64,000 bases of DNA from an uncultured Bacteroidales bacterium (GTDB lineage Bacteria > Bacteroidota > Bacteroidia > Bacteroidales > Muribaculaceae), in assembly GCA_902776435.1 (NCBI GenBank), contig CACYQB010000009.1:35159-99158 (forward strand), in the 5' to 3' direction. The position numbers and the translations under genes were made by a program. Below, piece by piece: positions 1 to 64,000 of this stretch. Position 1 is the first letter of the stretch, and every line of letters begins with the position of its first letter. The notes under the pieces were generated by a model. The model was not told where the DNA came from. It ran no database searches and saw only the letters and a program-made list of their open reading frames with translations.

Positions 1-556
1 ATTTTGCACCCATGTTGCAATTGGCCCAAAGAACCGACAACCCCAAGTCAACAGCTTTGAGTGAATCGGGTTTAGCGAGAGCATCATTGGATGACGGATT
101 ATTGCCTTCACCTTCATTGATCTCTTTCCAGAATTGGTAATACTTCATTGTCACAGCATCTGTGACGGTTCCATTATTTCTTTTACAGCGGATCAACTTG
201 ACATAGCACACGACATGACCTTTATTCTCGGGGTTTGTTTCGGCATAGTTCCGATACAGGCTGTCACAAGTCGTGAGTAAGGCGGCCTCCCTTTCCCGTT
301 CATCACCCTGCATAGTCTCATTCTTGCTTACCGCCTGCTTCATGAAGTAGATGGTTCTGGACAATCGATCGGCAGTATCTTCATTATTCATCCCGCTTGC
401 TGCATCGTCATCGTCTGTCAAATGCAGCATCACTTCGGACTGAATGGTCAAGTAATAGGTATATTCACCGTTATATACATCCTCGTTGTCTTTACACGAG
501 GTACCTATCATCATCAAGATGACGATAAGCCATATTAAAGAGTTGCGATTTTTCAT
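1..556 (-). CDS. FISUMP-type lipoprotein, 3' part cut by window edge
   Basis: The reading frame starts at the ATG at 556 and runs off the left edge, so only about 185 N-terminal residues are visible. It opens with a lipoprotein signal: a hydrophobic stretch (IWLIVILMMIG) ending in the lipobox GTSC, so it is probably anchored in the envelope. The middle part is acidic and variable. The visible end, AVDLGLSVLWANCNMGAK, is the start of the domain also carried by the next two genes upstream in transcription (Fibrobacter succinogenes major paralogous type). It is the third member of a tandem family; its N-terminal half aligns by eye with the 1568-2737 protein (YYLTIQSEV against YYMLIQSEV). Function is unknown; exposure on the cell surface is an inference. 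Confidence 0.75.
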   Translation of the reverse strand, partial: MKNRNSLIWLIVILMMIGTSCKDNEDVYNGEYTYYLTIQSEVMLHLTDDDDAASGMNNEDTADRLSRTIYFMKQAVSKNETMQGDEREREAALLTTCDSLYRNYAETNPENKGHVVCYVKLIRCKRNNGTVTDAVTMKYYQFWKEINEGEGNNPSSNDALAKPDSLKAVDLGLSVLWANCNMGAK

Positions 557-708
557 CCTTTTATCGGTTTTTGGGTTTATAAAATCTTGGCTACAACTGT
601 ACAGGACAGCCAGTGTCATCGAGATACAATCTAATCATTAGACATGCTTTTACAAATGCTGTTTATTTACCCCTCCCATTTTAACATTTCTTAATACAAT
701 ACACATTT

Positions 709-752
709 GAGATGGTTCACTCCAAGCCTGTAAAGCTAAGAGGAACCATCTC
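709..752 (-). terminator. Inverted repeat after the lipoprotein pair
   Basis: A perfect 10-bp inverted repeat (GAGATGGTTC at 709-718, GAACCATCTC at 743-752) lies just past the stop of the 802-1554 gene in its direction of transcription. It has no clear T-run, so termination is an inference from position. The rest of 557-801 shows nothing else I recognise. Confidence 0.4.
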
Positions 753-801
753 ATTCCCAGAAATCACGTTCGGGAGCTAGTATGAAAAAACACTTCAACA
801 A

Positions 802-1554
802 TTATTTGTCGTGAACAGGACGGATAGACAAGTGGAATGCCCTCACATAATCACGAAAGACATGGTTCCCTTCAGTTCCAACCCAAAGGCCTATCCATGC
901 GGTCAAGACTCCTGGATTAATTTTGTATCCGCGCATGTCACTTTGTTTCCAACTTATGCTTGATGTCCAATAGAAAGCGCCCTGATTGACGTAAACTGGA
1001 CCACCAAGAAACCGGGTATTCTCATGAGTATCATCATCGAAATACATACCAGCTATCGGCCAGGAAATGCTGTTACCATTAGGACCAGTGACCTCATACC
1101 ATTTTACGCCCGCTTGCTCCAATTGAGTCCAATGACATTTCGTCATCAATTCCTCCATTTCGTAATAAGTGGGCATTCGCCATCCATCACCCCAATGTAC
1201 AGCAACGACATCCAGTTCAGTACCACTAATATTGTTAGGTGGAGTGTTGCCGCCATAGTTGACTGTATTCCACGAATAGCCGTTTTCGTTATAAATGATA
1301 CCATCACCTGACCACAATGCGCCCGTGGGGTCACCCCACGCGAAATAGCCGCCATAGTCCGTAGGCGAACTGGCTCCCAAGTTACAGTTGGACCACAAAA
1401 CCGATAGTCCCAAGTCAACCGCCTCTACAGCGCTCGATTTTTGAAGATTAAACACGGGCGGCTCAATGCTAACATCTGGCTCATCATCCTTGCCGCATCC
1501 TGCCGCCATCAGCAGGATAACAAGTATTCCAAATAAATAATTAATCGTTTTCAT
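802..1554 (-). CDS. FISUMP-type lipoprotein, short form
   Basis: A protein of 250 residues. I place the start at the ATG at 1554 because it is followed directly by a lipoprotein signal (MKTINYLFGILVILLMAAGC); the longer frame to 1641 would overlap the preceding gene. After a short acidic linker the whole mature protein is the domain beginning AVDLGLSVLWSNCNLGA with DYGGYFAWGDPTG, ending near FHLSIRPVHDK, which matches the pattern of Fibrobacter succinogenes major paralogous (FISUMP) domains of Bacteroidota surface lipoproteins. It lacks the roughly 130-residue middle segment found in its two neighbours. The gap to the upstream gene is 13 bp, so both are probably on one transcript. No catalytic motif is evident and the function is unknown. 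Confidence 0.8.
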   Translation of the reverse strand: MKTINYLFGILVILLMAAGCGKDDEPDVSIEPPVFNLQKSSAVEAVDLGLSVLWSNCNLGASSPTDYGGYFAWGDPTGALWSGDGIIYNENGYSWNTVNYGGNTPPNNISGTELDVVAVHWGDGWRMPTYYEMEELMTKCHWTQLEQAGVKWYEVTGPNGNSISWPIAGMYFDDDTHENTRFLGGPVYVNQGAFYWTSSISWKQSDMRGYKINPGVLTAWIGLWVGTEGNHVFRDYVRAFHLSIRPVHDK

Positions 1555-1567
1555 CGTTTTTCTTTTC

Positions 1568-2737
1568 TTAGTTAGGTTGAATATCTCCAGACTTAATATA
1601 GATAGGGCGAATTGACATGTGGAAGGCCCGCAGATGTTCATTGAACATGTTCAGCCCGGTCAAATCGCCTCGCGATGAATCACACACGAACATCCAAGCG
1701 GTTGCCACACCCTGTTTAACGGCATAGCCCCTGGTTTGGGACGTACCTGGTGTATCACAGATCGTTGATGTCCAATACCACCCCGAGAAGTTAGTATGCA
1801 ATGGGCCCTCCATTAGAAGCGAACTGCCCTTGCGGGGAAGTATGCCGTAAATACCCGCCAACGGTATGATGATGCTGTTGCCGTTGGGACCGATGACCTC
1901 ATACCAGTTGCGGCCATCCTGAGAACGCAGTTTCCACTCGCATTTGCTACACAATTCGTACGCCTCATTACCACTTGGAGTACGCCATCCGGCACCCCAA
2001 TGTGCCGTCACAACGTCAAGAGAAGTACCGCCTATCTCGGTCGGGGGATTCATGCCACCATAGTTATTGGTATTCCAGACAAAAGCACCCGCTTGCTTGT
2101 AAATGCCAGTTCCATCCCACAGTTCGCCCGTCGGGTCGCCCCAGCCAAAGTAACCGCCATAGTCTTCAGGTGATTTAGCCCCCAGATTACAATTGGCCCA
2201 CATGACCGATAGACCTAAATCAATAGCTTCTAAGGCTTCGGGCTTATTCAATGAGAACTCTGGCGGGGTTGGATCGCCAGACCCGCTTGGTTCAACGTCC
2301 TTAAGGGCACGGAAATAATAGGTCTTGAGGGTAGTGCCTTCTTTGGATTCCCCATTCACCATCTTTCTGCGGACAATCTGCACATAGCAAAGGGTTTGCC
2401 CAGAATACTGGACATAGGCCGATGAATATTCACGATAAATGCTGTCACATGCCGTAAGCAGGGCTGATTCAACACCTGTCGTGCTTTGGTCTGACTCATA
2501 CTGTGCCATGACACTCTTCATCTTTGAGACCGTCCTGGAAATCACACTCACTTGCCCACCCACCAGTGAACCTTCTTCCTCAGCATTATCCGACAATTCC
2601 AATGTTACTTCTGACTGTATGAGCATATAATAATTGTAGACTGCACTGGGTTCGTCGTTTTTATCCCCGCACGAAGTACCTATAACTATCATGACAGCTA
2701 CAAGCCAAAACAATCTTTTACAAGTTTCCATTATCAT
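1568..2737 (-). CDS. FISUMP-type lipoprotein, long form
   Basis: A protein of 389 residues with a lipoprotein signal ending in VIGTSC near residue 23; the ATG at 2731 is an equally possible start. Residues about 35-150 form a variable region (YYMLIQSEVTLELSDN, then a helix-rich part). The C-terminal 230 residues are the FISUMP-like domain (AIDLGLSVMWANCNLGAK, DYGGYFGWGDPTG). The same N-terminal region recurs in the truncated gene at 1-556. A TAACTTTG -7 box at 2782-2789 with a TTG about 19 bp further upstream marks the start of the operon. The three paralogs suggest local duplication. A surface-exposed role is an inference; no ligand or enzymatic activity can be read from the sequence. Confidence 0.8.
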   Translation of the reverse strand: MIMETCKRLFWLVAVMIVIGTSCGDKNDEPSAVYNYYMLIQSEVTLELSDNAEEEGSLVGGQVSVISRTVSKMKSVMAQYESDQSTTGVESALLTACDSIYREYSSAYVQYSGQTLCYVQIVRRKMVNGESKEGTTLKTYYFRALKDVEPSGSGDPTPPEFSLNKPEALEAIDLGLSVMWANCNLGAKSPEDYGGYFGWGDPTGELWDGTGIYKQAGAFVWNTNNYGGMNPPTEIGGTSLDVVTAHWGAGWRTPSGNEAYELCSKCEWKLRSQDGRNWYEVIGPNGNSIIIPLAGIYGILPRKGSSLLMEGPLHTNFSGWYWTSTICDTPGTSQTRGYAVKQGVATAWMFVCDSSRGDLTGLNMFNEHLRAFHMSIRPIYIKSGDIQPN

Positions 2738-2781
2738 ATCATCTATTATAAAGGTTAGTAAAAGTGGATTTTACTCGGTTA

Positions 2782-2811
2782 CAAAGTTAGCTTGAAGAAG
2801 TCAATAAACAA
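2782..2811 (-). promoter_or_regulatory. Promoter of the FISUMP lipoprotein operon
   Basis: On the minus strand, TAACTTTG (2782-2789) matches the Bacteroidota -7 consensus TAnnTTTG, with a partial -33 element (TTG at 2809-2811) 19 bp away. Transcription would start about 40 nt before the first gene. Confidence 0.55.
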
Positions 2812-2929
2812 TGGAATTCAGCATAATTCAAAGTTAATTTGATTACACGTAATATATTGAAATACAATGATTTACAAAAATAAAAGTTAATGTATTGGTA
2901 ACATGGGAAAATGTGTTGTTTTTTTTAGT

Positions 2930-2937
2930 TATTTTTG
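2930..2937 (+). promoter_or_regulatory. -7 box for the TPR regulator gene
   Basis: TATTTTTG matches TAnnTTTG 35 bp before the ATG at 2973. No convincing -33 TTTG lies at the usual spacing. Confidence 0.45.
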
Positions 2938-2972
2938 CGTCAAAGAATCACTTTATTTCATAGGCACTACCA

Positions 2973-4916
2973 ATGACTAAACCCATTTTCCATAACAAAA
3001 AGTGGACTGCACTTGCCCTAGTGGGTGCAATCACGGTGATGTCTATATTGTGCTCCCACCCCAACCACACCGAGCTGTTATCTCATGTCGATTCCTTGTT
3101 GGTGAAAAACAAATCACAGCAGGCCCTAAATAGCCTAATGGACATGGACAGGAGTGAATTCAACAAAAGAGATCAGGCATATTATAACCTGCTATTAACC
3201 CAAGCCAAATACAAGAATCATATCAATGCCACTAGCGACTCGGGCATCAATGACGCTGTTTCATACTATACCAAATCTGAAGACAAAGAAAAGCATACCA
3301 GTTCTCTTATCTATCAAGGTCTTGTAAACGAAGAATTAGGTAACTACGACAAGGCTGTCCTTTGCTATCACAAGGCAGAACGTACTGCCCTCAAAACCGA
3401 CATATCCAATCAAGCTTTCGCCAAATTAAGGCTGGGATATCTGTACAAGTCTCAATTCGTTGGAGCCAAAATCATCGCATCAAACAAGTTTCAAGAGGCA
3501 TTAAAGTTGTATAAACAAATGGGGAATCAACAATTTGTCATCTTGTGCTTGAAAGAAATAGGAGAACTTTACTGCGACCAAAAAGGCAAGGCCGAAAGTG
3601 CTTTACATTATATCAATGAGGCTTTAGATTTAGCAAAGGCCTTGCCAACGGAGCAATATGCGCTTTTCTCAACATACACCTGTCGAGCCCAATACTATGC
3701 CTCGGTAGAAAACGACTATACCAAGGCTAAAAACGATGCCCTCAAAGCCATTTCATCAATAGACAGTAACCAAATTGACAATCCTAGGGCGCATTTTACT
3801 GCTGCATTGGCCTACATCAACCTACAACAACTGGACTCATGCATTCATTATCTCAAGTATGCACCTGAAATGACATGCTATGCTGATAGTATCCTTTATT
3901 TTAAAGTCCTGTCAAACATCAACTTTCATCAGGCGGATTATCCTCAGGCTTTTTCTTACTATAAGAAGGCCATGAATCTTGAAGATTCAGCTCTTGTCAA
4001 CAGTCTAACTCACAGATTGTTGACAATAGAAAAAAGGTATGATCTTCAAAATGAGGAATTGCAGAATGAGAAGCTACGTTCTAATCTCAAGAATACTTGG
4101 TTGGCACTTGCTGTACTTGCTGCTATCGGTCTAGGTCTATTATCTATTGCTCTCGGTTATCGGTCCAGGTTACGCAACAAGGAACATGAATTTGAACTAC
4201 TCAGAGCTGATTTGGACAGTTCAACAAACAGTCTAGAACAAGTTCAAGCAACACTGAGTAGTTACGAGGAAGACATGAACCAAGCCACATCCACTATTAC
4301 AAAACTAAACCAAGAAATTGATGCTGCCCATCAACGTCTGATTGACATGGAATCCGAGCGGACGCATTATCAAAAAAATGTTGAGTCATCACGCCAAAGC
4401 ATCACACTGCTAAATGACCAGATAGCGGTTGTGAAAAATGAGTTAGTTAGCAAGGAGCGCGAAAGAGCCGAATTGAACGACCGATTGGCTGAGCTGGAAC
4501 ACAGGAAAGGTCAGTCTGACGAAATCATTTCGATTCTTGATGGTCAAATCAAGGTGATACACCAACTGATGCAGTGGGCTTACGAGTTGGACGGCAATGC
4601 CTTTACCAAGAAATTCAACTCAATAATGACGATACAGGAGAAGAAAAACTCGTCCAGTTATTGGAGCAACCTGCAATCACTGGTCAATGACCTCTATGAC
4701 AACATCCTTGTCAAGGCACAAGAGCAAGCAGGAGGCACACTGCGTGATGATGAGTTGAACTTTATCGCTCTGTACTGCTGTGGTTTCTCCCGAACAGCCA
4801 TTATGGTCTGTATGAATTATAAACACATCGTTACCATCTCGAACAAGAAAGTGCAAATCGCCAAGAAATTGGGCATCAACAACCTTGACAAATTTGTTGA
4901 GCCTTATCAACGCTAG
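2973..4916 (+). CDS. TPR, transmembrane and coiled-coil protein with C-terminal HTH-like region
   Basis: A protein of 647 residues. An N-terminal hydrophobic segment (LALVGAITVMSILCSH) acts as a signal or anchor. Residues about 35-350 are helical repeats of TPR type (for example DKAVLCYHKAERTA and ESALHYINEALDLA). One membrane helix follows near 370-395 (LALAVLAAIGLGLLSIALGY), then a long coiled coil (about 400-520). The end (DELNFIALYCCGFSRTAIMVCMN, then IVTISNKKVQIAKKLGI) looks like a winged or LuxR-type helix-turn-helix. The architecture is that of Bacteroidota membrane-bound regulators that sense with periplasmic TPRs and bind DNA in the cytoplasm. It is adjacent to, but divergent from, the FISUMP lipoproteins, so regulating them is possible but unproven. 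Confidence 0.7.
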   Translation: MTKPIFHNKKWTALALVGAITVMSILCSHPNHTELLSHVDSLLVKNKSQQALNSLMDMDRSEFNKRDQAYYNLLLTQAKYKNHINATSDSGINDAVSYYTKSEDKEKHTSSLIYQGLVNEELGNYDKAVLCYHKAERTALKTDISNQAFAKLRLGYLYKSQFVGAKIIASNKFQEALKLYKQMGNQQFVILCLKEIGELYCDQKGKAESALHYINEALDLAKALPTEQYALFSTYTCRAQYYASVENDYTKAKNDALKAISSIDSNQIDNPRAHFTAALAYINLQQLDSCIHYLKYAPEMTCYADSILYFKVLSNINFHQADYPQAFSYYKKAMNLEDSALVNSLTHRLLTIEKRYDLQNEELQNEKLRSNLKNTWLALAVLAAIGLGLLSIALGYRSRLRNKEHEFELLRADLDSSTNSLEQVQATLSSYEEDMNQATSTITKLNQEIDAAHQRLIDMESERTHYQKNVESSRQSITLLNDQIAVVKNELVSKERERAELNDRLAELEHRKGQSDEIISILDGQIKVIHQLMQWAYELDGNAFTKKFNSIMTIQEKKNSSSYWSNLQSLVNDLYDNILVKAQEQAGGTLRDDELNFIALYCCGFSRTAIMVCMNYKHIVTISNKKVQIAKKLGINNLDKFVEPYQR

Positions 4917-4976
4917 TCTGCGTATGCACAAAAGCGAAAAAGCGGGAAAAAAGCCGTATGGTTTTCCTCTTTGTTG

Positions 4977-4984
4977 TAATTTTG
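4977..4984 (+). promoter_or_regulatory. -7 box for the EamA transporter gene
   Basis: TAATTTTG fits TAnnTTTG. The implied start of transcription, about 4991, rules out the TTG at 4989 as the start codon and supports the ATG at 5028. Confidence 0.5.
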
Positions 4985-5027
4985 TAACTTGAAACGTCGA
5001 TATCATGAGGCGTTTCAATCTTTTTTC

Positions 5028-5963
5028 ATGAAAACCGATACTGAGAATACAAATCATAAGGACTGGAGGGCGCATGGTGCGATGCTGCTGGCGATGGTGC
5101 TGTTCGGGCTGATGGCAACGTTCTCTAAGGACGTGCTCGCCAACGGCGGCATCACGGGGCCTCAACTGGTGGCGTTCCGCGTCATCGGCGCGGCCATCAT
5201 CTTCTGGCTGGGCTCATTGATCGTGCCGCAACAGCGGGTGAAGCCACGGGACTTCATCAAGATTGCCGGGGCGGGCTTCTTCGGGTTCGCTCTGGCCCAA
5301 GGCGGCTATATCGTGGGCCTGAGTTTCACTTCGCCCATCAATGCGACCATCGAGTTGACCACGATGCCCATCTTCACGCTTATCCTGTCGGCCATTCTGC
5401 TGCATGAGCGCATCACGCCCCGACGGGCGCTGGGCATCATCATGGGTTTCACGGGAGCCGTGCTGCTCATCACCCGCACCACGGCAGGCAGCAGCGGTCA
5501 ACCGACGGACTTCCGCGGCGACATCCTGATCCTGATTTCCCAAGTGGGCTACGCCTTCTACCTGACACATTATTCACGGGTTATCCGCAAGTATGACGCC
5601 TTCACGTTCAACAAGTGGACATTCACCTTTGCCAGCCTGTTCATCCTGCCCTTCACCCTACCCCACATCCTGCAGATTGACTGGCCGGGGATGAGTGCCC
5701 GGACGGCTTGCGAAATCGTCTATATCGTGGCTGGAGCCACCTTCTTCACCTTCCTGCTCGTGGTATATGCCCAGCGACGCCTCTTGCCCACGACGGTGAG
5801 CGTCTATAACTACGTGCAGCCCTTTGTCGCCGTGGTGGCCAGCATGGCCATGGGACTCGCCACGCCCCAGTGGATGCATGCCGTGGCCGCCGCCCTCATC
5901 TTCACGGGCGTGTGGCTCGTGACGAGAAGTCGAGTAGTGATTAGTGAAAAAAAGAAGAGTTAA
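5028..5963 (+). CDS. EamA/DMT family transporter
   Basis: A membrane protein of 311 residues with about ten hydrophobic helices in two repeats, the arrangement of drug/metabolite transporters with two EamA domains. The first repeat opens HGAMLLAMVLFGLMATFSKD and contains FRVIGAAIIFW and SPINATIELTTMPIFTLILS; the second contains GDILILISQVGYAFY and ends in TPQWMHAVAAALIFTGVWLV, both typical EamA features. I start at the ATG at 5028 because the promoter at 4977 would leave the upstream TTG untranslated. It stands alone between two single genes. The substrate cannot be told; family members export amino acids, metabolites or drugs. Confidence 0.85.
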   Translation: MKTDTENTNHKDWRAHGAMLLAMVLFGLMATFSKDVLANGGITGPQLVAFRVIGAAIIFWLGSLIVPQQRVKPRDFIKIAGAGFFGFALAQGGYIVGLSFTSPINATIELTTMPIFTLILSAILLHERITPRRALGIIMGFTGAVLLITRTTAGSSGQPTDFRGDILILISQVGYAFYLTHYSRVIRKYDAFTFNKWTFTFASLFILPFTLPHILQIDWPGMSARTACEIVYIVAGATFFTFLLVVYAQRRLLPTTVSVYNYVQPFVAVVASMAMGLATPQWMHAVAAALIFTGVWLVTRSRVVISEKKKS

Positions 5964-5997
5964 TGGTTGACTGGGATAGCCAACTACTAACTCTTCT
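5953..5997. terminator. Bidirectional hairpin between convergent genes
   Basis: A 10-bp inverted repeat (AGAAGAGTTA at 5953-5962, TAACTCTTCT at 5988-5997) with a second short inner stem (GTTG and CAAC). It overlaps the stop codon of the transporter gene and lies before the end of the convergent gene at 6019, so it could terminate both. Confidence 0.6.
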
Positions 5998-6018
5998 CGA
6001 TTAAATATTAACTTTTAA

Positions 6019-6678
6019 CTAGAAGCTGTAGAGGGAGCCGAAGGTTCCTTCCTGAATCTGGGGCAGGAACGAGGGATCGGTTGCGATGCGGTAGCCCTGG
6101 ATGAGCGACCAGATGACGCCGACAGCGACAGTTATCAGCACCCACTTCTTGGCCGATGCCGAATCGTTGTTAGCACCGGTGACATCGCCCTTCATGTACT
6201 TGGATTTGACGCCATTGGCCTTGATGATGGCCAGCACACCTGTAATCAGGCCCACAATGTTGAAACAGCACAGCAGTGATGCCGCAGTGACAAGAATCGA
6301 CTCGATGAGCCACGTCTTGGGCATGATCTGGTTGGTAGGCTGATTGGTGCTGGGGCCGTATTGCGGTGGAGCGTAGGGCTGGTTGGGCGTGCCCTGGCCG
6401 TAGGGAGTGGGCTGCGTGGGTTGCTGGCCTCCGAAGGGCGGCACTTGGGGCATCGGGTCACCCATGGGGGGCACCTGAGGCATCGACACATCGATGTTAC
6501 CGGGATTGAAGGGCGTGCCATTGAGGATAGCCATCAATTCGGGTACCTGGCTCGCCGACACCCAATTGGGCATCCCCTCGCCCCAGACGAGCGAGTTGAC
6601 CGTCAAGCCGTGCAGCATCAATTCATTGGGTTCAAACGGTCCTGCAGGCTGGCCGTTTTCTGCAATATAGTACTTCAT
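6019..6678 (-). CDS. GYF_2 (DUF4339) and CD225/dispanin membrane protein
   Basis: A protein of 219 residues. Residues 1-50 form a GYF_2 domain (MKYYIAENGQPAGPFEPNEL, then W-G-E-G-M-P-N-W), usually a protein-protein interaction module in bacteria. Residues about 60-120 are a Pro/Gln/Gly-rich linker with short repeats (PQVPP and similar). Two membrane helices follow (about 125-155 and 178-198), with the reentrant CD225-type cysteine pair (SLLCCFNIVGLITGVLAIIKA). Such GYF_2-CD225 proteins are common in Bacteroidota; no function is established. It is transcribed alone and convergent to the EamA transporter. I am confident of the domains, not of the role. Confidence 0.8.
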   Translation of the reverse strand: MKYYIAENGQPAGPFEPNELMLHGLTVNSLVWGEGMPNWVSASQVPELMAILNGTPFNPGNIDVSMPQVPPMGDPMPQVPPFGGQQPTQPTPYGQGTPNQPYAPPQYGPSTNQPTNQIMPKTWLIESILVTAASLLCCFNIVGLITGVLAIIKANGVKSKYMKGDVTGANNDSASAKKWVLITVAVGVIWSLIQGYRIATDPSFLPQIQEGTFGSLYSF

Positions 6679-6727
6679 AATTTCACGATTTAGTCTGTAA
6701 TAAATCTTCTATCCATCCTAAAACAAT

Positions 6728-6806
6728 CTCACGCCAAGTCGCTGAGCCGCTAAGAAAACATATCATTAAAATAAGAGAACTTAGCGCCTTTGCGGCTTAG
6801 CGTGAG
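6728..6806. repeat. REP-like inverted repeat, CTCACGCTAAGCCGC family
   Basis: Two 27-bp imperfectly complementary arms (6728-6754 and 6780-6806) can form a long hairpin between the 3' end of the iron-sulfur subunit gene and the next gene. A related half-copy lies at 11585-11606, so this is a dispersed palindromic element, here probably also serving as terminator of the frdCAB operon. Confidence 0.65.
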
Positions 6807-6824
6807 ACTGAATATCTCGCAGGA

Positions 6825-7580
6825 TTAGTCGCTGCACTTAGCGCAGACGAACTCGCGGTTCAGGCGGGCGATGTTGCTCAGCTTGATGTTCTTGGGGCAC
6901 TCGGCGGCACAGGCACCGGTGTTGGTGCAGTTACCGAAACCGAGTTCGTCCATCTTGGCGAGCATGGCCTTCACGCGGCGCTTGGCCTCGGCACGGCCCT
7001 GGGGCAGCAATGCGAACTGGCTGACCTTGGCGCTGAGGAACAGCATGGCCGAACCGTTCTTGCAAGCGGCAACACAGGCACCGCAACCGATGCAGGTAGC
7101 GCTGTCCATAGCCTCGTCGGCGGCCTCCTTGCTGATGGGAATTGCATTAGCATCCTGGGCACCACCGGTCTGGAAGCTCACGTAGCCACCAGCCTGCTGA
7201 ATCTGGTCAAAGGCGTTGCGGTTAACCATCAAGTCCTTGATCACGGGGAAAGCAGCCGAGCGCCAGGGCTCAACCGTGATGGTGTCACCATCCTTGAAGC
7301 GGCGCATGTAAAGCTGGCAGGTGGTTGCTCCGGTAGCGGGACCGTGGGGGTGACCGTTAACATAGAGCGAGCACATGCCGCAGATACCCTCACGGCAGTC
7401 GTGGTCAAAGGTGACAGGCTCCTCGCCCTTCTCGATGAGCTGCTCGTTCAGGATATCCAACATCTCCAGGAAAGAGGTGTCGGTGGGGATGTCGCTCATC
7501 GGATAGGTCTCAAAACGGCCCTCGCTATGAGCGTCCTTCTGACGCCAAACCTTAAGCGTAAAACTTATATTCGTATCCAT
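6825..7580 (-). CDS. frdB: Succinate dehydrogenase/fumarate reductase iron-sulfur subunit
   Basis: A protein of 251 residues carrying electrons between the flavoprotein and the membrane cytochrome b. It shows the [2Fe-2S] ligands in [15 protein letters not shown] with a final Cys in GATTC, and two further clusters in [15 protein letters not shown] and [15 protein letters not shown]. The order and length match the Bacteroides-type B subunit. It is the last gene of an operon after the flavoprotein gene (32-bp gap) and the cytochrome gene. In anaerobic Bacteroidales the complex normally runs as menaquinol:fumarate reductase and supports succinate formation; the direction in this organism is inferred. 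The symbol sdhB would be equally proper. Confidence 0.95.
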
Positions 7581-7612
7581 TGTATTCGATGAATTTTTAA
7601 AAGGGTGATTGA

Positions 7613-9613
7613 TTATGACTTATAGTTACGCGTCTGGACCTTGATGGCCTCGTAGTGGAGCGGCTCCTTGATGAGCGTGGGAGCGGTCTCATCGTTGCCG
7701 TTATACTTCCAGCAGGCGACATAGAAGAAGTTCTCGTCGTCACGCTTAGCCTCACCTTCCTCGGTCTGATGTTCCTCGCGGAAGTGGCCACCACAGCTCT
7801 CGTGGCGGTTCAAGGCGTCATAGGCAATCAGCTCGCCCATGGTGATAAAGTCACGCAGGCGGAAGGCCTTGTCGAGCTCGATGTTCATGCCCTCTTGGGT
7901 GCCGGGGATAAACAGGTTGGTCTCGAACTCCTTGCGCAGGTCTTTGAGTTTCTGCAGCGCGGTCTCGAGGCTCTCCTTGGTGCGGGCCATGCCCACATAG
8001 TCCCACATCACGTTACCCAACTCCTTGTGGATGCTATCAACAGAACGCTTGCCCTGGATGCCCATCAGGTGGTCGAGATTGGCCTGTACCTTCTTCTCGG
8101 CAGCGTCAAACTCGGGCGAGTCGGTCGAGAAGTGGGGCACACTGATCTGGTCGCTCAGGTAGTTCTGGATGGTGTAGGGCAGCACGAAGTAACCGTCGGC
8201 CAGACCCTGCATCAGCGCCGAAGCACCGAGGCGGTTTGCACCGTGGTCACTGAAGTTGCACTCACCGATGGCGAACAGACCCTTAATGCTGGTCTGCAAC
8301 TCATAATCTACCCAGATGCCGCCCATCGTGTAGTGGATAGCGGGATAAATCATCATGGGATTGTAATATTTCACACCGTTGATCTCGTTAGCGAGTTCGC
8401 CGGGATTCACGTCGGTGATCTCCTCATACATGTCGAACAGGTTGCCATAGCGCTGGCGGATCACATCGATACCCAGGCGGTTGATGGCCTCGCTGAAGTC
8501 CAGGAACACGGCCTTGCCGGTGTTGTTTACACCGAAGCCCTTGTCGCAGCGCTCCTTAGCGGCGCGGCTGGCCACGTCACGGGGCACGAGGTTACCGAAG
8601 GCGGGATACCTGCGCTCCAGATAGTAGTCACGCTCCTCCTCGGGGATGTCGCTACCCTTGATCTGGCCTGCCTGCAGCTTCTTGGCGTCCTCAATGTTCT
8701 TGGGCACCCAGATGCGGCCGTCGTTACGCAGCGACTCACTCATCAGCGTCAGCTTGGACTGCTTGTCACCGTGCACGGGGATACAGGTGGGGTGAATCTG
8801 CACGTAGGCGGGGTTAGCAAAGTAAGCGCCGTGGCGATAGCATGCCATGGCAGCCGAGCAGTTGCAACCCATAGCGTTGGTGCTCAGGAAGTAGGTGTTG
8901 CCATAACCACCGGTGGCGATGACCACTGCGTGAGCGGCAAAGCGCTCCAGCTTACCGGTCACCAGGTTCTTGGCGATGATACCGCGGGCACGGCCGTCGA
9001 TGATGACCACGTCGTGCATCTCGTAGCGGTTGTAGCTCTTCACCTTGCCGGCATGGATCATGCGGTTCAGGCTCGAGTAGGCACCGAGCAGCAGCTGCTG
9101 ACCGGTCTGACCCTTGGCGTAGAATGTGCGGCTCACCTGAGCGCCACCAAACGAGCGGTTGGCCAGCAGACCACCATACTCGCGAGCGAAGGGAACACCC
9201 TGTGCCACGCACTGGTCAATGATATTGTTCGACACCTCGGCCAGGCGGTAAACGTTGGCCTCGCGGGCACGGTAGTCACCACCCTTGACGGTGTCATAGA
9301 ACAAGCGGTAAACCGAGTCACCGTCGTTCTGATAGTTCTTGGCTGCGTTGATACCACCTTGAGCGGCGATCGAGTGAGCGCGGCGGGGCGAATCCTGGAT
9401 GCAGAAGTTCAATACGTTGAAGCCCATCTCGCCCAGCGTGGCGGCTGCCGACGCACCTGCCAGACCGGTACCCACGACGATGATGTCGAGTTTACGCTTG
9501 TTGGCGGGGTTGACGAGTTTCTGGTGAGCCTTATAGTTGGTCCATTTCTCAGCGATGGGTCCCTCGGGAATCTTGGAATCGATAGGCTGAGCGTTCATTT
9601 TGTTTTCTTCCAT
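7613..9613 (-). CDS. frdA: Succinate dehydrogenase/fumarate reductase flavoprotein subunit
   Basis: The catalytic subunit, 666 residues, with covalently bound FAD. Near residues 43-60 lies the dinucleotide-binding motif [40 protein letters not shown] marks the FAD attachment region, and [20 protein letters not shown] with [20 protein letters not shown] are family signatures. The N-terminus ([20 protein letters not shown]) is the conserved Bacteroidales form, so the start is secure within a few residues (a second ATG lies at 9598). It interconverts fumarate and succinate on the cytoplasmic face of the membrane with FrdB and FrdC. Confidence 0.96.
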
Positions 9614-9650
9614 TTGTGTTACAAATTTTAAAAGGGTTAATACTCAGCGA

Positions 9651-10307
9651 TTAGAGGGCAAAGAACCAGGTAAAGTAGCATGCCTCTACAGCAAACAGGA
9701 TAAACACGATGCTAGCCCACCACTTGGAAATGCACTGCCAGCGGGGAATCCACTTGTCGTTGGCGGTGCCCAGGGTCTGGAAAGCGCTCCAGAAACCGTG
9801 GCTGATGTGGAACCACAGGGCGGCAAAGCCGATCAGGTAAACGGGGAGCACCCACAGCTGGCTGAAGGTAGCCTGCAGATAGAATGTACCGTTCATGACA
9901 TGGTCACCCATGAGTTCGGGCAACTGCATCTTGGCCCAGAACTGCACGAGGTGCAGAATCAGGAAGCAGCAGACGATGAGACCCAGAACGAGCATATTCT
10001 GGGAAGCCCACTCGACGTTCTTGGGACGAGCGTTCACAGCGTAGCGGTTGTTGCCGCGTGCCTTGCGGTTCTGGAAAGTGAGCCAGAAAGCAAAGATGAT
10101 GTGAATCGCAAATCCGCCTGCCAGCACGAGCGTACCGGCCACAGCATACCAATTGGCACCGAGGAACTCGCAAATGGCGTCATAGGCCTCAAACGAGATG
10201 AGAGCCACAGCGTTCATCAGCGCATGGAATGTGACGAATAGGACAAGGAAGAGGCCAGTTACCGACATCACCACCTTACGTCCTACAGATGAATTAGTTA
10301 ACCACAT
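9651..10307 (-). CDS. frdC: Succinate dehydrogenase/fumarate reductase cytochrome b subunit
   Basis: A protein of 218 residues with five hydrophobic helices and several helix histidines (for example FVTFHALMNAVALI, GGFAIHIIFAFWL and LILHLVQFWAKMQ), consistent with the diheme cytochrome b of B-type succinate:quinone reductases. A longer frame starts at 10373, but the -7 promoter box occupies 10371-10378, so that start cannot be in the mRNA. The ATG at 10307 (MWLTNSSVGRKVVMSVTGLF) fits family alignments and leaves a leader of about 58 nt. It is the first gene of the operon frdC-frdA-frdB and anchors the complex and handles menaquinone. Confidence 0.93.
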   Translation of the reverse strand: MWLTNSSVGRKVVMSVTGLFLVLFVTFHALMNAVALISFEAYDAICEFLGANWYAVAGTLVLAGGFAIHIIFAFWLTFQNRKARGNNRYAVNARPKNVEWASQNMLVLGLIVCCFLILHLVQFWAKMQLPELMGDHVMNGTFYLQATFSQLWVLPVYLIGFAALWFHISHGFWSAFQTLGTANDKWIPRWQCISKWWASIVFILFAVEACYFTWFFAL

Positions 10308-10370
10308 AAAAATTGATGATTTTTTAGTTATTAATTGATTGTTAATTTCGTTAATATCCACATTATCCTG

Positions 10371-10378
10371 CAAAGATA
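10371..10378 (-). promoter_or_regulatory. -7 box of the frdCAB operon
   Basis: TATCTTTG on the minus strand matches TAnnTTTG. It decides the start of frdC at 10307, because the upstream in-frame ATG at 10373 lies inside this box. Confidence 0.6.
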
Positions 10379-10429
10379 ATAAAAAATTCTGAGTTTTCAG
10401 TTCTAAGTTGTAAGTTTTCGGTCAAACAC

Positions 10430-10490
10430 TTAAAGCCTAACACCTAACCAAAAAGGCACCTAAAACCTAAAGCCTAAAACCTAACACCTA
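10430..10490. repeat. CCTAAA-heptamer low-complexity tract
   Basis: About nine degenerate copies of CCTAAA/CCTAACA, such as CCTAAAACCTAAAGCCTAAA, reach into the stop codon of queA. Similar tracts occur at 16822, 19258 and 59556, always at gene 3' ends. Confidence 0.8.
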
Positions 10491-11543
10491 GTCATTCAGG
10501 ATAAGCATGGCGTCGCCGTAGGCACCGAAGCGGTATTTCTCCTCGATGGCCACCTGATAGGCGTTCATCGTCTGCTCATAGCCGCCGAAGGCAGCCTGTG
10601 CCATCAGCATGATGGAATAAGGCATGTGGAAGTTGGTCACCAGGGCATCACAGGTCGTGCACTCATAGGGCGGGAACAAGAATTTGTTCGACCAGCCCCC
10701 GAAGGGCTTGATGTGGCCGTTCATGCCCACGCAGGTTTCAAAGGCGCGCAACACCGATGTGCCGATGGCGCACACCTTGTTGCCACCGTCGCGCAGGGTG
10801 TTGACCTTCTCAGCGAGCTCGACGCTCACGTCCATTTCCTCGCTGTCCATGCGATGCTTGGTCAGGTCCTCAACGTCGATGTCGCGGTAACTGCCCAGGC
10901 TGATGTGCATCGTCAAGAAGTCACGGTCGATATCGTAAATCTCCATGCGGCGCATCAACTCGCGCGAGAAGTGCAGACCAGCGGCGGGAGCCACCACTGC
11001 GCCTTCCTTACTGGCAAAGATGGTCTGGTAGCGTTCGGCATCCTCGGGCTCGGCGTCACGCTGGATGTAATAGGGCAACGGCGTATTACCCAGGTTGTAC
11101 AGGTCCTTCTTGAACTGGTCGTGGTCGCCGTCGTAGAGGAAACGCAGCGTGCGACCCCTCGACGTGGTGTTGTCGATGACCTCGGCCACCATCGAGTCGT
11201 CCAGACCGAAGTACAGTTTATTACCGATGCGGATCTTGCGGGCGGGTTCCACCAGCACGTCCCACAGCTTGTTGTTGGGGTTCAACTCACGCAGCAGGAA
11301 CACCTCGATGCGGGCTCCCGTCTTCTCCTTGTTGCCAAAGAGCTTGGCGGGGAACACCTGTGTGTCGTTGAACACAAACAGGTCGTGCGGGCCGAAATAC
11401 TCAAGGATCTCCTTGAACACGCGGTGCTCGATTTCGTTACTGCGTTTGTGCAGCACCATCAGGCGCGACTCGTCGCGCACAGGAACTGGATGCGAGGCAA
11501 TGAGCTCCTCGGGCATCTTTGTGTTGAATTCTGAGAGTTTCAT
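10488..11543 (-). CDS. queA: S-adenosylmethionine:tRNA ribosyltransferase-isomerase
   Basis: A protein of 351 residues. QueA moves the ribosyl part of SAM to 7-aminomethyl-7-deazaguanine in tRNA, giving epoxyqueuosine at wobble position 34. Recognisable parts are MKLSEFNTKMPEELIASHPV at the N-terminus, FVFNDTQVFPAKLFGNKEKT, GAVVAPAAGLHFSREL and the C-terminal FHMPYSIMLMAQAAFGG. Length is normal for Bacteroidota. It is the last gene of the run DUF3098-uppP-truB-queA, with a 110-bp gap after truB holding part of a REP-like repeat. The stop codon lies inside a CCTAAA-type repeat tract. Confidence 0.95.
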   Translation of the reverse strand: MKLSEFNTKMPEELIASHPVPVRDESRLMVLHKRSNEIEHRVFKEILEYFGPHDLFVFNDTQVFPAKLFGNKEKTGARIEVFLLRELNPNNKLWDVLVEPARKIRIGNKLYFGLDDSMVAEVIDNTTSRGRTLRFLYDGDHDQFKKDLYNLGNTPLPYYIQRDAEPEDAERYQTIFASKEGAVVAPAAGLHFSRELMRRMEIYDIDRDFLTMHISLGSYRDIDVEDLTKHRMDSEEMDVSVELAEKVNTLRDGGNKVCAIGTSVLRAFETCVGMNGHIKPFGGWSNKFLFPPYECTTCDALVTNFHMPYSIMLMAQAAFGGYEQTMNAYQVAIEEKYRFGAYGDAMLILND

Positions 11544-11584
11544 AATCTATATCTATAGCGTTGTAAGTTGTTCGCCTTATTGGC

Positions 11585-11606
11585 CTCACGCTAAGCCGCT
11601 AAGGCG
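11585..11606. repeat. Half-copy of the REP-like CTCACGCTAAGCCGC element
   Basis: CTCACGCTAAGCCGCTAAGG matches, with one mismatch, the complement of the right arm at 6780-6806. A local inverted repeat (CGCCTTA at 11573-11579 and TAAGGCG at 11600-11606) adds a hairpin between truB and queA. Confidence 0.55.
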
Positions 11607-11653
11607 ATAAGTTATTATTCTTTTTCTTTCTGTAATTATCAAAGAGCAGATGG

Positions 11654-12508
11654 TTATTTGATCTGGGATGTGCGCTTCGGGGGCGCGTCACATTTTTTCT
11701 TCTCTTGCTTGCGGGCCTCGCGCTCGGCTTTCTGGCGGGCGGCACGCTCACGGTTCTCGATGCGTTCGCGTTCCAGACGCTCGGCGGCGGCTTGTTCGGG
11801 TGAGACATAGGTCTCGTTATCCAGTTTCTCGACCAGCCCCTTGAGGGTGAGGCAGTTGTCAATGGTGATGTCGCCCACGCGGGTACGGCGCAGGGCCGTC
11901 AAGTGGGCACCGCTACCCAGAGCCACGCCGATGTCGCGTGCCAGGGCGCGGATATAGGTGCCCTTGCTGCACACCACGCGGATTTGCAGCGTGGGTTCCT
12001 GGGGCAAGCCGCATTGCAACACCTCTATCTCGTCGATGACCAGCGTCTTGGGACGGATTTCCACGTCCTGACCTTTGCGGGCGAGCTTATAGGCAGGCTT
12101 GCCATCGATTTTGCAGGCCGAGAACGACGGTGGCACCTGCTCGATACTTCCCGTGAACTGCTCCTGCAGCACGTGGTCAATCAACGGGCGGTCGATGTGC
12201 TGCCACTCGTAGGTGGCATCCACCTCGGTCTCCAGGTCATAGCTGGGCGTGGTGGCCCCCAACCTCAGGTCGGCGATATACTCCTTGACACCGGCCTGCA
12301 GCTCGTCGATGCGCTTGGTCGCATGGCCCGTGCACAGCAGCAGCACGCCAGTCGCCAGCGGGTCGAGCGTTCCGGCATGGCCCACCTTGACACTGCGCGT
12401 CCCCAGGTGGGTGCGCAAGACAGCACGCACCTTCTTCACCGCTGCAAACGAGGTCATCCTCAGCGGCTTGTCGATACAGAATATTTCGCCTTCTATCGGG
12501 TTTAGCAT
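11654..12508 (-). CDS. truB: tRNA pseudouridine(55) synthase
   Basis: A protein of 284 residues making pseudouridine 55 in the T-loop of tRNAs. The catalytic aspartate lies in VGHAGTLDPLATGVLLLCTG near residue 47. Other family parts are IDKPLRMTSFAAVKKVR at the start, YDLETEVDATYE, and CSKGTYIRALARDIGVALGS. After about residue 235 there is a lysine/arginine/glutamate-rich tail (RLERERIENRERAARQ and so on) beyond the usual end of the fold, probably an RNA-binding or disordered extension. It follows uppP after a 68-bp gap holding a TTATCTC-rich tract. Confidence 0.95.
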   Translation of the reverse strand: MLNPIEGEIFCIDKPLRMTSFAAVKKVRAVLRTHLGTRSVKVGHAGTLDPLATGVLLLCTGHATKRIDELQAGVKEYIADLRLGATTPSYDLETEVDATYEWQHIDRPLIDHVLQEQFTGSIEQVPPSFSACKIDGKPAYKLARKGQDVEIRPKTLVIDEIEVLQCGLPQEPTLQIRVVCSKGTYIRALARDIGVALGSGAHLTALRRTRVGDITIDNCLTLKGLVEKLDNETYVSPEQAAAERLERERIENRERAARQKAEREARKQEKKKCDAPPKRTSQIK

Positions 12509-12540
12509 TGTAAAAGTCCCTAGTTGGCATCAGCCATCTA

Positions 12541-12580
12541 TTATCTTTATATCTCTTATCTTTTATCTCTTATCTCTTAC
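12541..12580. repeat. TTATCTC-type microsatellite
   Basis: Degenerate repeats of 7-9 bp (TCTCTTATCTTTTATCTCTT) fill the short gap between uppP and truB. Such tracts can vary in length; the effect on the operon is unknown. Confidence 0.6.
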
Positions 12581-13392
12581 ATCGCGGGGGCAGGCATCAG
12601 CTGCGACAGGGCGATGGCAAACAGGCCGGCAACGATGCAATACACACCGAACCACACCAGTTTACCCCGCTTGACGATGTTGATCATCCACTTGCAGGCA
12701 AGGCAACCAGCCACAAAGGCGGCCACGAAGCCCACGATGAGCGGTAACGTGTCGATGCCGCCGAAGGCTTCCTCGCCCTTGACGACCTTGAGCACGTCGA
12801 GCAAAGCCTCACCCAGGATGGGAGGAATCACCATCAGGAACGAGAACTGCGCCAGCGACTCCTTTTTGTTACCCAACATCAATCCGGTGGCGATGGTGCT
12901 GCCCGAGCGCGAGAGGCCCGGCATCACGGCACACGCCTGAGCGATACCGATGATGAGCGCATCCTTCCACGAGATTTTCTCCTTCTGTCGCGGCTTGGCG
13001 TAGTAGGAGAAGATGAGCAACGCGGCGGTCAACAACAGCATGCAACCCACGATGAGCAGTCCGCTGCCAAAGATTTCCTCCACCTTGTCCTTGAAAAGGA
13101 AACCCACGATGCCGATGGGGATCATCGACACCAGGATGTTCAGGAAATACTTGGTCTCGTCGTTCATCTTGAACTTGAACAGACCCTTCAGGATCCAGTC
13201 GATCTCGCTCCAGAGCACAACGAAGGTGCTCAGCACAGTAGCCACATGAACCAGGATGGTAAACGTCAGGTTGTCGGCACCCTCGATGCCAAACAGGTAG
13301 CTACCGATGGCCAAGTGGCCGCTGCTGCTCACGGGTAAATACTCGGTCAGACCCTGGACAATGCCCAGAATCAGTGCTTCTAACCAACTCAT
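12577..13392 (-). CDS. uppP: Undecaprenyl-diphosphatase UppP/BacA
   Basis: An integral membrane protein of 271 residues with about eight helices, removing one phosphate from undecaprenyl diphosphate to recycle the lipid carrier of peptidoglycan and O-antigen synthesis. Both family motifs are present: [19 protein letters not shown] at residues 9-27 (active-site Glu and Ser-Ser-Ser-Gly-His) and [17 protein letters not shown] near 158-174 (catalytic Arg). Length is typical. It is translated just after the DUF3098 gene (6-bp gap), so both are surely on one transcript. Confidence 0.95.
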
Positions 13393-13398
13393 GGTGTC

Positions 13399-13695
13399 TT
13401 ATGCGTTATCTTCGTTGTCGTCTTTCTTGTTGTCTTTCTTGCGATAGATGATGGCAAATGCCATGAGCACAAAGCCCAGGAAGGCAATAATCGGACCCGT
13501 GGTGACGCGGCTGCTTTCAAAGATGTTCTCATTGAACTTGTCGCCCACATTGGCGTCACCCGTCATCAGCCAGAAACCGATGATAATCAGCAACAGGCAG
13601 ATGCCCATCATGATAAAATTAATCTTTGTCAGCGGATAAGATACCTTACCGCCAGCATTCTTCTCAACTTGATTTTTCTTTTCTTGAGTTGCCAT
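13399..13695 (-). CDS. DUF3098 family small membrane protein
   Basis: A protein of 98 residues with two hydrophobic helices (FIMMGICLLLIIIGFWLM near 27-44 and TGPIIAFLGFVLMAFAIIY near 66-84) separated by a short loop with DANVGDKFNENIFESSR, and a charged C-terminus (KKDNKKDDNEDN). This matches DUF3098, which in Bacteroidota usually stands between ftsX and uppP. Here ftsX is not next to it; a divergent unrelated gene lies upstream instead, and the promoter at 13768 starts the operon directly before this gene. No function is known; a link to envelope synthesis is suggested only by the neighbours. Confidence 0.85.
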   Translation of the reverse strand: MATQEKKNQVEKNAGGKVSYPLTKINFIMMGICLLLIIIGFWLMTGDANVGDKFNENIFESSRVTTGPIIAFLGFVLMAFAIIYRKKDNKKDDNEDNA

Positions 13696-13767
13696 TATAG
13701 TTTTACTTTAGTCATTTACTGCCAAGATGCGATGGAACACAAGAGAGCATAACACCGCAACTTGCTG

Positions 13768-13775
13768 CAAAAATA
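13768..13775 (-). promoter_or_regulatory. -7 box of the DUF3098-uppP-truB-queA operon
   Basis: TATTTTTG on the minus strand, about 73 bp before the start codon, with a partial -33 TTG at 13796-13798 spaced 20 bp. Confidence 0.5.
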
Positions 13776-13936
13776 CAACATCGAGAGCCCTTTGTCAATA
13801 CTTTTAACCGATTTTCACTATTGGCACCGTAAAACTGCACCGCAAAAACCGTCTATTCTGTGAACCATCCTGCCGCAAAACCTCACGCCGTAAAGCCACA
13901 AACTTTTTGACATGGTGGCAGGGGGTGAACAGGATG

Positions 13937-13944
13937 TATCTTTG
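13937..13944 (+). promoter_or_regulatory. -7 box for the small KGGRPR protein gene
   Basis: TATCTTTG matches TAnnTTTG 56 bp before the ATG at 14000 and argues against the in-frame upstream start at 13907. Confidence 0.5.
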
Positions 13945-13984
13945 CGGCAAACAGAGAATAAAAACCAAAGTGAAACCAAAACAA

Positions 13985-14006
13985 AACCAAACTGAAACCA
14001 TGAAAA
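13985..14006 (+). repeat. Leader copy of an AACCAAACYGAAACCAT repeat
   Basis: A 22-bp segment spanning the start codon of the 14000-14344 gene is repeated with two mismatches at 14285-14306, exactly 300 bp on and in the same frame, near the end of the gene. Shorter AAACCAAA units surround both copies. Confidence 0.7.
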
Positions 14007-14344
14007 CAACTATCGACATCAGCATCGACCCCGCCAAACTGGCACTGGTGGTCTCCTCACTCGAGGACAAAGATCTGGGACTCCTGCTGCGCGCACTAGT
14101 GGCATCAGCCTGTGGCGAAGACGCCTCACCCTTCCTCAACACGTCGGGGGTAATCATCGCCTATGGCCTGCTTAGCCCTTCCATCACTCATAACCTGCAG
14201 CGCATCACCACCTTGCGCGCCAACGGCGCCAAGGGCGGACGCCCGCGCAAGCTGCCCTCTGAACCCACTGAAAAAACCAAAAAAAACCAAACCGAAACCA
14301 TAAAAAAAAGCAAAAAAGAAGACCTTTCCCCCACACCCCCTTAA
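14000..14344 (+). CDS. Small uncharacterised protein with NGAKGGRPRK motif
   Basis: A protein of 114 residues starting at the ATG at 14000 (MKTTIDISIDPAKLALVVSS). The first 80 residues form a small, probably helical domain (SSLEDKDLGLLLRALVASAC, with SITHNLQRITTLRANG). The motif NGAKGGRPRK and a Lys/Thr/Gln-rich tail follow. Proteins of this layout, from DUF6291-like and phage replication-associated families, are common in Bacteroidales and often sit near mobile elements; I recognise the pattern but not a function. The tail is built on the same AACCAAAC repeat that lies at the start of the gene. It stands alone, divergent from the uppP operon, before an orphan AAA ATPase. Confidence 0.6.
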   Translation: MKTTIDISIDPAKLALVVSSLEDKDLGLLLRALVASACGEDASPFLNTSGVIIAYGLLSPSITHNLQRITTLRANGAKGGRPRKLPSEPTEKTKKNQTETIKKSKKEDLSPTPP

Positions 14345-14475
14345 GAAGAAAAAAATAAAAAAAATATTTTTATAACTCTCTCACCAGATGCGTGTGCGCG
14401 CGAGAAAAACCCACTTAAACACCCGACACCGACAAAAAATTATTCAACTTGAATTATTTGATTTAAATAATTTGA

Positions 14476-14507
14476 TTTGCATAATTTGAAAAATGGCTTT
14501 ATCTTTG
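14476..14507 (+). promoter_or_regulatory. Promoter of the AAA ATPase gene
   Basis: A full Bacteroidota promoter: TTTG (-33) at 14476-14479, 20-bp spacer, TATCTTTG (-7) at 14500-14507, then the ATG at 14527. The stretch 14345-14475 is AT-rich with an alternating GTGCGCGCGAG patch and no gene. Confidence 0.7.
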
Positions 14508-14526
14508 CCACCAAAAATGACTTGTT

Positions 14527-15651
14527 ATGGAAAATCCGTTTATCGTTACTGGCAAGATTAAGCCTGAATACTTTTGTGACCGTGTAGAGGAATCTGAACG
14601 TCTAACACGATGCATTCTGTCGGGAGGAGAGAATATGGTGATAATTTCGCCACGCCGCCTGGGTAAGACAGGACTGATTCTTCACTGCTTTGACAAGCCC
14701 GAAGTCCAGGAACACGTCACGACCCTGTTTATTGACATCCTGCGGACCTCGAGTCTTCAAGAGTTCACCTATGTGCTAGGTCGCGCCGTGTTCAAGACCT
14801 TAGGGACTCGCAGCCAGCAAATGATGAAAAACATCATCGACACGTTGCGGTCACTGCGTGGCAGCTTCGGATATGATCCCGTTATGGGCACTCCCACGTT
14901 TGACATTAAGTTGGGAGACATCACCAATCCCACTTACACCCTGGAAGAAATTTTTGCTTGCTTAGAGCAATCAAGTGAACACATCGTGGTAGCCATCGAT
15001 GAATTCCAGCAAATTGTCAACTATCCCGAGAAGAATATTGAAGCGCTGCTCCGCACCCACATCCAGCAGTCTGCTAACGCCAATTTTATCTTTGCCGGCA
15101 GTGAGCGCCACATCATGGGCGAAATGTTTCTTGAACATGCGCGCCCATTCTATCAGAGTGCCACCATGATGTCATTGTCGCCCATCAGTCTGGACAAATA
15201 TGAGGAATTCGTCATCAAGCATTTCTCTGCCAACCAACTCACTGTAGCTACTGATGCTATTTCCCATGCCTATCATCTGTTGCAAGGCAACACCTACTAT
15301 ATGCAGAAGACATTCAGGGAGGCGTTTGCCATGGCGCTTGGCGGGAAGACGTGTGACAAACAGATGATAGAAGATATCATCTCGTCGATAATGCAAGACA
15401 ATAGCCACAAATACAGTGAATCCCTGGCTCAACTCACCCTGCCCCAGAAGGAACTCCTGATGGCAATTGCCACCGAGGGGCGCGCTCGACGAATCACGTC
15501 GTCACAATTTGTGAAACGCCATCGCCTTAAGTCGGCAAGCAGCGTGCAAGCCGCCATTCGCAAACTCATGGAATATGGCATCGTAACTGTGCAGGAAAAC
15601 GAATATTACATTGAAGACCAGTTGCTGCAGCGGTGGATGATGAGCAGTTGA
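14527..15651 (+). CDS. AAA family ATPase with C-terminal winged-helix region
   Basis: A protein of 374 residues. Residues about 1-230 are a P-loop ATPase of the group often called archaeal-type AAA or AAA_14/AAA-like: NPFIVTGKIKPEYFCDRVEE, a Walker A SPRRLGKTGLI (Lys-Thr present), Walker B VVAIDEFQQIVNYPE, and a sensor NFIFAGSERHIM. Residues about 290-374 look like a winged helix (LTLPQKELLMAIATEG, then KRHRLKSASSVQAAIRKLME). Such proteins are widespread in Bacteroidales in many copies and are mostly uncharacterised; some relatives accompany mobile elements or toxins. It has its own promoter and no partner gene. It converges on the reductase gene with a 2-bp gap. Confidence 0.8.
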   Translation: MENPFIVTGKIKPEYFCDRVEESERLTRCILSGGENMVIISPRRLGKTGLILHCFDKPEVQEHVTTLFIDILRTSSLQEFTYVLGRAVFKTLGTRSQQMMKNIIDTLRSLRGSFGYDPVMGTPTFDIKLGDITNPTYTLEEIFACLEQSSEHIVVAIDEFQQIVNYPEKNIEALLRTHIQQSANANFIFAGSERHIMGEMFLEHARPFYQSATMMSLSPISLDKYEEFVIKHFSANQLTVATDAISHAYHLLQGNTYYMQKTFREAFAMALGGKTCDKQMIEDIISSIMQDNSHKYSESLAQLTLPQKELLMAIATEGRARRITSSQFVKRHRLKSASSVQAAIRKLMEYGIVTVQENEYYIEDQLLQRWMMSS

Positions 15652-15653
15652 CG

Positions 15654-16769
15654 TTAAGATTCCTCGAAGGCCTGGGCAACTTGCTTGAGCTGGTCGATGA
15701 TGTCGATGTGCTGGGGGCACTGGGCCTCACACTGTCCGCACTCGATACACTCGCTGGCACGGCCGTGACTCTTGGCAATCAGGTCATAGTATAACTTGCA
15801 ATTACCCTTCAGTTCTGGGAATTGTTTCATGTTATTGTAGAGGCTGAAGTACCCAGGGATGGCTATCTGTTGCGGACAGCCATCGGTGCAATAGCGGCAA
15901 GCGGTACAGGGTATGGCAATCGAGTCACTGATGGCCTGGGTGGCGCGGGCGATGATGGCCTGCTCCTCGTCGTTGAGGGGGTGGAAATCCTGCATGTAGG
16001 CGGTGTTATCCTCGAGTTGCTCCATGTTGCTCATGCCGCTGAGGACGGTCAGTACATTGGGCAGCGAGGCACAGTAGCGGATGGCCCATGACGCGGGGCT
16101 GGCATCAGGGTTATATTCCTTGAACAGACGGTCAATGGTCTCAGGGACATGGGCCAGTGTGCCACCCTTGACAGGCTCCATGACAATCACGGGCTTACCG
16201 TGCTTTTCGCACAGGTCATAACAGGTCTTGCTCTCGATGGCGGGGCTGTCCCAGTCGAGGTAATTGATCTGCAGCTGCACGTATTCGGCCTCGGGATGAT
16301 TCTCGAGAATTTCGGCCAGCAGGGTAGAATCGTCGTGAAATGAGAAGCCAATGTGACGGATGCGGCCCTCGGCCTTCTTGCGGGCAATGAAGCCCCAGCC
16401 GTCCATGCGCTCCATCACCTCGACGCGCTCGCGGTTAAGGGCATGCAGCCAGTAGTAGTCAAAGTATTCGACTCCGCACTTCTCTAACTGCTCGTTGAAG
16501 ATGCGCTCCAGGTCGGCCTCCTCTTTGATAGCCCACACGGGCATCTTGCTGGTGACCGTGAACGCTTCGCGAGGATAACGCTTGACAACGGCCTCACGCA
16601 GGGCCGTTTCGCTGGCACCGCCATGGTAAGGATAGGCGGTGTCAAAGTAGGTGAAGCCTCGCTCCATGTACACATCGACCATCGCCTTAAACTTCTCGAT
16701 GTCGATACTCGTCTGGTCGTCAGGATTGACCAGCGGCAGTCGCATTAATCCAAATCCGAGCTTTCTCAT
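15654..16769 (-). CDS. Aldo/keto reductase with C-terminal 2x[4Fe-4S] domain
   Basis: A cytoplasmic protein of 371 residues; start at the ATG at 16769 (MRKLGFGLMRLPLV), since the longer frame only adds sequence from the upstream repeat. Residues 1-270 are an aldo/keto reductase barrel with the tetrad in YFDTAYPYHGG (Asp, Tyr), TVTSKMPV (Lys) and YYWLHALN (His). The C-terminus has ferredoxin-like clusters in CTACRYCTDGCPQQI and CIECGQCEAQCPQHI. Substrate is unknown; the ferredoxin part suggests that electrons can come from or go to an iron-sulfur carrier. A paralog with a Tat signal is at 29292-30752. It ends an rnr-mtaB-glycosyltransferase-reductase run on one strand. Confidence 0.88.
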   Translation of the reverse strand: MRKLGFGLMRLPLVNPDDQTSIDIEKFKAMVDVYMERGFTYFDTAYPYHGGASETALREAVVKRYPREAFTVTSKMPVWAIKEEADLERIFNEQLEKCGVEYFDYYWLHALNRERVEVMERMDGWGFIARKKAEGRIRHIGFSFHDDSTLLAEILENHPEAEYVQLQINYLDWDSPAIESKTCYDLCEKHGKPVIVMEPVKGGTLAHVPETIDRLFKEYNPDASPASWAIRYCASLPNVLTVLSGMSNMEQLEDNTAYMQDFHPLNDEEQAIIARATQAISDSIAIPCTACRYCTDGCPQQIAIPGYFSLYNNMKQFPELKGNCKLYYDLIAKSHGRASECIECGQCEAQCPQHIDIIDQLKQVAQAFEES

Positions 16770-16821
16770 TTTGTTGAGTTGTAAGTTGTAAGTTTTGAGT
16801 TGTAAGTACAATTACTATCGC

Positions 16822-16860
16822 CTATCACCTAAAGCCTAAAACCTAAAGCCTAGAACCTAA
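16822..16860. repeat. CCTAAA-heptamer tract at the glycosyltransferase stop
   Basis: CACCTAAAGCCTAAAACCTA and more copies run into the stop codon of the glycosyltransferase gene. A second tract, GTTGTAAGTTTTGAGTTGTA-like, lies next to it at 16774-16806; a related one is at 10398-10420. Confidence 0.8.
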
Positions 16861-17866
16861 GTTCCGTGAAATGTTTCACGCCGCGCAGGTAGTGGGCGGT
16901 GATGATGTTGACGCGTTCCTCGGGCAACTCGCGCAGCAGGTTAACCGTGGGTTGTGACGTATAGTTAGAGCGCAGGCGGCGGAACTCGTAATGGGCACGG
17001 ATGATGGCCCAAGCGTCGCCAAAGTGGAACTTGGCCAATGCCATGCCAAAGGCTAATGTGTCCATGAGGCGACGGACAAAGAGCAGCCGCTTGCCCTCGG
17101 TACGAGGCAGGTTCTTGTGCAACAGGAGCAGGTTGTTACGGAAATTCAGGAAAGTCTTCCTGGGGTTACCATAGGCCAAACTGCCTCCACCCAGGTGATA
17201 GACATGGCTTGACGGCAACATCATCAGGTCATAGCCAGCCAAGCGGATGCGCCAGCACAGGTCTATTTCCTCCATGTGGGCAAAGAAATCCTTGTCCAAA
17301 CCGCCAACGTCCTGATACAACTGGCTACGCACCATCAGGCATGCGCCCGTGGCCCAGAAGACGCTCTTGGGGCCGTCATCATACTGGCCGTGGTCCTCCT
17401 CGACATACTCAAAGACACGCCCGCGGCAATAGGGGTAGCCATGACAGTCGATGTAACCGCCCGCCGCGCCGGCATAGTCAAACATGGTCGGGCCCTCCTT
17501 GCTGTCATGGAGGAGTTTGGGCATCACCGCCCCCACTTGCGGGTGGGCCTCCATGTAGTCCAGCAGCGGGTTGAGCCAGCCCTGCGGCGTGCGCACGTCG
17601 CTGTTGAGCAACACCGTATAGGGGTACATCGTCTGCCCGATAGCCAAGTTATAGCCCAGGGCAAAGCCATAGTTGTCGTCGAATTTCAACACCCTGATTT
17701 CCGGGAATTCCTCACGGAGCACCTTCAGGCTGTCGTCGGTACTGCCGTTGTCAGCCACAATGATATCGGCCACATCGCCATCGGTGCCCGCAATCACAGT
17801 GGGCAGATAACGACGCAGCAATTCAGCACCATTCCAATTCAATATGATGACAGCAACCTGTTTCAT
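16850..17866 (-). CDS. Family 2 glycosyltransferase
   Basis: A protein of 338 residues. The N-terminus (VAVIILNWNGAELLRRYLPT) and ADNGSTDDSLKVL are the nucleotide-sugar binding start of a GT-A fold; VLLNSDVRTPQGW holds the DXD-like metal site; GLDKDFFAHMEEIDLCWRIR holds the catalytic-base region (E-E-I-D) typical of rhamnosyltransferase-like GT2 enzymes. No membrane helix is obvious, so it probably acts at the cytoplasmic face. An alternative GTG start at 17875 overlaps the mtaB stop (GTGA), suggesting translational coupling; I prefer the ATG at 17866. Donor and acceptor sugars cannot be inferred; no polysaccharide cluster is near. Confidence 0.88.
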   Translation of the reverse strand: MKQVAVIILNWNGAELLRRYLPTVIAGTDGDVADIIVADNGSTDDSLKVLREEFPEIRVLKFDDNYGFALGYNLAIGQTMYPYTVLLNSDVRTPQGWLNPLLDYMEAHPQVGAVMPKLLHDSKEGPTMFDYAGAAGGYIDCHGYPYCRGRVFEYVEEDHGQYDDGPKSVFWATGACLMVRSQLYQDVGGLDKDFFAHMEEIDLCWRIRLAGYDLMMLPSSHVYHLGGGSLAYGNPRKTFLNFRNNLLLLHKNLPRTEGKRLLFVRRLMDTLAFGMALAKFHFGDAWAIIRAHYEFRRLRSNYTSQPTVNLLRELPEERVNIITAHYLRGVKHFTELRF

Positions 17867-17871
17867 CAATA

Positions 17872-19182
17872 TCACTTATTGTTTACTACCTCGGCATCGA
17901 CTGAGAGGTCGGTGTTAAGAGATAGGAGTTTAACGTTCACGATTTGGTTGGCGAGAGTCATGTCGGGGGCAACGTTCACGCGGATGTAATTGTCGGTGAA
18001 ACCGTGCATCATACCCTTGCCGCGGCCATGCTCCAGCAACACGGGACGGACGGTGCCCAAGTAGCGGCGTGTGAAGTCGGCCTGTTTCTCATCGCTCAAG
18101 GCAATCATGCGGGCGGCACGGTCCTGCTTGTCCTGCTGCGAGACGATATAGGGGATGCGCAAGGCCATTGTGCCGGGACGCTCACTATAGGGGAAGACAT
18201 GCAGGTGCTGCACGTCAAGGCTCTTGATAAAACCGTAACTGTCCTCAAACAGTTCGGGCGTCTCGCCACGGGTACCCACCATCACGTCAACACCGATAAA
18301 ACAGTCGGGCATCAACTCGCGGCAACGTTGCACCTTGTCGGCAAATAACTGGCGGTCATAGTGGCGACGCATGAGTTTCAAAATGGGGTCACTGCCGCTC
18401 TGCAGCGGAATGTGGAAATGGGGCATGAAAGCCCGTGAACAGGCACACCACTCAATAATTTCATCGGTCAACAGGTCGGGCTCGATCGAAGAGATGCGGT
18501 AACGCTCAATACCCTCGATTTCATCGAGCGATTTCAGCAAATCGAGGAATTTTTCGCCCGTGTTTTTGCCAAAATCACCGATGTTTACGCCCGTGATGAC
18601 AATCTCCTTACCCCCCTCGGCAGCAACCTCACGGGCCTGGGCAACGAGTTGCGCGATGGTACCGCTACGGCTACGGCCACGGGCGGCAGGGATGGTGCAA
18701 TAACTGCACCAGTAGTCACAACCGTCCTGCACCTTGAGCCAGTAGCGAGTGCGGTCACCACGGTCACACGAGGGCGAGAAGGAGCGGATATCGAGCGAAG
18801 GAGTCACCTCCAAGCGCTGCTGGCGGTCCTCGAACCACTGCAGCACATAGCGTGCGATCTCGGACTTGTGTTCACTGCCGAGCACGATGTCCACGCCCGG
18901 AATCTCGGCGATTTCCTTACCCTTGAGTTGGGCATAGCATCCCGTGACTACCATCAGGGCATCGGGGTACTGGCGGATGAGGTGGCGGATGTGCTGGCGG
19001 CACTTGCTGTCGGCCAGAGCGGTAACACTGCAGGTGTTGACTACGCACACATCAGGCACCTCGTCACGCGCGGCAGGCACAAAGCCTTCTGCCGCCAGCA
19101 GCGACTGCATCGTGGCGGTTTCCGAGAAGTTGAGTTTGCAGCCCAGCGTCTCGAGTCTTACCCTATGTTGTGTGGTGCTCAT
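17872..19182 (-). CDS. mtaB: tRNA t6A37 methylthiotransferase MtaB
   Basis: A radical SAM enzyme of 436 residues that adds a methylthio group to N6-threonylcarbamoyladenosine at position 37 of tRNAs. The N-terminal UPF0004 domain has three cysteines (LGCKLN, NTCSVT, TGCYAQ) for the auxiliary cluster; the radical SAM motif is CDYWCSYCTIPAARG; a TRAM-like C-terminus follows (GFTDNYIRVNVAPDM). Features are closer to MtaB than to MiaB or RimO (KCRQHIRHLIRQ, start at RLETLGCKLN). It lies between rnr and the glycosyltransferase gene. Confidence 0.92.
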   Translation of the reverse strand: MSTTQHRVRLETLGCKLNFSETATMQSLLAAEGFVPAARDEVPDVCVVNTCSVTALADSKCRQHIRHLIRQYPDALMVVTGCYAQLKGKEIAEIPGVDIVLGSEHKSEIARYVLQWFEDRQQRLEVTPSLDIRSFSPSCDRGDRTRYWLKVQDGCDYWCSYCTIPAARGRSRSGTIAQLVAQAREVAAEGGKEIVITGVNIGDFGKNTGEKFLDLLKSLDEIEGIERYRISSIEPDLLTDEIIEWCACSRAFMPHFHIPLQSGSDPILKLMRRHYDRQLFADKVQRCRELMPDCFIGVDVMVGTRGETPELFEDSYGFIKSLDVQHLHVFPYSERPGTMALRIPYIVSQQDKQDRAARMIALSDEKQADFTRRYLGTVRPVLLEHGRGKGMMHGFTDNYIRVNVAPDMTLANQIVNVKLLSLNTDLSVDAEVVNNK

Positions 19183-19189
19183 TAGCGGA

Positions 19190-19275
19190 TGGGGCGGATT
19201 TTTAACGGATTGAACGGAAAAAACGGATATTACGGATTTAACGGATTTAACGGATGAATCACCTAAAGCCTAGAA
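19190..19275. repeat. ACGGATTTA tandem repeats plus CCTAAAG tract
   Basis: Six to seven degenerate copies of an 8-9-bp unit (AACGGATTTAACGGATTTAA and similar) fill the gap between rnr and mtaB, followed by CACCTAAAGCCTAGAA next to the rnr stop. Short arrays of this kind can expand or contract. Confidence 0.75.
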
Positions 19276-19277
19276 AT

Positions 19278-21686
19278 TTACTTCTTGCGGCCACGGGGTT
19301 TACCCGAGCGGCTGGGCCTGTGGGGGCGACCGGGTCTTTCGGGCCTTGCTCCACGGGCTTCACGGGCCTGACGGCGAGTGCTGTTGCCACGGGCACCACG
19401 CTGCTGGCGACGAGAGGCGCTACCGCCCTCGTACTGCTGACGCTGGCGCTCGTCCCTGGACAGGCGGCCACTGGTGCTACGGCTGTTCTGCTCGGTGATG
19501 GGCTCACGGTCGATGCGGTGGGTACCAGCAGGATTTTCCTTGTCAACGAGGACGAAGTCGAGCTGCTTTTTAATCAGGTCGGCGCGTGCCACCTGGATGG
19601 TTATGGGGTCGCCCAGACGATAGACCTTGCCGCGACGGCGACCACGGATGCAGTAGTTCTTCTCATCGAACTCATAGAAGTCATCATCCAAACCACGGAT
19701 GCCCACGAGTCCTTCGCAATGAGTCTCATCGAGTTCCACATACAGGCCCCACTCGGTCACACCCGAGATGCAGCCCGAGAAGACGCCACCCAGGCGCTGG
19801 CCCATATACTCGACTTCCTTGTACTTGATAGAGGCTCGCTCGGCATTGGCTGCGAGTTGTTCCTGAGCGCTCATGTGCTTGCACTGATCCTCGAGTTTGA
19901 CGGGATCCACGCTCTTCTCGCCTGCTGCATACTTGTCCAGCAGGCGGTGCACCGTCAAGTCGGGATAACGGCGGATGGGCGATGTGAAGTGGGTGTAGTA
20001 GTCAAACGCCAGGCCATAGTGGCCGATGTTTGTGGCGCTGTAAATAGCCTTGGCCATCGAGCGGATGGCGAGGATGGCGAGCATCTCCTCCTCTGGTTTA
20101 CCCTTGGCCTCCTCCAGCATCTTGTTGATAGACTTGTTGATGTCACGGCCAGAGCCCTTGGTGCGCACCTTGTAGCCGAAGTGGGCAGCAATGTCGGCAA
20201 AATTCTGCAACTTGTCCAGGTCGGGCTGGTCGTGAACACGATAGACCATCGCCTTGGCCGTCCTGTTCCTCGGCACCTTGCCGATGTGTTCGGCCACCTT
20301 GCAGTTGGCCAGCAGCATGAACTCCTCGATGAGTTTGTTGGCGTCCTTCGACTCATGGATATGGACGGCAATGGGCTTGCCCGTCTCGTCAATGTCAAAT
20401 TTCTTCTCCTCACGGTTGAAGGATACCGAGCCGCCCTCCTCAAAGCGACGGCGGCGCAACTGCTTGGCCATCTCGTTGAGCACGGCAAGTTCTTCGGCCA
20501 GGTCGCCCTTGCCGGTCTCCAGGATCTGCTGTGCCTCCTCATAGGAGAAGCGCCTGTTGCTGCGCGTCACCGTGTGGCAGATTTTGTATTTCTTCACCCT
20601 GGCCTCGGCATCCATTTCCATGACTACCGAGTGGGTGAGTTTATCCTCATCGGGGCGTAGTGAGCAGATATTGTTGCACAGTTTCTCGGGCAGCATGGGG
20701 ATGGTGCGGTCCACCAGATAGACCGAAGTGGCACGCTCATAGGCCTCCTTGTCGATGATGGAGCCCGGCGTGACATAGTGGCTCACGTCGGCGATGTGGA
20801 CACCGATTTCCCAGTTGCCGTTTTTCAGTTTCTCGATGGAGAGGGCGTCGTCAAAGTCCTTGGCATCAGCGGGGTCGATGGTGAACGTGGTCACGTCGCG
20901 CATGTCACGGCGGCGGGCAATCTCCTCGGGCGTGATGCCTGCATCCAGGGCTTCGGCAGCCTCGGTGACGTTCTCGGGGTACTTGTAGGGCAAGCCGAAC
21001 TCAGCCAGGATGGCGTGAATCTCGGCATTGTTCTCACCAGCCATACCCAGCACGTCAACCACCTCGCCGATAGGCGTATTGGCATCCTCGGGCCAATCGA
21101 CAATCTTGACGACAACCTTGTCGCCGGTCTTGCCACCAGCCAGTTTATCCAGGGGAATAAAGATGTCGGTCGCCAGGAACTTGCTGTCGGTCGCCAACTG
21201 GGCAAAATACTTGAGGACCTGCAACGTGCCGACGAACACCTGTTCCTTGCGTTCCAGGATTTTCACGACTTCGGCCTCGGGTTCCAAGCCATGACGCGCG
21301 GCACTGATATGTACCAGCACGCGGTCACCATTCAGGGCGTGCATCGAGTTGCGCTCGGCCACCATGATGGGCTTGCCGTCGTCGCTTGCCGTGTCCACGC
21401 TGTTCTTGCCGTTACTGCGGCGGATGAAGATTCCCTCGGCCACCGATGAGCGGCCCACAGCCTTGTAACTGCCAAGCCCCACCTGGACCAGGAAACCGTC
21501 AACGGCCAGTTCCTCCAGAATCTCGACAATGACCGTGCGGCGCTTGGGCGTATTGGCGCCCACAGCCGCCGAGACCTGCTTGTAATTGAAGGAGCCCTCG
21601 CCCTGTGCATTAAAGAAATTAATGACTCTATCGTGGTACTCACGACGTTCCTGTTTCAACGTTTGTAATCCGCTTCTTTTTGCCAT
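19278..21686 (-). CDS. rnr: Ribonuclease R
   Basis: A 3'-5' exoribonuclease of 802 residues. Order of domains: N-terminal winged helix (DRVINFFNAQGEGSFNYKQV), two cold-shock folds, the RNB catalytic domain from about residue 240 with IDPADAKDFDDALSIEKL (magnesium-binding aspartates) and DRTIPMLPEKLCNNICSLRP, then an S1 domain (GVFSGCISGVTEWGLYVELD), and a basic Arg/Gly-rich tail typical of RNase R. It degrades structured RNA and takes part in rRNA and tRNA quality control. The strong third-position G/C bias creates a long open frame on the opposite strand, which is not a gene. A -7 box lies at 21728-21735. Confidence 0.95.
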   Translation of the reverse strand: MAKRSGLQTLKQERREYHDRVINFFNAQGEGSFNYKQVSAAVGANTPKRRTVIVEILEELAVDGFLVQVGLGSYKAVGRSSVAEGIFIRRSNGKNSVDTASDDGKPIMVAERNSMHALNGDRVLVHISAARHGLEPEAEVVKILERKEQVFVGTLQVLKYFAQLATDSKFLATDIFIPLDKLAGGKTGDKVVVKIVDWPEDANTPIGEVVDVLGMAGENNAEIHAILAEFGLPYKYPENVTEAAEALDAGITPEEIARRRDMRDVTTFTIDPADAKDFDDALSIEKLKNGNWEIGVHIADVSHYVTPGSIIDKEAYERATSVYLVDRTIPMLPEKLCNNICSLRPDEDKLTHSVVMEMDAEARVKKYKICHTVTRSNRRFSYEEAQQILETGKGDLAEELAVLNEMAKQLRRRRFEEGGSVSFNREEKKFDIDETGKPIAVHIHESKDANKLIEEFMLLANCKVAEHIGKVPRNRTAKAMVYRVHDQPDLDKLQNFADIAAHFGYKVRTKGSGRDINKSINKMLEEAKGKPEEEMLAILAIRSMAKAIYSATNIGHYGLAFDYYTHFTSPIRRYPDLTVHRLLDKYAAGEKSVDPVKLEDQCKHMSAQEQLAANAERASIKYKEVEYMGQRLGGVFSGCISGVTEWGLYVELDETHCEGLVGIRGLDDDFYEFDEKNYCIRGRRRGKVYRLGDPITIQVARADLIKKQLDFVLVDKENPAGTHRIDREPITEQNSRSTSGRLSRDERQRQQYEGGSASRRQQRGARGNSTRRQAREARGARPERPGRPHRPSRSGKPRGRKK

Positions 21687-21727
21687 ATATTGTTCTATTA
21701 TTTACGATTTGTATCGTGGATAACTTA

Positions 21728-21735
21728 CAAAGGTA
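21728..21735 (-). promoter_or_regulatory. -7 box for rnr
   Basis: TACCTTTG on the minus strand, 42 bp before the rnr start. No clear -33 element. Confidence 0.45.
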
Positions 21736-21839
21736 ATGATTTATTGTCATATTACAGCCCTGCATGACCGACTTTTCGCATTTTTTTGTAAAAAAACACA
21801 TTTGACAATTTTTAATAAAGCCGTTAGCGGTTTTTTTCA

Positions 21840-21847
21840 TAACTTTG
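21840..21847 (+). promoter_or_regulatory. -7 box of the GH25-cvpA-aroA operon
   Basis: TAACTTTG matches TAnnTTTG, 53 bp before the first gene. The five genes that follow are on the same strand with gaps of 0-53 bp. Confidence 0.5.
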
Positions 21848-21899
21848 CAGCCACCTTTACTCTAAGAACAAGAAATAGCAATGGTTTTTTAAAATAGGT

Positions 21900-23492
21900 A
21901 TGTTCAAAAGTTTTTCATATTCATTGTTGGTAGCCCTCATGCTCTCGCTGTGCCCCATCACGGCGTGGGGTGCGCCACAGCATACTGATATCACCAAGCC
22001 CACGCGCGAGCGCGTGAGCCAAAAAGATAAGGACAAGAAGAAAGCGGACGAGAAAAAGGACAAGAAGGATGACAAGAAGGCTAGCAAGCCCGCCGCTCAA
22101 GCACCAGCAACTCCCCCCAAGGACAATAATGCCGCCAAGCCCGCAGCCCCCAAGGAGAATGCCGCTAAGCCCGCGGCCCCCGCTAAGGAAAATGCCCCTG
22201 CCGCCAAGCCCGCCAACACCAAGCGCGACTCCGATTCCATCAAGGCCAATCCGCCAAAACCCAAAGTGCGTCAGACTGTCAACCCCGAGAAGACACAGTT
22301 TGACGGAATCGACGTGTCCAAGCACCAGGGTTATATCGACTGGGCTCAACTTAGGAACCACAGTAAAATCAAGTTCGTTTACATCAAGGCCACCGAGGGC
22401 AGCGACTACGTCGACCCCAAATACAAGGAGAACATCCGCAACGCCCGCAAACACGGTTTCAAGGTGGGCAGTTACCACTTCCTCACCACCAAGAGCAGTG
22501 CGACAACCCAGTTCCACAACTTCATCCGCAATGCCAACCGTGAGGAGCAGGATCTGTTGCCCGTTATCGACGTCGAGAACATCGGCCGCTGGTCTTCGCA
22601 GCAGTTGAGGGACAGCCTCAAGGTGTTTGCCGACCTGGTCGAGGATTACTATGGCTGCAAGCCACTCATCTACACGAGCGAGAAATTCTTCACCAAGCAC
22701 CTGGGCCGCGCCTTTGCCGAATATCCCCTGTTCATCGCCAAGTATAATCCCAACCAGCCCAACATCGGCTACAAGTGGATCATGTGGCAATTCTCGGACT
22801 GCGGTCTGTTCAAGCCCGCCGTCAAGGGCAATTACGGTGAGGTGGACCTGAGCCGCTTCAACAAGGGCTGCTCCATCAACGATATCATCTACAAGCCCAG
22901 CCAGCACAAGCCCAAAACCAGCGTGCATGATGCTGTGGACCGCAAGGACAAGCCCACCAGCGTCAACATGACTGAACAGAAGCCCAAGGAGACTCCCAAG
23001 ATGTCCAAGCGACAGCAGGAAGAGGCTCAGAAACAGGCCGAAAAAGACAAAAAAGCCAAGGAGCGCAACAAAAAGATAGCCGAAGACGAGGCAAAGAAAA
23101 AGGCTGAGGAAGACAAAAAGAACAAAGAAAAAGAAGAACGCCTGAAGAAGGAGAAAGCCCGTCAGCAGGCCCGTGAGGCTGCCGCCAAGAAGGAAGCCGA
23201 GCAGAAGGCCAAAGAGAAAGAGGAGCGCCTGAAGAAGGAGAAGGCACGCCAGCAGGCCCGTGAGGCAGCCGCCAAGAAGGAGGCTGAGGAAAAGGCCAAG
23301 CGTAAAGCCAACGCCCAGAAGGCCCGTCAAGAAAAGGCCGCTAACCAGAAGAAGGGCAGTTCCAACAAGTCGGCCAGCCTGTTGAACACCAATTCGTCAA
23401 AGAAATTGACAGAATCACAGCGCAACGACAGCATACGCTCCTCACAGTACAACGGCCGCAAGACCAACAAGAGTTCAGCGGACAACGATTGA
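21900..23492 (+). CDS. GH25 muramidase with Lys/Ala-rich flanking regions
   Basis: A secreted protein of 530 residues with signal peptide MFKSFSYSLLVALMLSLCPI ending near AWG. Residues about 30-135 are a Lys/Ala/Pro-rich low-complexity region. Residues about 138-335 are the lysozyme-like GH25 domain: FDGIDVSKHQGYIDW and LLPVIDVENIGRW carry the catalytic Asp and Asp-x-Glu; VGSYHFL and WIMWQFSDCG are family features. The C-terminal 180 residues are a highly charged helical tail with two nearly identical repeats of about 29 residues beginning EERLKKEKARQQAREAAAKK. Expected to cut the glycan strands of peptidoglycan; the basic tails may bind the cell wall. First gene of an operon with a second GH25 gene. 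Confidence 0.88.
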   Translation: MFKSFSYSLLVALMLSLCPITAWGAPQHTDITKPTRERVSQKDKDKKKADEKKDKKDDKKASKPAAQAPATPPKDNNAAKPAAPKENAAKPAAPAKENAPAAKPANTKRDSDSIKANPPKPKVRQTVNPEKTQFDGIDVSKHQGYIDWAQLRNHSKIKFVYIKATEGSDYVDPKYKENIRNARKHGFKVGSYHFLTTKSSATTQFHNFIRNANREEQDLLPVIDVENIGRWSSQQLRDSLKVFADLVEDYYGCKPLIYTSEKFFTKHLGRAFAEYPLFIAKYNPNQPNIGYKWIMWQFSDCGLFKPAVKGNYGEVDLSRFNKGCSINDIIYKPSQHKPKTSVHDAVDRKDKPTSVNMTEQKPKETPKMSKRQQEEAQKQAEKDKKAKERNKKIAEDEAKKKAEEDKKNKEKEERLKKEKARQQAREAAAKKEAEQKAKEKEERLKKEKARQQAREAAAKKEAEEKAKRKANAQKARQEKAANQKKGSSNKSASLLNTNSSKKLTESQRNDSIRSSQYNGRKTNKSSADND

Positions 23493-23545
23493 TGCCGGCA
23501 TCTAACCGGTATTCCAGAACAACTCGCTTGCGCTAGAGCACGACA

Positions 23546-24295
23546 ATGACCATCAAGGCGACATATAAAAAGCGCACCCGACTATCGCTGGTTGTGGCAA
23601 TACTGCTGGCCATGACCGCATTGTGGTCGTGCCAGGGGCGCGGCAACAGCAAACCATCCAAACCCGCTGTGGCACCCCGCAACCCCGAAGCCAAGTATGA
23701 CGGCATTGACATCTCCAGCCACCAGGGCTACATCGATTGGGCCAAAGTGAGCAGCGACAAAGACATCCGCTTTGTCTATATCAAGGCGACCGAGGGCGCC
23801 ACTTACCACTCGCCCCACTACACCCACAACATCACCCAAGCGCGAAGGTACGGCCTGCTCGTGGGCAGTTACCACTATCTCACCTCCTCGTCCTCGATCG
23901 ATGAGCAGTTTGAGAACTTCTCCAAGTTTGCCATCAAGTCGGTCCAGGACCTCATCCCCATGCTCGATGTCGAGGTACGCGGCAACTGGTCACGCAGCCA
24001 ACTCATTGACAGCGTCGAGAGGTTCTGCCAGATGGTCGAGCAGCATTATGGTGTACAACCCATGATTTACAGCACGATGGGCTTCTACAACAAGAACCTG
24101 ACGCCGCACTTCAACAAGCACCGCCTCTACATCGGCAGGTACTCCAACGCCGAGCCCGAAATCAACTGGGAAGGAGAGTACACCATATGGCAGTACAGCG
24201 AGACGGGCATTATTCCCGGCATCGATGCCTATGTGGACCTGTGCCGTTACCGCAAGGACGGCTGGATTGACGAGATTCTTCTCCCTCACAAATAA
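23546..24295 (+). CDS. GH25 muramidase lipoprotein
   Basis: A lipoprotein of 249 residues: basic start, hydrophobic LSLVVAILLAMTAL and lipobox LWSC near residue 29. The remainder is a GH25 domain closely resembling the preceding gene (YDGIDISSHQGYIDWAKVSS, VGSYHYLTSSSS, IPMLDVEVRGNW, YTIWQYSETG) but without the charged tails. Catalytic acids are conserved. It probably acts on peptidoglycan from the membrane. The pair looks like a gene duplication followed by different targeting, one soluble and one lipid-anchored. Confidence 0.88.
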   Translation: MTIKATYKKRTRLSLVVAILLAMTALWSCQGRGNSKPSKPAVAPRNPEAKYDGIDISSHQGYIDWAKVSSDKDIRFVYIKATEGATYHSPHYTHNITQARRYGLLVGSYHYLTSSSSIDEQFENFSKFAIKSVQDLIPMLDVEVRGNWSRSQLIDSVERFCQMVEQHYGVQPMIYSTMGFYNKNLTPHFNKHRLYIGRYSNAEPEINWEGEYTIWQYSETGIIPGIDAYVDLCRYRKDGWIDEILLPHK

Positions 24296-24333
24296 CCATA
24301 CTCGATAGAACTTCATAACTAACTGAAAGAATC

Positions 24334-24900
24334 ATGACCATTGTTGACGTCGTTATCATCCTGATTGTGCTCGGAGGCCTGATCATAGGCTACCGCAAGG
24401 GATTTTTCGGGCAGTTGTCATCGCTTGTCTCATGGGTGGTGGCGATTATACTGTGTTACAAGTGCGGGGAACTCGCCGAGGACATCTTCTTGACCATCAT
24501 GCCCAGCGCTGCCGACTGGCCCCTGTCGAGCATCACGGTACGCACCGTTTCGCTCGCCTTTGCCTTCCTAATTCTCATGCTGGTCATCAGGTTGGTAATG
24601 AGGCTGTTCCGAGGGGCGTTGGATACCGTTAAATTGGGATTTCTGGATAAGGCTGGCGGTGCCCTGCTGTTCATGTTCAAGTATGCCTTCATCCTGAGTA
24701 TCGTGCTGAATCTGCTCTACGCTTTCAACCCCGACCTGGACACCTTCGGCACCAAACACATGCTCAACAACAAGCCCTACGAGTTTGCCCTCGACTTGAT
24801 GCCGCGGGTGCTCGGTAGCGAGAAAATGCCCAGCGACTCCCTCAAGTTATACCGCGATCTCATCGACCCCGTGCCCGTAGATACGGCACCCTTTAACTGA
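24334..24900 (+). CDS. CvpA family membrane protein
   Basis: A protein of 188 residues with four hydrophobic helices. The start (MTIVDVVIILIVLGGLIIGY, then RKGFFGQLSSLVSWVVAIIL) is the CvpA signature; a third and fourth helix lie near 72-93 and 108-130. CvpA was described in E. coli as needed for colicin V production and is linked elsewhere to envelope homeostasis; the exact role is unsettled. It follows the GH25 pair by 38 bp and precedes aroA by 14 bp, so the operon mixes envelope and housekeeping genes. Confidence 0.85.
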   Translation: MTIVDVVIILIVLGGLIIGYRKGFFGQLSSLVSWVVAIILCYKCGELAEDIFLTIMPSAADWPLSSITVRTVSLAFAFLILMLVIRLVMRLFRGALDTVKLGFLDKAGGALLFMFKYAFILSIVLNLLYAFNPDLDTFGTKHMLNNKPYEFALDLMPRVLGSEKMPSDSLKLYRDLIDPVPVDTAPFN

Positions 24901-24914
24901 TTCACCTGAGTCCC

Positions 24915-26150
24915 ATGACCTTGCAACTCTCAGCCCCCAACGAGGTCCGCGCGGCCATCACCCTGCCCACGTCCAAGAGCATTTCCAACCGTGCCCTGCT
25001 CATCGCCGCCCTGTGTGACAACAAGCCGACGGTGGTCGGTCCCGCCCTGTGTGACGACACGGCTGTCATGGTCGAGGCCTTGTCGCGGCAGGGAGGAACC
25101 ATCAACGTGGGAGCGGCAGGCACAGCCATGCGGTTCCTCACCGCCTACTTTGCTACACGTGAAGGCGTTACCGTCACCCTGGACGGCGTGGAGCGCATGC
25201 GCCAGCGGCCCATCGGCATCCTCGTCGATGCCCTGCGGTCATTAGGGGCACACATCGAGTATCTGGACAAGGAAGGGTTTCCCCCATTGCGCATCACCGG
25301 CAGCAGGATGCATGGCGGTGACGTAGTGATGGACAGCAGCGTGAGTTCACAATTCGCCTCGGCAGTGATGATGATACTGCCGGCCCTGGGCGGTGGCACC
25401 ATCCACCTCACGGGCAATGGCGTCTCGATGCCTTACATCCACATGACCGCGGCCGTGATGCGCGACATGGGTGCAACCGTCGATGTGGCGGGTGACCGCA
25501 TCAGCATCGGTAACGGCTATACGGGCAACGACTACGTTGTTGAGGCAGACTGGAGCGCTGCCGCACCCTGGTATGCCATGGCCGCTCTCCTACCCCTGTC
25601 GTCACTCACGCTCAAAGGACTCAGCCCTGACAGTATCCAGGGCGACGCGCGCCTCGTGGAACTAGGCAGAAACCTGGGCATTGGCTCCAAGTTTGGCGCC
25701 GATGGTGTGACGCTGGACACCAGCCACTTCATCGGCTGCTGCTGTTCCAGTTTTGCCGACATGAGCGCGACCCCCGACCTGGCCCTGTCGTGGGCGGTGC
25801 TGTTGTGCCTGCTGGAGCGGTCCTTCCGCATGACGGGCGTACGCACCCTGTGGCACAAGGAGAGTAGCCGCGTTGAGGCCCTCCGCGACGAATTGAAGAA
25901 ACTGGGCTACGTCCTGAAAATCGAGAACGATGACGCCATCTCCTGGTATGGCGAACGTGTCCCAGTCACCCAAGAGCCACCCGTCATCGACACCCACGGC
26001 GACCACCGCATCGCCATGGCCTTTGCTCCCGCTGCAGTGCGCTTCCCGGGACTCGTCATCCGTGACGCTGATGTGGTCACCAAATCCTACCCCTCCTTCT
26101 GGCGCCACCTGCGCCAGGCAGGATTCACCATCAATGAATTGGCACAATAA
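24915..26150 (+). CDS. aroA: 3-phosphoshikimate 1-carboxyvinyltransferase (EPSP synthase)
   Basis: An enzyme of 411 residues joining shikimate-3-phosphate and phosphoenolpyruvate, the sixth step of the shikimate pathway. Visible motifs: LPTSKSISNRALLIAALCDN (substrate Lys, Ser and Arg), GAAGTAMRFLTAYFA (the NAGTAMR-like loop, here with GAAGTAMR), DGVERMRQRPIGILVDALRS, SSQFASAVMMILPAL and GDHRIAMAFAPAAV. The loop has Ala where many enzymes have Asn, a Bacteroidota-type variation. Length is slightly short, as in other Bacteroidales. Confidence 0.94.
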   Translation: MTLQLSAPNEVRAAITLPTSKSISNRALLIAALCDNKPTVVGPALCDDTAVMVEALSRQGGTINVGAAGTAMRFLTAYFATREGVTVTLDGVERMRQRPIGILVDALRSLGAHIEYLDKEGFPPLRITGSRMHGGDVVMDSSVSSQFASAVMMILPALGGGTIHLTGNGVSMPYIHMTAAVMRDMGATVDVAGDRISIGNGYTGNDYVVEADWSAAAPWYAMAALLPLSSLTLKGLSPDSIQGDARLVELGRNLGIGSKFGADGVTLDTSHFIGCCCSSFADMSATPDLALSWAVLLCLLERSFRMTGVRTLWHKESSRVEALRDELKKLGYVLKIENDDAISWYGERVPVTQEPPVIDTHGDHRIAMAFAPAAVRFPGLVIRDADVVTKSYPSFWRHLRQAGFTINELAQ

Positions 26151-27638
26151 ATGCAATCATCGGGAATGAATATGAAAACAAGATTCATTGTCATCATGAT
26201 ACTATCTACGCTACTCGCGCTCGAGAGTGCGGCACGCATTGCCAGCGAGCGCATCGTTGTCATCAGCGACACCCACCTGCTGAGTCCCGAACTCGTGACG
26301 CCAGGCAGTGCCATCGACCATGCCGATGCCAGTGACAGCAAAATGATGGCCATGAGCGACGATATCATGAGCGCCATCACCGACAGCATCATCGACCTCA
26401 AACCTGCCATCGTACTGCTGACAGGCGACATGACGCACAATGGTGAGCGCGCTAGCCACGAACGCATGACACAATACCTGGAACGCATGAAGGCGCACGG
26501 CATCCAGGCGCTGGTCATCCCCGGCAACCACGATTGCAACAACCCCTACTCGAGACGCTTTGACGGCGACAAAACGGTTGCAGTCCCCACAGTGACCCGT
26601 GACGAGTTTGCGACAATCTACCGCGACTACGGCTACGGCAAGAACTCCCAGCGTGACCCCGCTTCACTCAGTTATTGCTGTGAACCCATCAAGGGCGTGG
26701 TGGTCATCGGCATCGACAGCAACATGGACGAGTTGAATACCCTTGCTGCCCGTGGAGACAGCGCCGACACCTACCACAATGGCGGACGCATCAAGCCCGA
26801 GACCCTGCAATGGGTCATCGACCATGCCGTTAAGGCCCGCAAACAGGGAAAATGCGTCATCGCGATGATGCATCACCACCTGATACCCCACTTTGACCAG
26901 CAGGACCGCCTCCTGGCCAACTACATCATCAAGGACCATGACGAGATTGCCCAGAAGCTGATGCAGGCAGGCATCCACACCATCTTCACGGGGCACCTGC
27001 ACGTGACCGATGCCGTCACATTATATAATAAGGAGCACACCGACAGCATGGTGGAGGTGGCTACGGGCTCGGCCATCTGCTATCCGTTTGCCCTGCGCAC
27101 GGCCACGCTGGACCGAAAGCGCCATGCCCTCGACATCGACACCCGCTGGATAACAGCGACCAGCGGATGCCCCACCCTGCGCGAACAGGGACGGCAGCGC
27201 ATCATCAACTCCACCCCGGGCATGGCCGCCATGCTCTCGGACAAAGCGTGGAGCCGCTTGGGCGGTCGCATGAGCGATATAAAAAGGATGCTCGAAATGA
27301 ACGGCGCTAAGGCCGACCTGCCCGAGACGCCCCAGCAAGCCACCCAACTCGTGCTGCGCCACCTCAAGGAAGTCCTCTCGCGCACCTTGCTCGCCGTGGT
27401 AGAGGGCAATGAGCAGGAAGCGGATGTGGAGGACATCATCAACCAGGGCAAGCAAGGCATCCACGCCATGATCGAGGAAGTCATCCCCGACCAGGCCGAC
27501 AACCTGTGGGAATTTGTTGAGCAGAATGTGTATCCCAAGGTCGAACCACTGCTGCGCAGCATCCTTGAAGACCGCAATGCCGTGGGTCTTACCGGCGAGT
27601 CCCACACCGATGACCTGCGATTGAGCACGCCGCTATAG
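26151..27638 (+). CDS. Calcineurin-like metallophosphoesterase, exported
   Basis: A protein of 495 residues. The first ATG at 26151 abuts the aroA stop; MKTRFIVIMILSTLLALESA from 26172 looks like a signal peptide, so the real start may be 26166 or 26172. The metal-binding blocks of the calcineurin fold are all present: VVISDTHLL, LLTGDMTHNGE, VIPGNHDCNN, MMHHHLIPHF and FTGHLHVTD. A helical region of about 150 residues follows. A paralog with the same layout but no signal is at 43281-44696 (shared YGRSLRDP/YGKNSQRDPASLSYC-like region). The substrate is unknown; phosphodiester cleavage in the periplasm is an inference. Confidence 0.85.
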   Translation: MQSSGMNMKTRFIVIMILSTLLALESAARIASERIVVISDTHLLSPELVTPGSAIDHADASDSKMMAMSDDIMSAITDSIIDLKPAIVLLTGDMTHNGERASHERMTQYLERMKAHGIQALVIPGNHDCNNPYSRRFDGDKTVAVPTVTRDEFATIYRDYGYGKNSQRDPASLSYCCEPIKGVVVIGIDSNMDELNTLAARGDSADTYHNGGRIKPETLQWVIDHAVKARKQGKCVIAMMHHHLIPHFDQQDRLLANYIIKDHDEIAQKLMQAGIHTIFTGHLHVTDAVTLYNKEHTDSMVEVATGSAICYPFALRTATLDRKRHALDIDTRWITATSGCPTLREQGRQRIINSTPGMAAMLSDKAWSRLGGRMSDIKRMLEMNGAKADLPETPQQATQLVLRHLKEVLSRTLLAVVEGNEQEADVEDIINQGKQGIHAMIEEVIPDQADNLWEFVEQNVYPKVEPLLRSILEDRNAVGLTGESHTDDLRLSTPL

Positions 27639-27730
27639 CCTGATGGCACACATCACCGCAATTTTGTAACAAATAATCAAAAATTTGCACGAATTTATAG
27701 AAATGTGGACCGATAGTTCCACATTTTTTT

Positions 27731-27738
27731 TAATTTTG
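27731..27738 (+). promoter_or_regulatory. -7 box of the polyferredoxin and Tat reductase operon
   Basis: TAATTTTG 51 bp before the ATG at 27789. The gap 27639-27788 separates this operon from the preceding one. Confidence 0.5.
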
Positions 27739-27788
27739 CACATTCAACTCATTTTTACTTATAAAAAACAAGAAATCTGTTTCTCGTC

Positions 27789-29279
27789 ATGTTAAGGAAA
27801 ATACGAATTACACTGGCAGCCATCATGATGATCATGGTGACATTGCTCTTTCTTGACGTGAGCGGCGTGCTGCACCACTATCTGGCATGGACGGCGCGCA
27901 TTCAGTTCCTGCCTGCAGTGTTGGCCCTCAATGTGGTCATCATCGTAGCGCTGGTGCTGCTAACGCTCATCTTTGGACGCATTTATTGTTCGGTCATCTG
28001 CCCGCTGGGCATCTTCCAGGACATCGTGTCATGGATTCATGGCAAGCGCAAGAAAAACCGCTTCACCTCCAGTCCCGAAAAGCGCTGGTTGCGCTATGGT
28101 GTGCTGGCGGTGTTCATCGTCGCATTTGTCGCTGGCATTCACTCGCTGGTGGCCCTGCTGGCACCTTACAGCAGTTATGGCCGCATGGTGACCAACCTAC
28201 TCTTGCCCGTCTATCAGTGGGGCAACAACATCCTCGCCTCGATCGCTGAGCGGGTGGACAGTTACACCTTCTACAGTGTTGACGTGTGGATGAAGAGCCT
28301 GCCCACCTTCCTGATTGCCCTGGCGACGTTCATCATCGTCGTGGTGCTGGCATGGCGTGGTGGCCGCACCTACTGCAACACCATCTGCCCCGTGGGCACT
28401 ATCCTTGCCCAACTGGCCCGGTTCTCATGGCTTAAAGTCTATTTTGATGCCGGCAAGTGCAAGTCATGCAGCCTGTGCACCAAGAACTGCAAGGCCTCTT
28501 GCATCGATTTCAAGACCCACAAGGTGGACTACACGCGTTGCGTGACCTGTGGCAACTGCATCGAGAAATGCAACTTCGGGGCGCTCCATTATGGCCACCC
28601 CAAGGCTGTTGCCCAACCCGTACAGCCTGTCGATGAGCAGCCCACTGCCGACAATACCCGCCGGGCCTTCCTCGTCGGCACCGCTATCGTGGGTGCCAAC
28701 GTTGCCCTGGCTCAAGCGGCCAAGAAGGTGGACGGAGGTCTTGCCATCATCGAGGACAAGGTGCCCGCCAAGCGCACGACGCCGTTGACACCTCCCGGCT
28801 CGGTGAGTGCCCGCAACTTCGCCCAGCACTGCACGGCCTGCCAGTTGTGTGTGGCCAAGTGCCCTAACGGCGTGCTGCGTCCCTCGACCGACCCGATGCG
28901 CCTGATGCAGCCCGAACTCAGTTTTGAGCGCGGGGCTTGCCGTCCCGAGTGCGTCGAGTGCTCCAGCGTGTGCCCCACTGGTGCCATCAAGCCCATCACC
29001 GTTGACGAGAAGTCCTCGACCATGATAGGCCATGCCGTGTGGGTTAAGGACAACTGCGTGGTGCTGACCGACGGCGTGAATTGCGGCAACTGTGCCCGCC
29101 ACTGCCCCGCCGGCGCCATCATGATGGTACCGAGCAATCCCGATGATGAGATCTCGCCCATGGTACCTGCCGTCAACAGTGCGATGTGCATCGGCTGCGG
29201 CACGTGTGAGTATGTTTGCCCCGCCAGGCCGTTCAGTGCCATCTATGTCGAGGGCCACGAGGTTCATAGCCAGATTTAG
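27789..29279 (+). CDS. NapH/MauN-like membrane polyferredoxin with internal Tat segment
   Basis: A protein of 496 residues. Residues 1-215 form a NapH/MauN-type membrane domain with four to five helices and the cysteine pairs CSVICPLG (67-74) and CNTICPVG (196-203). Residues 224-261 bind two [4Fe-4S] clusters (CKSCSLCTKNC, CVTCGNCIEKC). At 290-310 lies an internal twin-arginine segment, TRRAFLVGTAIVGANVALAQ. Residues 348-477 hold further ferredoxin motifs: CTACQLCVAKC, CVECSSVCP, CGNCARHCP and CIGCGTCEYVCP. The layout suggests a membrane electron carrier with cytoplasmic clusters followed by a Tat-translocated ferredoxin domain outside. It is co-transcribed (12-bp gap) with a Tat-exported reductase, its likely partner. 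Topology is inferred, not shown. Confidence 0.82.
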   Translation: MLRKIRITLAAIMMIMVTLLFLDVSGVLHHYLAWTARIQFLPAVLALNVVIIVALVLLTLIFGRIYCSVICPLGIFQDIVSWIHGKRKKNRFTSSPEKRWLRYGVLAVFIVAFVAGIHSLVALLAPYSSYGRMVTNLLLPVYQWGNNILASIAERVDSYTFYSVDVWMKSLPTFLIALATFIIVVVLAWRGGRTYCNTICPVGTILAQLARFSWLKVYFDAGKCKSCSLCTKNCKASCIDFKTHKVDYTRCVTCGNCIEKCNFGALHYGHPKAVAQPVQPVDEQPTADNTRRAFLVGTAIVGANVALAQAAKKVDGGLAIIEDKVPAKRTTPLTPPGSVSARNFAQHCTACQLCVAKCPNGVLRPSTDPMRLMQPELSFERGACRPECVECSSVCPTGAIKPITVDEKSSTMIGHAVWVKDNCVVLTDGVNCGNCARHCPAGAIMMVPSNPDDEISPMVPAVNSAMCIGCGTCEYVCPARPFSAIYVEGHEVHSQI

Positions 29280-29291
29280 TCAACTCCAACC

Positions 29292-30752
29292 ATGTCATCC
29301 ATTATGAACGATAACAATCATAACAACAATAAAGGCGGCAAGGCATTCAGCCGCCGCACCTTCCTCAAGGCACTGGGCTTGGGAACCGCCACGGCTGCCG
29401 CTCCCGCCATCGTGAGCTGCGCCACCGACAGCAAGAAAGGCAACGCCCAGGAACCGCCTGTGGGCAAGATGACCTATCGCGAGAATCCCAAGACGCACGA
29501 GAAGGTCTCCATCCTGGGCTACGGCATGATGCGCCTCCCCGCCACCAACGGCAAGCCCTTCGGGCGCGAAAATGATGCCGAAATCGACCAGGAGATGGTC
29601 AACCGCCAGATTGATTACGCCATCGAGCATGGTGTGAACTACTTTGACACATCGCCCGCCTATAGCCGCGGCCTGAGTGAACACGCCACGGGTATCGCCC
29701 TGAGCCGCCACAAGCGCGAAAAGTATTTCATCGCCACCAAGCTGTCCAACTTCTCGCCCGAGACCTGGTCCCGCGACGCAAGTATCGAGATGTTCCAGAA
29801 CTCCCTCAAGGAACTGCAGGTGGACTATATCGACTACCTGCTGCTCCACGCCATCGGCGGCGGCAACGAGAAGATGACAGCGATGGAGGTTTTCGAGGCA
29901 CGCTACATCAACAACGGCATGCTCGAGTACCTGATGGAGCAGCGCGAGAAGGGCGTGATACGCAACCTGGGTTTCTCCTATCACGGTGACATTGCCGTGT
30001 TTGACAACCTACTGGCCAACCACGACAAGTACAAATGGGACTTCGTGCAGATCGAGTTGAATTACCTGGATTGGAGACACGCCAAGGACTTCAACGAGGA
30101 GAACACCAATGCCGAGTACCTGTATGCGGAACTTGACAAGCGCGGCATCCCGGCCGTCATCATGGAACCCCTGCTGGGTGGACGACTGGCATCGTTGCCC
30201 AAGCCGTTAGCACAGGAAATCCTGGCCCGCGACCCAGAGCGCACCCTCGCCTCGTGGGCATTCCGATATGCCGGTTCGTTCCCGCGCGTACTCACCGTGC
30301 TGAGCGGCATGACCTACATGGAGCACCTGAAGGAGAACCTGTGCACCTATTGCCCGCTCGAAGAACTGACCGACGAAGACAAGGACTTCCTCTATGGCAT
30401 CGCCGACCAGATTGTGGATTACAACACCATCCCCTGCAACGACTGCAAGTACTGCATGCCCTGCCCCTACGGCATCGACATTCCCGGTATCCTCACCCAC
30501 TACAACAAGTGCATTGCCGAGGATGATCTCACACGTGACCGTAATGATCCCGACTACGCCCGCGCCCGCAAGGCCTTCCTCGTGGGATATGACCGCACCG
30601 TGCCCAAGTTGCGCCAGGCCGACCACTGCATCGGTTGCGGACAATGTGTGGAACATTGCCCCCAGCGCATCCAGATTCCTCGCGAAATGGAACGCATCAA
30701 CAACTACGTCGAAGCACTGAAACGCAACATCGACCGCGGCCTCGAAGCCTGA
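29292..30752 (+). CDS. Tat-exported aldo/keto reductase with 2x[4Fe-4S] domain
   Basis: A protein of 486 residues. The N-terminus has a twin-arginine signal, SRRTFLKALGLGTATAAAPA, ending in VSC, so it is likely a Tat-dependent lipoprotein. Residues about 60-370 are an aldo/keto reductase barrel with the tetrad in YFDTSPAYSRG (Asp, Tyr), FIATKLSN (Lys) and LLLHAIGG (His). The C-terminus has two [4Fe-4S] motifs, CNDCKYCMPCPYGIDIP and CIGCGQCVEHCPQRI. A homolog without signal is encoded at 15654-16769. Export of a nicotinamide-dependent fold is unusual because free NAD(P)H is absent outside; the preceding polyferredoxin could supply electrons. Substrate is unknown. Confidence 0.85.
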   Translation: MSSIMNDNNHNNNKGGKAFSRRTFLKALGLGTATAAAPAIVSCATDSKKGNAQEPPVGKMTYRENPKTHEKVSILGYGMMRLPATNGKPFGRENDAEIDQEMVNRQIDYAIEHGVNYFDTSPAYSRGLSEHATGIALSRHKREKYFIATKLSNFSPETWSRDASIEMFQNSLKELQVDYIDYLLLHAIGGGNEKMTAMEVFEARYINNGMLEYLMEQREKGVIRNLGFSYHGDIAVFDNLLANHDKYKWDFVQIELNYLDWRHAKDFNEENTNAEYLYAELDKRGIPAVIMEPLLGGRLASLPKPLAQEILARDPERTLASWAFRYAGSFPRVLTVLSGMTYMEHLKENLCTYCPLEELTDEDKDFLYGIADQIVDYNTIPCNDCKYCMPCPYGIDIPGILTHYNKCIAEDDLTRDRNDPDYARARKAFLVGYDRTVPKLRQADHCIGCGQCVEHCPQRIQIPREMERINNYVEALKRNIDRGLEA

Positions 30753-30780
30753 TATTGCATTAAAATTATATTAAAATGAT

Positions 30781-30821
30781 AAGGGAAGATGGTGCAAATG
30801 TGCCGTTTTCCTTTGTTTTTA
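30781..30821 (+). terminator. Probable terminator after the Tat reductase gene
   Basis: GGTGCAAATGTGCC can fold with G-U pairs, flanked by AAGGGAA and TTTCCTT and followed by TGTTTTTAATAA. A moderate candidate for a rho-independent terminator. Confidence 0.45.
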
Positions 30822-30876
30822 ATAAGGTGTTAAACAAAAACTTGAAAAAAATATGCCCCACTTTCAGAAAAAGCAG

Positions 30877-30884
30877 TATATTTG
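30877..30884 (+). promoter_or_regulatory. -7 box for secDF
   Basis: TATATTTG, 67 bp before the secDF start. Confidence 0.5.
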
Positions 30885-30950
30885 CAGGCTGAAAAAGACG
30901 TTTGAAGCGAAAATTAACAAAATTTAATTAAATAATTCACAATTCAAAAA

Positions 30951-33900
30951 ATGCAAACTAAAGGTTTTATTAGAGTCCTGACTTATGCATTGATCTTGAT
31001 TTGCCTTTTCTACCTCTCGTTCACGATTGTGAGCAATCACTATCAGAACAAGGCGGAGCAGAAGGCTCTTGCTGCAGCCGGCATTAAGAGCGCCGACACC
31101 AGCAACGAGAAGTACAAGGCTGCGCTCAATGAGTGTTTGGACTCCCTCGCCAACGAGAAGGTGTACCTTGGTTACTACACCTTCCAACAGGTTCGTGAAA
31201 AAGAGTTAGGCCTCGGCCTTGACTTGAAGGGTGGTATGAATGTGACACTGCAGATTTCGGTGCCCGACATCTTGCGCGCTCTCGCGAACAACAATCCAGA
31301 CAAGAAGTTTAATCAAGCGATCGACAACGTGATGAAGAACCAGACCGCTCAGGACGACTTCGTCGGCTCCTTCTGCAAGGAGTACAAGAAGTTGGCTCCC
31401 GAGGGCAACCTGGCTCAGATTTTCCGCAATATCGAGCGCATCAAGGAGAAACCCAATGCCAGCGAGCGTGAGGTGCAGAGCATCCTCAACGATGAGGTGA
31501 ACAGCATGGTGGACAATTCCTACAAGGTGCTGCGTAACCGTATCGACCGCTTCGGTGTGGTTCAACCCAATATCCAAAAGCTGCAGAGCACGGGTCGTAT
31601 CCTGCTCGAGCTCCCTGGTGTGAAAGAACCCGAGCGCGTCCGCAAACTGTTGCAGGGTGCCGCTAACCTGGAGTTCTACACCACCTACACCTTGGGTGAT
31701 GTTATTGGCTCACTGCGTCAGCTCAACGACCAGGCTCAGGCCAACAAGACTGTAGACAAGAACGCCACCGAGGAGACCACCGAGGAGGCTGCTCCCGCCG
31801 AGACCGCCGAGGCCAAGACCGACAGCGCCGCTAAGGCCGCTGAGGAGGCTGCCAAGGCTGCTCCCGCCAAGAAGGATGACGGCCAGCTGACTCTCGCTCA
31901 GCTGACTGGCTTTGAAGCTATGGCAGGCGCCGGTGCCAGCTCACCCGTTGTGGGTTATGTCAGCGCTGCCGACACTGCTGCAGTCAATGCCATCATTCAC
32001 TCTCAGTTAGCCAAGACCATCCTGCCTGCCGACCTTAAGTTGCGTTGGACTGTTAAGCCCGAGAAGGCTCAGAATGGTCATGAGGTATTCCAGCTCGTTG
32101 CCCTGCGCACCGTTAATGGCCAGCCCGTCCTGAATGGTGACGTGGTGACCCGCGCAACCAGTGAGTTTGACAACCTGCAGGGCCAGGTCGTATCGATGAC
32201 CATGAACGATGAGGGCGCCCGTCAGTGGAGCATCATCACCAACCAGAACATCGGTAAGGCTATCGCCATCGTCCTGGATGATCAGGTTTACTCATTCCCC
32301 AACGTCAACAGCCGTATCGACGGTGGTCGCTCACAGATCAGTGGCCGCTTCACCGTTGAGGAGGCTAACGACCTTGCCAACGTGCTCGAGTCTGGTAAGA
32401 TGGTAGCACGTGTCAATGTGGCCAGTGAGAGCGTGATTGGCCCGTCGCTGGGTAAGGAATCCATCCGCAAGGGTCTCATCTCATTTATCGTGGCCCTGAT
32501 TCTGCTGATGATATTCATGGTTTGCACTTACGGCTGGCAGGCCGGTATGATTGCCAACCTGGGTCTGTTCCTGAACCTGTTCTTCACGATGGGTATCCTC
32601 GCTTCGTTCCAGAGCGTGCTCACCCTGCCTGGTATCGCCGGTATCGTGCTGACGCTGGGTATGGCGGTGGACGCCAACGTGCTTATCTTTGAGCGTTGTA
32701 AGGAGGAATTGCGTGCTGGTAAGGGTCTCAAGGCTGCCGTCAGCGATGGTTACAAGAATGCATTCTCGGCCATCTTCGACTCCAACTTGACCACCATCAT
32801 CACCGGTATCATCCTGATTCTGCTCGGTTCTGGTCCCATCCGCGGTTTTGCCGTTACCCTGGTAATCGGTATCTGCTGCTCGTTCTTCACCGCCGTGTTT
32901 GCAACACGCCTCGTGATGGAGCACTTCGTGAACAAGGGCACCTTCGACAAGATGACCTTCAACACCAGCCTGACCCGTCACCTGATGGAGAACGTACAGT
33001 TCAACTTCATGGGCGCTGCCAAGCGTACCTCTATCATCGTTTTGGCTCTGATCGTCCTGATGGGTGCATTGTTCGGCCTGCGTGGTCTGAACCGTGGTAT
33101 CGACTTCTCGGGTGGCCGCAACTTCGTGGTACAATTTGACCATCCCGTTTCGACCCAGACGCTGGAGTCGCAACTGGAGGCCCAGTTCCCCGGTGCTACC
33201 ACTTCGGTAATCACCATCGACAACGACACCAAGGTGCGCGTTTCGACCAACTACAAGATTGAGGATAACAGTGAGGGTGTTGACGACGAGATCATGGGCA
33301 AGCTCTATGAGGGCTTGAAGAGTGAACTCGGCTCGATGAGCAAGGATGACTTCAGCATGTCTAACGAGAGCGTCGGCGTCGTTTCGAGCGAAACCGTCGG
33401 TCCGAGCATCGCTAGCGACATGACCCGCCAGGCTATCTGGGCAGTGCTCTTCTCACTGCTTGCTATGGCACTGTACATCCTGTTCCGCTTCCGCAACATC
33501 GCGTTCTCTATCGGCGCATTGGCAGCCGTAGCGTTCACCTCGTTTGTGGTTATCGGCTTCTACAACCTGCATGGCCTGCTGCCCTTCTCCATGGAGATTG
33601 ACCAGACCTTTATCGCCGCTATCCTGACCGTAATCGGTTATCAGGTGAACGATACCGTGGTTGTATTTGACCGTGTGCGTGAGTACCGCAAGCTCTATCC
33701 CAAGCAGGATCTGTACACCACCTTCAACAAGGCCCTGTGCAGCACCCTGTCACGTACCTTGATGACATCTATCACGACCTTGCTCGTGCTGTTCATCATG
33801 TTGTTCCTGGGTGGTGAGTCCATCCGCAGCTTCATCTTCGCGATGATCCTCGGTGTTATCATCGGTACCTGCTCCTCACTGTTCATCGCTTCGCCCGTGG

Positions 33901-33962
33901 CTTATTGGATTGCCCGTCGCAGCGACAAGAAGGAGGCAGCGCTTGCAACCGCTAGGAATTAA
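30951..33962 (+). CDS. secDF: Protein translocase subunit SecDF (fused)
   Basis: A fusion of 1003 residues, the usual form in Bacteroidota. The SecD half starts with one membrane helix, then LGLGLDLKGGMNVTLQIS near residue 85 and a large periplasmic domain with RNRIDRFGVVQPNIQK and GRILLELPGV. Residues about 265-310 are an Ala/Glu/Lys-rich insertion absent from many homologs. Membrane helices follow (residues 510-650, with GMAVDANVLIFERCKEEL). The SecF half begins near 690, with GLNRGIDFSGGRNFVVQFD and VIGYQVNDTVVVFDRVREY. It uses the proton gradient to help SecYEG move proteins outwards. Single-gene transcript with a strong hairpin terminator. Confidence 0.96.
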   Translation: MQTKGFIRVLTYALILICLFYLSFTIVSNHYQNKAEQKALAAAGIKSADTSNEKYKAALNECLDSLANEKVYLGYYTFQQVREKELGLGLDLKGGMNVTLQISVPDILRALANNNPDKKFNQAIDNVMKNQTAQDDFVGSFCKEYKKLAPEGNLAQIFRNIERIKEKPNASEREVQSILNDEVNSMVDNSYKVLRNRIDRFGVVQPNIQKLQSTGRILLELPGVKEPERVRKLLQGAANLEFYTTYTLGDVIGSLRQLNDQAQANKTVDKNATEETTEEAAPAETAEAKTDSAAKAAEEAAKAAPAKKDDGQLTLAQLTGFEAMAGAGASSPVVGYVSAADTAAVNAIIHSQLAKTILPADLKLRWTVKPEKAQNGHEVFQLVALRTVNGQPVLNGDVVTRATSEFDNLQGQVVSMTMNDEGARQWSIITNQNIGKAIAIVLDDQVYSFPNVNSRIDGGRSQISGRFTVEEANDLANVLESGKMVARVNVASESVIGPSLGKESIRKGLISFIVALILLMIFMVCTYGWQAGMIANLGLFLNLFFTMGILASFQSVLTLPGIAGIVLTLGMAVDANVLIFERCKEELRAGKGLKAAVSDGYKNAFSAIFDSNLTTIITGIILILLGSGPIRGFAVTLVIGICCSFFTAVFATRLVMEHFVNKGTFDKMTFNTSLTRHLMENVQFNFMGAAKRTSIIVLALIVLMGALFGLRGLNRGIDFSGGRNFVVQFDHPVSTQTLESQLEAQFPGATTSVITIDNDTKVRVSTNYKIEDNSEGVDDEIMGKLYEGLKSELGSMSKDDFSMSNESVGVVSSETVGPSIASDMTRQAIWAVLFSLLAMALYILFRFRNIAFSIGALAAVAFTSFVVIGFYNLHGLLPFSMEIDQTFIAAILTVIGYQVNDTVVVFDRVREYRKLYPKQDLYTTFNKALCSTLSRTLMTSITTLLVLFIMLFLGGESIRSFIFAMILGVIIGTCSSLFIASPVAYWIARRSDKKEAALATARN

Positions 33963-33981
33963 TTCCTAAACCTTGAAACAG

Positions 33982-34022
33982 AATCGGCTGGCCACGGCGC
34001 CAAGCCATGAGTCCAGCCGATT
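33982..34022 (+). terminator. Rho-independent terminator after secDF
   Basis: A 10-bp perfect stem (AATCGGCTGG at 33982-33991, CCAGCCGATT at 34013-34022) followed by TTCTTGAT. Confidence 0.75.
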
Positions 34023-34030
34023 TTCTTGAT

Positions 34031-34102
34031 GCTCCTGTAGTTCAATGGATAGAATGGAGGTTTCCTAAACCTTAGATTTGGGTTCGATTCCCAGCGGGAG
34101 TA
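34031..34102 (+). tRNA. tRNA-Arg(CCT)
   Basis: A full cloverleaf: acceptor GCTCCTG pairs with CGGGAGT (one G-U pair), D arm with TTCAATGGATA, anticodon stem GAGGT/ACCTT with loop TTCCTAA (anticodon CCT), T arm with GGTTCGATTCC, discriminator A. CCA is not encoded. Its 3' end is the attachment site of the integrated element that follows; insertion keeps the tRNA intact. Confidence 0.93.
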
Positions 34103-34103
34103 C
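34089..34103 (+). repeat. attL: direct repeat in the tRNA-Arg 3' end
   Basis: TCCCAGCGGGAGTAC, identical to 39739-39753. It covers part of the T arm and the acceptor 3' strand of the tRNA, as usual for tyrosine-recombinase targets. Confidence 0.88.
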
Positions 34104-34119
34104 TTCACAACAACAATTA

Positions 34120-34150
34120 AGACACTGCAAACCAATTACTTGCAGTGTCT
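34120..34150 (+). terminator. Element-borne terminator for tRNA-Arg
   Basis: An 11-bp perfect stem (AGACACTGCAA at 34120-34130, TTGCAGTGTCT at 34140-34150) then TTGATTTTAT. It replaces the chromosomal hairpin displaced to 39758-39793 by the insertion. Confidence 0.75.
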
Positions 34151-34163
34151 TTGATTTTATACT

Positions 34164-34184
34164 ACTGGCAAATCACTGGCAAAA
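34164..34184 (+). promoter_or_regulatory. Candidate integrase arm sites, left end
   Basis: Two direct copies of ACTGGCAAA with 12-bp period. The same pair occurs at 39602-39623, each 60-150 bp inside the element end. Confidence 0.6.
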
Positions 34185-34289
34185 AGGCAATTTTAGACCC
34201 TTTTCAGGCTGCTTTTTATGTACAGCTTTACCCAGTTTTTCATATAGACTTTTATAGAGTTTTTCACCTCGACTGGGCAGGGCTGATGC

Positions 34290-34456
34290 TTCCACTACTT
34301 TAGTGGGAATTATGCAGCACCCCCAACAGCCCCAAAAAATTCTTGTGCATGGTCAAAGGTTTGGGCGAGGTTTATTAAAAAGGGGGTACACCCTTCAAAA
34401 ACTATAGCCCCCACTATCCACAAGAAGCCAGTACACCGAAAAGGCACACTGGCTTC
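34290..34456. repeat. Hairpin-rich non-coding left arm of the element
   Basis: The gene-free stretch 34185-34638 holds a palindrome TTCCACTACTTTAGTGGGAA (34290-34309) and a 9-bp inverted repeat GAAGCCAGT/ACTGGCTTC (34424-34432, 34448-34456). The first palindrome recurs at 35248-35265. Such repeats could be a replication origin or packaging site of the element; nothing in the sequence decides this. Confidence 0.55.
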
Positions 34457-34638
34457 CTGACAATAGCAATGAAATGTGGGCTGCTGCATCAGTCTATTGC
34501 AGTCTAAAGTTAGGTGAATTTCCTACCGAAATTAAATTTTATTGTCCCTTATAGCTGGTTGGGGTTTACTGGCTGCTTGCTTTCCCAATAAATCATGCCC
34601 CCTATTCAAAGGCAGCTGCCGACATGGAAGCTGCTGGG

Positions 34639-35124
34639 CTACATCAGTCCATTGTCCTTCATCAGTTCTTTGTATTTGGCTTCATCAAGCACTTCATGCG
34701 GTTCCATATCATCCCAGTCAAAAGGTGATTCCATGCTGGTGCAAAGCTTCCTGATCTCGGCTTCAGGGTCTTGTCTGCTGGCATCAATCATTTCCACCTT
34801 GCCAATTACATACATTGCAGCCTTCAGCCTTGTGGCTTCATTGGGGGACTGCAAACAGCCCTGCACCGCATTCAGGGCTTCAGCATACAGCCCACACAAA
34901 CCATTGCGGATGTTGTCCTGAATGATTTGGCACTGCTGATTGTAGAAGCACTGGAAGCTGATTTTCTGCTGCCATTGGTAGATTGTAGCCCTATTCACAC
35001 TGACCTTCTCGGCTACATCGGTAACACTTTCACCTGAAGCCAGCAACAATGCTGCTTGTTCTTGCTGGGCTGTCAAGCCAGTCACCAGTGTCGATTGTGT
35101 TGATTTTTGTTGTCTTTTGTACAT
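34639..35124 (-). CDS. TerS-like helix-turn-helix protein
   Basis: A protein of 161 residues. Residues about 15-55 form a helix-turn-helix (TAQQEQAALLLASGESVTDV, then AEKVSVNRATIYQWQQ) of the kind in phage small terminase and phBC6A51 proteins. A helical part follows (NIRNGLCGLYAEALNAVQGC, then NEATRLKAAMYVIGKV), with an acidic tail (FDWDDMEPHEVLDEAKYKEL) usual for small terminase subunits. No large terminase is present. In phage satellites a TerS homolog redirects a helper phage's packaging; that role here is an inference. It could instead be a transcription factor of the element. It is the last gene on the left side. Confidence 0.6.
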   Translation of the reverse strand: MYKRQQKSTQSTLVTGLTAQQEQAALLLASGESVTDVAEKVSVNRATIYQWQQKISFQCFYNQQCQIIQDNIRNGLCGLYAEALNAVQGCLQSPNEATRLKAAMYVIGKVEMIDASRQDPEAEIRKLCTSMESPFDWDDMEPHEVLDEAKYKELMKDNGLM

Positions 35125-35231
35125 GTCTGCTTAATTTGTTGTTTATTGAATTGTTACTGGGCTGCTGCCCTTCTACTTTTGTCTACTTTAGAGAGAAAGC
35201 CAGCCATTTCACCCCCTCGGCATTGCCTTCC

Positions 35232-35268
35232 AAGCCCCCACTATTTTCCCACTACTTTAGTGGGGCTT
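35232..35268. repeat. Second CACTACTTTAGTGGG palindrome
   Basis: CCCACTACTTTAGTGGGG (35248-35265) lies within a wider inverted repeat AAGCCCCCACTA/TAGTGGGGCTT (35232-35243, 35258-35268). It sits between the rep gene and the TerS-like gene in the 219-bp gap 35125-35343. It may be an origin, operator or terminator. Confidence 0.55.
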
Positions 35269-35343
35269 CACCCCTTCCTCATGCCTGAGGTGTCGAGGTC
35301 GAGGGAAGGAAGTACAGCATATAAAATTATATGCTTTTCGGTG

Positions 35344-36345
35344 CTAAATAAGGGGGTCGGTGTCTGGGCTGTCACCCTCATCACCAGTGCCAGCTTCCAG
35401 TGCTGCTGCAAGCTGCTGGGACAAATCCCACTTGCTGGTGTCTGCTTCCCTCATCTTACCAAGAATGGCTTTAACTTGCCTTTTTCTGCTGTCCTTGTCA
35501 GCCTTACTTAGGACTTCATCAGGGAAAGAATTAATGCGATTATACAGCATCTTCTTCACCTCCTGAAGGGTCTTGCTGTCATTCAGGCTATCTTCAACCA
35601 GTACCAGTGCAATGATGCTGGCTGTGGATAAATCAGCCTTACTTGTCGGTGCTTCAACTTGTGCCATTGGTATTAGTCTTTTATATTGTTGATATAAATC
35701 TTCCTTGAAGATGCTTTGCCAGTCAGGATTGATCAGGTTTGCAAGCATCACCCCTTTCCCATGATTCAGCACACTGGGCTTCAGGTAGTGGGCTTCCCAC
35801 TTCAGGAAGTAGCCCTGAGGATTCCAGCCAGCTTCCTGAATGATTTTCCTTCTGCTCATGCCCTGCTTCATTTCGATGTTCTTGCCAGCATCATACATCT
35901 TCAGCCTAACATTTGAATCTTGCCAGCTTGTGAAGTTGCCCTTGTCCTTGCCATTGACATATTGCTGAAGGTGTTCACTGGGCTTTGCCTTGTGGTGCTG
36001 TATGTAGTCCCTCGGCTTCACCTCGACTGGTATGATCACCCCATATTCAAACACTTCCACAATGCTGTCCCACAAGTCCACATGAAGCATCTTCCCAATG
36101 TAGTCAATGGCTGCTTGGAAGGCTTCAGGGTCATAGGTGAAGTTATGCCCTTGCCAGTAATACATGATGCTGCCCTGAAGCTTCAGGAAGCTGTCAGGAT
36201 TCCAGTAGATGTCCAGCCCTTCACAGCCTTCCAGTCGGTATCTTGCAGCCCCAGTGGGGTAGGTAGCAACAATTTGGCAATGTCCAAAAAAAGGGCTAAC
36301 TTTGCCACCCTGATTCGGCTTTATTATGCTAATGAAGTCAATCAT
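35344..36345 (-). CDS. Phage/plasmid replication protein, II/X-like family
   Basis: A protein of 333 residues from the ATG at 36345 (MIDFISIIKPNQGG); a longer frame begins with TTG at 36405. It shows the pattern of Bacteroidota phage/plasmid replication proteins of the II/X (filamentous phage gene II) type: LKLQGSIMYYWQGHNFTY near 75-95, VFEYGVIIPVEVKPRDYI near 125-142, VRLKMYDAGKNIEM near 168 and LKWEAHYLKPSVLNHG near 205. The C-terminal 100 residues are variable and acidic. By analogy it would nick the element for rolling-circle replication; the catalytic tyrosine cannot be fixed by eye. It follows the 36408-36908 gene by 62 bp. Confidence 0.6.
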   Translation of the reverse strand: MIDFISIIKPNQGGKVSPFFGHCQIVATYPTGAARYRLEGCEGLDIYWNPDSFLKLQGSIMYYWQGHNFTYDPEAFQAAIDYIGKMLHVDLWDSIVEVFEYGVIIPVEVKPRDYIQHHKAKPSEHLQQYVNGKDKGNFTSWQDSNVRLKMYDAGKNIEMKQGMSRRKIIQEAGWNPQGYFLKWEAHYLKPSVLNHGKGVMLANLINPDWQSIFKEDLYQQYKRLIPMAQVEAPTSKADLSTASIIALVLVEDSLNDSKTLQEVKKMLYNRINSFPDEVLSKADKDSRKRQVKAILGKMREADTSKWDLSQQLAAALEAGTGDEGDSPDTDPLI

Positions 36346-36407
36346 TTTATAATCCAATTGAGGGGGTCTGCTGTGAAGCATTCCCCCTCTTTCGTACCTC
36401 GGCAATA

Positions 36408-36908
36408 TCAGTTGCCACTTTTGACATAGCTGGTTAAAAACCTCATCACTTGTGGCATATCATTGGGGTTGCCCATGCCAGCGAAATAGAAGATGCTGAT
36501 GCTTTCCCACTGGTCGGTGCTATGCATCACAATCAGGTCACCAGTGTCCCTCACATTGCCTTTATAATTGGTAATGCCAATAGTGCCATAACCAATAAAA
36601 AGGGGATACAATGGCACTTGCCAAATTTGTGTCCTACACACAAAAGGCTTGTACTTCTTCAGGGGTGATTCCTCGGCTACCTTGAATGTACCGATAAGCT
36701 GCCCCACTACTGGGTGCATGGCATTCCTTCCTTTGTGCTGTACATTGGTCATTTCATTCCCTCGGCTAATTGACAGCCTATTAGGAAGAATCTTGCAGCC
36801 CTGCTGCCAGTAGTAGCTTGATTTAGTTCCTTTCTTGTGCTGGTAGATAGCCACCAGCATCGACTTGCTAATAAACTCCTCAATCATGATATAATCCCCT
36901 TTTCTCAT
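36408..36908 (-). CDS. Uncharacterised protein of the tRNA-Arg element
   Basis: A protein of 166 residues if it starts at the ATG at 36908, which overlaps the stop of the excisionase-like gene in ATGA. A second ATG at 36887 (MIEEFISKSM) follows the motif GGATTATATCATGATT, which is shared with the rep and integrase starts, so 159 residues is also possible. Some parts are basic and aromatic (YQHKKGTKSSYYWQQGCKIL); others are Gly/Ile-rich (YPLFIGYGTIGITNYKGN). No known domain or catalytic motif is visible. Its place between excisionase and replication protein suggests a replication accessory or regulator, but this is only context. Confidence 0.6.
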   Translation of the reverse strand: MRKGDYIMIEEFISKSMLVAIYQHKKGTKSSYYWQQGCKILPNRLSISRGNEMTNVQHKGRNAMHPVVGQLIGTFKVAEESPLKKYKPFVCRTQIWQVPLYPLFIGYGTIGITNYKGNVRDTGDLIVMHSTDQWESISIFYFAGMGNPNDMPQVMRFLTSYVKSGN

Positions 36909-37240
36909 TGCTTTGCACTGATGTAGTGTTTCTCCATGAAGGCTTCGATGTCAGCCCTACGCACATAAATCTTCCTACCGAACTGGCTGAAGGGGATCAC
37001 CCTTTTGTCACGATAGTCTTGCCATGTCTTTGCCGATACTCCCAGCATCTTCCTTGCCTCGGCACTCTCAATCCACTGGCTATTTACTTCCTCGGCTGAT
37101 TTGGTTTGAAGTGTGTCCTTCACTTCATTCAGCAAGTCCTTGATGCCTTCCCACTCAGCCTGAGGAAGCATCACTACTGAAGGCATTGCTGCTGGTGTTG
37201 TTTTGTTTGTCATTGCTTTTAATTTCATCAGGGAAAACAA
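36905..37240 (-). CDS. Excisionase-like helix-turn-helix protein
   Basis: A protein of 111 residues; internal ATGs (for example 37213, MTNKTTPAAMPSV) are alternative starts. The C-terminal half is a MerR-type winged helix of the excisionase/AlpA group: SAEARKMLGVSAKTWQDYRD, then VIPFSQFGRKIYVRRADIEA, ending FMEKHYISAKQ. Such proteins bind near attachment sites and control excision, or activate element genes as AlpA does. A -7 box lies 35 bp upstream (37275-37282), so this gene probably leads a transcript covering the rep and TerS-like genes. Confidence 0.8.
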   Translation of the reverse strand: MFSLMKLKAMTNKTTPAAMPSVVMLPQAEWEGIKDLLNEVKDTLQTKSAEEVNSQWIESAEARKMLGVSAKTWQDYRDKRVIPFSQFGRKIYVRRADIEAFMEKHYISAKQ

Positions 37241-37274
37241 TTCACAACATTGTGACTTGATTCTGATTTCGATG

Positions 37275-37282
37275 CAAAATTA
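37275..37282 (-). promoter_or_regulatory. -7 box of the excisionase-rep-TerS transcript
   Basis: TAATTTTG on the minus strand, directly before the excisionase-like gene. No clear -33. Confidence 0.5.
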
Positions 37283-37394
37283 TAATGCGGTAAAATAGAA
37301 GGAAGAAAAAGAAAAATGCGTAAAATTTCGGCTTATTACACCGATTTTTTACGCAATAATTTTGCTCAAATGAATGCCTTCAAGACTTATGCTT

Positions 37395-38081
37395 TCATGC
37401 CTTTTGCCATTTTTCCCATGCAGTTAGCCAGTTCTGGACTTGCTGTGCTTTTTCTCTGCCGACAGCACCTGAAAAGCCTTCTTCAGTAATGGCTACCTTG
37501 CCAGTGTAACCAAAAGCCAACATTATATCATAAATCAAAGAATTAAATGCTACCTTTTTGGCATTAGTAATGCCAGTGAATTGAAAAGCAAGTGTGATGC
37601 CCCATGCCAGCTTCCCAAGTGTAGCATTTTTCCCCTTTGGGAAAAAAGTATCATCATCAGTGGCTGCAATTCGCAAAAAATCATCATCAGTATATTTGTC
37701 AGGCTCTATAGGCTCATCAGTGGCTCTTGAGTCTATTTTTATTGCTGCATAGTATAATATTTGTTTTAGAATCTCACTGCTTGCTGGTATTGACACTTTC
37801 ATTTCAGTCCCTTTAACTTGCTTCCCTTTGGGCTTTTTGATTGTTCCTTTTACTTCGATGTCGCTGCCCTCACAAGCTACCAATAATCCTATCAATGCTG
37901 GAAGTCCTTTAATGCTGCCTTCTTCCTTTTCATACCTAAATTGGCGAAATGCTGTAGCAATACTACGGATTAGTGTGTAGTCATAAGGCACACCATGTTT
38001 CTTCAAGACTTGCTTGATAACCTTGATATTATTGATAATTTCACCAGTCAGTTTTTTAGGTTGTTCAAGTTCCATAGGCAT
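37395..38081 (-). CDS. Uncharacterised cargo-type protein of the tRNA-Arg element
   Basis: A protein of 228 residues with no domain I recognise. It starts with a helical, basic region (GEIINNIKVIKQVLKKHGVP, then IRSIATAFRQFRYEKEEG), continues with a Lys-rich loop (KGTIKKPKGKQVKG) and an acidic patch (DEPIEPDKYTDDDFLRIAAT), and ends with alternating hydrophobic helices and WLTAWEKWQKA. No signal peptide or clear membrane helix. It lies between the integrase and excisionase genes, the slot where satellites and integrative elements often keep accessory genes such as phage defence; that is inference only. Confidence 0.6.
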   Translation of the reverse strand: MPMELEQPKKLTGEIINNIKVIKQVLKKHGVPYDYTLIRSIATAFRQFRYEKEEGSIKGLPALIGLLVACEGSDIEVKGTIKKPKGKQVKGTEMKVSIPASSEILKQILYYAAIKIDSRATDEPIEPDKYTDDDFLRIAATDDDTFFPKGKNATLGKLAWGITLAFQFTGITNAKKVAFNSLIYDIMLAFGYTGKVAITEEGFSGAVGREKAQQVQNWLTAWEKWQKA

Positions 38082-38128
38082 ATAATATCTTATGCTTTTG
38101 TGTTACTATATAAGGGGTAGGCTACTGG

Positions 38129-39553
38129 CTACTTGTCGAGGGTAGCCAGTACCGATTCCACTTCTTCTTTACTCATGCCCTGAATCAGTGCAAGAAGCTG
38201 TGCCTTCTTGTCGGCTGGGCTACCAAATACCGATTCCAGTGCCTTGTCATTCTCATCAGTGCTGAAGTTGCCCATGTAGCCTTCAGTTGTTTGCAGCTTG
38301 GAATGTGCCAGCAAAGACTTCACCTTGTTGCTTTCAATGCCCTTTTGTGCTGCTGCTTTCGCAAAGGAATGTCGGCTGATATGCATGGACACTTTCTTGC
38401 TGATGCCAGCCTTTTCAGCCAGCTTCTTCAGGCTCTTATTGATCAGGGCATTTTTAGTCCCTATTTCTTCAAATAGTTTCTGCTTCATGTCGCTGGGCAG
38501 GGTGTCCCTATCAGCCTGAGAAATGGCACTTGCATAGGTCTTGCGGTTGTCCATGAAGGGGAAGATGTAGTCAGTAGGCTTGCTGGCTTCAGTCCTATAT
38601 AAGTCAAGAATGGCTGCTGCTTGTGCCACAAGCTTCAAGTCCCTTGTCTTGTGATTCTTGCCCATTTGATAATTAAGCCTTCCACCCTCGACATTCAGCC
38701 AGCGCAATTGCAGTAGATCACCAGCCCTGATGCCAGCACAATAGAAGCTAAACAAGAAGCAATTTCGGCTGTGCCAGTCAAGACTACCTTCAGCCAGTTC
38801 CAGTGCTTCCAGTGCCTGAATTTCGGCTGTGTCCAGCTTTTCCTTTTCGGTCTTGACCTTGCTATAAGTGAAAACTAAAAAGGGGTTCTTATCGGCTGTG
38901 ATATAGCCCAGCTTGACAGCTTCCTTCATCATAGCCCTGAAAACTTTCAGCACCACTGCAATAGTGTTTTGGTGAAGCATCTTCCCTGCTTCTTTCTTGC
39001 TTCTTGAATTGTGAAGGGTGTGAAGGTAGGCATCAAACCTTGTTAGGAATTCAGGGGTGATTTCACTAAACAGCAATTCTTTCTTGTGGTTCATCTTCTT
39101 GTCGAGGAAGCCAGCCAGCTTGTTCAGGAAGCCATTGTAGCACTTCCAATTCCTGATGCCACCAGCATTAAGAATCTGCTGTGTCCTTTCGGCTGCAAAG
39201 CCAGTCATGTCACCAGCATCAATCTTCAAGAAGGTCTTGGACTTTTCTTCACCCTTCACCAGCCTTGCAACATTCTCGGCTGTGGGTGCTGCATCATCTT
39301 CCTTCAGTTCCTTGAAGGTCTTTTTGGCTTCTGCAAGAATGTCTGCTAATTCCTGATTCAGCTTCTTTGCATCAGGGTTGCTGGGCTTAATCCATTTGTC
39401 CCCCTTATATTCAGTGCTGAAGTCACTTTTTCGGTTCAGGTAAATGTCGGTCTTTACTCTTTTTCTCTTGCCTGCAATAGTGATACACAGCAAAATGTTA
39501 TATTGCTGCTTCTTGTTCGGCTTTGCATTCAGTTCAAATCTATAAGTTGCCAT
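38129..39553 (-). CDS. int: Tyrosine recombinase/integrase of the tRNA-Arg element
   Basis: A protein of 474 residues; the start is the ATG at 39553 (MATYRFELNAKPNKKQQY), as the longer frame begins with TTG. Residues 1-90 are an arm-binding-type domain, 110-220 a SAM-like core-binding domain (LNKLAGFLDKKMNHKKELLF), and 240-430 the catalytic domain: Arg in FYCAGIRAGDLLQLRW, His-x-x-Arg in MHISRHSFAKAAAQKG, and the nucleophile Tyr in LQTTEGYMGNFSTDE. All catalytic residues seem present, so it should be active. It would insert the element at tRNA-Arg(CCT). A -7 box at 39579 gives a short leader. Confidence 0.93.
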   Translation of the reverse strand: MATYRFELNAKPNKKQQYNILLCITIAGKRKRVKTDIYLNRKSDFSTEYKGDKWIKPSNPDAKKLNQELADILAEAKKTFKELKEDDAAPTAENVARLVKGEEKSKTFLKIDAGDMTGFAAERTQQILNAGGIRNWKCYNGFLNKLAGFLDKKMNHKKELLFSEITPEFLTRFDAYLHTLHNSRSKKEAGKMLHQNTIAVVLKVFRAMMKEAVKLGYITADKNPFLVFTYSKVKTEKEKLDTAEIQALEALELAEGSLDWHSRNCFLFSFYCAGIRAGDLLQLRWLNVEGGRLNYQMGKNHKTRDLKLVAQAAAILDLYRTEASKPTDYIFPFMDNRKTYASAISQADRDTLPSDMKQKLFEEIGTKNALINKSLKKLAEKAGISKKVSMHISRHSFAKAAAQKGIESNKVKSLLAHSKLQTTEGYMGNFSTDENDKALESVFGSPADKKAQLLALIQGMSKEEVESVLATLDK

Positions 39554-39578
39554 AATCAAATCATTTTATAATCCACTG

Positions 39579-39586
39579 CAAATATA
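39579..39586 (-). promoter_or_regulatory. -7 box for the integrase gene
   Basis: TATATTTG on the minus strand, 26 bp before the ATG at 39553. The motif GGATTATAAAATGATT lies between it and the start codon and encodes a two-codon ATG-ATT-TGA minimal frame. Confidence 0.55.
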
Positions 39587-39601
39587 GGCACTTTTCATTT
39601 T

Positions 39602-39623
39602 ACTGGCAAATCTACTGGCAAAA
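39602..39623 (-). promoter_or_regulatory. Candidate integrase arm sites, right end
   Basis: ACTGGCAAA twice with 13-bp period, a counterpart to 34164-34184. Confidence 0.6.
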
Positions 39624-39738
39624 TTTTCACATTTTATTGCCTTCTATTATATTCTAATTCAAAAATAAATTTTACCTTTGCAGTGTTTTTCAGGTAGTTA
39701 TGAATATTTCAAGATACAGCAAATTACTATTTAAGTAG

Positions 39739-39753
39739 TCCCAGCGGGAGTAC
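39739..39753 (+). repeat. attR: direct repeat of the tRNA-Arg 3' end
   Basis: TCCCAGCGGGAGTAC, identical to 34089-34103, followed directly by the displaced chromosomal sequence that once lay behind the tRNA. Confidence 0.88.
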
Positions 39754-39757
39754 GAGA

Positions 39758-39793
39758 TTGAAACGCCTGAGCCATGCGGCCCAGGCGTTTCAA
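39758..39793 (+). terminator. Displaced original tRNA-Arg terminator
   Basis: A 12-bp perfect stem (TTGAAACGCCTG, CAGGCGTTTCAA) with 12-nt loop, 4 bp after attR. Before insertion it stood just behind the tRNA. Confidence 0.7.
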
Positions 39794-39832
39794 GTTTAGA
39801 GAATAGAGTTTAGCGGTTAGTGGAGTAATAGA

Positions 39833-39883
39833 TTAGGGTTTAGTGGCTAGAGGAGAAATTTCCTCATCACCACTAAACCCTAA
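39833..39883. repeat. TTTAGGG-type inverted repeat after rubrerythrin
   Basis: A 14-bp perfect inverted repeat (TTAGGGTTTAGTGG at 39833-39846, CCACTAAACCCTAA at 39870-39883) enclosing a second stem (GAGGA/TCCTC). It belongs to the CCTAAA-type family and probably ends the rubrerythrin transcript. The gene-free stretch 39554-39920 otherwise holds the right end of the element. Confidence 0.65.
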
Positions 39884-39920
39884 ATGTTAATCTTCACTGA
39901 CGCGGGCGTGCGTCGGTGCC

Positions 39921-40472
39921 TTACTTCTTGAAGAAGCGGTTGTAGAGGCCGGTGAAGCCCTGTCCGTGGCGTGCCTCGTCGCGGGCCATCTCGTGAACGG
40001 TGTCGTGGATGGCGTCAAGGTTCTGAGCCTTAGCCAGCTTGGCGATGCGGAACTTGTCCTCACAGGCACCGGCTTCGGCAGCCATGCGTTTCTCGAGGTT
40101 GGTCTTGGTGTCCCAAACTACCTCGCCCAGCAGCTCAGCGAACTTGGCGGCGTGCTCGGCCTCCTCAAAGGCATAGCGCTTGAAGGCCTCGGCTACCTCG
40201 GGATAGCCCTCACGGTCGGCCTGACGTGACATAGCCAGGTACATGCCCACCTCGGAGCATTCGCCCTCGAAGTGCGCCTTGAGTCCAGCGAGGATTTCGG
40301 GGTCAACGCCCTTAGCTACGCCAATCACATGCTCGGCGGCATAGGTTACTTCCTCGTCTTCCTTGAGTTCCTTGAACTTCTCGGCGGGTTGTTTACACTG
40401 TGGACATTTCTCGGGGGGCGTATCACCCTCGTGTACATAACCGCACACGGTGCAGATCCATTTCTTTGCCAT
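39921..40472 (-). CDS. rbr: Rubrerythrin, N-terminal rubredoxin type
   Basis: A protein of 183 residues. The rubredoxin iron site stands at the N-terminus ([10 protein letters not shown], then [14 protein letters not shown]), ahead of the ferritin-like diiron domain with ligand helices [20 protein letters not shown] and [28 protein letters not shown]. This domain order is that of reverse rubrerythrins, hydrogen-peroxide reductases of anaerobes. It lies 102 bp after a small rubredoxin gene on the same strand, which may pass it electrons. A promoter upstream of the rubredoxin gene probably serves both. Confidence 0.92.
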
Positions 40473-40574
40473 AATTGTTGATTCGATTGATTATTCTTTA
40501 TTAGTAAGTTAAACAGATTTTTAGTTAATACTCAGATAAAACACTCTGGACTTGAGTCTAAACGAGAGCGGATT

Positions 40575-40688
40575 TTACTCAGTCACTTCCTCAAAATCCT
40601 CGGGACCAACGCCGCACAGCGGGCACTCCTCGGGAGGTGTGTCACCCTCATGGATGTAACCACACACATTGCATTTCCATTTCTTCAT
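40575..40688 (-). CDS. Minimal rubredoxin-like protein
   Basis: A 37-residue protein (start ATG at 40688): [20 protein letters not shown], then [17 protein letters not shown]. The two CxxC pairs (C6, C9, C22, C25) bind one iron as in rubredoxins, but it is shorter than the usual 52-54 residues. The sequence closely resembles the rubredoxin part of the following rubrerythrin. It has a complete promoter (40735-40767) and is probably co-transcribed with rbr, acting in oxidative stress defence as electron donor. Small size makes it easy to miss in annotation. Confidence 0.85.
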
Positions 40689-40734
40689 TGTCGTGAATTG
40701 CATTAAAACGGTTAATAAATAGATTTGTTGGTTA

Positions 40735-40767
40735 CAAAGTTAATCTATCGGACAGCTAAAATCCAAA
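40735..40767 (-). promoter_or_regulatory. Promoter of the rubredoxin-rubrerythrin operon
   Basis: On the minus strand: TTTG (-33) at 40764-40767, 21-bp spacer, TAACTTTG (-7) at 40735-40742. Leader of about 40 nt. Confidence 0.7.
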
Positions 40768-40787
40768 TTTTTTTATCCTTTTTTGTG

Positions 40788-40823
40788 AAAAAATCCCCAC
40801 AATGCAATCTGCACTGCGGGGAT
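40788..40823 (-). terminator. Rho-independent terminator of gapA
   Basis: On the minus strand ATCCCCGCAGTGCAGATTGC then GTGGGGAT forms a stem (ATCCCC/GGGGAT plus inner TGCA pairs), followed by a run of T. Confidence 0.75.
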
Positions 40824-40847
40824 AATCGTTTAGCAAGACTGGGCTAA

Positions 40848-41894
<1,047 letters not shown>

Positions 41895-41949
41895 TTAATA
41901 ATTTTTTAATAAATAATGCAGTTATATAACGGTTGTTTGTTTTTTTTGT

Positions 41950-41957
41950 TATCTTTG
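41950..41957 (+). promoter_or_regulatory. -7 box possibly driving mscL
   Basis: TATCTTTG on the plus strand, 193 bp before mscL. If used, mscL has a long leader; no other gene is downstream. Confidence 0.35.
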
Positions 41958-41996
41958 CCATGACTTTACTCATGGTAATGTCATACAATACGACTG

Positions 41997-42004
41997 CAAA
42001 ATTA
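41997..42004 (-). promoter_or_regulatory. -7 box of gapA
   Basis: TAATTTTG on the minus strand, about 112 bp before the gapA start. Confidence 0.45.
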
Positions 42005-42150
42005 ACTAAAATATTTTGATAATATTGACATTAAGGTAGCAAAATGCTTCTTTTTTTGGTTCAATTAAGAATGTTTAATAGTTAATCCGCTGAGATTGGA
42101 AGTGATAGACAACTTTATATTATTCATTAATCTTTAAAACTTGAAGAATT

Positions 42151-42648
42151 ATGGGATTTATCAAAGAATTTAAAGAGTTTGCCATGAAGGGCAATGTGAT
42201 GGACATGGCTGTCGGTGTTATCATCGGTGGTGCATTTGGCAAGATTGTCACCTCGCTGGTTGACGATGTCTTGATGCCCGCTATCGGTCTGCTGACTGGC
42301 GGTGTGGATCTCTCAGGTCTGGAATATCACTTGCCTCCCGTTTCTGAGATGGTTGGCGATGCCGCTTCGGCCGTCGGTGCCGAGGGTGCTGTCGAGGCAG
42401 TTGCTGACGCTGCCAGCACAGTTGCCGCCAATGCCGGTGTGGCTACCGAGGCCACTGGCGCTGTGCTCAAGTATGGCTTGTTCCTCCAGAACGTGATTGA
42501 CTTCCTGATCATCGCACTGTGCATCTTCTTGATGATCAAGGCCATGAACAAGCTCATGCCCAAGAAGGAAGAGCCCGAAGCTCCCGCTGGTCCCACTCAG
42601 GAAGAGCTGCTCACTGAGATCCGTGACCTGATGAAGAACCAGAAGTAA
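42151..42648 (+). CDS. mscL: Large-conductance mechanosensitive channel MscL
   Basis: A protein of 165 residues. The N-terminus [20 protein letters not shown] with [20 protein letters not shown] is the amphipathic helix and pore helix TM1 of MscL; TM2 is [20 protein letters not shown] near 111-130, followed by a cytoplasmic helix ([13 protein letters not shown]). The periplasmic loop (about residues 55-108) is longer than in E. coli and very rich in Ala, Val, Gly and Glu. The channel opens under membrane tension to release solutes in hypo-osmotic shock. Monocistronic with a strong hairpin behind it. Confidence 0.93.
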
Positions 42649-42682
42649 TCGCTGCTCTTCACATTTCACTATCAGAATCATG

Positions 42683-42717
42683 CACGCCTGTGCCCCGCTA
42701 TCTGGGACACAGGCGTG
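42683..42717 (+). terminator. Terminator of mscL
   Basis: A 10-bp perfect stem (CACGCCTGTG, CACAGGCGTG) followed by CCGTTTT. Confidence 0.7.
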
Positions 42718-42749
42718 CCGTTTTACTGATTCCCGTTGCCCACCCCGCT

Positions 42750-42784
42750 AAAAAAAAGGCTACACCACTACACGCGGTATAGCC
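42750..42784 (-). terminator. Rho-independent terminator of the LuxR-type gene
   Basis: On the minus strand GGCTATACC and GGTGTAGCC form a 9-bp stem followed by eight T. Confidence 0.7.
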
Positions 42785-42811
42785 CTCTGTTAGTTTAGGG
42801 TAAAGACGTTA

Positions 42812-43030
42812 TTAATCGTTGATTTTTAACAGTCCTGTTCGGTATGCTTTACCGATAAGTTCAGCAACGTTGCGAGAGTTAGTTTTCCGCAACAGCTGTT
42901 TGCGGTGATACTCCACAGTGTTAGAAGAGATGAAAATCTTTTCACCTATTTCTTTGCTGTTATACCCTGATGACAGCAATTCAAGTACTTCCTTTTCTCT
43001 GGAAGTCAGTTCAATTTTGGGGGCACTCAT
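42812..43030 (-). CDS. Stand-alone LuxR/GerE-type DNA-binding protein
   Basis: A protein of only 72 residues consisting almost entirely of a LuxR-type helix-turn-helix: LTSREKEVLELLSSGYNSKE, then SSNTVEYHRKQLLRKTNSRN and VAELIGKAYRTGLL. No receiver or ligand domain is attached, so it may act alone, like GerE, or work with a separate sensor. It has its own promoter with both boxes (43073-43104) and its own terminator. Targets unknown. The intergenic stretch 43031-43280 shows no other gene. Confidence 0.88.
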   Translation of the reverse strand: MSAPKIELTSREKEVLELLSSGYNSKEIGEKIFISSNTVEYHRKQLLRKTNSRNVAELIGKAYRTGLLKIND

Positions 43031-43072
43031 AATATCACGATTTTTGATAAGATGCTAATTTTAACATAGTTG

Positions 43073-43104
43073 CAAAAATACGTAGTAAAACGTATCAAAC
43101 CAAA
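43073..43104 (-). promoter_or_regulatory. Promoter of the small LuxR-type gene
   Basis: On the minus strand: TTTG (-33) at 43101-43104, 20-bp spacer, TATTTTTG (-7) at 43073-43080. Confidence 0.65.
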
Positions 43105-43280
43105 CAAAATGGCAATAATTTAGACAAAATGATATCAAAACTATTTCTTTCAGTAGAAAAAACTGATTATATGCAACCAATTGTTAGCTAATTGCCCTAA
43201 CTTGGGCCTCTCTATCAGGTGTGAAAGCGGCTTGCACGACACTTTCCGGCTGCTCTCGAAAGGGCTCCAGAACCCATAAT

Positions 43281-44696
43281 CTATAGCTCAATGATGGCCG
43301 TGTGGTCGTTGATTACAGCCTCGTGCTTGGTGCCGATGTCGTTGCGGTCCTCGAGGATGCTGCGCAGCACCAGCCGGGCAATGTGATAGATGCGCAGATG
43401 CAAAGCGGCCTTGGCAAACGGCTTGAGGATGCCCCTGACGGTTTCATCGACCACGTGATCGACGCCCTTGATCAGGCGGTCGATGAGGGCACGGTGGTCG
43501 TTGCCGCTCTCATTGCCCTCGGCAAAACTCAGATAGGCCTGAGTAACCGGCTCACGCAGGTACTTGAGCAAGAGGTCGGCAATGGCATCGGGGGTGGCGG
43601 GCAGATTGACATAGCGCATCACGAACGGGTGCTGCTGCCGGTAGTTATCGATAGCCTGGCTGATCTCGTACCAGTAGCGATTGAGCACACCTCGGGTTAT
43701 CGTGGGAATGCTGTCGGTAAAAACTTGGCGGGAGCGTTCACCGAAGTCGGGCTGCGACGGCAGGCTGAAGAGCGTGCGAGTGTAGAGTTGCATCTTGCCA
43801 CTGGCGGTATTGCAGGTCGCCACACGCCACTGGCACGGGTAACCGACTGCCGCAGCGGTCGCAATCTCGACCATCGTCTGCTGGCGATAGCTTGTCTGGC
43901 AGATGTCGCTGACGTGCAGATGCCCCGTGAACACGACATGTACCCCGGCATCGATAAGGCGACGGCACATCTGGCCCGCTTCATCGACCATATAGGGGGC
44001 GGCCAGCGTGTCCTCCATGTGGAAATGTGGCACCAGATGATGATGCATCATGGCAATGACATGGCGACCTGATGACTTTGCCCTCGTTGCCTGTTCCACG
44101 AGCCATTGCTGGGTGCGCGCATCCAGCATACCGCTGGTCTTGCAATGGTCCACGGCGTCACCGCGCGACACAAAGGTGTTGAGGCGGTCCATACAGGCAT
44201 CAATGCCCAGGATGGTGAGACGGTCAGTCACCTCGCGGCAATAACTCAAGGTGTCAGGATCACGGAGCGAACGCCCGTCATAGCCCATATTCTTGTAGAT
44301 GGCGGCAAACTCCCTGCGTGTAATCGTGTCGGCAGGCGTGGCGCTGTCCCCATCATAGACCTTGGCATCAGGATTGTTGATATCGTGGTTGCCGGGCACG
44401 ACAAGCACCTGGATACCTGCATCCACCAAGCGCTGCAACTGCGATGCCACCAGTTCGTGGCTCACACGCTCGCCATCCTTGGTGAGGTCACCGGTGACCA
44501 GCACCAGGTGAGGTTTAAGGCTGAGAATCTCCTCCACCAGCGTGTTGAGAATCTCAGGGCTCTCGCGCAGCATCTTGCGGTCGCGGTTCAGGTATTCCTC
44601 CAGTGCGCTGCCATCATTGACCAGTAGCGATGGGGCCATCACGTGCAGGTCGCTGATGATGGCAATCTTGACAACGGGGTTAGACTTCTGGCTCAT
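43281..44696 (-). CDS. Calcineurin-like metallophosphoesterase, no signal peptide
   Basis: A protein of 471 residues, paralogous to the exported enzyme at 26151-27638. Metal-binding blocks: IAIISDLHVMAP, LVLVTGDLTKDGE, VVPGNHDINN, MMHHHLVPHF and FTGHLHVSDI. Both share the middle part (YCREVTDRLTILGIDACMDR here) and the end (VLRSILEDRNDIG here, LLRSILEDRNAVG there). It lacks an obvious signal peptide, so it may act in the cytoplasm. Substrate unknown. Monocistronic, with a -7 box at 44739-44746. Confidence 0.87.
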   Translation of the reverse strand: MSQKSNPVVKIAIISDLHVMAPSLLVNDGSALEEYLNRDRKMLRESPEILNTLVEEILSLKPHLVLVTGDLTKDGERVSHELVASQLQRLVDAGIQVLVVPGNHDINNPDAKVYDGDSATPADTITRREFAAIYKNMGYDGRSLRDPDTLSYCREVTDRLTILGIDACMDRLNTFVSRGDAVDHCKTSGMLDARTQQWLVEQATRAKSSGRHVIAMMHHHLVPHFHMEDTLAAPYMVDEAGQMCRRLIDAGVHVVFTGHLHVSDICQTSYRQQTMVEIATAAAVGYPCQWRVATCNTASGKMQLYTRTLFSLPSQPDFGERSRQVFTDSIPTITRGVLNRYWYEISQAIDNYRQQHPFVMRYVNLPATPDAIADLLLKYLREPVTQAYLSFAEGNESGNDHRALIDRLIKGVDHVVDETVRGILKPFAKAALHLRIYHIARLVLRSILEDRNDIGTKHEAVINDHTAIIEL

Positions 44697-44738
44697 AGTC
44701 TGTCTAGCATTTTATATCATTACAACAGGTAACGACCA

Positions 44739-44746
44739 CAAAGGTA
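44739..44746 (-). promoter_or_regulatory. -7 box of the second metallophosphoesterase gene
   Basis: TACCTTTG on the minus strand, 43 bp before the start codon. Confidence 0.5.
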
Positions 44747-44791
44747 ATGAAAAAACTCTTGATTCCCACATCATGGCACCCACAATAAATG

Positions 44792-44829
44792 ATACTGTGC
44801 CAGGAGCAAGACTGCTCCCAGCACAGTAT
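44792..44829 (-). terminator. Terminator hairpin of the C10 protease gene
   Basis: Inverted repeat ATACTGTGC/GCACAGTAT with inner GGAGCA/TGCTCC, loop AGAC, directly behind the protease gene in its direction of transcription. Confidence 0.65.
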
Positions 44830-44874
44830 TAAGATCATTTATCCTGGCTCAAAATCACGAGCCATCACGGATGA

Positions 44875-46617
44875 TTAGTTTCCAGTTCCTGACAGCAGCA
44901 TGTCGATCAAGGCGGTCACGTCGGCAATAGTAATTGCCTCGTCACCATTCAGGTCGGCAACACCAAGGGGCAGTTCACCCTCACCAGCCAGCAGGAAGTC
45001 GATCAGGGCGGTCACGTCAGCGATGGTAACACCGCCATCGTCGTTGATGTCACCCAGCACGTACTCGGGATCGGGAGGAGTTACCCAGTCACCAATGGTG
45101 AAGGGCACGGGATCGTCCAGGAACCACATCCAATCGTAACTGTTAGCGAAATAAGGAGTGTAAACAACAACATAATAGGTGCGGCCCTGAGTCATGTAGT
45201 ACAGGGAATAGTCACCGCTCAGGTCGAGGGTTGCAATACCGTTGTCATCAATCTCTACGTTAGTTGCATTCTTGGTGATATAGGGGCTGTAGGTGCCGTC
45301 AGAGTTCTTGGTTACGATACCATACTTCAGATTGCCGTTCCAAGTACCACCCAGAGACTGAACGTCGATAGTGATGCGAAGGTCGTTGGCGGGCATGGTG
45401 TCGGCAACCAGGTTCACTTTATTTACGACAACGCCACCGATGCCGGTAGTATCCGGGCAGAGGCCGATGATGGCAGCCTGGTCATGGTTGAAACCAGAAT
45501 CATACTCATCATATTCATAGTTGTTCCTCGGTGACAGCAGGGCCCAGTCAAAGTAGGTGTTGTACTCCCCAGGCTGGAAACCCCAGTTCACATGAACCTT
45601 ACCGTTCTGATCATAACCGTCAATTACAAAGGCGTGACCGATGTGGCACTGGTTACCGGAATTATCAATGGTTCTGTAACCCATGTAATAAATGGGGCGG
45701 CCATTGTCAATCTCGTTGTACATCATGTCATACCACACGCTGTCATTGTAAGAGTAATTGGCCTTCTGCACGTACTGGATATTGGCATTGTAGTTAAAGA
45801 AAGCGATGATGCCGCGGAAGACATTCCTCAGAAGGGCGTCACTGCTCTCACCTGAATAGATGGTGTGGAAAGCAACACCAACCTCATACATCAGCTCAGA
45901 AACAGCCTGGGCATTGTAAGCATTCTCACCATAACCATTATTCATCTTGCTATAATCGTACTTATAGTCATAGAACTTTGCAGTAGCGGTCTCCTCATGA
46001 CCATCCAACATATAAGTATAAGTGTTAGAGCCGAAGCCATAGCTCGGGTACCTCAGACCCTTCATGATTGTAGCAAAAGCCACGGGAACGCAACCTGCGT
46101 AGCAACGGCCATTGGTGGTCAAGGCATGGGATGAGCGAGGACAGTTGTTGTTGTAGGGAGGGAACTGGTGCCAGTGAACCTCACCACAGATGGGATACAC
46201 GCCATAAGGCTGCAGGTCATAGGTGAAAGCCGGGCCCTTAGCTGCCTCAGGATGGCTGCGCATCCACTCCATCTGGTTCTGATACTCCTTGAGCATAGCA
46301 ACCAAGGCATCAGGAGCCTCGTCGATGTTAAATGAACCCGTATTGCTGTAACCCAGCACGGGAGTTGACAGGTCATCACCGGCTACGATCACGAAGCCCT
46401 GGCCACCTTCACGGTTGAACACATAGTAGTCTGTCTGACCCTTCATGTTCATGGCTGCATAGTTCAAGTTCATCTTGACATTTGAAGCCATCATCTTGCC
46501 CGGGTTAGCAAACTGCTGCTTTGCAACGGCCATTGCCTGCTCTACAGTGACAGGATTAGCCTCAATGCTCTGAGCGCATAACGCTAGCACTGAAATCAAA
46601 AAAAGTAATTTCTTCAT
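44875..46617 (-). CDS. C10 (streptopain-like) cysteine protease with dockerin-like C-terminus
   Basis: A secreted protein of 580 residues. Signal peptide MKKLLFLISVLALCAQSIEA; a Spi-type propeptide (residues about 21-130, with YYVFNREGGQGFVIVAGDD); the C10 peptidase domain with the oxyanion Gln in HWHQFPPYNNNCP (Q151), catalytic Cys176 in YAGCVPVAFATIMKGL and His328 in CHIGHAFVIDGYDQ, then VNWGF. A beta-rich region follows, and the last 65 residues are two dockerin-like calcium-binding repeats (GDINDDGGVTIADVTALIDF, DLNGDEAITIADVTALIDML). Relatives include SpeB and interpain A of Prevotella. It has a complete promoter and lies next to three M6 proteases with the same kind of C-terminus. Confidence 0.92.
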   Translation of the reverse strand: MKKLLFLISVLALCAQSIEANPVTVEQAMAVAKQQFANPGKMMASNVKMNLNYAAMNMKGQTDYYVFNREGGQGFVIVAGDDLSTPVLGYSNTGSFNIDEAPDALVAMLKEYQNQMEWMRSHPEAAKGPAFTYDLQPYGVYPICGEVHWHQFPPYNNNCPRSSHALTTNGRCYAGCVPVAFATIMKGLRYPSYGFGSNTYTYMLDGHEETATAKFYDYKYDYSKMNNGYGENAYNAQAVSELMYEVGVAFHTIYSGESSDALLRNVFRGIIAFFNYNANIQYVQKANYSYNDSVWYDMMYNEIDNGRPIYYMGYRTIDNSGNQCHIGHAFVIDGYDQNGKVHVNWGFQPGEYNTYFDWALLSPRNNYEYDEYDSGFNHDQAAIIGLCPDTTGIGGVVVNKVNLVADTMPANDLRITIDVQSLGGTWNGNLKYGIVTKNSDGTYSPYITKNATNVEIDDNGIATLDLSGDYSLYYMTQGRTYYVVVYTPYFANSYDWMWFLDDPVPFTIGDWVTPPDPEYVLGDINDDGGVTIADVTALIDFLLAGEGELPLGVADLNGDEAITIADVTALIDMLLSGTGN

Positions 46618-46804
46618 AATAAAAAAAGCTTATAGTTTATGTGAATAAGTAATATTCTGTTGGCTATATTGGAAAATTAGAATTGTATCAGCGCATTTTG
46701 ATTATAACAAGTAAAAATATTCAAAAACCGAGAATGAACATCAGTGTATCGCATTATATATCAAATACTTATAACAATCCTCATTTTGCATTTTTTACGT
46801 GCGG

Positions 46805-46835
46805 CAAAATTAGTTTTTTTAGCGGAAACATCAAA
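46805..46835 (-). promoter_or_regulatory. Promoter of the C10 protease gene
   Basis: On the minus strand: TTTG (-33) at 46832-46835, 19-bp spacer, TAATTTTG (-7) at 46805-46812. The leader is about 180 nt. Confidence 0.65.
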
Positions 46836-46967
46836 ATATTTTTCAAAAAAAATACATAAACACATCATTATATATAAAATAGCCCACATAGCGACGCGGA
46901 AGAAGCAATTATGTGCCAAGCAATGCGGGCCAAAGAATGATGCGGAAAGAATGGAATGACTATCGCC

Positions 46968-47340
46968 TGACGTGAGTGGCCCCCTTCGGGGCCCATCCGA
47001 TTTACACCTCAGCTCCCAGGCCACACAGACCTACGGCCTGTGCGCCCTGGGGTTACCACTAGTCAAGGCCGCCGGCCTTGTCCAGACCTACGGCCTGCTT
47101 CGCCTAGCAAACAGTCGCTCCGGAACAATGCTACGCACGGAGGGCGGCTTGAAGCGCCTGGTACACAGCCACCATCAGCTCCCCCTCTTGGATAAGAGGG
47201 GGCTGGGGGGCGTCGATGCCCCGCACCATTGCGGTAGGATCAACGCCCCTGCCCTCTCCCCCTCCTCCGGCACTTCGTGCCACCTCCCCCCAGGCGGGGG
47301 AGGAGCTCCCTTCTAATCTCAAGGGGGAGACGTTAACGCA
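46968..47340. repeat. GC-rich palindromic intergenic region
   Basis: This stretch has no credible gene. It is much more GC-rich than the AT-rich DNA beside it and made of palindromes and repeats: GGCCCCCTTCGGGGCC, AGACCTACGGCCTG twice (near 47029 and 47085), CCCCCTCTTGGATAAGAGGG, and a hairpin with CCTCCCCC/GGGGGAGG near 47283-47306. It looks like a dispersed repeat or a structured RNA; open frames across it are low-complexity. Confidence 0.6.
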
Positions 47341-47375
47341 TTAAATATCTGTGAACAATTTCATCGAGTTCGGGC

Positions 47376-47418
47376 AAAAAAAAAATGAACACCCCGTTTC
47401 ACAACGCGATGTTCATTT
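47376..47418 (-). terminator. Rho-independent terminator of the M6 protease operon
   Basis: On the minus strand AAATGAACA and TGTTCATTT form a 9-bp stem, followed by a T-run (A-run at 47376-47385 on the plus strand). Confidence 0.75.
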
Positions 47419-47553
47419 AGGATGAATAGTATTAATATTTCCAACTTTGTTGCAAAGGTAGTGCCCCTGCGGGTACTGACCAAATTATTTTAGCAAAAAA
47501 TTGTTATATTTAGTTAACTGATTTCAGTAGTGAAAATTCAAACCCGCTGGTTT

Positions 47554-49797
47554 TCATTCACCACTCAAGAGCAAATCGATGAGTGCTGTGACATCCTTGA
47601 TGGTGATCTGTGAGTCTCCACTGACATCGGCTGCCAACTCGTTGATAGCGACATCACCACCCAGCAGGTAGTCAATGAGCGCCGTGACATCCTTAATGGT
47701 GGTTACACCATCATCGTTCACATCACCAGGGATGAACTCGGGAGTCCACGTGTTCTCGTAGCAAATCTCGATGTTGTCAAGGAAGCAGTAGTCTGTCGAG
47801 TTGCCCATGGTCTGCTTGATGCGCAACATGATGGGCTCATTGGTGGGCAGGGTGGTAACAGCTGCAGTAGCCGTTGACCCAGCAGGAACCTCCACATAAC
47901 CGGGATAGTCGGCCTCATACCATCGTGAACCGCCATTCTTGGAGTAGTACACATAGAATACCGCCTTTGCATCGGTCGGGTTGGTGACGGTAAAGCGTAC
48001 CACCATCGGAATCTTGTTCAGGTTCTCGACAGTGTTGAGGTAGCTGCCGTTCCTCATGGCAACCGAGTGTCCATTGTCCACTTGGGCAGTGTCAACAACA
48101 GCGCAGTTATAGAAGTCCCAGTTGGCATACACGCCAGCCACGCCGCGCTCGTTGAGCGTGGCGCCCACGGGCATCTTCTCAAAGTCCTCGATAGAACTCT
48201 TGGAGTTGTCGACAACCACGTCAAGCGTGATAATGCTGTCGGCCTCAGTGATGTTAGTGAAGGCATAGTGGCTCATCTTGCCGTCCCATGTGCGCAGGCT
48301 GGGCATGGTGACGTTAGTAATCGATGTCACATTGGAAACACCGGGGAACGGGTCATTGTAACTGTCGCTAATTCCGCTGAATTTTGCGCGCAGCAACTCA
48401 TAGTACATGTGGGTGGGATTGGAGTTGACCAGATTGTTCTCCCACACGTCGACATTGGTCGAGTCAACACGCCAGATGAGCATGCCGGGACCAGCCAGGT
48501 TCTTGTCCCACTTCACGCGCTGGCGGTTTTCGATAATGAAGTATTCACCCTCGTTGGCGGTGTTCAGGCGGTAACCCGTGTTGCTCTTTTCAAGGGCAGG
48601 AATTGTGATGGTACCCACGCTATCGATGAGGGTGGGCTGGGCAAACCCCAGGGCATAGCGCTCAAACAGGCTGTAGCCGGCAGGGTTGCGGCCGTTGTTG
48701 CTCCTGAAACCGCTAGCCATGACCGACCAGGTCATGGGGTGCTTGCTGTTGACACCACCGCTGCCCTCGCCATCGGCGTCATAGAAGTCGGGCAATCCCA
48801 GGCAGTGGCTGAACTCGTGGCAGATGGTGCCGATGCCGGCAACGTTGTTGTAGTTGATGTAGTACTCGTTCTCTTCACCAGTCATGTTGGTCGAGCAAGC
48901 ATAGAGCCTGAAGTTCACGCCGTCAAGTACGGGTGAATCCTCAAAGTTCTTCATGTGGGGCCACAGGTAGTCACGGTTGTTGGCAGTGACATCCGAGCCG
49001 TGACCGGCAACCATAAAGAACACCATGTCGGCTGTGCCATCCTCATCGGTGTCATACTGGCTGAAGTCCACATCGGGATCCAGCGCCTCAAGGGCGGCAA
49101 AGAAGATGGAGTCGCATCTGAACTGATGGGCGTCGGTGCAGGCATAGGGGACATCCACCGGACCCAAGATGTCAAAGTGCGGGTCAAACTGCTGGAATGA
49201 GTTGTCATAGTAGTAATCTCTCACACTGCCCATCGCGTCAATTTTGGTACCAAAGGGCAGGGTGTAGCCCTGATAGTCGTGGCTATTGATCATAGCCTCG
49301 TAGAAGTCAATAGGCGTATAGTTACTGGGAACGTAATCATTAAAATTCCTGTCGGTGTAGTTAATCAGGATGATTAAGCCGCGGAACTTGCTGTAGTCCA
49401 TGTGGCCACCGTGGCCAATGCCGCGCAGCAAATCGTTGCGGTGGCTCTTCATTCTCTTTCCATTCTGCACCATGGCGTTGCTGACCAACCCCTTGGGTAC
49501 GTTGGCGAGGAATGCACGGTCGGCAGCACTGCGGTTAGCCTCATCGCGGGCAATCAGGTCACTTGCTACCAGGCTGTTGCCGTCAAGGCGGGCATAGGTG
49601 TAGAAACCAGCCTTGTTCTTGACCACGGTGTAACCGTCGGCAGTGGTCAGGTAGTTCATGAACTCGTCGCCATGAAGCACTAAGGTGACTTTAGTGCCAT
49701 CAGGCTGCGTCAGCACGGCAGGGGTAGGGTCGGCAGGAACTGCACGGGCAACCAGACACATCAGTCCTAATACAAAAAATAATAAAGAGTGTTTCAT
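47554..49797 (-). CDS. M6 family metalloprotease with dockerin-like C-terminus (third of operon)
   Basis: A secreted protein of 747 residues. Signal peptide MKHSLLFFVLGLMCLVARA; a propeptide-like region (residues about 20-135, VTLVLHGDEFMNYLTTADGY); the immune-inhibitor-A-like M6 catalytic domain with zinc motif HEFSHCLGLPDFYD (H327, E328, H331, D337); a beta-rich region with two jelly-roll-like parts; and a dockerin-like end (GDVNDDGVTTIKDVTALIDY, DVSGDSQITIKDVTALIDLL). It is last in an operon of three similar genes (36-bp gap) and is followed by a terminator. Expected to digest proteins outside the cell or on its surface. Confidence 0.92.
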   Translation of the reverse strand: MKHSLLFFVLGLMCLVARAVPADPTPAVLTQPDGTKVTLVLHGDEFMNYLTTADGYTVVKNKAGFYTYARLDGNSLVASDLIARDEANRSAADRAFLANVPKGLVSNAMVQNGKRMKSHRNDLLRGIGHGGHMDYSKFRGLIILINYTDRNFNDYVPSNYTPIDFYEAMINSHDYQGYTLPFGTKIDAMGSVRDYYYDNSFQQFDPHFDILGPVDVPYACTDAHQFRCDSIFFAALEALDPDVDFSQYDTDEDGTADMVFFMVAGHGSDVTANNRDYLWPHMKNFEDSPVLDGVNFRLYACSTNMTGEENEYYINYNNVAGIGTICHEFSHCLGLPDFYDADGEGSGGVNSKHPMTWSVMASGFRSNNGRNPAGYSLFERYALGFAQPTLIDSVGTITIPALEKSNTGYRLNTANEGEYFIIENRQRVKWDKNLAGPGMLIWRVDSTNVDVWENNLVNSNPTHMYYELLRAKFSGISDSYNDPFPGVSNVTSITNVTMPSLRTWDGKMSHYAFTNITEADSIITLDVVVDNSKSSIEDFEKMPVGATLNERGVAGVYANWDFYNCAVVDTAQVDNGHSVAMRNGSYLNTVENLNKIPMVVRFTVTNPTDAKAVFYVYYSKNGGSRWYEADYPGYVEVPAGSTATAAVTTLPTNEPIMLRIKQTMGNSTDYCFLDNIEICYENTWTPEFIPGDVNDDGVTTIKDVTALIDYLLGGDVAINELAADVSGDSQITIKDVTALIDLLLSGE

Positions 49798-49833
49798 AAC
49801 CTTGAAAGTATTAAAGATTAATGTTAGTTAAGC

Positions 49834-52044
49834 TTATTGGAATATCAGGTTGATAATCATATTGGCGTCGCTGATACCGATTTCACCATCCTCGTTGACA
49901 TCGGCACGCTTGAGGAGTTCTTCACTACCCTCGGCGCCCAGTATCAAATTGATGACGGCATTCACGTCGCTGATGCTGACCTCACCGTCGCCGTCCACAT
50001 CACCCAGAACAAAATCCTCGGGCCACGTTTCGCTGTAAGACAACTTGATGTCGTCAACGTAACATTTGGCATTAGCACTACCCGACGTCTGGTTAATGCG
50101 CAGCATGATGGGAGCGTCGGTGGGCAACATACCTGAAACCGACTTCTGTGAATTCTTCTCGACTGTAACGATGGTTTCGGCGACAGCCTGCCATGTGGCG
50201 CCACGGTCTAACGAGTATGACAGCCTGAAGTTGGCATCCTGGGATGTGGGGTTATAAATCGTGTATTGCACCAGGTAGGGAGCAATCTTCAACGGAGCCG
50301 ATGTCATGACCTGGCTGGGCTTGATCATGCCCACGGCCCTAGCCCCGTTACAATTGCCGACGCCAGGTTCGGCCACACCGCACTTAGTGAAGTCCCACTT
50401 GGAGAAAACGCCCTTCACACCCTTATCGGACTGGGTGGTCGCTACGGGCATCTGCTCGAAGTCCTCCAGAACAGACTGCATCGAGTGATCTTCATTGACA
50501 GTGAAACTGATCACGCCATTGTTCAGGGCGATATTGTTGATGCTATACTCGTTGAATTGCTTATCCCAAGTGAGCAGGTTAGGACTGGTGTAATTGGTCA
50601 GCTTGGTGACGTTGGAGAAACCCGGGAAGGGGTCGTACTCACTATCCTCACCGACATAGTTGGCACGGAGCAATTCGTAATACATGTGATTGGGGTTCAC
50701 ATTCACATCATTATACACCCACGCGCGCACGTTGCTGGAGTCAACACGTGCCACGAGCATACCGCTACCGGGCAGGTTTCTGTCCCACTTGCCAGGCTGG
50801 CGGTTCTCGAGGAGGAAAAACTCATCCTTGTTGGGCGTGTTCAGGCGCAGACCAGAATTGCTCTCATCAATGGCTTGCAGGGTATAAGAGCCTGTCGAAT
50901 TAATCAGAAGAGGCTGTGTGAATCCCAACGCATAACGTTCATACAGGCTGTAACCCACCGGGTTGCGGCCAAAATTGTTGCCACTGCCACCAGCCATGAC
51001 AGACCACTCGCCCGGGTCACGGCTCTCACCGCCAGTGCCAGCATAGTCGGTGTCATACAAGTCGGGCAAACCTAACACGTGGCCAAACTCATGGCAGAAA
51101 GTGCCAATGCCGTTCACATCACTGTAATAGTTTTCCCAACCGGCAATCTCGGTAGAGCAAGCATATAAATCAAAGAACTTGCCATCGTGGGGTGGAGCAT
51201 AATACAGATAGAACATGTGGGGCCACAGGTAGGACTGGTTGTTGCCACTGTAATTGGCCGAGAAACCAGCCACCAGGAAGAACACCATGTCCACATATCC
51301 ATCACCGTCAGAATCATAGTCGGCAAAATCGACATAAGGGTCGGCAGCGTCCAGTGCGGCATAGAACACTGCGTCGGCGTCGTCAGTACCATTAGGATAG
51401 GTGCAGGAGAAATTCACATCTACAGGGCCCACCACATCAAAGTTGGGATCAAAGATCTGGTTGGAGTTATCATAGAAATAGTCTCTCACACTACCCGTCA
51501 TCCTAACGTAGCGGCCATTCAAATAATAGCCCGTGAAGTCCTTGGTATTGACCATGTCATCATAGAAAGAGTTGGGATTGGACATCGAGAACTTCTTGTC
51601 AGTGTAGTTGACAAGGATGATCAGACCGCGGAAACGGTCATAGTCCATCGTGCCATCAGAACCCACGCGGTGCATCCTGCTGTTGCGGCGTCCCATCATG
51701 CGACGCCCGTTCTGGACCATGCCAGAACTGACGAGCCCCTTGGGTGTCGAGGCCAGGGCTGACAGGTCGGCACTGGTGCGGTGAGCCACATCGTGAGCGA
51801 CACAGTCACCCGGCACCAACTGGTTTCCGTCCAGGCGTGCATAGGTATAATAACCTGCCGCATTCTTCAATACCGTGTAACCGTCCAGGGTAGTGGTATA
51901 GTGTATAAACTCATCGCCATGCAGGACAAGAGTTAACTTGGAACCATCAGGCTGGGTTACCTGCACGGGGGCAGGGTCAGCTGGGATTGCGTGTGCGTTC
52001 ACACACAACAATCCCAACATAAGAAGCACTAAAATTTTCTTCAT
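49834..52044 (-). CDS. M6 family metalloprotease with dockerin-like C-terminus (second of operon)
   Basis: A protein of 736 residues from the ATG at 52044 (signal MKKILVLLMLGLLCVNAHA); the longer frame adds only seven residues. The N-terminal region PADPAPVQVTQPDGSKLTLV and the zinc motif HEFGHVLGLPDLYDTD resemble the flanking genes, as does SVRDYFYDNSNQIFDPNFDV. The dockerin-like end reads GDVDGDGEVSISDVNAVINL and DVNEDGEIGISDANMIINLI. All zinc ligands are present. The gap to the upstream gene is 54 bp. The copies differ most in the beta-rich middle part, which may decide the substrate. Confidence 0.92.
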   Translation of the reverse strand: MKKILVLLMLGLLCVNAHAIPADPAPVQVTQPDGSKLTLVLHGDEFIHYTTTLDGYTVLKNAAGYYTYARLDGNQLVPGDCVAHDVAHRTSADLSALASTPKGLVSSGMVQNGRRMMGRRNSRMHRVGSDGTMDYDRFRGLIILVNYTDKKFSMSNPNSFYDDMVNTKDFTGYYLNGRYVRMTGSVRDYFYDNSNQIFDPNFDVVGPVDVNFSCTYPNGTDDADAVFYAALDAADPYVDFADYDSDGDGYVDMVFFLVAGFSANYSGNNQSYLWPHMFYLYYAPPHDGKFFDLYACSTEIAGWENYYSDVNGIGTFCHEFGHVLGLPDLYDTDYAGTGGESRDPGEWSVMAGGSGNNFGRNPVGYSLYERYALGFTQPLLINSTGSYTLQAIDESNSGLRLNTPNKDEFFLLENRQPGKWDRNLPGSGMLVARVDSSNVRAWVYNDVNVNPNHMYYELLRANYVGEDSEYDPFPGFSNVTKLTNYTSPNLLTWDKQFNEYSINNIALNNGVISFTVNEDHSMQSVLEDFEQMPVATTQSDKGVKGVFSKWDFTKCGVAEPGVGNCNGARAVGMIKPSQVMTSAPLKIAPYLVQYTIYNPTSQDANFRLSYSLDRGATWQAVAETIVTVEKNSQKSVSGMLPTDAPIMLRINQTSGSANAKCYVDDIKLSYSETWPEDFVLGDVDGDGEVSISDVNAVINLILGAEGSEELLKRADVNEDGEIGISDANMIINLIFQ

Positions 52045-52098
52045 AGCTTTTGCTGGTAGTTGCACTTATATAGTGATAGTAATGTTGATTTCTGATTC

Positions 52099-54330
52099 TT
52101 ACTTGAGAACGATGTCGATGACAGCATTCACATCGGCAATGCCAATCTCACCGTCGCTGTTCACATCGGCACGCACGAGGGTATCATCATCGGCGGTACC
52201 GCCCAGGATGAGGTCAATGACAGCATTGATATCGGCAATACCAACCTCGCCGTCACCGTTCACGTCACCAATGATATAGTCAAGAGGGCCGCCCTCCTCA
52301 CCCGTGTAGTAGAGGGTGAAGTCGTCAACATAGGTCGAGGCGTTCTTGTTGCCACCCACCTGGCTGATGCGAAACAGCGCCGGGGTGTGATTGTTCAGAT
52401 GCAAATTCCAGTATCCGATAAAGTTCGTCTTGGAAGGAATCTCGACGCCATCCTTGCCGTTGACGCACATGGCCTTGGTCCAAGTGGCGCCATCATCGGT
52501 CGAGTACTCGAGGGAGTACTTGGCAACATAGGATCCCGTGTTGAACACCATCAGCGACGCCATGTAAACGTTGTAGTAAATCGGTGTGGTGGTATAGAAC
52601 TGGCTGGGCAGTTTCATCAAGACGCTGTGCTCGCCATTAGCCTTGGTCGAACCAGGAGCGCGGACACCAGACTTGTTAAATGACCAGGTTGCAAATGTGC
52701 CCTCGACATTGGTATCGGTGGTGCTGCTAGTCGCTGCCATGTCCTCGAAGTCCTCAACGAGCACCTGAATTGTACCGTCCTCGATGACGTTAAAGGAGAT
52801 GATGCCGTCCTTCTCGCTGATGCCCACGATGTTGAAGTCATTCTCCACACCAGCCCAAGTCTTGATGCTCGGGGTGGTTGCGTTAGTGATGAGGGGGTTG
52901 CCCATCGTGCCAGGAAACGGGTCACTGGACAGGTCACCGGAGGTGGTATTACCGGCACGCAACATCTCGAAGTAGTTGTGCGACGGATTGCAGTTCACCT
53001 TGTTGTTGTTCCATACACTCACGTTGGTGCTATCCACTCGAGTCACAATCATACCGTGGCCAGGAAGATAGGAGTCCCAACTGGTCTTCTGCCTGTTCTC
53101 AATGGTGAAGAACTCATTGTTGACAGGAGTGCGCAGGATATAACCATCGCGGGAAACATTCACGGCCTCCAGCGAGTAGCTACCAGCCTTGGTAATCGTC
53201 TTGGGATTAGCCCAGCCGAGCGCATAACGCTCATAGAAGGTATAACCGACGGGAGTGCGGCCATAGTTGAAGTCACTGCCACCGGCCATCAAGTCCCACT
53301 CATTGGGGTGATGGCTCTCACCGCCTGACTTCTCGTAGTCGGTGTCATAGAAATCGGGCAGACCCAGCACGTGGCTGAACTCATGGCAAATGGTGCCGAT
53401 ACCCTCGACAGTTACCGTGCTGGGAGAACTTTCCCAACCATACAACTCGGTCGAGCAGGCGTAACGGTCCATCCACTTACCGTCGTAGGCAATGTAATTG
53501 TAGGACAGGTTTGAGGCATGAGGCCACAGGTAACCCGTCTCAGTACCATTGCTGGCTGCTGAATAACCGGCCACCAGGAAGTAAATCATATCCACGCGGC
53601 CGTCACCGTTGTTGTCATAGCGTGTGAAGTCGATGTCATCGTTAGCCTTCTTCAAAGCGGTAGTGAAAATCGATGTGCTGTACTGGTCACACTGGCTGGC
53701 CTTGCGGGTCGAGGTGTAAGGACCATAGACGTCAAAGGGGGGCTTGAACGCACCATTGGACTGGTCGTTGTAATAGTCGCGCACACTACCCAGGACAGTC
53801 ACGTCTCGACCGGTAACAGGATCATGGAAGCCCGTGAGATTCTCGGTGCTGAACATCTCGGTATAGAATTCCTGAGGATTGGTAGCGGCAAAGGTCCTAT
53901 CGGAGAAGTCAATCAGGATGACGAGACCACGGAAGTTTTCAAAGTCAAAGTTCGACAGGTCAACGTTGCGCTTTGCACGGCGCATATTCCCGGCTTCCAC
54001 TTCCTCCAGGTCAACGATGCGCTTGCGGGTGCCGGCGAGCAAAGCCAACTCGGCTGCCGTGCGCTGGCCCTCGTCATGGGCAAGCACCTGGGTCGCCACC
54101 AGCTTGCCGTTCTCGAGCTGGGCGTAAACATAGGCGCCGTCTTGATTGAGCTTGATGGTATAGCCATCGGATGTGGTGTTAAAACTGTAGAACTCGTCAC
54201 CATTCAGTTGAACGGTTACTAAGGTGCCATCGGGCTGAGGCATCTGCACCATACCACGATGAGCGGGGCACGCAAAGGCCTGCGCCCCAAATAAAGCTGC
54301 TAAAAACAGCGAAGCAAAAAATTTTCTCAT
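52099..54330 (-). CDS. M6 family metalloprotease with dockerin-like C-terminus (first of operon)
   Basis: A protein of 743 residues. The frame opens at 54429, but a TACATTTG -7 box at 54442-54449 puts the start of transcription close to that codon, and MRKFFASLFLAALFGAQAFA at 54330 is a proper signal peptide, so I take 54330. Order: signal, propeptide-like part (VTVQLNGDEFYSFNTTSDGY), M6 domain with HEFSHVLGLPDFYDTD, beta-rich region, and dockerin-like end (GDVNGDGEVGIADINAVIDL, DVNSDGEIGIADVNAVIDIV). It heads the three-gene operon. The paralogs presumably arose by tandem duplication. Confidence 0.92.
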   Translation of the reverse strand: MRKFFASLFLAALFGAQAFACPAHRGMVQMPQPDGTLVTVQLNGDEFYSFNTTSDGYTIKLNQDGAYVYAQLENGKLVATQVLAHDEGQRTAAELALLAGTRKRIVDLEEVEAGNMRRAKRNVDLSNFDFENFRGLVILIDFSDRTFAATNPQEFYTEMFSTENLTGFHDPVTGRDVTVLGSVRDYYNDQSNGAFKPPFDVYGPYTSTRKASQCDQYSTSIFTTALKKANDDIDFTRYDNNGDGRVDMIYFLVAGYSAASNGTETGYLWPHASNLSYNYIAYDGKWMDRYACSTELYGWESSPSTVTVEGIGTICHEFSHVLGLPDFYDTDYEKSGGESHHPNEWDLMAGGSDFNYGRTPVGYTFYERYALGWANPKTITKAGSYSLEAVNVSRDGYILRTPVNNEFFTIENRQKTSWDSYLPGHGMIVTRVDSTNVSVWNNNKVNCNPSHNYFEMLRAGNTTSGDLSSDPFPGTMGNPLITNATTPSIKTWAGVENDFNIVGISEKDGIISFNVIEDGTIQVLVEDFEDMAATSSTTDTNVEGTFATWSFNKSGVRAPGSTKANGEHSVLMKLPSQFYTTTPIYYNVYMASLMVFNTGSYVAKYSLEYSTDDGATWTKAMCVNGKDGVEIPSKTNFIGYWNLHLNNHTPALFRISQVGGNKNASTYVDDFTLYYTGEEGGPLDYIIGDVNGDGEVGIADINAVIDLILGGTADDDTLVRADVNSDGEIGIADVNAVIDIVLK

Positions 54331-54441
54331 ATTTTCGGTTAATTGTAATGTTTTTTTCTCTGCATTGAGGGATGCGGGCCAAAGCCGAACCATCGGCACT
54401 GAACTGTGCACCACTAGTACTGCAATCACTTATGCAGCTTG

Positions 54442-54449
54442 CAAATGTA
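54442..54449 (-). promoter_or_regulatory. -7 box of the M6 protease operon
   Basis: TACATTTG on the minus strand; leader of about 105 nt to the ATG at 54330. Confidence 0.5.
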
Positions 54450-54532
54450 CATCTTTTTTCGCCAAAACACTAAAAAATAGAGTTAAATGTTGAATCTTGC
54501 TGATTTTTCTCCATTTATTGAAAGTAAAACAC

Positions 54533-54666
54533 TACCTTTGTCACCTCAAACAGAGAGAATTATCATTTGTACACGCTATAAGCGGGCCGAATCAAATAGG
54601 TATGACCCGCTAAAAAAGATGTTTTTAGGTTTACACTGATGGCTACGTCGCGACGACGTGGCCATC
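54533..54666 (+). ncRNA. Candidate small structured transcript or parA leader
   Basis: A TACCTTTG -7 box (54533-54540) is followed by two inverted repeats, AGCGGG/CCCGCT (near 54583 and 54607) and GATGGCTACGTCG/CGACGTGGCCATC (54638-54650, 54654-54666), the last before TTCTTT. No reading frame is evident. It could be a small RNA or the start of a 358-nt leader of parA. The remainder of 54667-54904 holds no gene; a weaker TTCCTTTG box near 54799 may be the parA promoter. Confidence 0.3.
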
Positions 54667-54904
54667 TTCTTTCATGTCAGGCCAATAGCGAAGATGCTAA
54701 AAAATCAATGTTCCACGATTTATTAACAATTACCGATAGTTTTGAACATTTCACCCATTTTAACGGACTTTTTCGAGGTTTTTTGAGTAAAAAAATGTTC
54801 CTTTGCACCCGTGAAACATCGCGCAAGCCGAAAACCAGCGAAAGTTCACTTTTTGTCGCTGCCGATGTTCTTGATAAAAACACATTTGATTACGACACCA
54901 ATTT

Positions 54905-55666
54905 ATGGGAAAGATAATAGCAATAGCCAATCAGAAGGGTGGCGTGGGCAAGACCACCACCTCGATCAACCTTTCGGCAGCGCTGGCGACAAGCGGTCAG
55001 CGTGTGCTGCTCATTGACGCCGATCCACAGGCCAATGCGACCTCGGGACTGGGCGTGGAACCCAAGCAGATGTCCTCGACCATCTATGAGTGCCTGGTGG
55101 ATGATTATCCCGTTGCCAGCGCCACCGTGGACACCTGTGTCGAGGGGCTTAAACTCCTGGGCTCCCGCATCGACCTCGTGGGCGCCGAGCTCGAACTGGT
55201 TGAGAAAAAAGGGCGCGAACGTGTCCTCCAGGGCGCCCTGCGTGACGTGAAGGGTGACTATGACTACATCATCATCGACTGCAGCCCCTCGCTGGGACTG
55301 ATCACTGTCAATGCCCTCACGGCCGCCGACAGCGTCATCATTCCTGTCCAGGCCGAGTACTTCGCCCTCGAGGGCATCAGCAAACTGCTCAACACGATAC
55401 GCATCATCAAGGGCAAACTCAACTCGGCCCTGCGCATCGAGGGCTTCCTGCTCACGATGTATGACGCGAGGCTCAGGCTCGCCAATGAGATATTTGAGGA
55501 ACTGAAAGGGCACTTTGGTGATATGGTGTTCAACACCGTCATTCCCCGCAACATCCGCATCAGCGAGGCGCCCAGCCATGGCCTGCCCGTCATCCTGTAT
55601 GACCCCGAATGCCGCGGCACAAAGAGCCACATGCAGCTGGCCCAGGAAATCATTGCCCGCCAATAA
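54905..55666 (+). CDS. parA: Chromosome partitioning ATPase ParA/Soj
   Basis: A P-loop ATPase of 253 residues. The deviant Walker A KGGVGKTTTSINLSAALA lies at residues 11-28, followed by LLIDADPQANATSGLG, YIIIDCSPSLGLITVNALTA (Walker B) and IPVQAEYFALEGISKLL. The start MGKIIAIANQKGGVGKTT is the standard one for Soj proteins. With ParB and parS it drives segregation of chromosome origins. First gene of an operon parA-parB-DUF5683-lytic transglycosylase, common in Bacteroidota. The chromosomal type of ParA, not the plasmid type with an N-terminal DNA-binding domain. Confidence 0.96.
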   Translation: MGKIIAIANQKGGVGKTTTSINLSAALATSGQRVLLIDADPQANATSGLGVEPKQMSSTIYECLVDDYPVASATVDTCVEGLKLLGSRIDLVGAELELVEKKGRERVLQGALRDVKGDYDYIIIDCSPSLGLITVNALTAADSVIIPVQAEYFALEGISKLLNTIRIIKGKLNSALRIEGFLLTMYDARLRLANEIFEELKGHFGDMVFNTVIPRNIRISEAPSHGLPVILYDPECRGTKSHMQLAQEIIARQ

Positions 55667-55709
55667 TCAATTTTCATCGATATCAAACACTAAACACTAA
55701 AATAAGAAT

Positions 55710-56591
55710 ATGAAACGTAGCGCACTAGGCAAGGGACTTGACTCCCTCATCTCGATGGATGATATCCAGACCGAGGGTTCATCGGCCATCAATGAGATCC
55801 CCATCAGACAAATCAACCCAAATCCCGACCAGCCCCGTCAAAACTTTGACGAGGAGGCACTTGAGGAACTTGCCACCAGCATCAGGGAGTTAGGCATCAT
55901 CCAGCCCCTCACGCTGCGCAGCCTGGGTGACAATTCCTACCAGATCATCTCGGGTGAACGCCGTTACCGCGCGGCGCTGCTTGCAGGCCTGGAGACGGTT
56001 CCGGCCTACATCCGCACTGCCAACGACAGCGAGGTGACCGAGATGGCCCTCATCGAGAACATCCAGCGCGAGGACCTGGATGCCATCGAGATTGCCCTCA
56101 CCTTCAGGAAACTCATTGACCAGTACAACCTCACACAGGAGCGCCTGAGCGAGCGCATCGGCAAGAAGCGCGCCACAATCGCCAACTTCCTGAGGTTGCT
56201 CAAACTGCCCGCTGAGGTGCAGTTGGGCCTGCATGACCACACCCTGGACATGGGACACGCCCGTGCCCTGCTCTCACTCGATGACCCGAAGCTACAGTTA
56301 AAATTATATAACGAGACTATTAAAAAAGGTTTATCCGTTCGCCAGGTAGAGCAGCGCGCCAAGCAGATGCAACAAGCGGCCCTCGATGAGCAATCAGGTC
56401 AGGACAGCACCAAGAAGCCGCTGAATGTCAAGGGTTTCAAGATATTGCAGGAGCACTTGTCCTCATCTTTCGGCGTGCCCGTGAAGTTCACTTGTGACAG
56501 GTCCGGTAAAGGAAAAATAACATTCCCCTTCACGACCGAGGAACAGCTTGAGAAAATTATTCGTATCTTTGACAATTTGAAAAACGCCTAA
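55710..56591 (+). CDS. parB: Chromosome partitioning protein ParB/Spo0J
   Basis: A CTP-binding clamp and parS-binding protein of 293 residues. The N-terminal domain has INPNPDQPRQNFDEEALEEL, GERRYRAALLAGLETVPAYI (the GERR box for CTP) and MALIENIQREDLDAIEIA; the central helix-turn-helix is TQERLSERIGKKRATIANFL followed by RLLKLPAEVQLGL and MGHARALLSL. The C-terminal dimerisation domain ends in KIIRIFDNL. A full parS was not found in the window. Gap to parA is 43 bp. Confidence 0.95.
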   Translation: MKRSALGKGLDSLISMDDIQTEGSSAINEIPIRQINPNPDQPRQNFDEEALEELATSIRELGIIQPLTLRSLGDNSYQIISGERRYRAALLAGLETVPAYIRTANDSEVTEMALIENIQREDLDAIEIALTFRKLIDQYNLTQERLSERIGKKRATIANFLRLLKLPAEVQLGLHDHTLDMGHARALLSLDDPKLQLKLYNETIKKGLSVRQVEQRAKQMQQAALDEQSGQDSTKKPLNVKGFKILQEHLSSSFGVPVKFTCDRSGKGKITFPFTTEEQLEKIIRIFDNLKNA

Positions 56592-56627
56592 AACGGCTCC
56601 CTGGTGGTACCCTTGACGACATATCCC

Positions 56628-57443
56628 ATGAGATGGCGCCTGATTGTTGCCGCATTGTTGCTGTGCCTGTCGTGGCACGGTAGCGTTGTCATGGCCCAAG
56701 AAGCAGTGACCGTCATGGTCACGGATAGCGTCACGCCACCTGTCAAACCCCTGCATCACACCCGCAAACCCGTCATGGTGAGCGATACGGCCACCCTGAG
56801 CGGGAGCAGACCCGTCCGCGTGGTGAATGCAGCTGGCGATACCATCACCTTTGCCTCGATCGACTCCATACGGGGTATCGAGGGCGTGGAAATCCTCATG
56901 GACAGCACGACGACGGCTTCGCCCACACTGGGCAAGGTGCGCGCATTCAATCCTGACCCACAACGGGCCTTATGGCTGTCGGCCCTGTGCCCGGGACTGG
57001 GACAGATCTACAACCGCCGCTACTGGAAACTGCCCATCGTGGTGGGCGCCTTTGTCGGCCTCACCTATGGCGCTTCCTGGAACAACCGCATGTATAAGGA
57101 TTATTCCAAGGGGTACCGCGACGTGCTGGACGATGACCCCGAAACCCGCAGCTACATGGACTTCTTCCCGCCCACGGTCCAGGAAAGCGACCTGGATATG
57201 GCTTGGCTGCAGAAGACGATGAAGAGCAAACGTGACTACTATCGGCGCTATCGCGAAATCTGCGTCATCGCGATGGTGGGCGTCTATCTCATCAATATAG
57301 TAGATGCCTATGTTGACGCGTCACTGGCCCACTTTGACATTTCGCCCGACCTCTCCTTCGATGTGTCCCCGACGGCTATCGACTCGGGGGTGACCGGCGG
57401 CCGACTGCCTTCATTGGGGTTGCAATGCGCCTTCAGTTTTTGA
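56628..57443 (+). CDS. DUF5683 domain membrane protein
   Basis: A protein of 271 residues from the ATG at 56628 (signal peptide MRWRLIVAALLLCLSWHGSV); the upstream in-frame GTG at 56604 is less likely. After a Thr/Val-rich region the DUF5683 part starts near residue 105: ALWLSALCPGLGQIYNRRYW, then KLPIVVGAFVGLTYGASWNN, and a last helix EICVIAMVGVYLINIVDAYV. In Bacteroidota this family regularly stands between parB and the lytic transglycosylase gene, as here. Function is unknown; it may be an envelope protein. Confidence 0.85.
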   Translation: MRWRLIVAALLLCLSWHGSVVMAQEAVTVMVTDSVTPPVKPLHHTRKPVMVSDTATLSGSRPVRVVNAAGDTITFASIDSIRGIEGVEILMDSTTTASPTLGKVRAFNPDPQRALWLSALCPGLGQIYNRRYWKLPIVVGAFVGLTYGASWNNRMYKDYSKGYRDVLDDDPETRSYMDFFPPTVQESDLDMAWLQKTMKSKRDYYRRYREICVIAMVGVYLINIVDAYVDASLAHFDISPDLSFDVSPTAIDSGVTGGRLPSLGLQCAFSF

Positions 57444-57470
57444 CCTATCAGGAACAAACAACATAACAAT

Positions 57471-59555
57471 ATGACAAAACAACGACTTCTCACACTATTT
57501 CTCACCACGGCGTTAGCAGCCACGACGCTGTTTGCCGCTGCGCGAGAAAAGAACAACATTCTGTCGCTCAAGAACTCGATTACCGACGAGGACATCGTGT
57601 TCCCCGAGAGCTTTGACACCGATGTCCACAAGATGATGACCAACTGGTACTTGCAGAACTACACCGTGCTTGATGCTGAGGTAGAGAACAAGTCACCGGG
57701 CGAGGTGGGTGAGGAAACCTACATCCGCCGTCTGGCCGCCATCCCGTCGGTCATCGAGATGCCCTACAACCAGATTGTCCGCAAGCACATCGAGCGCTAC
57801 GTCTATCGCAGCCGCACGCTCATCGAGGAGATGCTGGGCATGAGCCTGTATTACATGCCCATCTTTGAACAGGCCCTCGAGAAGGAAGGCTTGCCCCTTG
57901 AGCTCAAGTACCTGCCCATCGTCGAGAGCGCGATGGACCCCAACGCGGTGTCACGCGTGGGCGCCGCCGGACTGTGGCAGTTCATGATTGGCACTGGCAA
58001 GGGCCTTGGACTTGAAATCAATTCGCTGGTGGATGAGCGTCGTGACCCCTACCGCTCCAGCGCTATGGCGGCCAAGTACCTCAAGAACCTCTACCAGATC
58101 TATAACGACTGGTCACTCGCCATCGCGGCCTACAACTGCGGCCCCGGCAACGTCAACAAGGCGCTGCACCGCAATGGCGGCACGGGCGACTTCTGGGACA
58201 TCTATGACTACCTGCCCCGAGAGACGCGTGGCTACGTGCCGGCCTTCATTGCCGCCAACTATGCGATGACCTACTACAAGCAGCACAACATCAGCCCATC
58301 GCTGGCGCGCAAGCCGCTCATCACCGACACCGTCAGCGTGAACCGCCGCATCCACTTCTCACAGATTGCCCAGGTGCTGAACATTCCCATCGAGGAAATC
58401 CGCACCTTCAACCCGCAGTTCCGTGCCGATGTCATCCCGGGCGACAACCATCCTTACACCCTCGTGCTCCCCTCTCAGCAGGTGTACAGCTTCATCATGA
58501 GCCAGGACAGCATCGACAACTACCGCGACGACCTGTATGCCCATCGCGAGGTGGTTGAACCGGGCGGCCAGGTATCCACTGCCGAGGAATACCTCTCGGG
58601 ACGTTCCTCAAGCGGGAACATCCGCACCATCAGCCACAAGGTGGAGCGTGGAGAAACCGCGGCATCGATTGCTGCCAAGTATGGCATGACGACCGAGGAG
58701 CTGATGTCCCTGAACGGCAAGAGCAGCGAGCGGGTTCGCCGCGGCGAGACGCTGGTGGTTAAAGCTCCCAACTACAACAACGCCAGCGCCGACAATGACG
58801 AAATCATGGCCGTCAGCAGTGACAACAGCAATAACAGTGATTTGGCCATGAACGAGCAGCCCGATGAAGCGCAGAACGAGCAGGCCCAGTTCGACGAGGT
58901 GAAGAATATCGAGCGTGAAGCCGCCAGCAAGGCGCCCTATAAGGGATCCTATACCGTCAACGTCGATGAGGAAACCAAGCCCAAGGCCTCTACACGCAAG
59001 AGCTCCGCTGACAGGAATAATGAGCAGGCCACACGTCAGCATGCTGCCAAGACCAATTCTGCCAACTGGCGCTCACGCAACGCCAAGTACGCCGACAAGG
59101 ACAACAGCAAGAGCAGTAAGGAAAAATCCTATCAGAGCCGGAGCAGCAAGAAGGACCGTGACGGTGACCGCACGGCTTCTAAGGGCCGCCATGGCAAGAA
59201 ATCGTCCAAGCCCCAGCAGCCCAGCGAGGTGACCGTCCAGAAGGGCGAGTCGCTGACCAAGATTGCCGAGAAGGCGGGCGTATCGGTCAAGGACCTCGAG
59301 CGCGCTAATGGAATCGATGACGGCAACAAGATCAAGGCTGGTGAGAAAATCAAGATTCCCACCAAGGCCGAAGCCAAACAAGCCGCTGCAGCCGAGAAGA
59401 AAAACGGCAAGAGCTCGTCTAAGGACTCCAAGGGCAGCAGCAAGAAGGACAGCAAGTCAAGTAAGGCAAGCAAGGATAATTCATCCAGCAAGTCAGGCAA
59501 GTCGAGCAAGTCAGGCTCAACCGGCAAGAGCAGTAAAAAGTCTAAGAAGAAATGA
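57471..59555 (+). CDS. Lytic transglycosylase with two LysM domains (MltD-like)
   Basis: A secreted protein of 694 residues with signal peptide LLTLFLTTALAATTLFAAA. The SLT domain spans about residues 115-235: GLPLELKYLPIVESAMDPNA contains the catalytic Glu in VESAMDP, and GLWQFMIGTGKGLGL and AIAAYNCGPGNVNKAL are family signatures. Then come LysM domains near 385-430 (VERGETAASIAAKYGMTTEE) and 580-625 (VQKGESLTKIAEKAGVSVKD), joined by a Ser/Lys/Asn-rich low-complexity stretch. The last 60 residues are almost only Ser, Lys and Gly. It cuts peptidoglycan glycan strands, giving 1,6-anhydro ends. Ends the parA operon. Confidence 0.92.
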   Translation: MTKQRLLTLFLTTALAATTLFAAAREKNNILSLKNSITDEDIVFPESFDTDVHKMMTNWYLQNYTVLDAEVENKSPGEVGEETYIRRLAAIPSVIEMPYNQIVRKHIERYVYRSRTLIEEMLGMSLYYMPIFEQALEKEGLPLELKYLPIVESAMDPNAVSRVGAAGLWQFMIGTGKGLGLEINSLVDERRDPYRSSAMAAKYLKNLYQIYNDWSLAIAAYNCGPGNVNKALHRNGGTGDFWDIYDYLPRETRGYVPAFIAANYAMTYYKQHNISPSLARKPLITDTVSVNRRIHFSQIAQVLNIPIEEIRTFNPQFRADVIPGDNHPYTLVLPSQQVYSFIMSQDSIDNYRDDLYAHREVVEPGGQVSTAEEYLSGRSSSGNIRTISHKVERGETAASIAAKYGMTTEELMSLNGKSSERVRRGETLVVKAPNYNNASADNDEIMAVSSDNSNNSDLAMNEQPDEAQNEQAQFDEVKNIEREAASKAPYKGSYTVNVDEETKPKASTRKSSADRNNEQATRQHAAKTNSANWRSRNAKYADKDNSKSSKEKSYQSRSSKKDRDGDRTASKGRHGKKSSKPQQPSEVTVQKGESLTKIAEKAGVSVKDLERANGIDDGNKIKAGEKIKIPTKAEAKQAAAAEKKNGKSSSKDSKGSSKKDSKSSKASKDNSSSKSGKSSKSGSTGKSSKKSKKK

Positions 59556-59640
59556 GTTTTTTAGGCTTTAGGTTCTAGGTTTTAGGCTTTAGGCTTTTTA
59601 CGCTACCCCCTAACACCTCAAACCTAACACCTAAAGCCTA
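59556..59640. repeat. CCTAAA/TTTAGG inverted tract between convergent genes
   Basis: TTAGGCTTTAGGT on the left and ACCTAAAGCCTAA on the right, with more heptamers in between, can fold into a long hairpin that may end both convergent transcripts. The right arm encodes the last residues and stop codon of tcdA. Confidence 0.7.
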
Positions 59641-60362
59641 ACTAAATCCGCGATTACTTCACGTGCAATCAGCAAACCGGCCGCGGCAGGAACGAACGCG
59701 TTACTGCCCGGCTGTTTTTTTCCGTCAACATAGACAGGCACATCGGGGTTCCAGCGCGGCTCCTCCTCGCTATATACACACTTGAAGTGGTGGATGCCCT
59801 CGCGATGCAGCAACTTGCGAAGCATCCGCGCCAGCGGGTCGATGCGCGTTGAGTCAAAGTCCGCCACGCGGAAGGCCATCGGATCCATCTTATAGGCCGC
59901 ACCCATCGAGCAGATGTGCGTCACGCCCAGGCGCAGGCAACGCCGCGCAATCTCCATCTTGGCCGTAATCGTGTCCAGGCTGTCAACCACATAATCGAAG
60001 CAAGAAAGGTCGATTTCATCGGCGTTTTCGGGCAAATAAAACATCTTGTGCGTCGTCACCTTGCAGTGGGGATTAATATCGAGCACACGCTCAGCGGCCA
60101 CGTCCACCTTAGCGCGACCCAGAGTGCTGTGAAGAGCAAAAATCTGCCGATTGATGTTCGTCACGCTCACCGTGTCATCATCAATCAGGTCCAGCGCCCC
60201 CACCCCACTGCGAGCCAGTGCCTCGACCACATAGCCGCCCACGCCGCCGATGCCGAACACCGCCACACGGCTCCGGGCCAAGCGCGCCATCGCCTCGGCA
60301 CCCAGCATCAACTCAGTGCGCGCAAACGGATTCTCCTCCACTTTTTTCTGATCATTCCCCAT
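59631..60362 (-). CDS. tcdA: tRNA threonylcarbamoyladenosine dehydratase
   Basis: A protein of 243 residues of the E1-like ThiF/MoeB superfamily. The nucleotide-binding part is VAVFGIGGVGGYVVEALARS, then IDDDTVSVTNINRQIFALHS; DYVVDSLDTITAKMEIARRC and GAAYKMDPMAFRVADFDSTR follow, as in TcdA (CsdL). It cyclises t6A at tRNA position 37 to ct6A with ATP. It begins with FARTELMLGAEAMARLARSR as is usual for the family. Together with mtaB in this window it acts on the same nucleotide. The C-terminal codons are formed by the CCTAAA repeat tract. Confidence 0.92.
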   Translation of the reverse strand: MGNDQKKVEENPFARTELMLGAEAMARLARSRVAVFGIGGVGGYVVEALARSGVGALDLIDDDTVSVTNINRQIFALHSTLGRAKVDVAAERVLDINPHCKVTTHKMFYLPENADEIDLSCFDYVVDSLDTITAKMEIARRCLRLGVTHICSMGAAYKMDPMAFRVADFDSTRIDPLARMLRKLLHREGIHHFKCVYSEEEPRWNPDVPVYVDGKKQPGSNAFVPAAAGLLIAREVIADLVRL

Positions 60363-60384
60363 ATTCGAACATAGATTTTGACCG

Positions 60385-60392
60385 CAAATTTA
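60385..60392 (-). promoter_or_regulatory. -7 box of tcdA
   Basis: TAAATTTG on the minus strand, 23 bp before the tcdA start. Confidence 0.5.
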
Positions 60393-60461
60393 CTATAACC
60401 ACCCCCAACAACAGCCTCAATCCACGCAAAAAAACGCATTTTGGCAAAAAATGTCCATTTT

Positions 60462-60495
60462 TTTGCCCCCAATTCAAAAAATTGATTTACCTTTG
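60462..60495 (+). promoter_or_regulatory. Promoter of tRNA-Leu
   Basis: TTTG at 60462-60465, 22-bp spacer, TACCTTTG (-7) at 60488-60495, 13 bp before the tRNA. Confidence 0.6.
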
Positions 60496-60508
60496 CACCC
60501 GCTTCGAC

Positions 60509-60592
60509 GCCCAGATGGCGGAATCGGTAGACGCGTTGGTCTCAAACACCAATGGGGTAACACCCGTGCCGGTTCGACCCCGGCTCTGGGTA
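60509..60592 (+). tRNA. tRNA-Leu(CAA)
   Basis: A class II tRNA: acceptor GCCCAGA/TCTGGGT, D arm GGCGGAATCGGTAGACGC, anticodon stem TTGGT/ACCAA with loop CTCAAAC (anticodon CAA), a long variable arm (TGGGGTAACACCCG), T arm CCGGTTCGACCCCGG, discriminator A; CCA is not encoded. Confidence 0.94.
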
Positions 60593-60610
60593 CGAGTTTG
60601 ACTCGAAAAT

Positions 60611-60647
60611 AATCGCTAAAGCCTTGAAATTAAAGACTTTAGCGATT
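60611..60647 (+). terminator. Hairpin behind tRNA-Leu
   Basis: An 11-bp perfect stem (AATCGCTAAAG at 60611-60621, CTTTAGCGATT at 60637-60647) followed by TTCTATTTCT. Confidence 0.7.
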
Positions 60648-60660
60648 TTCTATTTCTCAG

Positions 60661-60721
60661 TTTTCCCCACATTTTCCCCACATCTGCAAAGATTCTTGCA
60701 AAAATTTTTCTTTTCCCCACA
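60661..60721 (+). repeat. TTTTCCCCACA repeats, possible integrase arm sites
   Basis: Three exact copies of TTTTCCCCACA, two adjacent (60661-60671, 60672-60682) and one at 60711-60721. The order tRNA, hairpin, paired short direct repeats copies the left end of the tRNA-Arg element. The remaining gene-free DNA to 60878 is AT-rich with further CCCCAC strings. Confidence 0.5.
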
Positions 60722-60878
60722 AATTTCCTCCCTATTTCCCATCTTTCCCCACCAAGACCACAACAAACACCCCAAACATCTCTACTTCATTAAAACCAAT
60801 TAAACAGTTTTCAATATTTCTCAAATTAACACAACTTTTCTACCCTCTATTCGGAGAGATATTAATGCTTTAATCTCG

Positions 60879-61508
60879 TTATTTCATCAGGAAGGTGTAG
60901 AGTTCCCAGTATTTAGAGATGGCCATGTCGTAGAGCAGTTTCTTTTCCTTAGCATCGCTGCCTAACAGGGTGGACAGGTAGTTCCAGAAGGATTTACGAT
61001 GGTGATGATGTTTGATGTGTGCCATCTCGTGTAATATCGTCTCGTCCATCAAAGCCGGTGGGAAAATCACGATCAGTGGTGACAGGCGGATTTGGTTATC
61101 ATATGTGCATTGTCCCAAGATGCCTTTTCTCAGTTTCTTGACTATGACGCTTTGGGCATACAACTGGTGCTTATCTTCGAGTTCATGCAACCTTTTGGGC
61201 AAGGCGATGGATGCTCTTGCTGTGATTGTGTCCCGGATATTCTCCCTCAGCCATTTCTGGAGACGCAAGTTCTCAAAATGCTGGTCCTCATGGTACAAGA
61301 CGAACAGCCGTGAATAATCCTCACTGTGGACCAAGTGAACGCATGTGGTGCCAGCCATATAGGTCCTGCGCCTTGGATGCTCCATTTTGCAGAATGCAAA
61401 TAAATCGCTCTTGTCACATGATTGCCATTCAAGGCAGAATTGTGGGAAACGCAGTCTGGTATTGGGATTTATCCAAAACTGCGGCTGCTTCTTATTTGTA
61501 CTTTCCAT
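60879..61508 (-). CDS. YgjP-like (DUF45/M48-like) metallopeptidase
   Basis: A protein of 209 residues with a zinc motif ILHEMAHIKHHHHRKSFWNY near residues 158-177 (HExxH plus a later His), which matches YgjP/DUF45-type metallopeptidases more than SprT. Preceding parts (PLIVIFPPALMDETILHEMA) fit that family. No signal peptide. The gene overlaps the end of the VWA gene by 40 bp, so both are translated from one mRNA with the RavA-like gene. A peptidase third partner is not part of the E. coli RavA-ViaA pair. Substrate unknown. Confidence 0.75.
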   Translation of the reverse strand: MESTNKKQPQFWINPNTRLRFPQFCLEWQSCDKSDLFAFCKMEHPRRRTYMAGTTCVHLVHSEDYSRLFVLYHEDQHFENLRLQKWLRENIRDTITARASIALPKRLHELEDKHQLYAQSVIVKKLRKGILGQCTYDNQIRLSPLIVIFPPALMDETILHEMAHIKHHHHRKSFWNYLSTLLGSDAKEKKLLYDMAISKYWELYTFLMK

Positions 61509-62776
61509 ATTCTATCTAATATGTCATTATAATTGTTTTTACTGCCGTCGATATTCAGTCCATAGAACTTGGTGCCCTTATTCTGTTCCTTTGTCATCTT
61601 GTCTCTTGTAACCTTACTCGGGTTCGAAAAGTAGAAATCGCTAATGATCAACACGTCAGCCATGCTGAAGTTTGATGTCTGCAACATCTTCAATGCGGCA
61701 TTGAGCATCTGTTCTCCATCGGTACCACCAGTGAAGGTGCTGTCGAGAAAACTGCTGACCTTCCTCCAACTGCCTGGACGAGAAAGATCAAGGGTCTTGG
61801 CTCTCACCGAGAAGGTAATCAGATAACATTTGCGTTTCTGCTTCTTAGCCATTCGGAGCAACTGCATGAGCAGGCTTTTTGCAAGCTTGATGGGGTTTCC
61901 ATCCATCGAGCCACTTGTATCAAGGCTGACAATGATTGGTCCCTTCTCCAATCGTGGTTTCTTTTTCTTTGTCTGCTCCACCTTCATCTGGCTTTCCATC
62001 TTTGGTTTGTTAGCAAACAACTGGAGCTTCTTGGTGGCATCATTGCCGTTGGATACCTCGTCAATCTCCACAGCCGGCTTTGGTGGAGAGGGCAACAGGG
62101 GTAGATAACGCTTAATCGTATCATCCATCTCGTCATCACGCTTAGGCTCTTCCCTGCCCATGATGCGGACAATCTCAGCGAGTGCAGGATAGGAATATAC
62201 CAGCCTCTCAATCTTCTTGCGCTGTTCATAATCGGCAAGCCCCCATTCTTTCACATGATGTTCCCATGTCTTCTCATTTCTTCGGATAGTCAACTCTTTC
62301 AAGCGTTCCACCCTCTGGTCACATGCTTTATCCCAATCCTTGATCATTGAGGCGAAAACATCATCCAGGTTCTCGTTCTTCATCTGCTCAACATAGCCGT
62401 CAATGTTGACCTCGTGGGGCTTGTACTCAAACTTGATGGTACGATAGACCTGTCCCCAAAGCTTACGTTTCCAGTTTGTCTCACCAGCCGCAAATGCAGT
62501 GATCAGGGCCTTCTCTCGCCGATAGTTCTCCTCTATGGGCTGAAACAGTTTCAGCATTGCTTCGATGAACCCCATCAGTTCCTCCTTGAGGATTTCAATC
62601 CACAGCGGGTCTTGGCTTTCCAGTTGAGGGTTATCTTGTACCGTCTGACTGATGACACCTCCAAGCAAGTCTCCCTGAGGGATGCTGTCGGGCAACTGAC
62701 CTCGATCCATATAGAAGTCGAATGCCTCGTCATACTTCTGCAATTCCGTAGCGATGTCGGTTATCTCATTACTCAT
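61469..62776 (-). CDS. viaA: ViaA-like VWA domain protein
   Basis: A protein of 435 residues. Residues about 1-240 are a helical region without known motifs (KLFQPIEENYRREKALITAF). The C-terminal half is a von Willebrand A domain with a complete MIDAS: IIVSLDTSGSMDGNPIKLAK (DxSxS near residue 285), TFTGGTDGEQML (Thr) and VLIISDFYFSNPSKV (Asp). KCYLITFSVRAKTLDLSRPG and the ending RIWKVQIRSSRSFG resemble ViaA of E. coli. ViaA works with the MoxR-type ATPase RavA, whose homolog ends just upstream with a 4-bp ATGA overlap. The identification rests on this pairing plus the VWA sequence. Confidence 0.78.
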   Translation of the reverse strand: MSNEITDIATELQKYDEAFDFYMDRGQLPDSIPQGDLLGGVISQTVQDNPQLESQDPLWIEILKEELMGFIEAMLKLFQPIEENYRREKALITAFAAGETNWKRKLWGQVYRTIKFEYKPHEVNIDGYVEQMKNENLDDVFASMIKDWDKACDQRVERLKELTIRRNEKTWEHHVKEWGLADYEQRKKIERLVYSYPALAEIVRIMGREEPKRDDEMDDTIKRYLPLLPSPPKPAVEIDEVSNGNDATKKLQLFANKPKMESQMKVEQTKKKKPRLEKGPIIVSLDTSGSMDGNPIKLAKSLLMQLLRMAKKQKRKCYLITFSVRAKTLDLSRPGSWRKVSSFLDSTFTGGTDGEQMLNAALKMLQTSNFSMADVLIISDFYFSNPSKVTRDKMTKEQNKGTKFYGLNIDGSKNNYNDILDRIWKVQIRSSRSFG

Positions 62777-64000
62777 AACAACCCTTTTGCGTTATGTACC
62801 TTCACGGCCACCTCGTTTAATCGTTTCTCACATTGCGACAGATACTTTTGGGCCAGTTTTTTGTCATCATCCGAGAGAAACAAATGCTCGGTCTTGGCGA
62901 ATTGCTCTTGTAACTGCGATAGTTGAGGACGCAAGTCATTATTCAACAATTCAAGGGCGGAGTCTGCCCAATTTTTCACAAAGGCATTGCTGCCTGTGCC
63001 CCCTTCCCCGCTTAGTACAGAACTCAGCATCCCCTCTAAACCATAGGGCACGCCGTCAACAATGATACCGGCATTACATTTCAACAGTTTCACCTTTTTC
63101 ACTTGAGAAGTCGTCTTGACTTTGTAATCAAACGGTGTGCCTGTATAGATTGCACGGATGATCCACGTGTTTTTTGCCTCATCACGATAGATGATGCCAT
63201 CTACGGGCTTCTTGGGGTCAAGGTGATTGTAATCATGCTTATAGAACAGGCACTTACCCTTGGGAAAGTCACGCAACGAATAATACATATAGTTGGTCAA
63301 GAGAAAGGATTCTGATTGTTTCTTCTTGTCTTTCTGCTTGATTACCGGCTCCGCACTGAACTTCAATTCCTGCTCCAGAGCCTTTTCAATCTTGTCAAGC
63401 CTGTCACAAAATGAGGCAGTGAGACCCTTCAGTACGATATCTACGGTTCTCGGTATCGTCTCTGCCTTGTTCCACAGGCAATGTATCAGCAAGGGCAGGT
63501 CTGTCATGTCGAGGGTTTTACGGCCATTCAGGAAGGCTGAAGCCCTCATCAGACGGAAACACTTTTTCCAACGACGGTCCGACACATAATAGTCCATATC
63601 GTTCACGTCGTCTTTCTTGGTCTCCACCTTCAGGCGTTTGCGTATGTTAGTAACGGCATAGCAAATTTCGTCAGGTATCACAATATTGTCAATATGCTGC
63701 TGCCATTTGTCAAACAGTTCATCGGTAATCAGACTATCTTCTGGCACGACGGGATCAGGACTATTCCCCTGGCGAATCATCTTAAAGAATGACGTTTCGC
63801 TATTGATGCAGTTGGATACCATACGAACCAAGAATCGGTCCCACAATGCATCCAGGCCTTCGTCCTCGGCAGGCAACTCATTACTGGCGGCAATCAGTCC
63901 TTTCATCGGCAAATGGATTGTGTTACGTCCGTTCTGGAAGATGCGTTCATTAATGGCCGTTAGCAGTGAGTTCTGAATACTGGGGCTCGCTTTCCAAATC
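62773..64000 (-). CDS. ravA: RavA-like MoxR-family AAA ATPase, 5' part outside the window
   Basis: About 409 residues are visible; the frame continues through the right edge without a start, although a TTG at 63912 could be mistaken for one. The edge reads IWKASPSIQNSLLTAINERI, then FQNGRNTIHLPMKGLIAASN and ELPAEDEGLDALWDRFLVRM, which closely follows the Walker B/sensor region of E. coli RavA (E-I-W-K, AASNELP, LYDRML). The helical part with LMRASAFLNGRKTLDMTDLP is the lid. The C-terminal part is a family-specific domain ending in KVHNAKGLL. With ViaA it is expected to act as a remodelling chaperone; the substrate here is unknown. Confidence 0.82.
   Translation of the reverse strand, partial: IWKASPSIQNSLLTAINERIFQNGRNTIHLPMKGLIAASNELPAEDEGLDALWDRFLVRMVSNCINSETSFFKMIRQGNSPDPVVPEDSLITDELFDKWQQHIDNIVIPDEICYAVTNIRKRLKVETKKDDVNDMDYYVSDRRWKKCFRLMRASAFLNGRKTLDMTDLPLLIHCLWNKAETIPRTVDIVLKGLTASFCDRLDKIEKALEQELKFSAEPVIKQKDKKKQSESFLLTNYMYYSLRDFPKGKCLFYKHDYNHLDPKKPVDGIIYRDEAKNTWIIRAIYTGTPFDYKVKTTSQVKKVKLLKCNAGIIVDGVPYGLEGMLSSVLSGEGGTGSNAFVKNWADSALELLNNDLRPQLSQLQEQFAKTEHLFLSDDDKKLAQKYLSQCEKRLNEVAVKVHNAKGLL

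Follow-up and report, generated by a model that had tools for sequence, protein, structure and literature searches.

The window analysed here, a stretch of 64,000 nucleotides, comes from a Bacteroidales bacterium and contains an island of 5.65 kb that sits in a tRNA gene. Its existence is confirmed, and its exact borders are 15-bp repeats of the end of tRNA-Arg(CCT). From one end to the other come the genes for the integrase, X, the HTH_17 (AlpA-type) protein, Y, the II/X-type Rep and the TerS-like protein, six in all, and the features, by position, are:

34031..34103, plus strand: tRNA-Arg(CCT), the integration site (ARAGORN); one att copy is formed by the final 15 bases
34089..34103, no strand: att copy at the tRNA, TCCCAGCGGGAGTAC (exact repeat match)
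34119..34151, no strand: hairpin with a 12-bp stem beside the tRNA; a similar hairpin lies in the same place in relative L029
34639..35124, minus strand: TerS-like HTH protein, 161 aa (PHROG matches, model, structure comparison)
35344..36405, minus strand: II/X-type replication protein (profile match to the Phage_CRI-type family)
36408..36908, minus strand: gene Y, 166 aa, kept in close relatives (L015 with 72% and L014 with 64% identity)
36905..37240, minus strand: HTH_17 (AlpA/excisionase-type) protein, 111 aa (HTH_17, PF12728, 2.7e-12)
37395..38081, minus strand: gene X, 228 aa, an ORF variable among relatives (19-34% identity to four relatives in an alignment)
38129..39559, minus strand: tyrosine integrase, 476 aa (Pfam Phage_integrase 1.3e-16, SAM_5 3.7e-15, Arm-DNA-bind_5 1.7e-7)
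39739..39753, no strand: att copy at the integrase end, where TCCCAGCGGGAGTAC recurs exactly

A preliminary description of this DNA had named the 15-bp repeats, six open reading frames on one strand, an intact tyrosine integrase at one end, an excisionase/AlpA-like HTH protein and the order int, AlpA or Stl, rep, terS of phage-inducible islands. All of these were recovered: the two repeat copies are exact, all six frames lie on the minus strand, the integrase and the HTH_17 domain of the third gene are matched by Pfam, and the order is seen with X and Y in between. When the 641-bp flank on the integrase side was shuffled 2000 times, the longest chance match to the tRNA end had 13 bases (mean 7.5), against the 15 bp observed. 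In other genomes of the same genus the empty site is found, with secDF, tRNA-Arg(CCT) and rubrerythrin in a row and without the island, at 6 of the 19 loci that have the rubrerythrin flank and were examined for empty sites (48 genomes carry that flank; at the remaining 13 loci no tRNA lies inside the available stretch). The names secDF, rubrerythrin and suf are those that we presume for these genes from their sequences. The G+C content of the island is 44.2%, compared to 52.6% for the rest of the window. A hairpin pair, CCACTAAAGTAGTGG, around the TerS-like gene was considered as an origin and dropped, as it is missing from 8 relatives checked.

Purifying selection acts on the genes for the integrase, HTH_17, Y, Rep and the TerS-like protein. 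The dN/dS values are 0.16 and 0.13 for the integrase (against L028, on contig CAMEUD010000069.1, and L029), 0.11 and 0.15 for Y, 0.16 and 0.08 for Rep and 0.16-0.28 for the TerS-like gene (against three relatives); against L031, the island of the cultured Prevotella veroralis DSM 19559, synonymous change is saturated in 4 of 5 comparisons (pN/pS 0.38-0.43). The HTH_17 protein also matches phrog_66, 'excisionase and transcriptional regulator', at 4.9e-8. Scans of the six proteins with Pfam, PHROGs and NCBIfam identified no capsid, portal or large terminase gene, in line with the earlier claim that capsid and large terminase are missing; nor did they identify a relaxase or mobilisation family or a primase/helicase-type replication module. 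Among the PHROG matches the name 'terminase large subunit' occurs once, for phrog_3746 (7e-4), and this match spans the HTH in the TerS-like protein.

The replication protein, with a conserved start MIDF at about 36345, had been called II/X-like, and this holds as a remote relation. A profile comparison of the window Rep family with the Phage_CRI/G2P family gives 93.9% and 1.6e-7, and the window Rep has no Pfam match at E up to 1; judged by its sequence profile, it is a remote relative of Phage_CRI (G2P). The Rep of relative L006 matches Phage_CRI at 1e-21. A family of filamentous-phage type could mean that the island is a satellite of filamentous phages, in which a G2P-type Rep makes single strands that the filamentous helper packages, as is the case for the satellites TLC and RS1. 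The TerS-type protein speaks against this, since we know of no use for such a protein in filamentous assembly, and we regard this reading as highly improbable. No relative of the window Rep was confirmed in viral_contigs, scanned with the protein and with the window-type Rep alignment; the phage collection had no match for it or for the L006 Rep, and plasmids had none for the Rep or the TerS-like protein of the window. Scanning viral_contigs with the Phage_CRI-type Rep gave two confirmed relatives. These are L108 and L109, whose contigs measure 4.2-4.3 kb and bear the genes int, X, HTH_17, Y and Rep, so that islands of this kind carry a viral label in that collection.

The preliminary description had named two results that would overturn its satellite reading, a protein at 34639-35124 without relation to small terminases, or homologous islands that invariably have conjugation mobilisation genes and show no response to phages. 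Neither result was obtained. The protein matches two PHROG families of 'terminase small subunit', phrog_2538 (2.4e-9, residues 17-114) and phrog_7344 (1.7e-8, residues 7-109), and both are also matched by all 8 relatives scanned. As for mobilisation genes, Pfam recognised none in the 9 proteins scanned from L006, as in the window. Among the matches listed, the model of the TerS-like protein most closely resembles phBC6A51, a protein from a phage; terminases share the next rank with ordinary HTH proteins. Profile comparison of the window-type TerS with a prophage TerS is weak (45%), aligning 30 HTH residues. In viral_contigs the TerS alignment confirmed no relative and the single protein gave one weak match of 21 residues (L007), the phage collection returned three hits (best E 0.09), and no close relative was found beside a TerL. 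Some of the other weak matches of the L006 protein are to genes of Leptospira phage that bear the annotation transposase HTH (E 0.4).

One may ask whether the island is a cryptic integrated rolling-circle replicon that has no dedicated transfer route and whose TerS-like protein regulates replication or copy number. Such HTH proteins are hard to separate from other regulators, and when folds are compared, proteins with a LuxR-type HTH reach scores like those of terminases; the fold match is not specific beyond the HTH. On one contig, L106, the HTH_17-Rep pair is present and no integrase was found. (L106 is not a circle read twice, as its copies are identical over only about 2.3 kb and the flanks differ.) Against a cryptic replicon, each of the 9 proteins scanned has a phrog_2538 match that reaches past the HTH, and two relatives have moved between species very recently, as described below. 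We consider this explanation quite unlikely.

The TerS-like gene is found in 11 relatives, in one of them broken, and the complete gene order is kept in 9 of 12 islands, the window included. Counted among the 12 and left out of the 9 are L026, with a TerS gene in two pieces, an IS-type transposase nearby and no integrase seen, and L005, whose contig stops before the integrase; L014 has two other genes where the II/X Rep would be. Att repeats were tested at 9 loci; L102 showed no repeat, and the one at L104 has just 11-12 bases and lies apart from the tmRNA end. Defence-type genes occur near L094, L099, L102 and L104, but as they are located beyond the att copies, or near islands for which no certain att copies were found, we did not take them for cargo. 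Starting from Rep, TerS profile matches lie nearby in 8 of 27 loci; seven of these are rows that built the profile and in the eighth the match is confined to the HTH, and thus the Rep searches added no new clear TerS.

In the other 19 loci no TerS-like gene is in view, which would fit an integrative mobilisable element, where an HUH-type Rep would serve at an oriT as relaxase too, transfer would depend on a conjugative helper and the last gene would encode only a DNA-binding accessory. Relaxases related to rolling-circle Rep proteins do exist, MOBT being an example (PMC11389934). However, neither the six proteins of the window nor the 9 of L006 include a relaxase family, and this explanation, which seems unlikely to us, leaves open why two unrelated terminase-type small proteins should occupy one slot.

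This exchange is the strongest new support for the satellite reading. In two related islands the TerS slot is occupied by an unrelated protein, and the phage homologues of that protein lie directly before the large terminase or are fused to it in all four phage contexts read. These two islands differ in 9 of 4776 bases, while the adjoining operon of their host species is 83-88% identical; such islands have therefore moved very recently. Taken together, the findings make it probable that we see a minimal satellite of tailed phages, resembling PICIs and PICMIs. The earlier proposal of a satellite with a rolling-circle-type Rep in place of a primase-type one stands as the best-supported reading.

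PICMIs are similar in size to the window island. These phage-inducible chromosomal minimalist islands of Vibrionaceae have a prototype of six genes and the order int, often one gene, AlpA, often one gene and a replication gene, with PF12728 counted as AlpA besides PF05930 (PMC10803314). The authors of that study found no homologues of packaging-redirecting genes in them; they lack capsid-remodelling genes, and the packaged concatemer is seen as consistent with rolling-circle replication (PMC10803314). A fis site is optional in one PICMI search model and required in the other (PMC10803314). The window island shares the small number of genes, their order, the integrase, the PF12728-type AlpA and the lack of capsid-remodelling genes. 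It differs from the primase and fis site of PICMIs by its II/X-type Rep, its TerS-like gene and the tRNA or tmRNA sites of its family; no DUF3987/DUF5906-kind primase was matched in the six window proteins, and the window site is tRNA-Arg instead of fis. In PICIs of the SaPI type a small island at an att site brings together an integrase, an AlpA-type regulator, a replication gene and TerS; they exceed the window island in length and replicate by a primase or helicase-type module. The window island shares the integrase and the AlpA-type regulator, has a putative counterpart of TerS in its TerS-like gene, which matches PHROG TerS families, and replicates presumably by a II/X-type Rep, and no PICI with a G2P-type Rep was found in our searches. 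The Streptococcus satellite phages Javan342, Javan343 and Javan479 also have the integrase at one end, and their distal stretches weakly match the TerS-like protein of L006 (Javan343, Javan479) or the slot protein of L094 (Javan342); they differ in being 9-11 kb long, from Firmicutes, with an annotated primase (Javan343) or helicase loader (Javan342). TLC and RS1 are small satellites with a rolling-circle replication protein, filamentous helpers, no TerS and a different integration route; the rolling-circle Rep is shared and the TerS-like gene sets the window island apart. NBU and other mobilisable elements of Bacteroides are likewise small and integrated, but have a mobilisation protein, of which none was recognised in the window island.

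The filamentous-type Rep of this family of tiny mobile elements, together with a phage DNA-packaging adaptor in some members, suggests that particles of other phages serve them as vehicles. We infer that the window copy is excised, depends on a helper and is packaged, and likewise what its individual proteins do. The integrase and the HTH_17 protein would release the island from the tRNA-Arg gene as a circle of about 5650 bp, and the II/X-type Rep would copy it by rolling circle. The TerS-like protein might then bind the packaging site of the element and recruit the large terminase of the helper phage, whose capsids would in this way be filled with the element, perhaps in concatemer form; after injection the circle would integrate again. 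More tentatively, it is quite possible that there is an order-wide Bacteroidales family of satellites of 4.7-7.7 kb that combine a filamentous-phage-type rolling-circle initiator, making head-to-tail copies, with an exchangeable small-terminase cassette that picks the helper motor. If so, a cassette swap would be a change of helper, and other slot proteins (DUF5681-like, small HTH) might be further, unrecognised packaging adaptors.

The tailed-phage satellites of Proteobacteria and Firmicutes have been studied in depth. In the titles and abstract beginnings of the literature matches listed, some of which name PICIs and which leave most subscription journals outside, there is no account of satellites of Bacteroidales. 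If the satellite reading is correct, a G2P-type initiator joins the satellite plan, the islands offer a minimal natural test of which genes a satellite cannot do without, and more of them could be found by a simple marker made up of HTH_17, II/X Rep, last-gene slot and tRNA.

Among relatives the slot is also occupied by a DUF5681-like or a small HTH protein. The former owes its name to one sub-cut-off Pfam match (L006, 0.0013), weak PHROG matches and the look of its N-terminus. We do not claim it as another TerS; its only phage hit, gp58 of Bacteroides phage BKO1-TP3, lies near an integrase, with no terminase annotated within the 7.9 kb shown. A search for Terminase_6N, this terminase family alone, gave no match in the genome of the window and matches in 2 of 11 island-bearing genomes.

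The draft genome that carries the island comprises 3.45 Mb in 43 contigs, and the borders of the island in the window are set by the following features:

34031-34103: tRNA-Arg(CCT)
39739-39753: int-side att copy, an exact repeat of the last 15 bases of tRNA-Arg(CCT)

The exact recurrence at the int side supports the preliminary description, which had reported 15-bp repeats of the tRNA end around the island; in 2000 shuffles of the int-side flank chance matches to the tRNA end reached at most 13 bases. ORF calls likewise agree with the six reading frames described between the att copies, all on the minus strand. The G+C content is 44.2% in the island and 52.6% in the remaining window. The rubrerythrin flank is present in 48 of 48 genus genomes searched, and among 19 loci, all from genomes other than that of the window, six are free of the island (L035, L036, L045-L048) and keep secDF, tRNA-Arg(CCT) and rubrerythrin. 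A further genome of the genus shows a different gene next to the same tRNA-Arg att sequence (L037, 2235-3705); by eye this gene resembles an integrase.

In Pfam, Int carries three integrase domains and the third gene is HTH_17, while nothing above cut-off was obtained for the second and fourth genes (X and Y) and the replication protein Rep. The last gene (34639-35124, minus strand) had been called small-terminase-like, and it indeed matches phrog_2538 (2.4e-9) and phrog_7344 (1.7e-8), both terminase small subunit (TerS), over the HTH and the helices after it; its significant Pfam matches are HTH families. Capsid, portal, relaxase and large terminase genes were not found among the six proteins in Pfam, PHROGs and NCBIfam, and the absence of capsid and large terminase had been noted before. 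Compared with the related islands L028 and L029, Int, HTH_17, Y, Rep and TerS have dN/dS values of 0.08-0.29. Two identical perfect hairpins (CCACTAAAGTAGTGG) stand either side of the TerS-like gene, at 34292-34306 and 35249-35263; this pair was not found in eight relatives checked.

With the own genome counted each time, a single-protein TerS search was positive in 3 of 247 family genomes, and TerS profile searches in 6 of 101 genus and 5 of 393 order genomes. A genome-contig scan confirmed 6 of 44 pattern matches, namely four known contigs, L028 and Prevotella veroralis L031. The TerS-like loci number 12, including the window (the others are L005, L006, L014, L015, L016, L024, L025, L026, L027, L028 and L031), and in nine of them the gene order is complete, running int, X, HTH_17, (Y), Rep, TerS-like. 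L005 is cut by a contig end, L026 is broken, and in L014 (6689-7755) proteins of 119 and 236 aa, for which Pfam gave nothing at E ≤ 0.01, stand where the II/X-type Rep would be. The X position holds two genes in L006 and L027, one additional gene precedes TerS in L027 and L028, and Y is absent from L024 and L027. Islands span 4.7-7.7 kb, and exact 13-28 bp repeats of a tRNA or tmRNA end surround all eight loci tested. L015 likewise sits at tRNA-Arg(CCT), with a Rep 72% identical to that of the window, and L024 has AbiH within its att copies. Beyond the island of L031, at 357-1695, lie a second HTH_17-like gene, recognized by eye, and a 306-aa neighbour, perhaps the remainder of another element.

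The Rep of L006 belongs to Phage_CRI, the G2P replication family (1e-21). Profile comparison aligned the window Rep family (window, L024, L025, L027, L028, L029, L031) with the L006 family over 178 columns at 93.9% probability, and from this family membership we infer that the window Rep would nick DNA and copy it by rolling circle. On the 6.4-kb contig L106, where no integrase was found, a stretch of about 2.3 kb with HTH_17 and Rep occurs twice, in identical copies 3740 bp apart.

The profile of the window-type Rep was positive in 18 of 295 genomes of the order (4 of them already rows of the profiles) and that of the Phage_CRI-type Rep in 8 of 101 genomes of the genus (3 already rows), together giving 27 loci. 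A TerS profile match lies near Rep in eight, seven of which are rows of the TerS profile itself, and in the eighth, L069, the HTH alone is covered. A wider view of 13 Rep loci added one weak match, L105.

Occupants of the last-gene slot in Rep loci
L084, L085: a different 124-aa protein
L064, L065, L066, L083: DUF5681-like protein
L069, L071: small HTH proteins
Other Rep loci without a TerS profile match: no recognized gene, or slot out of view

The 124-aa protein matches phrog_2412 (2.8e-18), a family without function assignment, and at E up to 0.01 it has hits in 26 phage records, of which 24 bear the name Streptococcus. In all four phage contexts examined (Javan213, by its annotation, EJ-1, MT835491 and MT840062) the homologue is directly before, overlapping or joined to the large terminase, and the Streptococcus satellite Javan342 gives a weaker match to this type of slot protein. 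L016 and L094 have a common tRNA-Leu(cag) att and related backbones (identity of Int 79%, HTH_17 72%, Rep 62%, Y 38%), and their slot proteins do not match each other in BLAST; that of L094, as of L095, is of the phrog_2412 type, unlike that of the window. Two unrelated terminase-type small proteins in the same slot leave little room for an explanation other than packaging.

According to a review, mobilization by phages is suggested where an element has terminase genes or cos/pac sites (PMC11389934). On balance we lean towards reading the window island as a phage satellite, and we keep to this moderate degree of confidence because no phage with a close TerS and no helper phage were found, 19 of the 27 Rep loci have no TerS-like gene in view, and the structural specificity of the TerS-like protein is weak. 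PICIs are defined by int, AlpA and terS together with a primase-type module; the window island has int and AlpA in common with them and carries a terS-like gene, but it has no such module. The Vibrio element PICMI115 has six genes, among them int, one gene, alpA, up1 and primase, and the authors judged its concatemer consistent with rolling-circle replication (PMC10803314). The likeness to it is one of layout, since the window island departs from the PICMI criteria on both primase and fis. Because of these differences we place it in neither group; it would be a variant of the phage-satellite kind.

Mobility is visible among the relatives. The islands L094 and L095, whose hosts are two species-level genomes, differ at 9 of 4776 bases (4767 identical), while the suf operon next to them shares 83-88% identity, and therefore transfer was very recent. 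The entire public contig L028 (1-5950, 5950 bp), which is filed under a Clostridia MAG, is one whole island with 82% identity to the window over int. Both its termini carry the same 8 bases, located at the att position, and since assemblers break contigs in this way where an integrated form is present alongside a circular or tandem one, the ends may reflect such forms together. Within L027, at 665-14016, a CRISPR array is interrupted by a related island, about 6.07 kb long, with 107 repeats on one side and 4 on the other. Both ends of this island bear 14 bases of the CRISPR repeat end (TGGAATTGAAACAT), so that its integrase seems to have taken the CRISPR repeat as its site.
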